Part shown: positions 1 through 32,061 of the stretch, piece by piece
Layout: every line of letters starts with the position of its first letter
Numbering within the stretch: the first letter of the stretch is position 1
Source: Candidatus Roseilinea sp.
Lineage (GTDB): Bacteria > Chloroflexota > Anaerolineae > J036 > Brachytrichaceae
Direction: 5' to 3'
NCBI GenBank assembly: GCA_025055235.1
Contig: JANWYN010000038.1
Coordinates: 1-32,061 of the forward strand
DNA: 32,061 nt
Program-made: the position numbers and the translations under genes
The notes under the pieces: generated by a model
What the model saw: the letters and a program-made list of their open reading frames with translations, nothing else
The model's database searches: none
What the model was told of the DNA's origin: nothing

Positions 1-407
1 GCGCAGCAGCGACCGAGCGGCGCGTGGTACTCCGCAGCGATCCAGCGCGCCAACTCGAGTTGCGCCGGATTCAACGCCGGGCGGTCGTCGAGCACAGCGT
101 GAATCGGCTTGAGCTCGGCTTCGGCAAGCTCAGCCTCGGCAGGCTCAGCTTCGGCAGGCTCAGCTTCGGCAGGCTCAGCTTCGGCAGGCTCAGCTTCGGC
201 AGGCTCAGCTTCGACAAGCTCGGCCTGAACGCTAAGCCCAACAACGATGCCGCTCGTCAGCCGGCGTTGCAGCGGCACGACGACTGCCGAGCCGAGCGAC
301 ACCCGATCACACAGGTGATCGGGGATGAGATACGTCAACGGCTCGGCGACGGCCTGCGACAAAAGCGCAACCGAAGCGATGCGTCGCCGAGTGAATGGAT
401 CAGCCAT
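1..407 (-). CDS. priA: Primosomal protein N' (PriA), N-terminal part, runs off the left edge
   Basis: PriA is the superfamily 2 helicase that restarts stalled replication forks by loading the primosome. Only the first 135 residues are visible, starting from ATG at 407-405. They match the 3'-DNA-end-binding domain: a first strand reading ASVALLSQAVAEPLTYLIP, then a basic loop (PLQRRLTSGIVVGL), then LKPIHAVLDDRPALNP and the helix LELARWIAAEYHAPLGR, which corresponds to the usual LARWxADYYxxPLG motif. Between GL (about residue 58) and LKPI (about 99) lies an acidic AEAEP repeat of roughly 37 residues, encoded by a 15-bp tandem repeat; the family normally has a short variable linker here. The gene starts 12 nt after the stop of the SUMF1-like gene on the same strand, so co-transcription is likely. 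I see no strong Shine-Dalgarno or -10 box directly upstream. The helicase domains lie outside the window. The identification rests on the N-terminal motifs only. Confidence 0.85.
   Translation of the reverse strand, partial: MADPFTRRRIASVALLSQAVAEPLTYLIPDHLCDRVSLGSAVVVPLQRRLTSGIVVGLSVQAELVEAEPAEAEPAEAEPAEAEPAEAEPAEAELAEAELKPIHAVLDDRPALNPAQLELARWIAAEYHAPLGRCC
112..231 (-). repeat. 15-bp tandem repeat inside priA, about 7-8 units
   Basis: About seven to eight copies of a 15-bp unit (plus strand GGCTCAGCTTCGGCA, with edge variants containing AAGCTC and TCGACA) lie head to tail. The length of 15 bp is five codons, so the reading frame of priA is kept and each unit encodes one A-E-P-A-E pentapeptide. 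The outermost units diverge (TCGACAAGCTCGGCCTGAAC at the upstream edge), as expected when the array grew from a single inserted element. The plus strand reads LSFGR repeats in one frame, but that is the mirror of the priA reading. Confidence 0.9.
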
Positions 408-419
408 GGCTGTGCCGGC

Positions 420-1487
420 TCACTTCGCACAACGAAAGCCCACGTCGCGATGCGAGCTGCCGGGGTCGTCCTTGATGCGCCGGGTCACCCGCAAGTCTTC
501 GGGGGCATTGGTGAAGCTACCGCCGCGAATCACGCGTTGATCGGCTTGTGGCGGGCCTTGCGGGTTGTCGTTCTCGTTCTGCGCATAGTAGTCGGGGCGA
601 TACCAGTCGTTCACCCACTCCCAGACGTTGCCGGCCATGTCATATGCGCCGATCGGGCTGCGGTTGTTCAGATAGAAGCCCACAGGCGCAGTGTCTCCGG
701 GCGGTGCGACGCGCGCCGGATCAAAGTCGTTGCCCCAGGGATACTTGCGACCATCGTTGCCGCGCGCGGCAAATTACCACACGGCTTCGGTGGGCAAGCG
801 CTTGCCCAGCCAGCGGCAGTACTTGTCGGCGTCCCACCACGACACGTAGCGCACCGGATGATCGAAGCGCGAGCCGATGTTGTCCACGCGCCACGTCTCG
901 CCGAACGGCTTGCCGGCCAACTCGGCGCTGGTCCGATAGTTGGTCGCTTTGACGAACTCGCGGAACTCGCCGACGGTCACCTCGTAACGGTCAATTTGAT
1001 ACGCCGGCATGTTGACGATGCGTTCCGGCCGCTCGTCGTCGCCGCCGGCATTGCTGCCCATCAGAAACGTGCCCGCCGGCATTTGCAACATCGAGCCGAG
1101 CGGGCCGTCCGCGCCGCGCACGGGGAGCACGACCGGCTGCGAGCGCAACCGGCGCCCTGCGCGATCGGTCGCCTGCGCCTCGATCCGAAAGTCGCCGTTG
1201 GCTGCCGGCTGCCAGCTCAAGACAACGTTGACACTCGCCGTACCGTTGACCGGCTTCGCGGCGACGCGCTGGCCATCGGCGAACAATTCGATGCCGGTGA
1301 TGCCGCTCGAGCTCGTCGCACGCACGGCGAAGACGAGCGTCCGACCTGCGCGCACCGGACGAAATACGCCGCTTTGCGCCGCCGGCGATAGGATCTCGAC
1401 GGCGGGCGAGTCGGCAGCTTGCAACGGCGCTGCCGCACAGGCGGAAGTCACGAGCAGCAATGCAACGAGCGCGAGTGTTTTGTGCAT
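420..1487 (-). pseudogene. SUMF1/formylglycine-generating-enzyme-like lipoprotein, interrupted by an in-frame TAA
   Basis: Read through the stop, the product has 355 residues. A lipoprotein-type signal peptide (MHKTLALVALLLVTSAC, Cys 17) is followed by an Ig-like beta domain (about 28-125) and a SUMF1/FGE-sulfatase domain (about 133-355) with the usual landmarks: MPAGTFLMGS, YEVTVGEF, PVRYVSWWDADKYCRWLGKRLPTEA, YPWGN, GAYDMAGNVWEWVNDWY, VIRGGSF and VGFRC. Codon 238 (774-776) is TAA exactly where the family has Glu in the motif TEAEWEFAARG; the residue two places earlier is Val instead of Glu. Both halves are in the same frame, so this is a nonsense change and not an indel. The active-site cysteines of true FGE after RGGS are not present, so even an intact protein would more likely bind or scaffold than modify sulfatases. 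ATG at 1487 is preferred over ATG at 1496 because a TAGAAT box ends 7 nt before it and the signal peptide begins there. It sits between ruvB and priA. A sequencing error is possible. Confidence 0.8.
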
Positions 1488-1494
1488 GGCGCGC

Positions 1495-1500
1495 ATTCTA
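1495..1500 (-). promoter_or_regulatory. -10 box TAGAAT, leaderless spacing before the SUMF1-like gene
   Basis: TAGAAT lies on the minus strand with exactly 7 nt between it and ATG 1487, the same geometry as at ruvB and the NYN gene. Initiation would fall at the start codon. I see no convincing -35 box. The box overlaps the alternative upstream ATG at 1496, which argues against that start. Confidence 0.55.
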
Positions 1501-1541
1501 GCCATTGGCCACAGACGGCCATAGAAGGACAACCGGCCGGT

Positions 1542-1565
1542 AGAGACGCACCATGGCGCGTCTCT
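1542..1565. repeat. Palindromic repeat between ruvB and the SUMF1-like gene
   Basis: AGAGACGC (1542-1549) and GCGTCTCT (1558-1565) are perfect inverted arms around an 8-nt loop that contains CCATGG. It lies just downstream of the ruvB stop codon. There is no T-run, so it is more likely a dispersed palindrome or mRNA-stabilising hairpin than a simple intrinsic terminator. Palindromes beginning GTAGAGACG are recalled from other bacterial genomes, including cyanobacteria; I cannot verify copies here. Confidence 0.6.
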
Positions 1566-1578
1566 GATGTCACAGCCC

Positions 1579-2622
1579 CTACAGCAAACTCGGCTGAGCC
1601 GGCGGCGTGTAGTCAAAGCCGAGGTGCTCGTAGGCGCGCTGCGTGGCGATGCGCCCGCGCGGTGTGCGGTCGAGGAAGCCGAGCTGTAGCAGATATGGCT
1701 CGACCACATCCATGATCGTATCGCTCTCCTCGCTGATGCTGGCGCCCAGCGTCTCCAGCCCGACCGGGCCGCCGTTGAACTTCTCGATGATCGTTCGCAG
1801 CACGCGCCGGTCAAGGTCGTCTAGGCCGAGCGGATCCACTTCGAGCAAGTTCAATGCCTCGCGCGCCAGCGGTGGGGTGATCCGGCCCTCACCGTGCACC
1901 TGGGCGTAGTCGCGCACACGCTTGAGCAAGCGCAACGCCACGCGCGGCGTGCCGCGCGACCGGCGGGCGATCTCCGAGAGCGCGTCGGCGTCTATCGGCG
2001 TGTTGAGTAGGTTGGCCGCGCGCGCGAGGATCTTCTCGATGGCCTCGACGGGGTAGAAATCCACGCGCAACACGGCGCCGAAGCGCGCGCGCAGCGGCGC
2101 AGTCATCAGCGCCAGCCGGGTGGTCGCACCGATGATCGTGATCGGCGGCAGCTTCAGGCGCACGCTGCGCGCGCTCGGCCCCTTGCCGATCACGATGTCA
2201 ATCGCGTAGTCCTCCATCGCCGGATACAGCACTTCCTCGACGGCGCGGTTGAGGCGATGAATCTCGTCAATGAACAGGATGTCGTTGGCGCGCAAGTTGG
2301 TGAGGATGGCTGCCAAGTCTCCGGCGCGCTCGATGGCCGGGCCGCTGGTCACCCGAACCGTCGCGCCCATCTCGTTGCCCACGACGTGACTGAGCGTCGT
2401 CTTCCCGAGGCCAGGGGGGCCATAGATCAGGATGTGATCCAGCGCGTCGCCGCGCGCCTTGGCGGCCTGGATCATCACACGCAGGTTTTCGCGCACTTTG
2501 TCCTGGCCGATCAACTCGTCGAGGGTTTGCGGTCGCAGGGCGCGGTCGAGCGCACCGTCATCGCCGGGCAGATTAGCGCCGGATACCACGCGCGGCTTCT
2601 CGGATGGGCGGTCGTCAGCCAT
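1579..2622 (-). CDS. ruvB: Holliday junction branch migration DNA helicase RuvB
   Basis: RuvB is the hexameric AAA+ motor that, with RuvA, drives branch migration of Holliday junctions in recombinational repair. The 347-residue product has normal family length. Walker A is GPPGLGKT (68-75), Walker B is DILFIDE (114-120), sensor 1 is GATTR (165-169), and the arginine-finger segment is PLRARFG (176-182). The C-terminal winged helix carries [33 protein letters not shown] and the expected TPRGR. The N-terminal region has the RuvB-typical [13 protein letters not shown]. The ATG at 2622 is preceded by TATAAT with a 7-nt spacer, so the transcript is probably leaderless. ruvA and ruvC are not in the window. 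The gene is divergent from the NYN gene and heads a same-strand group with the SUMF1-like gene and priA. Confidence 0.97.
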
Positions 2623-2629
2623 CGCTGCG

Positions 2630-2635
2630 ATTATA
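2630..2635 (-). promoter_or_regulatory. -10 box TATAAT of ruvB, leaderless spacing
   Basis: A perfect TATAAT on the minus strand is separated from the ruvB ATG by 7 nt, which puts the expected +1 at the start codon. No clear -35 hexamer is visible at 16-18 nt upstream. Confidence 0.75.
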
Positions 2636-2663
2636 GGACATGCGTTCTACAGGCCGACATGCG

Positions 2664-2741
2664 GCGACTGAAGTCGCGGGCAACTTGCAGCGAAGCCGGC
2701 GCAGGCTGGCTTCGCATGCGTTGCGCGCGGATTCCATCCGC
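2664..2741. repeat. REP-like element: three successive hairpins in the ruvB/NYN divergent region
   Basis: Three inverted repeats follow each other: GCGACT/AGTCGC (2664-2677, 2-nt loop), GCGAAGCC/GGCTTCGC (2690-2715, 10-nt loop) and GCGGAT/ATCCGC (2727-2741, 3-nt loop). The element occupies most of the 192-nt gap between two divergent promoters and contains no gene. The multi-hairpin make-up is typical of dispersed REP or MITE-like elements. Only this copy is in the window. Confidence 0.6.
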
Positions 2742-2801
2742 CGCGCAAATCCGCGCAGTGCCTCCGTTGGAAAGTGCACCCCCTATCTCGGCCGCGCCTC
2801 T

Positions 2802-2807
2802 TATAAT
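2802..2807 (+). promoter_or_regulatory. -10 box TATAAT of the NYN gene, leaderless spacing
   Basis: A perfect TATAAT ends 7 nt before ATG 2815, mirroring the divergent ruvB promoter. The expected transcription start coincides with the start codon. The nearest -35-like sequence (TTGGAA at 2767) is too far away. Confidence 0.75.
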
Positions 2808-2814
2808 CCGCGTG

Positions 2815-3399
2815 ATGCCCTTGCTGATTGATGGCCACAACCTGATCGGCCACAGCCCCGATCTCTCGCTGAGCGATCCGAACGACGAAGACAAGCTGAT
2901 CGCCCGGCTGAAGGCCTACATCGCGCGCACCGGCAAACAGATTACGGTCGTCTTCGACCCAGGCCCGGACAGCAATCCTGCCAGCTTCGACTATAGCCGG
3001 TTTCGCGAGGGCCGGCTGGAAGTGATCTACGCGCAGGCGTGGCGCAAGGCCGACGATGTCATCCGCGAGATCGTAGGCGACGTCAAAGACCGGCGCGGCC
3101 TGATCGTGGTCACTTCGGACGGCGCACTGGCGAACTTCACGCGGCAGTGCGGCGTGCGCGTGCGCTCGTCAGCCGAATTCGAGCGCGAACTGAGGCGAAC
3201 ACTGGATTCAGTGCTCGACGATGAGAAGCCGGTCGCCGGCGCGTCAGAGGTCAGCATTTGGGCAGAGATCTTCAAAGAGCCCGAGCCATCCCCCAAGCCG
3301 CAACCTGCCACGCCCCAACTCACCCCGCAGGAGCGCAAACGCCTGCGCCGCATGGCGCAGCTAAAGAAGCAGGTGCGCGGCGGCGGCAAACTCAGGTAG
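2815..3399 (+). CDS. YacP-like NYN domain protein (putative endoribonuclease)
   Basis: The 194-residue product is a PIN-like NYN-domain protein of the YacP/DUF901 type. Relatives include a Bacillus ribosome-associated mRNA endonuclease, so RNA cleavage is the likely activity; the substrate here is unknown. The acidic metal-binding residues are visible: D6 in LLIDGHN, D48 in VVFDPGP, D80-D81 in KADDVI, and D102 in VVTSDG. The N-terminal strand-loop IDGHNLIG is diagnostic. Residues from about 160 form a Pro/Lys/Arg-rich tail ending in LKKQVRGGGKLR that could bind RNA. The frame is open far upstream, but conserved homology begins at MPLLIDGHN, and the TATAAT box 7 nt upstream supports ATG 2815 (GTG 2812 is an alternative). 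It is transcribed divergently from ruvB. Confidence 0.85.
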   Translation: MPLLIDGHNLIGHSPDLSLSDPNDEDKLIARLKAYIARTGKQITVVFDPGPDSNPASFDYSRFREGRLEVIYAQAWRKADDVIREIVGDVKDRRGLIVVTSDGALANFTRQCGVRVRSSAEFERELRRTLDSVLDDEKPVAGASEVSIWAEIFKEPEPSPKPQPATPQLTPQERKRLRRMAQLKKQVRGGGKLR

Positions 3400-3464
3400 T
3401 CCCAATCGTCAGCGCGCCGGCAGCCGTGACTGCAAAGGCGCAGTGATCCACATGGTGATCGTTA

Positions 3465-3493
3465 CCCTCACAGGGTTTGAAACCCTGTGAGGG
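3465..3493. repeat. Near-perfect palindrome, dispersed repeat copy 1
   Basis: Two 14-nt arms, CCCTCACAGGGTTT and its exact reverse complement, flank a single G. It sits in the 134-nt gap between the NYN gene and the modular hydrolase gene. A related palindrome with the same CCCTCACAGG arm and a diverged loop occurs at 29489-29521, which makes this a repeat family. It could act as a transcription attenuator or terminator for the NYN gene, but no T-run follows. Confidence 0.75.
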
Positions 3494-3521
3494 GTGCGTT
3501 TGCATCAGTCGCGATCTCGGG

Positions 3522-3527
3522 TAATCT
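3522..3527 (+). promoter_or_regulatory. -10-like box TAATCT before the modular hydrolase gene
   Basis: TAATCT ends 6 nt before GTG 3534. It fits the TAnnnT pattern seen before ruvB, the NYN gene, the SUMF1-like gene and the GT-C gene at 23492. It supports a leaderless transcript that starts at or next to the GTG. Confidence 0.5.
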
Positions 3528-3533
3528 AGGCAT

Positions 3534-6500
3534 GTGCCCAAGAACTTAGCGTTGATCGAGGCGGCCAATCGCGCCGCCGGTCTGCTCGGCCTGCCTGCGC
3601 TGCTGCTCAAGGCGTTCATGGCCGTGGAAGGCGCGAACCCGGATGCGCGCGACGGCGTGTTGCAGGTGACGCCGGCCACGCGCGCCGGCGTGATCGGCCG
3701 CATGCCGCGCGCGCTCAAGCTCGCTGCCCTCGACCTGAGCGACGATCCGGCCATCGGCGATGCCGAGTTAAACGCGCGCTTCGCCCAGGCATTCGAGCAG
3801 AAAAGCTTGCTCGTCCAGACGCTCACCGGCGGCTGGTATGTCAAAGAGCAGCTCGACCGCTTCAACGGCTACGTCGCCCTGGCCGGCCTAGCCTACAACA
3901 CCGGCCCGGGCCGCGCGCGGCGCGAGGTGGATGAAAAGTGGGGCGGCGACCTGCTGCGCGCGGCGCTGCAATATCACAAGCGCATCGGGACGCGCAGCGA
4001 CGAAGTGACCGTCCAGCCCGGCATCCCCACGGTGGACGCTGCCACCGGCGTGCAATGGATTCGCTTCCCCGTGACGGCCAACGACACCGGCCTGGAAATC
4101 TTCCAGTACCTCTACCTGCGCCAAGTGCCGAAGCGCAACTTCGGCCTGTTGGACTTTATCTTCAGGCCGGCGCTGCTCGACCGGCTGGGCTTGTTCGACG
4201 ACGACGCGCCGCCGGGCGAAGACCGCCCCGATCGTGCGTTGATCGTGGTGAACGGCCGATTCGAATTCGCACCGCCGATCATTCAACCTTTCGCGATGTT
4301 CAACACACTCCCACTCTCGCAGCGCGATCCGCGCTGGAAGGACATCCTCCTCGGCTTCACCGACGAAGGCCGCACCATCGGCTCGGACGGTTGCACGCTC
4401 ACCTGCCTGACCATGCTGGCCAACGGCTTTGGCTTCCAGGAGACGCCGGCCACGCTGAACGACAAGCTGAAAGCGCTCGGCCCGAATCAGGGCTTCTTCG
4501 GCGTGCTGATCGCCTGGTTCGGCGTGCCGCGCGTCCTGCCGGGCTTGAAGCTGAACAAGTTGGTCGAATGCCGCCGCGTCCCCGCACCGATGGCCGAGAT
4601 TGATGCCGCGCTGGACGCCGGCAAACCGGTCGTGGTCGAGCTAGACATGTCGCCCAGCCCCGGGTTCCAAAATCACTGGGTGCTGATCTATGCGCGCCAG
4701 GGCAACGACTACCTGATCCACGATCCTTGGCCGTGGCCACCCGAGCAAAGTGCCTCGCTCACGCAGCGCTACGGCTTCGCCGGCTCGCCTGCGCAGATCA
4801 TCACGTACTGTGCCTTCTACGATAACCCGAACTTCCGCCCGCCCGACGGCCCGCCCAAGCCGGAAGAGAAAACCACGGTCATCGTCGTCAACGACGTGCC
4901 GGACATTCACGCCGTCGGCGGCCTGGCGTTGCGCGACCGCCCTAGCGCCATCGGCACACAGATCCTGCAGCGCCTGCCGGCGGGCACGATGCTCACCTTG
5001 CTCGAACCCGTGGAGTCGGCGCGGCAGAAGGTCGGCGTGTACAACCAGTGGCTGAACGTGGCTGCGCCGGATGGGACGCGTGGCTGGGTGGCCGCCTGGT
5101 ATGTGCACGCCCGCGAGGTCACGGTGACGAAATCTCTGCCTGCGCCGGCCAAGCGCGGCCAACCGCGCGAGTTGGATGTGGACACGGCCGTGCAGCCGCC
5201 GCTGCGCGCCAAGGTCTTCGTGCACACCAAGAAGACGCGCAAGCGCATCGCGATCTACGACGCGAACAAACGCACGGTGATGACCTATGTCAAAGGCGGG
5301 ATGAGGCTCGAGGCCATCGGCGAAGCCACATCACTGGAGCGCAAGCTGCGCGCACGTGCGGCGTCGCGGTCGAACTGGATCAAAGTGCTTGCCGGCGGGC
5401 GCGTCGGCTACGTCCGGGCGCGCGATTTGGAGCCGGAGCTGATCTACGCGCCGAAGCCACGCAAGCCGCCCGTCGGCAAGTCGCTCGACGAGGGTCTGAT
5501 CGCGTTGACCGAGCCGGACGCACGACCCGCGCTGCGCGTGATCGCGCCGGCCGGGCTGCGCTTGCGCGACGCGCCTAGCCTATCCGGCAACACCAAGATG
5601 GTGCTGCCGTATGGCACGCTGGTGCTGCTGCGCGAACCGCTGGACACCGCGCTGCCCAAGATCGGCCGACCCGACCAGTGGCTCGCGGTGTCCACGTTCG
5701 ACGGCGTGACCGGCTTCGTGTCGGCGGAGTGGGTCGTGCTCGCCACGACGCTGCCGCCCAGCCCGGACGTGCGCGCGCAGGGCGTCGTCCTGGCCAGCAT
5801 GACGGCGCCGCTGTATGAGCGGCCGTCGGCCAGCAGCCGGAGCGAATGGCGCGTGACGGCCGGCACGCCGCTGCGCCTGCTCAGCGACGGCGACTGGGAT
5901 CGCGTAGGCGACGAAAACGCATTCGTGCAGGTCGAGTCGTTCGCGTTCAAACGCGGCTATGTGCGTGGGTCGCACGTGCGCGCGCCGGATTTCGCCGACC
6001 GCCGCGTGAAAGTCGAAGACGCACCCCTGCCCTTCGGCATCTGCGCCTGGAACTACGGCTTGCACGACCCGTTCGACCGCGACTTGTTCGCCGGCAGCGG
6101 CAAGACCGGCTGGGTGCTGGTCACGCACCGCGTGGTGAACGGCGAGGGCTACGACTACCAAGACTGGTCGCGCAGCGGCTATGGGGTGATCGCCCGGCTG
6201 AACAACGACTACGGCGGCAGCGGCACCATCCCCACGCCGGAGCACTATGACGCCTTCGCCGACCAGTGCCGGCGCTGGGTGCTGAACTCGCGTGGCAACC
6301 TGATCTGGGTGATCGGCAACGAGATGAACAACCCGCGCGAGTGGCCGAACCAGGATCCGTGGAATCCGGGCAACAATCCGGCCGACGCCATCACGCCGGA
6401 GCGCTACGCGGCCTGCTTCAACAAGGTGCGCGCCGCGATCAAGAGTGTGCAGCCGCGGGCGATCGTCGTGCCCGGCGCGATTGATCCCTTCCGGGGGCCA

Positions 6501-6956
6501 CGCCAGAGCTGCCTGGAATACTTCGAACAGATGCTGGCCGCGATCACCGACTTGGACGGGATCGCCCTGCACTGCTACACGCATGGCTACACACCCGACC
6601 TGGTCACATCGCTCGACCGGTTCGAGCACGACCCGCTGCGCTGGCAGTACTATCACTTCCGCGCCTACACGACGCTGCTCGACGTGATTCCGCCGCGCCA
6701 CCGTTTCAAGCCGGTCTACATCACCGAGACCGACCCGCACGGCGCACAGCCGTGGAGCGGCGGCGAGAACGGTTGGGTGCAGGCGGCCTACGCAGAAATC
6801 GCCAGATACAACAACCAACCGCACGCCCAGCAGATCCAATGTCTGTTACTATATCGCTGGTCGCGCGACGACATCTACAGCATCGTGGACAAGCCCGGCG
6901 TGCAGAAGGATATCCGCGCGACCATCAGGACGACTGACTACCGGTGGAGGGGTTAA
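3534..6956 (+). CDS. Modular cell-wall hydrolase-like protein: transglycosylase-like, C39-like, SH3 repeats, TIM-barrel glycosidase
   Basis: The product has 1140 residues and several modules. Residues about 1-130 resemble a lysozyme/lytic-transglycosylase fold (AFMAVEGANPDARDGVLQVTP, then LAGLAYNTGPGRA), with E32 as a candidate catalytic acid. Residues about 258-430 look like a C39-type papain-like peptidase: C287 in GSDGCTLT, H381 in NHWVLIYA, D397 in LIHDPW. Four bacterial SH3-like segments follow (about 455-525, 553-633, 665-735, 750-818), each with LRDRP/LRDAP or GWV/GFV/GYV strands. Residues about 832-1130 form a clan-A TIM-barrel glycosidase: E930 in WVIGNEMN (acid/base) and E1065 in YITETDPHG (nucleophile). 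Such a set would cleave and bind peptidoglycan or other wall polysaccharide. The N-terminus (MPKNLALIEAANRAAGLLG) is not a signal peptide, which is odd for wall enzymes. The GTG start is supported by TAATCT 6 nt upstream. The next gene begins 2 nt after the stop. Domain names are from motif reading only. Confidence 0.75.
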   Translation: MPKNLALIEAANRAAGLLGLPALLLKAFMAVEGANPDARDGVLQVTPATRAGVIGRMPRALKLAALDLSDDPAIGDAELNARFAQAFEQKSLLVQTLTGGWYVKEQLDRFNGYVALAGLAYNTGPGRARREVDEKWGGDLLRAALQYHKRIGTRSDEVTVQPGIPTVDAATGVQWIRFPVTANDTGLEIFQYLYLRQVPKRNFGLLDFIFRPALLDRLGLFDDDAPPGEDRPDRALIVVNGRFEFAPPIIQPFAMFNTLPLSQRDPRWKDILLGFTDEGRTIGSDGCTLTCLTMLANGFGFQETPATLNDKLKALGPNQGFFGVLIAWFGVPRVLPGLKLNKLVECRRVPAPMAEIDAALDAGKPVVVELDMSPSPGFQNHWVLIYARQGNDYLIHDPWPWPPEQSASLTQRYGFAGSPAQIITYCAFYDNPNFRPPDGPPKPEEKTTVIVVNDVPDIHAVGGLALRDRPSAIGTQILQRLPAGTMLTLLEPVESARQKVGVYNQWLNVAAPDGTRGWVAAWYVHAREVTVTKSLPAPAKRGQPRELDVDTAVQPPLRAKVFVHTKKTRKRIAIYDANKRTVMTYVKGGMRLEAIGEATSLERKLRARAASRSNWIKVLAGGRVGYVRARDLEPELIYAPKPRKPPVGKSLDEGLIALTEPDARPALRVIAPAGLRLRDAPSLSGNTKMVLPYGTLVLLREPLDTALPKIGRPDQWLAVSTFDGVTGFVSAEWVVLATTLPPSPDVRAQGVVLASMTAPLYERPSASSRSEWRVTAGTPLRLLSDGDWDRVGDENAFVQVESFAFKRGYVRGSHVRAPDFADRRVKVEDAPLPFGICAWNYGLHDPFDRDLFAGSGKTGWVLVTHRVVNGEGYDYQDWSRSGYGVIARLNNDYGGSGTIPTPEHYDAFADQCRRWVLNSRGNLIWVIGNEMNNPREWPNQDPWNPGNNPADAITPERYAACFNKVRAAIKSVQPRAIVVPGAIDPFRGPRQSCLEYFEQMLAAITDLDGIALHCYTHGYTPDLVTSLDRFEHDPLRWQYYHFRAYTTLLDVIPPRHRFKPVYITETDPHGAQPWSGGENGWVQAAYAEIARYNNQPHAQQIQCLLLYRWSRDDIYSIVDKPGVQKDIRATIRTTDYRWRG

Positions 6957-6958
6957 CC

Positions 6959-7519
6959 ATGAGTACCAAAAAGATCGGCAACGATTCGCACAACGACGAT
7001 GCGGCTAAGGCCAAATCGTCATTGAGCCATGAACCGGCTGCACCGTCCCAGTTCGAGGACAACCCGGCGATGGACGAGCTGCGGGCGATGGTGCTGCCTT
7101 CGACCAGCCTCGCGGCGATGGGCCTCGATGAGGCGACCAAAAAGGACTTGCTCTCCGGCCAGACGCTGGGCGACGCGCTCAAGTCGTTCATCCGGCAACT
7201 CACCGACTCGCTCAGCCAGGCCGCCGACAACCTAAGCAGCCTGGAGGTGCGCACCTTCGGCACCGGCGACATGAGCCAGGTGCGCTACGACTTCGCTTCG
7301 CGCGAATTCAGCGGGCCGGTCAAGCTGCACGCGCTCACGCGCATCAACCTAGACGGTGACATGCAGATCATCGTGCCGGAGAAAGGCGAAGAGCTGGATG
7401 AGACGCTGTGGGCGGCGCATGTGTCCATGGTGAGAGAAGCCCAGGCCACCCGCGCCCAGTTCATCGGCTCGATGGCCGAGATGGCGACACGGCTGATCGC
7501 GCTGTTCAGCAGGCCGTAG
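6959..7519 (+). CDS. Hypothetical protein, second gene of the modular hydrolase cassette
   Basis: I do not recognise this 186-residue protein. It starts with a Lys/Asp/Ser-rich, probably disordered segment (1-40), followed by a helical stretch (about 45-95, with LPSTSLAAMGLDEATKKDLL and SFIRQLTDSLSQAADNLSS). A beta-rich part follows (about 97-145, VRTFGTGDMSQVRYDFASRE ... INLDGDMQIIVPE), then a C-terminal helix. No signal peptide or membrane span is visible. ATG 6959 follows the previous stop by 2 nt and has a strong Shine-Dalgarno sequence, GGTGGAGGGG (6943-6952), inside the end of that gene, so translation is coupled. The annotated stop (TAG, 7517-7519) may be premature: the -1 frame beyond it encodes an acidic tail that ends in an ATGA overlap with the next gene. 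Confidence 0.75.
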   Translation: MSTKKIGNDSHNDDAAKAKSSLSHEPAAPSQFEDNPAMDELRAMVLPSTSLAAMGLDEATKKDLLSGQTLGDALKSFIRQLTDSLSQAADNLSSLEVRTFGTGDMSQVRYDFASREFSGPVKLHALTRINLDGDMQIIVPEKGEELDETLWAAHVSMVREAQATRAQFIGSMAEMATRLIALFSRP

Positions 7520-7604
7520 CAATCCAGGCACCGGATTCCTCCGAGGCGCCTGAAGCGCAGTTCACATCCGTCTCAAAGGACGACGCGCCGGAAACCGGCG
7601 AATC

Positions 7605-8330
7605 ATGAACATCGGCCAAGAACTGTTCGGCGCATGGACGACCGGCGCAGCCGTAGAAAAGGACCTCGCAGCAAGCGCGCCTGCAATCGGCGCGATTTGG
7701 CGCCGGGCAGTCCCGCCTGACGCGCGCACTGCGCGTTCAGCCCTGCAAGCCCAAGACGAAGCGCTGCAACGCGACCACGAGAACATCGAGAAGGCGATTC
7801 AGCGGCTGAACGACTTCATCGAGGCGTGGACGCCTGGGCAACCGGCGCGGGCGAAGTCGCTGAAGGACGCACCACAACCGCCCGAAGACGCGCTGGCCGC
7901 AGCGCTCGATCGCATCCGCGCGCCGCAAGCCAAGGACTTACTCGACCCGCTGCAGGCCGCGCGGGAAGAATTCGATGCGTTCGTCCGGCGCGTGGGCGAA
8001 CTCGTATCGCACTACGCAGTGATCGAAACCTCGTCCAACGGCACGCTCATCGCGCGCACCCTCGTCAGTTGGACCGGTGATTTCAAGTCGCTGTTGCGCA
8101 GCGACGCAACGCCGGATCAGATCCGGCTGCACGAGCGTAACGTGCGCGCTGCGCTGGCGCGCCGCGCCGCCCTCATCCGGCTGATGGGTGTGATCAGCAC
8201 GAGTGCGGCAAAAATCGCCCTGCGGTTGGCGACGCCTGGCGCGCAGCTCCTCGTCCTGCCTGCGCTTTGGCAATTCGTCCGCGACGTGATCGAGGAGCTG
8301 CGGCGCGCAGAAGCGCGCGGCGTCAGTTGA
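7605..8330 (+). CDS. Hypothetical helical protein, third gene of the modular hydrolase cassette
   Basis: I do not recognise this 241-residue protein. It is predicted mostly alpha-helical: an Ala-rich N-terminus, a coiled-coil-like segment at about 45-75 (QAQDEALQRDHENIEKAIQR), a Pro-rich linker, a middle helical domain, and a hydrophobic C-terminal stretch (about 190-232) that could be one weak membrane segment or a buried helix. There is no signal peptide. ATG 7605 overlaps a TGA in the frame that would extend the upstream gene (ATGA), which suggests translational coupling. Its 3' end overlaps the convergent GH4 gene by 8 nt. With the upstream gene it may serve the large hydrolase as chaperone, adaptor or immunity protein; this is guesswork from position. 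Confidence 0.7.
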   Translation: MNIGQELFGAWTTGAAVEKDLAASAPAIGAIWRRAVPPDARTARSALQAQDEALQRDHENIEKAIQRLNDFIEAWTPGQPARAKSLKDAPQPPEDALAAALDRIRAPQAKDLLDPLQAAREEFDAFVRRVGELVSHYAVIETSSNGTLIARTLVSWTGDFKSLLRSDATPDQIRLHERNVRAALARRAALIRLMGVISTSAAKIALRLATPGAQLLVLPALWQFVRDVIEELRRAEARGVS

Positions 8331-9624
8331 AGTGCGGCAACAGGCCGGTCGCCTCGTGCGCGGTGATCAGATCGTCTACCAGCGCGCGAATCTGGTTCAG
8401 GTCCAGCTCGGCGGCCGTGTGCGGATCGAGATAGGCGGCCTGGTAGATGTAGTCGCGCTTGCCGGTCAGCGCTGCCTCGACGGTCAGCTCCTGCACGTTG
8501 ATGTTGGTGCGCATCAGCGCGGCGAGCTGTGGGGGCAGCTTGCCGATCTTGGTTGGTTGCAGACCGTTCTTGTCCACTAACACCGGCACCTCCACGCAGC
8601 AGCCCTGCGGCAGGTTGTCAATCAGCCCTTCGTTGGGCACGTTGCCGTAGATCACGCGCGGCTGGCCGGTCTCCATGCTGTGGATGATGAGCGAGCCGTA
8701 TTCGTGGCTGCGGCGCACTTCGATGTCCTCGCCGGCTTCTAGACGCGCGCGCATCTCCTGCCAGCCGGCGATCTGCGCCTCGCAGCGACGAATGTATTCG
8801 TCCAGCGGGATGTTGAACTGGTCAATCAGGTCGGGGCGGTCGCGCTTGATGAACCACGGCACGTATTCGCTGAAGTGTTCGCTGGACTCGGTGACGAAGT
8901 AACCGAAGTGCTTGAACACCTCGTAGCGCACCAGGTTCCACGTCGGCTGCTTGCCCGCCTCCAGCACCTTGCGGATGCGCGGGTAGAGGTCTTCACCGTC
9001 GCGCTCGAACTTCAGGTAGAAGGCCATGTGGTTGATGCCGGCGCACACGTAGTTGATCTCCTCGATCGGCACGCCGATGTCCCAGGCCAGTTGCTCCGCC
9101 GTGCCCTGCACGCTGTGACACAGGCCGACCGTCTTGATCTTCGTCGCCCGGCTGATGGCCCAGCAGTTCATCGCCATGGGGTTGACGTACTGCAGGAAGG
9201 TCACGTGCGGGCAGAGCGATTCCATTTCGCGGCAGATGTCGAGGAAGACTGGGATCGTGCGCAGCGCGCGCATGATGCCGCCCACGCCGAGCGTATCGGC
9301 GATGGTCTGACGCAAGCCGTACTTCTTGGGCACCTCGAAGTCAATCACCGTGCTCGGCTTGTAGCCGCCGATCTGGAACATGCTGATGGCGTAGTCCGCG
9401 CCGTCGAGGGCGCAGCGCCGGTCCTGGGTCGCCTCGATCTTTGGCTTCGCACCCAGCTTTTCAGCGACTTTGTGAGCCACGATCTCCGAGGTGCGCAGGC
9501 GCTCCGGATCAATGTCGAACAAACTGATATGCGAGTCGGCCAGTTCGGGAAAGCTGAGGATGTCACCGAGCAGGTTCTTGGCGAACACAGTGCTGCCGGC
9601 GCCGATGAAAGTGATCTTTGGCAT
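8323..9624 (-). CDS. melA: GH4 alpha-galactosidase (MelA-type, NAD+/Mn2+ dependent)
   Basis: Family GH4 enzymes hydrolyse glycosides by transient oxidation at C3 with NAD+ and a divalent metal. This 433-residue protein resembles MelA, which splits melibiose and other alpha-galactosides in the cytoplasm. The N-terminal Rossmann motif is ITFIGAGSTVFAKNLLGDIL (4-23), with D38 as the probable NAD ribose ligand. GGYKPSTVIDFEVPKKYGL and QTIADTLGVGGIMRALRTIP are GH4/MelA signatures. Metal-site residues are C169 and H170 in GLCHSVQGT and H199 in AGINHMAFY; NPMAMN (148-153) is also conserved. There is no signal peptide, so substrate must be imported. It is transcribed alone, divergent from thrC across a 138-nt region. 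GH4 members vary in substrate, but the alpha-galactosidase assignment is well supported by these motifs. Confidence 0.93.
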   Translation of the reverse strand: MPKITFIGAGSTVFAKNLLGDILSFPELADSHISLFDIDPERLRTSEIVAHKVAEKLGAKPKIEATQDRRCALDGADYAISMFQIGGYKPSTVIDFEVPKKYGLRQTIADTLGVGGIMRALRTIPVFLDICREMESLCPHVTFLQYVNPMAMNCWAISRATKIKTVGLCHSVQGTAEQLAWDIGVPIEEINYVCAGINHMAFYLKFERDGEDLYPRIRKVLEAGKQPTWNLVRYEVFKHFGYFVTESSEHFSEYVPWFIKRDRPDLIDQFNIPLDEYIRRCEAQIAGWQEMRARLEAGEDIEVRRSHEYGSLIIHSMETGQPRVIYGNVPNEGLIDNLPQGCCVEVPVLVDKNGLQPTKIGKLPPQLAALMRTNINVQELTVEAALTGKRDYIYQAAYLDPHTAAELDLNQIRALVDDLITAHEATGLLPHFN

Positions 9625-9680
9625 ACTAAGGTAGATGTGTAACTCGCGTCTTCAACGCTTCAGATTTCGTAGGCTGCTAA

Positions 9681-9757
9681 TGGTAAACCGTAAATCACAA
9701 AACGTAAAACGCCAGTTGTAAATCTCCAATCTCTAATCTCCAATCATCAATCATCAA
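9681..9757. repeat. Heptanucleotide repeat array upstream of thrC, 11 units in one register
   Basis: Eleven consecutive 7-mers ending mostly in AA keep one register, for example TCTCCAA, TCTCTAA and TCATCAA, preceded by related CCGTAAA and ACGTAAA units. The array stops 5 nt before the thrC ATG. It fills over half of the intergenic region between GH4 and thrC and leaves little room for a normal thrC promoter. Confidence 0.85.
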
Positions 9758-9762
9758 CCGTC

Positions 9763-11040
9763 ATGAACCCTCACCTCATCGGACTCCGCTGCTCGCTCTG
9801 CGGCATGCTGTATTCCCCCGGCGAAGTCACCTATACCTGCCCAAAAGACAACGGCAACCTAGACGCAGTCTACGACTACACCCATCTGTCGCAGCACCTC
9901 GATTCGGCCACCATCACCCACAACCCCGATCGCTCGATCTGGCGCTATGCCCCGCTGCTGCCGATTGTTCCTCATGCGCTGCCGCATACGCCGCTTGCCT
10001 CGCTCGGCTGGTCGCCGCTCTACCGCGCGCCGGTGATCGAGCGTGAGTTGGGAATACGCGCTGTATGGATGAAGGACGACTCACGCCTGCCCAGCTCGTC
10101 GTTCAAGGACCGGGCCAGCGCGATGGTCATCGCGCGCGCCATGGAGATGGGCACCAAGACGATCTGCGTCGCTTCCACCGGCAACGCTGCAGCCGCTTTG
10201 GCCGCGCTCTGCGCCGGCACAGGCCTGCAAGCAGTGATCTTCGTGCCGGAGAGCACGCCCGAGGCCAAGTTGGCCGGCATCCTCATTCATGGCGCGCGGG
10301 TGTATACGGTGCGCGGCTCGTATAACGACGCGGTCGCGTTGGCCGAAGCAGCATGCCGCGAGTTCGGCTGGTACAACCGCAGCACCGGCATCAATCCCTA
10401 CACGCGCGAGGGCAAGAAGACTGCGGGCTTCGAGATTGCAGAGCAGCTCGCCTCGCAAGGACGAGGGAACGAGGGGGCGAGGGGACAAGGGGACGGGGAG
10501 ACAGGGTTTCGCGCGCCGGATGTCGTGATCGTGCCGGTCGGCGACGGCAACATCATCAGCGGCGTGCACAAAGGCTTTCGGGAGCTTCATGCGCTCGGCT
10601 GGATCGAGCGCGTGCCGCGCTTTGTCGGCGTCACCGCGGCGTTGTCCCCATCGTTCTATCGCGCTTGGCAATTGGGCGGCGAACAGTTCGAGACCATTCC
10701 CTCGCAGACGATCGCCAGCGGTATTGGCACCGACCGTCCATGCGACGGCGTGATGGCCTTGCGCGCCATCCGCAGCACCGGCGGCATCGTCATCGAAGCG
10801 ACCGACGAAGAGATGCTGGACGCCATGCGCGAATTGGCGATGAAAGCCGGCGTCTTCGTCGAGCCGGCTTGCGCGGCAGCATACGTCGGCCTGGTGAAAG
10901 GCCGGCGCATGGGCGTGATCGGCAGCGACGACGAAGTCGTGCTGCAACTCACCGGCAGCGGTTTCAAAGACGTGCGCTCGGCGCTGCGCGCCGCCGGCAA
11001 ACCGATCAGCGTAGAATCGCTCGCCGACATTCGGCCTTGA
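9763..11040 (+). CDS. thrC: Threonine synthase
   Basis: Threonine synthase converts O-phospho-L-homoserine to L-threonine with pyridoxal phosphate, in the cytoplasm. The product has 425 residues. The N-terminus has a CxxC pair (C10, C13) and C26, as in the zinc-ribbon-like start of one threonine synthase branch. The PLP lysine is K115 in SSSFKDRAS; STGNAAAAL holds the substrate and PVGDGNIISG binds the cofactor phosphate. The expected GVTAALSPSFYRAW and IGTDRPCDG follow. An unusual Gly/Arg/Gln insertion of about 18 residues (about 231-248) sits between EQLA and RAPDVV, where relatives have a short turn; it is encoded by a G-rich tandem repeat. ATG 9763 follows a heptad array closely and has no good Shine-Dalgarno. 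The DUF2298 gene starts 1 nt after the stop, so the pair is probably one operon. Confidence 0.92.
   Translation: MNPHLIGLRCSLCGMLYSPGEVTYTCPKDNGNLDAVYDYTHLSQHLDSATITHNPDRSIWRYAPLLPIVPHALPHTPLASLGWSPLYRAPVIERELGIRAVWMKDDSRLPSSSFKDRASAMVIARAMEMGTKTICVASTGNAAAALAALCAGTGLQAVIFVPESTPEAKLAGILIHGARVYTVRGSYNDAVALAEAACREFGWYNRSTGINPYTREGKKTAGFEIAEQLASQGRGNEGARGQGDGETGFRAPDVVIVPVGDGNIISGVHKGFRELHALGWIERVPRFVGVTAALSPSFYRAWQLGGEQFETIPSQTIASGIGTDRPCDGVMALRAIRSTGGIVIEATDEEMLDAMRELAMKAGVFVEPACAAAYVGLVKGRRMGVIGSDDEVVLQLTGSGFKDVRSALRAAGKPISVESLADIRP
10455..10506 (+). repeat. G-rich tandem repeat inside thrC with a G-quadruplex motif
   Basis: Degenerate units of about 7-8 bp (GGGGACA type) are inserted in frame and encode a Gly/Arg/Gln-rich loop. 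Four G-runs of 4-5 at 10473, 10481, 10489 and 10495, with loops of 2-4 nt, form a canonical G-quadruplex motif on the coding strand. Confidence 0.75.
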
Positions 11041-11041
11041 C

Positions 11042-13696
11042 ATGCGCGACGCCCTGCTGTGGTACCTGTGGATGCAAGCCTTCGCGTTCGGCGGCTGGCT
11101 GATCGCATCGCGGTGGCTTTGGCGCCTGCCCGATCGAGGCTACGGCGTTAGCAAAGCGTTGGGGCTGGCGCTCGGCGGCTTCTGCTACTGGGCCGCGGTC
11201 ACGCTGGGCCTTTCGATGAACCACGTTGGCGCGGCGCTGCTGGCGCTGGCCATCGTGTGGGGCATCGGCCTGTGGCTGCGCTACGATGCGCAAAACGCGA
11301 AACGCGAGACGTTCGACGCAGGACGCAAGACGCAAGACGCAGGACGTATCACGTCTTCCGTCCTCCGTCTTACATCTTCCGTCTTCCGTCTTTCGTCTTT
11401 CGTCGTCGTCACCGAGGCCCTCTTCGCGCTTGCCTTTGCCGGTTGGGCAATCGTGCGCGCTTACAGCCCCGACATCATGAGCGCCGGCGGCGAGAAATTC
11501 ATGGAATCCATGATGATCAACGCCATCCTGCGCAGCCCCGCCTTTCCGCCGAACGACGCCTGGATGTCCGGCTTCAGCATCAGCTACTACTACTTCGGCT
11601 ACATCATCTTCGCGATGCTGATCACGTTGAGCGGCGTCGCGCCGGCGGTCGGGTTCAACTTGGGCGGCGCGATGATCTTTGCGCTCACCGTGGCCGGTGG
11701 GTTCAGCATCGGATACAACCTTTGGGGTCAGGGGTCGGGGGTCAGGAGTCGGGGGTCAGGGATCAGAGGCCAGGGGGCGGAGGTTGAGGAGTCGGGAGTC
11801 GGGAGTCGGGAGTCATCCTTCCTCATTTTCAATTTTCAATTTTCAATTTTCAATTCTCAACTCCTCGCAGGACTGCTAACCGCGCTAATGCTGGCGCTGA
11901 TGGGCAACTTGGGCGGGCTGATGGGCGCGCTCAAGTGCAGCAGCGCCCTGCCACAGTCGTTCTGGGAATGGCTGGACGTGCGCGACACGGCGACGCAGGT
12001 CTATGCCTGCAACGGCCTCGCGCCGAGCGAGTTCTATGGCTGGTGGTGGGATTGGTCGCGCGTGGTGAAGGACACGACGCCGACCGGCCAATACCAGGAG
12101 ACAATCACCGAAATCCCGATCTTCAGCTTCGTGCTCGGCGACAACCATCCGCACGTGATGGCGCTGCCGCTCGCGCTGTTGGCGCTCACCCTGGCACTGC
12201 ATGTCTTTCTGGGCGGGGACGATGATGCACAAAGCATAAAACGTAAACCGCAAGACGCAAGACGTGAGACGCAGGACGCAACACGCACTGCACCTCCTGC
12301 ATCACGTATCGCATATTCCGTCGTCCTGCCGGCCATCGTCTTCGGCGGCCTGGCGTTCATGAACACGTGGGACTTCCCGATCTACGGCGCGATTTTCATC
12401 GGGGCATTACTGATCGGGCGGTGGCTGCGGCGCGAGCCGCTGCTGCCGGCGCTCTTGCACGGCGCCGGCGTGATGGTGCTGGGCTACCTGTTCTACCTGC
12501 CTTGGCACGTGACGTTCGCATCGCAGGCGCGCGGCATCGGGGTCAACCTGTTCAACGGCACGCGCTTCGTGCACTTCTTCCTGATCTACGCGCCCTTTCT
12601 GATCGCCGGCGCGGGCTTCATCGGTTTGACGGCTCGCGCGGTGCATATGCCGACGCGGGCGATCGTCGGTCGCGCTGCCGGCCTGACGGCAGCAGTCATC
12701 CTCGCCAGCCTGGTCGTGATGCTGGCGGTCGGGCTGGCTTCGCCGCAAGGGCGTGCCATGGCACAAGAACTCAGCACCACCGGCGCCGTGATGGGCATGC
12801 CGCGCGAACAGGTTTCGCAGCGTCTGCTGGAGCGCGTGACCAACCCGTGGACAGCGCTGGCGCTGGGCAGCGGCATCGCCGCCTGTGCCGTGCTCATCCT
12901 GTCTCATAGCACACCGAAAGCGGCATCACATCAGCCGGACGAGCCGGAGTCCCCTACCCCGCTCGTGCCATTCATCCTGCTGCTCTTCGGCGCCGGCGCG
13001 CTGCTCACCCTCAGCGTGGAATTCGTGTTCCTGCGTGACCTGTTCGGTACGCGTATGAACACGGTGTTCAAGTTCTACTATCAGGCGTGGACGCTGTGGT
13101 CGGTCGCGGGTGGATTCGCGATCATGAGCCTGATCACCGCGCGCAGCGTTGCAGCCAAGGCGATCGGCGGCATTGCGCTGGCCTTCGTCGCACTAGGGCT
13201 GCTCTACCCGATCATGGCCATACCCGCGCGCACAAACGACTTTCGCAGCGAGGCGACGCTGGACGGCTCGGCCTATCTGCAGCGCCTCTATCCCGACGAC
13301 GCGAAGATGATTGCCTGGCTGAATGCGAACGTCGTCGGCGATCCTTACATCATCGAAGCGCCGCCGAGCAGCGCGTTCGGCGCCTACACATACGAAGGGC
13401 GCATCTCGACGTTCACCGGCCTGCCCACGGCGCTCGGCTGGGGCGGCCATGAACATCAGTGGCGCGGCACGACCGACGAGCAAGCGCGGCGCTTCCCACT
13501 GATCGAGCAGCTCTACAACACAACTGACCTCGCCGAGGCACGCGCGCTACTGCGCGAGTTCGGCGCGAAGTATGTGATCGTCGGCGCGATCGAGCGCGGG
13601 CGATTCTCGCCGGAAGGGCTGGCCAAGTTCGAGTCGCTGTGCACGCCAGCGTTCCAATCCGGCGCGAGTGTCATCTACCGTTGTGACGGCAGATGA
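11042..13696 (+). CDS. DUF2298 (Chlor_Arch_YYY-type) multi-pass membrane protein
   Basis: The product is a very hydrophobic 884-residue protein with more than a dozen predicted membrane segments. Motifs fit the DUF2298 family: [101 protein letters not shown], and a C-terminal soluble part (from about residue 760). The family's activity is not established; a GT-C-like glycosyltransferase role has been suggested by its fold-like layout, which I treat as inference. Three in-frame heptad-repeat insertions lie in loops, at residues about 83-122, 227-276 and 398-430. The first, for example, reads [21 protein letters not shown] with 7-residue periodicity. ATG 11042 is 1 nt after the thrC stop. Removing the repeats would give a protein about 120 residues shorter. 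Confidence 0.88.
11288..11406 (+). repeat. Heptad array 1 in the DUF2298 gene, inverted halves, 17 units
   Basis: Seventeen 7-mers keep one register over 119 nt. The left half has ACGCAAG/ACGCAGG units, the right half CCGTCTT/CCGTCCT units, with the switch at ACGTATCACGT (11344-11354). GACG in the left units pairs with CGTC in the right units, so the whole array can fold into a long imperfect hairpin with in-register heptads. It is translated in frame as 7-residue repeats. Confidence 0.9.
11721..11867 (+). repeat. Heptad array 2 in the DUF2298 gene, three repeat families, 21 units
   Basis: Twenty-one 7-mers keep one register over 147 nt (49 codons). TCAGGGG-type units come first, then GTCGGGA units, then TTTTCAA units. 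The G-rich start has four runs of at least four G (11724, 11731, 11737, 11751), a G-quadruplex motif. Different families joined without loss of register suggest a shared mechanism. Confidence 0.9.
12233..12330 (+). repeat. Heptad array 3 in the DUF2298 gene, 14 units
   Basis: Fourteen 7-mers span 98 nt with a core of GACGCAA and GACGCAG units, flanked by more degenerate AACGTAA and CACGTAT units. It is related to array 1 of the same gene (GACGCAA family) and also lies in a hydrophilic loop between membrane segments. Confidence 0.8.
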
Positions 13697-13745
13697 GCCA
13701 CGACCCACCTTTGCACCTGTGCGCCTTCGTGGTTCAATCCCTGGC

Positions 13746-14714
13746 ATGGCATTCTTCGACCTTCCCCTCGATCAACTCAAGACCTATCGTCCCGACCGCA
13801 GTGAACCGCCGGACTTCGATGCCTTCTGGCAGCGCACGCTGGATGAAGCGCGCGCCCACCCACTCAACGCGCGCTTCGAGCCGGTGGACTTCGGGCTGCG
13901 CAACGTGGAGACGTTCGACGTCACCTTCAACGGCTATGGCGGCCAGCCGATCAAAGGCTGGCTGATCCTGCCCAAGCATCGCGCCGGCAAGCTACCGTGC
14001 GTCGTCGAGTTCATCGGCTATGGCGGCGGGCGCAGCTACCCCACGAGCTGGCTGCTGTGGAGTGCAGCCGGCTACGCCCATCTGGTCATGGACACACGCG
14101 GCCAGGGCAGCACCTGGAGCCACGGCGACACGCCCGACCCCGAGCCGGACGGCAGCAATCCGCACCATCCCGGCTTCATGACCCGCGGCGTGCTGCAACC
14201 GGAGACGTACTACTACCGGCGCGTGTTCACCGACGGCTGCCGTGCCGTCGAGGCTGCACAGTTGTTCGACGCAATAGACCCTGACCGCATCGCCGTGACC
14301 GGCGGCAGCCAGGGCGGCGGCATCACCATCGCCGTTGCCGCGCTCATGCCAGCCATCAAGGTAGCCATGCCCGACGTGCCGTTCCTGTGCCACTTCCGGC
14401 GCGCCGCGACGCTGATAGATAGCAGCCCTTACATTGAGCTACAACGCTTCCTCATCACCCACCGCGACAAGGTGGCACAAGTCTTCGCTACGCTGAGTTA
14501 CTTCGACGGCGTCAACTTCGCAGCGCGCGCACAGGCCAAAGCGTTGTTCTCCGTCGGGCTAATGGACGACATCTGCCCGCCCTCGACTGTGTTCGCTGCC
14601 TATAACCACTGGGCCGGCGAGAAAGACATCCGCATCTACGAGTTCAACCGGCACGAAGGCGGCGGCGAGTATCAAGCCGTGGAGAAGGTAAAGTTCCTGC
14701 GCGCAATCTGGTAA
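13746..14714 (+). CDS. CE7 acetyl xylan esterase / cephalosporin-C deacetylase family
   Basis: CE7 esterases remove acetyl groups from xylo-oligosaccharides and other small acetylated compounds, usually in the cytoplasm as hexamers. The 322-residue product has family length. The alpha/beta-hydrolase triad is visible: S188 in [10 protein letters not shown]274 in [11 protein letters not shown] and H303 in NRHEGGG, the same numbering as I recall for the Thermotoga enzyme. Other CE7 signatures are [11 protein letters not shown] (oxyanion loop), [17 protein letters not shown] and the N-terminal [13 protein letters not shown] 13746 begins the conserved domain; the frame is open upstream to 13668, overlapping the DUF2298 gene. 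A weak TTCAAT box ends 7 nt before the ATG. No signal peptide is present. It fits the hemicellulose theme of the GH51-GH43-GH2 operon, although it lies 12 kb away. Confidence 0.92.
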
Positions 14715-14799
14715 AGCCGAACAAACTAGCCGCTTGACCAGCCCACAACTCGTCGAACGAAGGACGCAGCAGCGCGCCGGCTTGGTTACAAAAGTCGGC

Positions 14800-18567
<3,768 letters not shown>

Positions 18568-18599
18568 CCGGCGGCCCTACGGTGCCGGAGCAATGCGCT

Positions 18600-19139
18600 A
18601 TGAAGCCGAAAAGCAAGGTGCTGGTCGCTTACGCGAGCAAGTATGGCTCGACCACCGAAATCGCCGAGCGAATCGGCCAGGTGCTCGCACGCGCCGGATT
18701 GGAGGTAGACGTGCTGCCTGCCGATCAGACCGGCGAGATTGGGCACTACCAAGCAGTCGTGTTGGGCAGCGCGGTCTACGCCGGCCACTGGCTCAAAGAG
18801 GCAGTCGCGTTCCTCGAATCGAACGAAGCCGCGCTGGCTCAGCGGCCGGTATGGCTGTTCTCCAGCGGGCCAACCGGCGAAGGCGATCCGGTCGAGATCC
18901 TGGACGGTTGGCGCTTCCCGCACGCCCAGCAAGCCATCGCCGACCGAATCAAGCCGCAAGACATCGCTGTGTTCCACGGCAAGGTTGATCTAAGCGCCTT
19001 GCACCTAGGGGACAAGCTCATCATCAAGGCGGTCAAGGCCAAAGTTGGCGACTACCGCGACTGGGAAGCCATCGAAGCTTGGGCCGGCAAGATCGCTCAA
19101 CAGCTCGCCAAGCCAGAGCCGAGCACCAGCCTCATGTAA
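18600..19139 (+). CDS. Flavodoxin-domain protein, HemG-like
   Basis: The product is a 179-residue long-chain flavodoxin-like protein. The FMN phosphate loop is YASKYGSTTEIAERIG (residues about 9-24), followed by VVLGSAVYAGHW and PVWLFSSGPTGEG, the pattern of the Flavodoxin_5 group that includes oxygen-independent protoporphyrinogen oxidase HemG. It may carry electrons from pyruvate:ferredoxin oxidoreductase, whose gene ends 32 nt upstream, or act in haem synthesis; the operon position favours the first but does not prove it. ATG 18600 has GGAG at 18587-18590 and fits the conserved start KVLVAYASKYG. An upstream GTG (18582) in the same frame is less likely. A GC-rich hairpin follows the gene. 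Confidence 0.85.
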   Translation: MKPKSKVLVAYASKYGSTTEIAERIGQVLARAGLEVDVLPADQTGEIGHYQAVVLGSAVYAGHWLKEAVAFLESNEAALAQRPVWLFSSGPTGEGDPVEILDGWRFPHAQQAIADRIKPQDIAVFHGKVDLSALHLGDKLIIKAVKAKVGDYRDWEAIEAWAGKIAQQLAKPEPSTSLM

Positions 19140-19188
19140 GCGACCAGCTCAAGCAGTGAGGAAGCCGTGCTCGAACTGGGGCAAAGGA

Positions 19189-19214
19189 GAAGCGCCGGCC
19201 AGAGCCGGCGCTTC
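19189..19214 (+). terminator. Terminator-like hairpin after the nifJ-flavodoxin genes
   Basis: A perfect 11-bp stem, GAAGCGCCGGC with its complement, closes a CAGA loop 50 nt after the flavodoxin stop. It is followed by CATTATC and not by a clean T-run, so termination may be weak or the hairpin may mainly protect the 3' end of the mRNA. The surrounding 209-nt gap (19140-19348) holds no gene that I can see. Confidence 0.55.
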
Positions 19215-19348
19215 ATTATCGTCGCCTGGTCACTAGGCCAGGAAGAAACCTGACCGGTGAGACGGGGTTCGGCGCGCTGCACCGGGTCAGATGCAGGTTT
19301 AACAGTACCGATCTAACTTTGTGCCAGAGTGACTAAGGAGGTGCTGGC

Positions 19349-19912
19349 ATGAACGCCTCAAACGAAATGAGTCGCATGACGAGCGGCCGGCCCGCCGCGC
19401 CGGCCGATCCACGACAGGGCGGTGTGATCGCCGCAGTGATGCTGATCGCGATCGGCGTCTTGCTTCTGATCGCGCAGGTATTCCAGCTGGGATGGCTATC
19501 GCTGCTCGTAACGCCGCTGCTCGGCGTCGCGTTCATCGTCTGGAGCATCGCGGCGCGCACGCCGGGATTGATGATCCCAGGCGGCATCTTGGCCGGCCTA
19601 GGCGCAGGCATCCTGCTCATGACGCAGCCTTTCATCAGCGAGGCTCAGAACGATCTACTTCCGGCGGCCGTGCTGATGCTCAGCTTTGCCGTTGGCTGGC
19701 TGCTGATCGTTGTGCTCACGCCGCTGGCCGGCGGACGATTGGAACTTTGGCCGCTCATCCCCGGCGCGGTCTTTGCCGTATTGGGCGCGCTGTTCTGGAT
19801 GGGTGAACCGGGCATGCGCATTCTGCAAGTCGTGGGTACGGCCTGGCCATTGATCCTGATCATCGTCGGCGCAGGCATACTCATCAGTATTCTGCGCAGG
19901 AATCACCGATAA
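19349..19912 (+). CDS. Small multi-pass membrane protein, unknown function
   Basis: The product has 187 residues. I do not recognise a named family; the layout resembles small LiaF/DUF5668-like membrane domains. A polar N-terminus (1-24, PRQGG just before the first span) leads into about six hydrophobic segments near 26-43, 48-68, 73-92, 104-124, 134-151 and 160-182, ending in a positive tail (RRNHR). The sequence is rich in Gly and Leu with no obvious catalytic residues. The start is well defined: AAGGAGGTG (19335-19343) is a near-perfect Shine-Dalgarno 5 nt before the ATG. A 16-bp perfect hairpin lies right after the stop. Confidence 0.8.
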   Translation: MNASNEMSRMTSGRPAAPADPRQGGVIAAVMLIAIGVLLLIAQVFQLGWLSLLVTPLLGVAFIVWSIAARTPGLMIPGGILAGLGAGILLMTQPFISEAQNDLLPAAVLMLSFAVGWLLIVVLTPLAGGRLELWPLIPGAVFAVLGALFWMGEPGMRILQVVGTAWPLILIIVGAGILISILRRNHR

Positions 19913-19918
19913 ACGCAG

Positions 19919-19953
19919 CGTCCGGCCTGACGCGCAGCGCGTCAGGCCGGACG
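19919..19953. terminator. Perfect 16-bp GC-rich hairpin after the small membrane protein gene
   Basis: CGTCCGGCCTGACGCG and its exact reverse complement flank a CAG loop, starting 6 nt after the stop codon at 19912. No T-run follows, so it is either a factor-assisted terminator, an mRNA 3'-end stabiliser, or a dispersed palindrome. Confidence 0.6.
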
Positions 19954-19969
19954 GAACAATGGCGAGCAC

Positions 19970-20827
19970 ATGGCGATACGGAATAACGGTCACCGCGACT
20001 TGACGCCGGCCTACTGGTTATCGGGCCTTCTTGTCGTCGTGACCTTCGTCCACTCAGCTATTGGCGCTCTCTTCCCGGGCATATTTCGCGACCCGGCCAT
20101 GACCGCCGGGAATGCCCAGGGTACAGCGATTGTGAGCCTGACAATTGCTATCCCCGTCCTCGTCATCTCAATGATACGGGCAGCCCAAGGCTCCTACAGA
20201 GCGCAGATTATCTGGCTAGGCGCGCTTGGCTACATCCTCTACAACGCAGCCATTTTTGCCTTCGCCGTCGCTTTCAATCCGCTGTTCCTGCTATACGTGG
20301 CCTCGCTCTCGCTTTCGCTCTGGGCCATCGTGGCCTTGCTCATCCACATGGATGTGGGTGAAATACGCGCCCGATTTGCCAGTAACTTGCCGGTGCGCTT
20401 TTTTGCGATTTACGTGCTGGTCGCCTCTGCGCTTTTCTTCTTCACCTGGATGCGCCAGATCATCCCAGCCATGTTCGTGCCCACGAAGCCAGCCTTTCTT
20501 CACGGAACGGACCTGCTTACCAGCCCGACCCATGTGTTGGATCTGGGATTCGCGCTTCCGTTGAGTGTTCTCGGCGCGGTGTGGCTGTGGCAACGAAAGA
20601 GCTGGGGATATCTCCTCGTTGGAATGATGCTCTCGATGCTGGCCATCGAAACATGGAGCATTACAGTTGACCAGGTGTTCGGTCATTTGAGCGACCCGGC
20701 GGCATCCCTCGACGCCGTTCCGTTATTCGCCGTGCTCACCGTGATCGGTTTGGCCGTTGCTATCGCATATCTCCGTCACCTACGCACAGCGTCGAGACAA
20801 AGAGTAGATTTATCCCTGTCTCAGTGA
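19970..20827 (+). CDS. Multi-pass membrane protein, unknown function
   Basis: I do not recognise this 285-residue protein. About eight hydrophobic segments can be seen near 15-35, 52-69, 79-101, 104-125, 142-161, 187-206, 211-231 and 250-268. Loops contain GIFRDPAMTAGN, HMDVGEIRARF and VFGHLSDPAASLD. There are no clear catalytic motifs. The gene is visibly less GC-rich than its neighbours and uses more A/T-ending codons (ttt, att, tta), which could mean more recent acquisition. The ATG at 19970 has only a weak GGCGAG upstream and lies just past a strong hairpin. The GTG of the Lon-like gene starts 84 nt downstream. Confidence 0.7.
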   Translation: MAIRNNGHRDLTPAYWLSGLLVVVTFVHSAIGALFPGIFRDPAMTAGNAQGTAIVSLTIAIPVLVISMIRAAQGSYRAQIIWLGALGYILYNAAIFAFAVAFNPLFLLYVASLSLSLWAIVALLIHMDVGEIRARFASNLPVRFFAIYVLVASALFFFTWMRQIIPAMFVPTKPAFLHGTDLLTSPTHVLDLGFALPLSVLGAVWLWQRKSWGYLLVGMMLSMLAIETWSITVDQVFGHLSDPAASLDAVPLFAVLTVIGLAVAIAYLRHLRTASRQRVDLSLSQ

Positions 20828-20911
20828 GTAAGCGAACCCAATCCCAAAGCAAGATCGTTCACCTGACTAGCTAGATGAACGCTAATCCGACGCTCGATCT
20901 AAGGGAGTAAC

Positions 20912-23320
20912 GTGGGCAGGCAACTGACGCCATCAGAGCTGCGCCGCACGATCGACCCAGTCACGCTGGGCATCCAGACCACAGCGGAGTGCATGCCGCT
21001 TGCCGGTGTGATCGGCCAGCCGCGTGCCGTGTCTGCGCTGAAGTTCGGACTGGGCATCCGCGACGCCGGCTTCAACATCTACGTTTCTGGACCGCACGGC
21101 ATCGGCAAGATGTCGGCGGTCAAGTCTTTCCTCGAAACCGAAGCACGCCGACGACCGTTGCCCTGCGATTGGTGCTACGTTAACAACTTCGACGACTCGT
21201 ACCAGCCAATCGCGATTCGTCTGCCTGCCGGACAGGCGCGCGTCTTCCAGCAGGAAATGAAATCGCTGGTCGAACATGTGCGCCGCGAACTGCCCAAAGC
21301 GCTGGAATCTGAAGAATTCGCCAACAAGCGCGACGCGCTCCTTAAAGAGCTGGAGGTCGGGCGAGCCAACATACTTGGTGAACTGAGCGCCGAGCTGGAA
21401 GCCGCGGGCTTCGGCATGCAGGTGATGCCGACAGGCATCATGACGCTGCCGGTGAGGCACGGCAGACCACTGACCGATGAAGATTTCGCCAGCATGACAG
21501 AAGAAGAACGCGCCGCATACAAAGCGCGCGGCGAGAGGGTGCAACACGAGGTGCGCGCGGCGATGAAACGCGTGCGCGACCTAGAACGAAAGGCGCAGGA
21601 ACAGTTGCAGCAGCTCAGCCGGCAAGCAGCGATGGCCGTATTGGGTGGATTGGTCGAAGATCTGATCGAGAAATACGCCGACCAGGCCGAGGTCATCGCG
21701 TATCTCGAAGCAGTGCGGGATGATATGCTCGATAATATCGAGCTGTTCAAGCCCGGCAGCCCAGCGCCCGAGGGCGTGAGCGCGCTATTTGCGCCCTGGA
21801 TGCAGGACTTGCCGTTCCGCAAATACGCTGTCAACATCCTGATAGACAACAGCAAAGCCAAGGGTGCACCGGTTGTCGTGGAATCGAGCCCGACCTACGC
21901 GAATTTGCTCGGCCGCATCGAGAAAGAAAGCCAGTTCGGCGCGCTGTATACCGACTTCACCATGATCAAAGCCGGCGCCCTGCACCATGCCAACGGCGGA
22001 TACCTGGTGCTGCGCGTCGAAGACTTGCTGCGCGAGCCATACAGTTGGGACGGGCTAAAGCGGTGTATCAACGCCGGCGAGATCCAGATCGAAGAGCTGA
22101 CCGACCGACTTGGTTTCCTCTCGACCAAAACCCTCCGGCCGCAGCCGATTCCGCTCGACGTTAAGGTCATCCTGATCGGCCACCCGCTGCACTACCAATT
22201 GTTGCACGCCTACGACGCCGACTTCGCCGAGTTGTTCAAAGTGCGGGTGGATTTCGACACGCGCATGCCGAACGAGCCGGGCAATGTGCGCGACATGCTG
22301 TCGCTGTTGCGCATGCTATGCGAGCGCGAGGGCTATCGCCATCTGGACAGCGCCGCCGCCGCTAAACTACTCGAACACGCTGCGCGCATGGCCGAGGATC
22401 AGTCCAAGCTCTCGACCCACTTCGGCACCCTGCTCGACATCGTGCGCGAAGCAAACTTGTATGCAGAGCGAGACGGCGCCGGCGTAATCGCGGCCCGCCA
22501 CATTCGACAGGCGCTCGATCAGCGGGTTTATCGCTCGAGCATGATCCAGGAACGCTTGCAAGAGATGATCCTACGCGACATGCTTTTGATCGAAACGCGC
22601 GGCGCCGCCGTCGGGCAAGTGAACGGCCTGACGATATTCACGCTCGGCGATTATGACTTCGGCCTGCCCAGCCGCATCACGGCCAGCGTCGAGCCCGGCA
22701 GCAAAGGCGTCATTGACATCGAACGCGAGGTCGAGTTAGGCGGTCCGATCCACAGTAAAGGCGTGATGATCTTGAGTGGCTACTTGTCGCACCGATACGG
22801 CCAGGACAAGCCGGTGAGCCTGTCGGCGCGGCTCGTGTTCGAGCAAAGCTACCAGCCTGTCGAAGGTGACAGCGCATCGTCTGCAGAGTTGTATGCGCTG
22901 CTCTCCGCGCTGGCCTGCCTGCCAATCAAACAATCCATCGCTGTCACCGGCTCGGTGAACCAACACGGCGAAGTTCAGGTCATCGGCGGCGTGAATGAGA
23001 AGATCGAAGGATTCTTTGATGTATGCAAGGCGCGCGGCCTGACGGGTGAGCAGGGCGTGCTCATCCCCGAAGGCAACGTGCAGCACCTGATGCTGCGCGA
23101 GGACGTGGTCGAAGCCGTCGCGCGCGGCGAGTTTCACATCTGGTCGGTGAGAAACGTGGACGAGGGCATCGAAATACTGACCGGCGAGCCGGCCAGCCAG
23201 GTGCACGCCGCAGTGGAGCAGCGGCTGAGAGCCTTCGGCCAAAGCCTGAGACAGCTCACCGCACCTCCACACCAGCTTGAGCCGAAATCATCCATCGGTT
23301 CCTCACCTGCCTCAAGCTGA
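20912..23320 (+). CDS. Lon-like AAA+ ATP-dependent protease (COG1067 type)
   Basis: The product is an 802-residue cytoplasmic protein combining an AAA+ ATPase with a C-terminal Lon (S16) peptidase, as in LonB-like/COG1067 proteases that degrade damaged or regulatory proteins. An N-terminal ATPase motif, VSGPHGIGKMSAV (58-70), is Walker A-like with Met where Thr or Ser is usual. A long charged helical region (about 120-260) follows and contains MTEEERAAYKARGERVQHE. Then comes the second part of the ATPase (GALHHANGGYLVLRVEDLLREP, resembling Walker B/LonB segments). The peptidase dyad is S654 in EGDSASSAEL and K697 in GGVNEKIEGF, 43 residues apart as in E. coli Lon. GTG 20912 is supported by AAGGGAG (20901-20907). 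A 7-bp inverted repeat spans the stop codon. It has no N-terminal LAN substrate domain, so it is not classical Lon. Confidence 0.9.
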   Translation: MGRQLTPSELRRTIDPVTLGIQTTAECMPLAGVIGQPRAVSALKFGLGIRDAGFNIYVSGPHGIGKMSAVKSFLETEARRRPLPCDWCYVNNFDDSYQPIAIRLPAGQARVFQQEMKSLVEHVRRELPKALESEEFANKRDALLKELEVGRANILGELSAELEAAGFGMQVMPTGIMTLPVRHGRPLTDEDFASMTEEERAAYKARGERVQHEVRAAMKRVRDLERKAQEQLQQLSRQAAMAVLGGLVEDLIEKYADQAEVIAYLEAVRDDMLDNIELFKPGSPAPEGVSALFAPWMQDLPFRKYAVNILIDNSKAKGAPVVVESSPTYANLLGRIEKESQFGALYTDFTMIKAGALHHANGGYLVLRVEDLLREPYSWDGLKRCINAGEIQIEELTDRLGFLSTKTLRPQPIPLDVKVILIGHPLHYQLLHAYDADFAELFKVRVDFDTRMPNEPGNVRDMLSLLRMLCEREGYRHLDSAAAAKLLEHAARMAEDQSKLSTHFGTLLDIVREANLYAERDGAGVIAARHIRQALDQRVYRSSMIQERLQEMILRDMLLIETRGAAVGQVNGLTIFTLGDYDFGLPSRITASVEPGSKGVIDIEREVELGGPIHSKGVMILSGYLSHRYGQDKPVSLSARLVFEQSYQPVEGDSASSAELYALLSALACLPIKQSIAVTGSVNQHGEVQVIGGVNEKIEGFFDVCKARGLTGEQGVLIPEGNVQHLMLREDVVEAVARGEFHIWSVRNVDEGIEILTGEPASQVHAAVEQRLRAFGQSLRQLTAPPHQLEPKSSIGSSPASS

Positions 23321-23420
23321 CGGAGGCAGCGTGTGCTTCGCTGCCGGCAACTTTGCGTTGCTGGGCAGAGTTGCGCGGTCTGCTGCGTAACGTGTAGGCA
23401 CACGAGTTCGCTCGACATCG

Positions 23421-23469
23421 GGCAATTTGCAACGAGTCACTAGCAACCGGCAATCAACGACCGGCAGCC
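23421..23469. repeat. Degenerate heptad array upstream of the first GT-C-like gene, 7 units
   Basis: Seven 7-mers such as GGCAATT, AGCAACC, GGCAATC and GGCAGCC keep one register, ending 9 nt before a TAGCAT -10 box. The rest of the 171-nt gap (23321-23491) shows no gene. Confidence 0.65.
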
Positions 23470-23478
23470 AAATGCTGG

Positions 23479-23484
23479 TAGCAT
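23479..23484 (+). promoter_or_regulatory. -10-like box TAGCAT, leaderless spacing before the first GT-C-like gene
   Basis: TAGCAT ends 7 nt before GTG 23492, the same spacing as at ruvB, the NYN gene and the SUMF1-like gene. No Shine-Dalgarno is present between the box and the start. Confidence 0.5.
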
Positions 23485-23491
23485 CGCCCTC

Positions 23492-25144
23492 GTGCTCGAT
23501 TCGAACCAAGCCCTTTCGCTTGCCGGCCATCGTTGGCTGCGCATCATAGCGATGGCACTGAGCGCGCTGGCGCTCGGCGCGCTGGCGACGCCGCAACTCA
23601 TCTACCCGTTCGGCCACGACCAGGGCATCTACTCGGCATGCGGCGACGTGATCCGGCGCGGCGGCGTGCCGATTCGCGACTGCTTCGAGAGCAAAGGGCC
23701 CGGCGTGATGGTGCTCTACGCCGTCGCGCTCTCGATCGCGTTCAGCACGGTGGCCGTGCATGCCTTCACGTTGATCTGGCAGGCAATCACGGCAGCGCTG
23801 GTGGGCTGGACGGCGCGTGCGATGTTCCATCCGGCCGCAGCGCTACCCGCCGCCGCGTTCTACTGGCTGATCTACGCCGGCATCAACTACTGGTCCATGA
23901 ACCAGGCCGAGACGTTCTCGAACTTGTTCATCGTGCTGGCGCTGTATCTGGCGTGGCGCGGTGTAGGCGATAAGGGGCAGCCGGCGCTCGACCCGCGCCT
24001 GCTGGTCATCAGCGGCGCCAGCGCGGGCATCTTGATGTGGTTCAAGTACACCTTCGGCCTGTTCATCGCCGCGATCGGCGCAGGGCTGTTGCTGCATGCT
24101 TGGCTACGCACGCGCTCGCTGCAGCAAGTGATACGCGGCGGCATCGCGTTTGCTGCCGGCACAGTTGCAATCAACGCGCTCGTGCTGATCTACTTCGCAC
24201 TGGCCGGCGGCATTCCGGCACTGGTCGAGCAGTTCAACGTCTTCCGCGAGCTGTTCCCGCTTGGCCCGCCGCGCACCCTTCCTGAGATCGTGCAATTCCT
24301 GTGGCGCTTCACCGACAACGGCGCCGACCTGACCGGCGACTACAAAGCAACCGTGCCGCAGTGGACGTTCTTCGGCGGCGGCTTCCCGCTGCTGTTCATC
24401 CTTGCCCTGCTGGGCGGCGTGCGGTTCATTCATCCGGCCAACGGCGATGGACTGGCGCGTTACGCCTACCTGGTCGGGCTGTTCATCGCCGGGCTGGCAG
24501 TCGTCGCCATCCAAGCCAAGTACGTGCAGTACCACTTCACCATCCTTCACGCGCCGCTGGCGATCATGGCCGGCGCAGGCGTCGCAGCGGCGTGGCTGTG
24601 GCTGCGCGAGCCGGGCGTCGTCCGGCGCGCGCTGGGCGCATTGAGCGGGCTGGCCGGCGTCGCAGCATTCGCGCTACTCGCCCTGCGCATGCTGCCCTGG
24701 GTATACGATGCCTACGTGAACGTGGTCGTGCAGGGCAAGTCGCTGCGCGAGATTCACTTGGAGAGCCGGGTCGCGCCGCAGCTCTATGTGGCCGATTACA
24801 TCGTCGAGCACACACGGCCGGACGAAACCATCAGCCTGTTCGCCGACGCACCGTGGGTGTATATGCTCACCCAGCGGCGCAACGCCACGCGCTTCCCGTT
24901 CGCCGACGTGTGGGCGCCGGCGCATGGCTCTTGGACGAACGCCACATTCGGCCGGCAGTTCTACGAACAAGTCGTCGCCAACCGGCCGACCTACTTCATC
25001 CTCACGAAAGACGATTACCCCTGGCTGGGCGTGCGGCATATTGACAACTGGAAGCGCCTGACCGACCTGCACGCCTACGTGGAAGCCAACTACCGCTACG
25101 AGGGAGAGAACGGGCCATTCCTGCTCTTCCGGCGCAAGGACTGA
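23492..25144 (+). CDS. GT-C-like integral membrane glycosyltransferase, paralogue 1
   Basis: The product is a 550-residue multi-pass protein with the layout of GT-C glycosyltransferases of the PMT/ArnT/GT39 superfamily, which transfer sugars from lipid-phosphate donors on the outer face of the membrane. A first hydrophobic helix (about 18-36) is followed by the first extracytoplasmic loop YPFGHDQGIYSACGDVIRR, with D43 as the candidate catalytic acid, and GGVPIRDCFESKGPG. About 10-11 further spans follow. The soluble C-terminal part (about 430-550) includes ADYIVEHTRPDETISLFAD and ends ENGPFLLFRRKD. The acceptor and donor are unknown. GTG 23492 is supported by a TAGCAT box at leaderless spacing. 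It lies 6 nt upstream of a clear paralogue. Confidence 0.8.
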   Translation: MLDSNQALSLAGHRWLRIIAMALSALALGALATPQLIYPFGHDQGIYSACGDVIRRGGVPIRDCFESKGPGVMVLYAVALSIAFSTVAVHAFTLIWQAITAALVGWTARAMFHPAAALPAAAFYWLIYAGINYWSMNQAETFSNLFIVLALYLAWRGVGDKGQPALDPRLLVISGASAGILMWFKYTFGLFIAAIGAGLLLHAWLRTRSLQQVIRGGIAFAAGTVAINALVLIYFALAGGIPALVEQFNVFRELFPLGPPRTLPEIVQFLWRFTDNGADLTGDYKATVPQWTFFGGGFPLLFILALLGGVRFIHPANGDGLARYAYLVGLFIAGLAVVAIQAKYVQYHFTILHAPLAIMAGAGVAAAWLWLREPGVVRRALGALSGLAGVAAFALLALRMLPWVYDAYVNVVVQGKSLREIHLESRVAPQLYVADYIVEHTRPDETISLFADAPWVYMLTQRRNATRFPFADVWAPAHGSWTNATFGRQFYEQVVANRPTYFILTKDDYPWLGVRHIDNWKRLTDLHAYVEANYRYEGENGPFLLFRRKD

Positions 25145-25150
25145 GCGCGC

Positions 25151-26725
25151 ATGCGACTGGTAACGACGGGGCTGGCAGCGCTTGCCGCACTGGGATTGCT
25201 GGCCGTCGGGCTACCGCAGATTTGGTACCCGATGTGGTTCGACCAAGGCGCATTTGCCGCGTGCGGCGACGTCTTACGGCGCGGCGGCGTCTTCCTGCGC
25301 GATTGCTGGGACGTGCGCGGGCCGCTCACGCCGGCGCTCTATGCTCTTGCCACAGCGCTCAGCCCGACGCAGCCGGCCGTGTTCGCTTTCAACCTGGCCT
25401 GGCAGGCCGCTGCGGCGATCTTGCTCGGCGTGCTGGCGTGGCGCATGTTCGGCAGCTGCCTATCCGGCATAGTGGCCGGCGCGCTGCTTTGGCTGACCAT
25501 GGCCACGCTGAACTATTGGTCGGTGGCCCAGGCCGAGGGGTTCGCCAACCTATGCTTCATCGCAGCAACGCTTTGCGCCTGGGAGGCAAGCCGGCACATA
25601 GACCGCCGGCAGGCGCGCTGGCTCTTCGCCGGTGGGGCGTTCGCCGGCGCGCTGTTCTGGTTCAAGTATCCCTTTGCGCTCTACGCCATCGTGCTGATGG
25701 CATGGGCACTGGCGCGGCACAGGCACATCGGCGCCGCCGCGTCGGTCGGCGCCGGCGCAGCGCTGGCAATCGGTTTGGGCGGCGTCTACTTCCTGGCCCA
25801 CGGCGCGCTCGATGATCTGCTGCTGCACCTGCGCTACGCCATCGCCAACTTCCACAACAAGCCGCTGGACGAGCGCTGGGACTGGCTCACCGGCCTGTTC
25901 TGGGTCGAGGTCACGACGTTCGTGCAGATCGGCAGCACGCCCACCGCCGGCTTCAAAGACACCGTGTCGCAGGTGCAATGGCTCGGTCGTGGCTATCCGT
26001 TCATCATGCTGCTGGTCGCGCTCGGCGCAGTTCGATCGCTGTGGAACAGCGCGCGGCGCGAAGCGGGCGGTCTGGCCATCCTGTGGCTGTTGACGACCGT
26101 ACTGCTGAATGTGTGGCAGGGTCACTCGTATCGCTATCACTTCATCATCTGGCTGCCGCCGATGGCGTTGCTGACCGGCGCAGCGCTGGCCGATCTGCGC
26201 GCCGCCAACCCGATCGCGCGATTGGCTGCGTTGGCGCTTTTCATTGCGGCTGTGGCCGGCCAGGTGCTCACCATGTGGCCGTGGATGCGTGACGCCCACG
26301 ACAACGTATTCGTGCAGGGCAAATCGCCTCGCGCGCTGCATCTCGAATCGAAGGAGGCGGCGCAGTTGTTGCTGGCCGAGTTCCTGCGTGATAACGCCGC
26401 GCCGGAGGATCGCGTCATAGTGTTCAGCGACACGCCGGTTGTCTACTTTTTGGCGCAACGCAAAAACGCGACGCGCTTCCCTTATCTGCGCTGGGCCGAC
26501 GAATCGCGCGACGCCAGCGTGCGCAGTGCGCTGGCCGAGGCCTACCTCAGCGACCTGACACGCAACCTGCCGCGCTTCTTCGTGCTCAGCCGGGACGGCT
26601 TCCCGTGGGAATCGGCGCACTTCATCGAGACGTGGAAGCGCATGCCGGAAGTCCACCGATTCATCGAGGAGAACTACGAGTTCATCGGCGAGAACGGGCC
26701 TTACATTTTGTTTCGCAGGCGATAG
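25151..26725 (+). CDS. GT-C-like integral membrane glycosyltransferase, paralogue 2
   Basis: This 524-residue multi-pass protein is collinear with the gene before it. The first loop reads YPMWFDQGAFAACGDVLRR (D31 candidate catalytic acid), then GGVFLRDCWDVRGPLTPALY. WSVAQAEGFANL, ALFWFKYPFALY and VQGKSPRALHLESKEAAQLL match WSMNQAETFSNL, ILMWFKYTFGLF and VQGKSLREIHLESRVAPQLY of paralogue 1, and both end in ENGPxxLFRR. A tandem duplication is the simplest explanation. ATG 25151 follows the upstream stop by 6 nt; the two are surely co-transcribed. The last 25 nt overlap the convergent GH2 gene. The substrate is unknown; sugar transfer to an exported polymer or glycolipid is an inference from fold class. 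Confidence 0.8.
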   Translation: MRLVTTGLAALAALGLLAVGLPQIWYPMWFDQGAFAACGDVLRRGGVFLRDCWDVRGPLTPALYALATALSPTQPAVFAFNLAWQAAAAILLGVLAWRMFGSCLSGIVAGALLWLTMATLNYWSVAQAEGFANLCFIAATLCAWEASRHIDRRQARWLFAGGAFAGALFWFKYPFALYAIVLMAWALARHRHIGAAASVGAGAALAIGLGGVYFLAHGALDDLLLHLRYAIANFHNKPLDERWDWLTGLFWVEVTTFVQIGSTPTAGFKDTVSQVQWLGRGYPFIMLLVALGAVRSLWNSARREAGGLAILWLLTTVLLNVWQGHSYRYHFIIWLPPMALLTGAALADLRAANPIARLAALALFIAAVAGQVLTMWPWMRDAHDNVFVQGKSPRALHLESKEAAQLLLAEFLRDNAAPEDRVIVFSDTPVVYFLAQRKNATRFPYLRWADESRDASVRSALAEAYLSDLTRNLPRFFVLSRDGFPWESAHFIETWKRMPEVHRFIEENYEFIGENGPYILFRRR

Positions 26726-29466
26726 TGATTTGCTAATCGCGCCACCATATCGCGCAGCATGACGGCGGCTACCGGATGCGAGGCCAGATGGTCGCGCAGC
26801 CGGAAGGTGCAAGCGATCATTCGCCCACGCCCGATATGTCGCTCCGCCACCAGCGCGGCGTTCTTGTGAATCCAGCCGACGAAGATGCCGGCATGCACGC
26901 CACGCAGCCAATGGAAAGGGTGGACGCCGAGGATGACGTGCTCCGGCGTGAGGTCGGCGAAAGCAAAGTCCACGACATTGTCTGTTGGGATGTCACCGAA
27001 CATCGCGTCGCGGCGTATCCAACTGAAACTGCTGGCCCAATCGCCGCGCAGGCCGGCTTGCGCGCGCGAGACCACGCGTATGTCTTTGAACCACGTCTGC
27101 TGGGCGTCATCGGACTCGGCCAGCCAGAGGACTCGCCCGCCGCGGAGCAGGTATTCACGCCAGACTTCGGTCATCTTGCCCACCACAACGACGTCGGCCT
27201 GCGCTGCGTCTTCGACCAACGCGTAACCAAGTGCGTGAAGTGCATCGGCATGCTCCGGTGCATGCACCCGAACCGCCGGCGCAGCGACGCGCGGGAAGAA
27301 GTAGAGGTCGAGATAGCTGCACGCCGCGACGGCGCCGTCACTGGCAACCAACTGCAAGGCCAGCCGTGCGCGCGTCCCACGTTTCACGTTCGGCGCGTCG
27401 AAGGCGATCGCGCCGGCATCGGTGACGGTAAACGCCGCAGGCGATAGATCGTTGCTCACGCCGGCGACTTTGGGGAATCCGGTCAGTCGCCACTCCAGAC
27501 GGCTGCCGTTCAGATCATGTCGCGAGTAGTGAGAGAGGGCCAGCTTGACTTCAACGCGTTCACCCGCGTGGAACGCCAGGCGCTCCCACTCCGGCACGAT
27601 CACGTCATCGGCGTTGATCTGGCCGATCTCAGGGTGATAGACCTTGGGGTTGCGCAGCATGTCGAGCAGGCCGTTGCACTCCCAGTGCAGGTCGGTGAAC
27701 TCGGTGATGACGTAGCCTTGGATGGACGGATGCCGCCGCATCTGCTCGATCTCGTATTTCATTGCCGCCATCTGCTGGCGCTGGCTGGCTTCGGCCAGTT
27801 GGCTCAACGAGCCGAAGATTCGGTCGAGGCCGAAGAGCTTGAAGCGATAACGCACCCCGTGTGGATAGACTTCGCCGCCGCCGTGCTCCAGGCCGGTCTC
27901 GAACCACCACGGCTCGCCGCCGTAGTGCGCTTCTATCTTCTCGATATCGGGCAAGCCCCAGTTGCCGAACTCGGAGATGACAATCGGCTCTTGGCCGCTG
28001 CGGCGCACCTCCGGCGCAGGCGTCGCCCAGTCGGCGCGCCAATGGTCTTGCAGAAAACGTGCGCGCGACTCGGCATCCGGCAGGTGCAGCGCGTAGGTCC
28101 AGGCCGGCCGCTGTGCAACGCGCGCCACCCATGCCTTCCACTGCTGATAGTGGTCGGGGATGGCGTAGTAGTTGTGCATGTCGTCAATGTCGCTGACGAC
28201 GTGAAAGTTGCCGTAGCATGCCGAGTTGTCCACAACGAGCCGAGACGGATCGTATGCCTTCAGCCAGTCGTAGGTCTCCGCCATCCACCGCAGGTGCTCA
28301 GGATCGAACTGGTCAATTCCCCAGGCTTCGTTGATGATGCTGCGGATGACGATGCTGGGCCGGTTCCAATCGCGTTCGACCATGCCGATGAACGTCTCCC
28401 GCGCGCGGCGCTTCGCGGCTTCGGTGAGCAGTTGCCAATTCGGCATCTCGGTCCAGATCAGCAAGCCCACCTTGTCGGCGGCTTTGTAGTAGCGCGGGTC
28501 GCCGATCTTGATGTGAATGCGCAGGCAGTTTAGGCCCATCTCCTTGGCCAGCCGGAACTGATGCTCGATGTAGTCCTGTGACGGCGGCGTGTAGATGCCG
28601 TCGGGATAGTAGTCCTGGTCGAGCGCGCCGCGCAGGTAGATCGGCCGGCCGTTCAGCCACAGCTTGCCGTCGCGCGCTTCGATGGTGCGGAAGCCGAATA
28701 CCTCGGTGAGGGTGTCGGTGGCGTTGGTGGTGTCGTTGGTGTCGGTAGTGTCAGTGGTGTCGGTGAGTGTCGCGCGGAGGGTGTAGAGGTGGGGCGCGTC
28801 TATGTCCCACAGCCTGGGCGACGGCACATGGAGCGTCGCTGCGAGGGCGTTCGTTTCGTGTGCTGCTACGCGCACGCCATCGGGATCGAACACCTCGAAG
28901 CGCAAGCGGTCGCGTGAGGACATCTTCCGACTGAGCGTGACGCGCGCTATGACCTGCTCGCCCCGGGGCGTGATCTTGAGCGAGACGATGTGCTTGCGCG
29001 GCCGGCTCTCCACCGTCACCGTCTGCCATAGCCCGGAGATCGGGCCATACCACGACTGTTTGCCGTGTGGGATCTCCGGGAAGAAGTCCAGCGAGTCGTC
29101 TATGCGCACGACGACGACGTTGTTGCCCGGCCGCACCAGCCGGGTCACGTCCAATTCGAAAGGCAGATAGCCGCCTTCGTGCGCGCCGGCTTTCTTGCCG
29201 TTCACCCACACATCGGCGAAGTAATCGGCTGCGTCGAAGCGGAGGATCACGGCGCGGTCTGCGCCGAGCATCTTCGGCGCGAGCCGGAAGGTGCGCCGGT
29301 ACCAGCCCACGCCGGTGTAGAAGCGCAGGTCGGGATGCGTCTGCCACGGCACCGGCACGTTGATCCTGAATGCAGCGCGCGGCAGAAGTGTCGCCGGCGA
29401 TAGTCGTTTGTCAGGGTCAATCCAAAACTGCCACTCGCCGTCTAGCGAGAGGGTGTGTCGGGTCAC
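26701..29466 (-). CDS. GH2 family glycoside hydrolase (beta-galactosidase/beta-glucuronidase-like)
   Basis: The product has 921 residues. The N-terminal sugar-binding jelly roll (about 5-155) has LSLDGEWQF, WYRRTF, ADVWVNGKKAGAHEGGYLPFELDVT and WYGPISGLWQTV. An Ig-like domain (about 158-258) leads to the TIM barrel, entered by FGFRTIEARDGKLWLNGRP. The catalytic acid/base is E380 in SIINEAWG and the nucleophile E499 in VISEFGNWG. A C-terminal beta region (about 630-921) is extra. Family members act on beta-galactosides, glucuronides, mannosides or arabinopyranosides; the operon with GH51 and GH43 suggests a hemicellulose side-chain substrate. No signal peptide is seen. The GTG start at 29466 has AAAGGAG 7 nt upstream. 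A TDT-rich tract (residues 235-252) is an in-frame simple-repeat insertion. The 3' end overlaps the GT-C gene by 25 nt. Confidence 0.92.
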   Translation of the reverse strand: MTRHTLSLDGEWQFWIDPDKRLSPATLLPRAAFRINVPVPWQTHPDLRFYTGVGWYRRTFRLAPKMLGADRAVILRFDAADYFADVWVNGKKAGAHEGGYLPFELDVTRLVRPGNNVVVVRIDDSLDFFPEIPHGKQSWYGPISGLWQTVTVESRPRKHIVSLKITPRGEQVIARVTLSRKMSSRDRLRFEVFDPDGVRVAAHETNALAATLHVPSPRLWDIDAPHLYTLRATLTDTTDTTDTNDTTNATDTLTEVFGFRTIEARDGKLWLNGRPIYLRGALDQDYYPDGIYTPPSQDYIEHQFRLAKEMGLNCLRIHIKIGDPRYYKAADKVGLLIWTEMPNWQLLTEAAKRRARETFIGMVERDWNRPSIVIRSIINEAWGIDQFDPEHLRWMAETYDWLKAYDPSRLVVDNSACYGNFHVVSDIDDMHNYYAIPDHYQQWKAWVARVAQRPAWTYALHLPDAESRARFLQDHWRADWATPAPEVRRSGQEPIVISEFGNWGLPDIEKIEAHYGGEPWWFETGLEHGGGEVYPHGVRYRFKLFGLDRIFGSLSQLAEASQRQQMAAMKYEIEQMRRHPSIQGYVITEFTDLHWECNGLLDMLRNPKVYHPEIGQINADDVIVPEWERLAFHAGERVEVKLALSHYSRHDLNGSRLEWRLTGFPKVAGVSNDLSPAAFTVTDAGAIAFDAPNVKRGTRARLALQLVASDGAVAACSYLDLYFFPRVAAPAVRVHAPEHADALHALGYALVEDAAQADVVVVGKMTEVWREYLLRGGRVLWLAESDDAQQTWFKDIRVVSRAQAGLRGDWASSFSWIRRDAMFGDIPTDNVVDFAFADLTPEHVILGVHPFHWLRGVHAGIFVGWIHKNAALVAERHIGRGRMIACTFRLRDHLASHPVAAVMLRDMVARLANHYRLRNKM
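28711..28764 (-). repeat. Simple repeat inside the GH2 gene encoding a Thr/Asp tract
   Basis: A run built from ACC, GAC and ACT codons encodes TDTTDTTDTNDTTNATDT in the Ig-like domain, between LYTLRATL and TEVFGFRTIE. Relatives have a short turn here. The triplet basis keeps the frame. Confidence 0.8.
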
Positions 29467-29488
29467 GATGAATCTCCTTTGTCATGAA

Positions 29489-29521
29489 AACCCTCACAGG
29501 GCTCGGAGACCTGTGAGGGTT
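29489..29521. repeat. Palindrome, dispersed repeat copy 2, between GH43 and GH2
   Basis: AACCCTCACAGG and its exact complement flank a 9-nt loop. The arm CCCTCACAGG is identical to the palindrome at 3465-3493. It lies in the 63-nt gap between the GH43 stop and the GH2 start, so it may fold in the mRNA of the operon and adjust expression between the two genes. Confidence 0.75.
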
Positions 29522-29529
29522 ATGGATGT

Positions 29530-30558
29530 TCAGGGTAAGGGTTGCGGGTCGGTCGTCGGTCCTTCTAGGACAGGCACATCGCCCTCGAAACGCACACGGT
29601 CTAGGCGCAGGCTGCGCTGGCCAAGATTGGCGTAGCCAACGTTGCGTGATTTCCACGCGTGATAGGCCATCCACAAGTTGCCGTCCGTGTCGGTGAAGAA
29701 CTCCTGCCCGCCTGGGCCGGCCACCTTGCCGCGCTTGGCGAATAGCGGACCATCCTGAGTGACCTTCGTATAAGGGCCAGTGATCGTATCGGCAACGGCA
29801 TAGCCGATGGCGTAATCAGCACTTTCGTAGCGGTTAGCCGAGTAGAACAGGTAATACTTGTCGTTGTGCTTCAACATGCTCGGCCCTTCGATCAGCGGGC
29901 TTTCCCAGGCACGGTCGTAGCGCAGTACCTCAATTGGTTCACCGACAACTGACAGACCATCTTCGCTCAGGCGTTGAATCCACAGACTGACCGGCAAGCC
30001 ACAGCAGTTACCGTCATTCTTCCACAGCAGCCACGCCGAGCCGTCGTCATCCACAAATGGACTGGGATCAATCGAACCGCCAAGGCTGGTTTGGCAGATA
30101 AATGGCCGCGCCGAATCATCTTTGAATTTGCCCTCCGGCACGGCGGCGACGGCGCGACCGATGCATTGCCGATCGGATGCATTGTCGCGCGCAGTGAAAT
30201 ACAACACGTAGCGGTCGCCGCGTGGCAGTACTGATGGCGCCCAAGTCAGGCCGGCGCCAGAGCGCGCCCACTTTGGCAACAAAGGCAGCGCATCACCAAG
30301 CCGTTCCCACGTCGCCAGATCGGTCGAGCGCAGCGCAGGCACATTGTTGCTGCGCACATTGGTGGCATAGGCGTAGTAGATTTCACCGACTCGTAGCACA
30401 AAGGGGTCAGGAAAGTCATCGTCGTAAACAGGGTTGCTGTAAGTCTTGCCAGCAGGCATAGTCGCAGTCGGTATCTTCAATGGAGCACGCGCAGGTAGGC
30501 CAGCGCATGCCGATAGTAGGATCAACGCGCTTGCCCAGGCAACAAAAATCAATTTCAT
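29530..30558 (-). CDS. GH43 family glycoside hydrolase, lipoprotein
   Basis: GH43 enzymes are mostly arabinofuranosidases, arabinanases and xylosidases. The 342-residue product begins with a lipoprotein signal peptide (MKLIFVAWASALILLSAC, Cys 18, lipobox LSAC), so it is probably anchored outside the cytoplasmic membrane. The five-bladed propeller residues are visible: general base D51 in DFPDPFVL, pKa-modulating D164 in GSIDPSPFVD, and general acid E224 in LIEGPSML. LTWAPSVLPRGDRYVLYF and YYLFYSANRYESADYAIGYA are typical. ATG 30558 is 28 nt after the GH51 stop. An upstream in-frame start at 30597 would overlap the GH51 gene and spoil the signal peptide. It likely releases arabinose-containing fragments outside the cell that GH51 and GH2 finish inside. 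Confidence 0.92.
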   Translation of the reverse strand: MKLIFVAWASALILLSACAGLPARAPLKIPTATMPAGKTYSNPVYDDDFPDPFVLRVGEIYYAYATNVRSNNVPALRSTDLATWERLGDALPLLPKWARSGAGLTWAPSVLPRGDRYVLYFTARDNASDRQCIGRAVAAVPEGKFKDDSARPFICQTSLGGSIDPSPFVDDDGSAWLLWKNDGNCCGLPVSLWIQRLSEDGLSVVGEPIEVLRYDRAWESPLIEGPSMLKHNDKYYLFYSANRYESADYAIGYAVADTITGPYTKVTQDGPLFAKRGKVAGPGGQEFFTDTDGNLWMAYHAWKSRNVGYANLGQRSLRLDRVRFEGDVPVLEGPTTDPQPLP

Positions 30559-30586
30559 GGCGCCAACTTGAGCGTGGGGAACACCC

Positions 30587-32061
30587 TCAAGTCCCAAAAC
30601 GGATCGCGGTGAACGACAGCGGCGGCAAGCGCAGGCGCAGCGCTGTGCCGTCCATCCTCAGCCCATCGAGCTTGCGCGGCGCCACGGCATCCGGCGCATC
30701 CCAGGTGTTGCCCCGTTTCGGATCGTCGCCCGCGAGCTGCCATGCCTCGGATACGTGTGTAGGCGCGCCATCTTGCCAGATCAGATCGGTCACTACCGGA
30801 TCACTCAGGCTACGGTTGACGATGAAAGCAGCTTGGTTGCCGGTCGCCGGATCATGAGCTGCAGCGACGTCGAGCAACGGCGATGCGCCGAAGTGCTTGT
30901 TGTCATAGACCGGCGACTTCACCAGCAAGTCGAGTGCATTGCCGCGCGCCCAGTTGCTAACGAATTTGAAGGGATAGAACGACGTGTGCTTGAGCAGCCC
31001 ATCGCGCCGGGTGTGAATCCACGAGATGATGTTGACGATCTGCGCGACGCAGGCGATCTTCAGCACGTTGCACTTGCGCAAAAAGACGTTGAGCCATTGC
31101 GCGACGACGAGCGCATCTTCCAGGTTATAGCCGGCCTCGGCCAGATGAGGCGCTTCGGTCCATCGCCCGTTCGTCTCGCCGGGATGCCACACCTGCCACT
31201 CATCCCATGAGAGATAGACGTCGTGCTTGCTGCGCGTCTTGGCTTTGACGTAGCGTAAAGTCGCCGCCATCGTGTCCACGAAGTCCTCGAAGCGCTGGGC
31301 CAAGGCTAGATAGCTCGGTGTGTCTTGGTCGCGATGATTGCTGACGTACATGTGGATGGAGAGGTAGTCCACCACATCCCAGCAATGCTCGAGGACGACG
31401 CGATCCCACTCGGGGTAGGTAGGCATCTGATCATTCGACGATCCGCACAACACGGTCTTGATGGACGGGTCATGCCACTTCATCATCTTGGCAGCCTCGC
31501 GGGCTTTCTTGGCGTAATCGAGCGCGTCGAGGTGGCCGATCTGCCACGGGCCGTCCATCTCATTGCCCACGCACCAGTAGCGCACGTTGTGCGGCGCAGC
31601 GAAGCCATGCGCAGCGCGCAGGTCGGACCAGTATGTGCCGGCCGGTGCGTTGCAATACTCAACGAGGTTCGCTGCCGACTCGATCGTGCCCGTGCCCATG
31701 TTCACGCCGAGCATGGGCTCGGCGCCGATCTTGCGACAGAAACAGATGAATTCGTTGGTGCCGAACTGGTTCGTCTCGATCGAGAACCAGGCGAGGTCGC
31801 GCTTGCGCGGGCGCAATTCTTTCGGCCCAACGCCGTCGAGCCAGTTGTAGCCGCTGAGGAAGTTGCCGCCGGGATAGCGGATCACGGTGTAGCCGAGCTC
31901 GCGCAGGGCTGCGAGCACGTCGGTGCGCAGGCCATCCTCGTCGGCCAGCGGCGAGGCCGGGTCGTAGATGCCCTCGTAGATACAGCGGCCCATGTGCTCG
32001 GCGAAGCCGCCGAACAGCAACGGCGAAATCTCGGCGATGATACGGCTGGGGTCAAGCAGGA
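30587..32061 (-). CDS. GH51 alpha-L-arabinofuranosidase, 5' end cut by the window
   Basis: The enzyme removes alpha-L-arabinofuranosyl residues from arabinan or arabinoxylan oligosaccharides, normally in the cytoplasm. About 490 residues are visible; the frame runs to the window edge ([22 protein letters not shown], matching the usual N-terminus of GH51), so only a few residues are missing. [20 protein letters not shown] and [18 protein letters not shown] are GH51 signatures. Counted from the TTG at 32020, the acid/base is E154 in [14 protein letters not shown] and the nucleophile E274 in [11 protein letters not shown]. The C-terminal beta domain ends in [14 protein letters not shown]. It is the first visible gene of the GH51-GH43-GH2 group. 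The true start and promoter lie outside the window. Confidence 0.94.

Follow-up and report, generated by a model that had tools for sequence, protein, structure and literature searches.

The STRR sequences of filamentous cyanobacteria have a period of 7 nt and occur at many loci. Dispersed tandem heptamers with a variable number of units and tolerant unit positions are also described in Xanthomonas, where the unit is GGGAATC/GGGNATC (Rehm et al. 2015, PMC4692102). According to the sections of this paper at hand, close pairs of the Xanthomonas repeats are always convergent, one on each strand (70 pairs in Xcc and 75 in Xac), 11% and 7% of the repeats are intragenic, and few paired repeats are reported for the GGGGA(C/T)T repeats of Nostoc PCC 7120. 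Convergent pairing has thus been published before for one G-rich unit. In Chloroflexus aurantiacus, the available part of the description gives 22 heptamer-derived satellites that come from the single unit GATAGRA (PMC6749651), and the corresponding excerpt on Beggiatoaceae gives the single unit TAACTGA, with 169 direct sets and one indirect set, mostly just 5' of a start codon (PMC4679880). Other sources, likewise available in part, state that oligopurine/oligopyrimidine stretches are moderately over-represented in Chloroflexus and Roseiflexus (PMC4060949) and that short tandem repeats are not enriched on average in bacteria (PMC12699852). No origin has gained acceptance for the heptamer repeats observed so far in distantly related bacteria.

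The arrays described here are a many-unit variety of a known class, the heptanucleotide repeats of Xanthomonas and Nostoc. Like the Xanthomonas repeats, as far as the available sections describe them, they occupy many dispersed period-7 loci, vary in unit number, contain tolerant positions, and form mostly convergent pairs; unlike the one G-rich unit of Xanthomonas, 26 distinct unit necklaces were found among 47 exact arrays, many of them without G-tracts. They share the period of 7 and the many loci with the Nostoc GGGGA(C/T)T and cyanobacterial STRR repeats; two 50-kb plasmid stretches (Anabaena and Allocoleopsis) contained 2 and 0 arrays, too few for an assessment of polarity. GATAGRA is a similar case of heptamer tandem repeats in Chloroflexota, and the available part of its account describes neither pairing nor insertion in genes. 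The Beggiatoaceae TAACTGA repeats are likewise numerous, intergenic, and direct, with a patchy distribution over phyla; as far as their account at hand goes, they differ in having one unit. A search of the literature on heptamer repeats and on this genus, covering titles and the beginnings of abstracts outside the subscription literature, found no extension of the convergence to many units or to this lineage.

The window, i.e., the whole 32,061-nt stretch that was analysed, corresponds to contig C139 in a draft genome of the Candidatus Roseilinea type (3.99 Mb, 151 contigs, 91.6% complete), which is coded G000 and called the own genome below. It contains, in this order, a thrC-like PALP enzyme, a DUF2298 membrane protein, an AXE1-type esterase, and nifJ; the names thrC and nifJ are taken from the original prediction and from Pfam domains. 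There are no Rfam matches in the window at gathering scores. The DUF2298 search indicated Candidatus Roseilinea sp. NK_OTU-006 as the nearest named relative (79% identity, locus L029; L-numbers denote loci), and the nifJ region of this locus is identical to that of the congener G001. The genus set includes nine genomes (G000-G008), and G009 and G016 are outside the genus.

The original prediction was that at least eight arrays with a 7-bp period occur within 14 kb. Arrays were called by TRF and by a separate period-7 scan, which gave six regions; the prediction stands for these six, whereas the thrC array turned out to have a period of 8, and the array expected before the first GT-C gene was not detected. 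The intergenic array before thrC was found by TRF and the scan at 9721-9757 (AATCTCC/AATCATC; split by TRF into 9721-9745 and 9741-9757), together with a weak GTAAAAC array at 9683-9711, so that the pair at 9683-9757 is purine-rich and then pyrimidine-rich. A similar pair is present at the orthologous site of G008. The array inside thrC (10459-10506) has the unit GGACGAGG according to TRF and was not reported by the period-7 scan. All three arrays predicted in the DUF2298 gene are present. Array 1 (11289-11404) consists of a GACGCAA arm (TRF 11289-11346) and a CGTCTTC arm (11352-11404), which form a convergent pair and a long hairpin. Array 2 (11724-11860) contains GGGGTCA, GGGAGTC, and then TTTTCAA units (TRF 11724-11776, 11788-11814, and 11825-11860) and is convergent, with non-complementary arms. 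Array 3 (12227-12287) is built of GACGCAA units (TRF 12249-12287).

As for the two arrays attributed to nifJ, the one at 15879-15986 is a convergent hairpin of a GGGGACA/GGGGTCA arm (TRF 15879-15934) and a GATCCCT arm (15941-15969), and it is an in-frame insertion. The other, at 17786-17810 (17786-17807 in the scan), is a weak CCAATCT array with 3.6 copies in TRF and is not an insertion specific to the window: six of ten distinct alignable relatives are equal in length at this site, two are longer by 12 and 21 nt, and G001, G006, and G008 all have CTCCAATCTCAAATC. In the region before the GT-C gene (23300-23600), neither TRF nor the scan finds a period-7 array; the one TRF entry has a period of 8 (23562-23587). 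On visual inspection, positions 23434-23475 resemble, in reverse complement, a degenerate GTTGCTG/GTCGCTA array located at 8776 in L113, and this stretch is perhaps an eroded array.

The statement that arrays inside genes keep the frame was borne out by in-frame insertion in nifJ array 1, thrC, and the DUF2298 gene. In aligned DNA, nifJ array 1 is without counterpart in all ten distinct alignable genomes (12 tried) and adds 87 nt relative to the nearest relatives and 81-105 nt over all. The thrC array is missing from all five alignable loci (seven tried), and it adds 12-27 nt: 24 nt compared with L029, L030, and L032, 12 nt compared with L031, and 27 nt compared with L034. Relative to L029, the three DUF2298 arrays add 63, 42, and 12 nt, respectively. 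DUF2298 array 1 is also found in G006 and G008 and is absent from G001, G002, and G005, and at the site of array 2, L031 has AATTGAG and CTCAATT arms instead. The expectation that insertion lengths are multiples of 21 nt holds, in the comparison with L029, for DUF2298 arrays 1 and 2, but not for array 3, thrC, or nifJ. These in-frame insertions illustrate the gain of sequence in loops of conserved proteins (NifJ, DUF2298, and ThrC).

Outside the window, an array-blind sample was taken that comprises at most 20 kb from the start of each of 40 contigs (529,753 bp of 3.99 Mb). Twelve ORFs of this sample have interior arrays, and nine of the ten scanned carry a Pfam domain, which agrees with the in-frame presence in conserved genes noted for the window. 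MutS, a PheT-type synthetase, PrmC, an aconitase-family protein, and an aromatic amino acid lyase are among these ORFs; several of their arrays are just 20-30 nt long, and MutS alone was compared with relatives. The MutS array aligns without a gap in seven of eight congeners and hence is not a recent insertion; a length-variable stretch follows directly after it.

The tandem repeat search over this sample of the genome confirmed the predicted excess at 7 bp. The array-blind sample contains 52 arrays with a period of 7, compared with 0-2 at each period from 2 to 6, four at 8, six at 9, one each at 10-12, and none at 13; harmonics of 7 are seen at 14, 21, and 28. An order-3 Markov control sequence gave no array at period 7 and one at period 6. 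With looser settings, 70 period-7 regions were found in the 40 sampled contigs and the window. With the window included, 42 of 88 arrays are intergenic, 37 are in ORFs, and nine are at edges; this assignment was made by a crude caller that over-calls coding (91% of bases), and the share in ORFs should be compared with the intragenic fractions given for Xanthomonas, in the sections at hand, with this in mind. The bases left uncalled by the same crude caller are enriched in these arrays.

That one period is shared by many different units was also supported. In the tally of 13 unit families, the three with the most arrays (GGAGATT, GACGCAA, and GAATTGA) are without a GGG tract, which is present in other families (GGGGTCA and GGAGTCG). 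The commonest units thus do not belong to the G-rich sub-class (GGGNATC, GGGGAYT), whose G-tract units can form G-quadruplexes. A common unit skeleton of the type purine-purine-pyrimidine-pyrimidine was not established: the EM log-likelihood was -229.2, compared with -240.6 to -227.8 in 12 permuted sets, one of which was better.

Arrays next to each other are for the most part convergent, and most units have one particular strand directed towards the centre of the pair. An array was designated F if the plus strand has a purine majority, and a pair was defined as oppositely oriented neighbours within 60 bp (FR, convergent; RF, reverse). The first method, which could fuse two arms into one array, gave 37 FR and 7 RF pairs in 1.13 Mb of the own genome and 20:0 in 0.92 Mb of relatives, i.e., 57:7 in total. 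The second segmentation was similar in outcome, with 62 FR and 9 RF pairs over 246 regions, compared with 7153:7104 in random 100-mers. The larger FR counts include stretches picked via hits to the window arrays, which are themselves convergent (own stretches 26:5 and relatives 13:0 in the second segmentation). The other sets of this segmentation are the window (3:0), the own array-blind sample, from which the window is excluded (11:4, p 0.12), and the syntenic stretches of G001, G006, and G008 (9:0). The array-blind and syntenic sets together, without the window or hit-chosen stretches, yield a ratio of 20:4 (p 0.0015). The nine pairs from syntenic stretches represent six distinct sites, two of which are orthologous to window arrays; if sites are counted once, the ratio is 17:4 (p ~0.007, calculated by hand).

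When single units are considered, the strand towards the centre is mostly fixed, with ratios of 18:0 for AATTGAG, 16:0 for AGATTGG, 13:0 for AAAATTG, 7:0 for AATTGGT, and 6:1 for GACGCAA, and ACTCCCC is mixed (1:2); in these per-unit counts each pair contributes two arms, so that matched pairs are counted twice. The ATTG motif is directed outward in 60 cases and inward in one. The polarity based on purine majority fails for GATGAAA-type units, the pairs of which mostly show the opposite purine order (L112 17212-17324, L012 7971-8046, and L023 13378-13433), and the rule therefore tracks the unit and not the purine content. Gene direction cannot produce convergence, since the arrangement is symmetric under strand exchange.

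The pairs keep this order inside ORFs of at least 200 aa (27 FR and 1 RF with a simple longest-first ORF caller), and regulation in the vicinity of start or stop codons alone is therefore no explanation. They also keep it if the arms share less than 10 nt, as in 20 of the 44 own pairs: the ratio is 25:2 for such pairs (own 18:2, relatives 7:0) and 32:5 for pairs with matching arms (own 19:5, relatives 13:0). Self-copying alone thus does not explain the polarity.

Comparison of congeners characterized the changes of arrays over time. Among gaps of at least 7 nt, multiples of 7 account for 50 of 86 inside arrays and 49 of 216 outside (Fisher p ~1e-8); for gaps longer than 7 nt, the respective counts are 35 of 71 and 14 of 181. 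The tallies are from seven genome pairs with common members, so that the gaps are not fully independent, and the tally outside arrays extends up to 60 nt. One orthologous site has about 19 AGARTCY units in G008, five AGAGTCC units in G001, and about six AGAATTG units in G006. In 169 GACGCAA units, position 7 is changed in 51 and position 2 in none, units with more than one change from the consensus being uncounted. The unit number differs between close relatives, as in the Xanthomonas and Nostoc repeats. Slippage is well supported by these alignments as the probable way in which complete 7-nt units are added to or removed from existing arrays. The arrays stay at orthologous sites, and other species can have them in eroded form or with another unit. 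The suggestion of a shared process with a fixed 7-nt step therefore survives as unit slippage of existing arrays and not as a general step: multiples of 7 are enriched inside existing arrays only, so that a simple fixed-step process is not supported, and a genome-wide 7-nt indel step was rejected.

The arrays are rich and many-unit in the own genome and in some sister genomes. The first-look array candidates, which rest on one query and are a rough proxy for array number, amount to 208 in G000, 151 in G006, 88 in G004, 28 in G001, 23 in G008, 19 in G002, ten each in G003 and G005, and two in G007; outside the genus, there are 48 in G009 and two in G016. Larger genomes tend to have a higher rough count (Spearman coefficient of 0.80 for nine genomes of the genus and 0.60 for 19 of the family). 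A fragmentary assembly is not the cause, since the array-rich G006 is a single contig of 4.67 Mb (97% complete), and orthologous arrays recur across separate assemblies. Loss of MutS was discarded as a cause, as MutS1 is present in all 31 genomes. SbcD has a match in 28 of 31 genomes; it has none in the G000 draft but is found in the array-rich G006 and G004, and its loss was discarded as well. SbcD was matched in all eight congeners searched, and the G000 gene may be in the 8% that the draft lacks. No Ku matches were found in the 31 genomes, and any rejoining would therefore be Ku-independent.

Our preferred reading, to which we give about an even chance, is that the arrays are heptanucleotide tandem repeats of the Xanthomonas/Nostoc class, many-unit in kind, which have grown by slippage and convergently. 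Unit slippage would lengthen an array on one specific strand, the one facing the centre, at its 3' end. Convergent pairs would form if, at a stalled fork or break, the 3' ends on either side were extended in this manner and afterwards rejoined; alternatively, the nascent strand could fold back and copy itself. Inside genes, the survivors would be frame-keeping events in variable loops, which does not imply that the arrays have a function there. Fold-back (quasi-palindrome) template switching alone, in which the nascent strand slips, folds back, and copies itself into a convergent hairpin, seems to us rather unlikely as the whole explanation, though much in the arms recalls it. The mean run common to both arms is 10.7 nt, compared with 5.4 nt in permuted pairs; in five pairs, the arms are identical over 14-28 nt and separated by 0-4 nt; and nifJ array 1 and DUF2298 array 1 form long hairpins that fold as ssDNA far better than shuffles (z -3.22 and -3.07). 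DUF2298 array 2 (z +0.65), the pair before thrC (+0.24), and DUF2298 array 3 (-0.81) show no long hairpin in the same ssDNA folding. Given arms alike beyond chance and the hairpins, fold-back copying may contribute, yet unlike convergent pairs need more: the polarity is equally strong in pairs of both kinds, and self-copying cannot give unlike arms unless one is later replaced, which is possible, as units change at fixed sites. Growth of the two arms towards each other from their 3' ends would best fit the polarity in such unlike pairs. Selection of RNA or DNA hairpins for regulation (terminators, G-quadruplexes, or protein sites) is improbable in our estimate. The available sections on Xanthomonas report that GGGAATC and GGGGAYT units lie near gene ends and form G4 structures (Rehm et al., PMC4692102), and in relatives, the purine strand of lone intergenic arrays is directed outward from the nearest gene end in 17 cases and inward in five (p 0.017). 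In the own genome, however, neither direction clearly prevails among these arrays (33 outward and 26 inward, not significant), and the tract-free commonest units, the polarity retained inside long ORFs, and the many own pairs with unlike arms speak against such a role.

Spread of composite arrays between loci by transposition or gene conversion is decidedly improbable. Several loci have the order AATTGAG, ACTCCCG, CTGACCC; by eye, the window and L236 have a spacer stretch of about 25 nt in common; and unit order is common to 545 pairs, compared with 274 (sd 26) in a unit-shuffle null. This excess is nearly gone against a unit-reversal null that keeps the block structure (767 versus 633-712), and block copying between loci was therefore rejected as evidence; moreover, the copies in L236 and G006 occupy a single orthologous site and do not represent two insertions. 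No target duplication of the kind expected for a MITE is evident at nifJ array 1, where the nearest relatives differ by ~11%, and Y1 transposases (REP/REPIN with RAYT) do not track the arrays: G009 has arrays without a Y1_Tnp match, and G011 and G016 have Y1 without an array match. Addition of heptamers to DNA ends by a telomerase- or DRT10-like RNA-templated reverse transcriptase would account for repeats whose purine-rich strand runs towards the centre, which recalls telomere strands, and DRT10 is reported, in the part of the source at hand, to make tandem-repeat DNA (PMC12632851). A single RNA template would give one unit, whereas many occur here. Some array-bearing genomes have no reverse transcriptase match: RVT_1 (PF00078) has no matches in G006 or in the array-bearing G009, and within the genus its matches are confined to G000 (two) and G004 (one). 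The lack of a match in G006 makes this mechanism unlikely, and we consider it hardly credible. Both reverse transcriptases of G000 look like members of other systems. The one in L179 (G000 C93 ~3965-4588) is a 319-aa ORF that directly adjoins a Cas1-like ORF and is presumably, judging by motifs and context, a possible CRISPR-associated enzyme; the one in L180 (G000 C142 ~18188-18778) is located near FGE-sulfatase-like ORFs with Asn-rich variable ends and, as we take it from the same kind of features, resembles that of diversity-generating retroelements.

With regard to the preferred convergent growth by slippage, it should be noted that slippage from local seeds does not account for the favouring of a few units. 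A sequence-reading process, free of reverse transcriptase and Ku, might add heptamers to the 3' ends flanking a lesion, one strand per unit, after which the ends would be sealed; we regard this as a long shot. If it were true, convergent pairs, including those in genes, would be repair scars, and the process would also operate in Xanthomonas and gain or lose activity from one sister species to another. A polarity rule for many units, in and outside genes and with complementary arms or not, would strongly constrain the mechanism and speaks against pure regulation and simple self-copying. This rule can be tested in the published Xanthomonas genomes and in whole genomes of this genus.

Tandem repeats with other periods are also present in the window. 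About seven copies of the 15-bp unit GCTCAGCTTCGGCAG, with a 93% match, are located at 113-221 inside a long ORF. A period-9 array, GGTGTCGGT, with 6.8 copies is located at 28711-28772, and period 9 is the second commonest among periods up to 13 in the array-blind sample.
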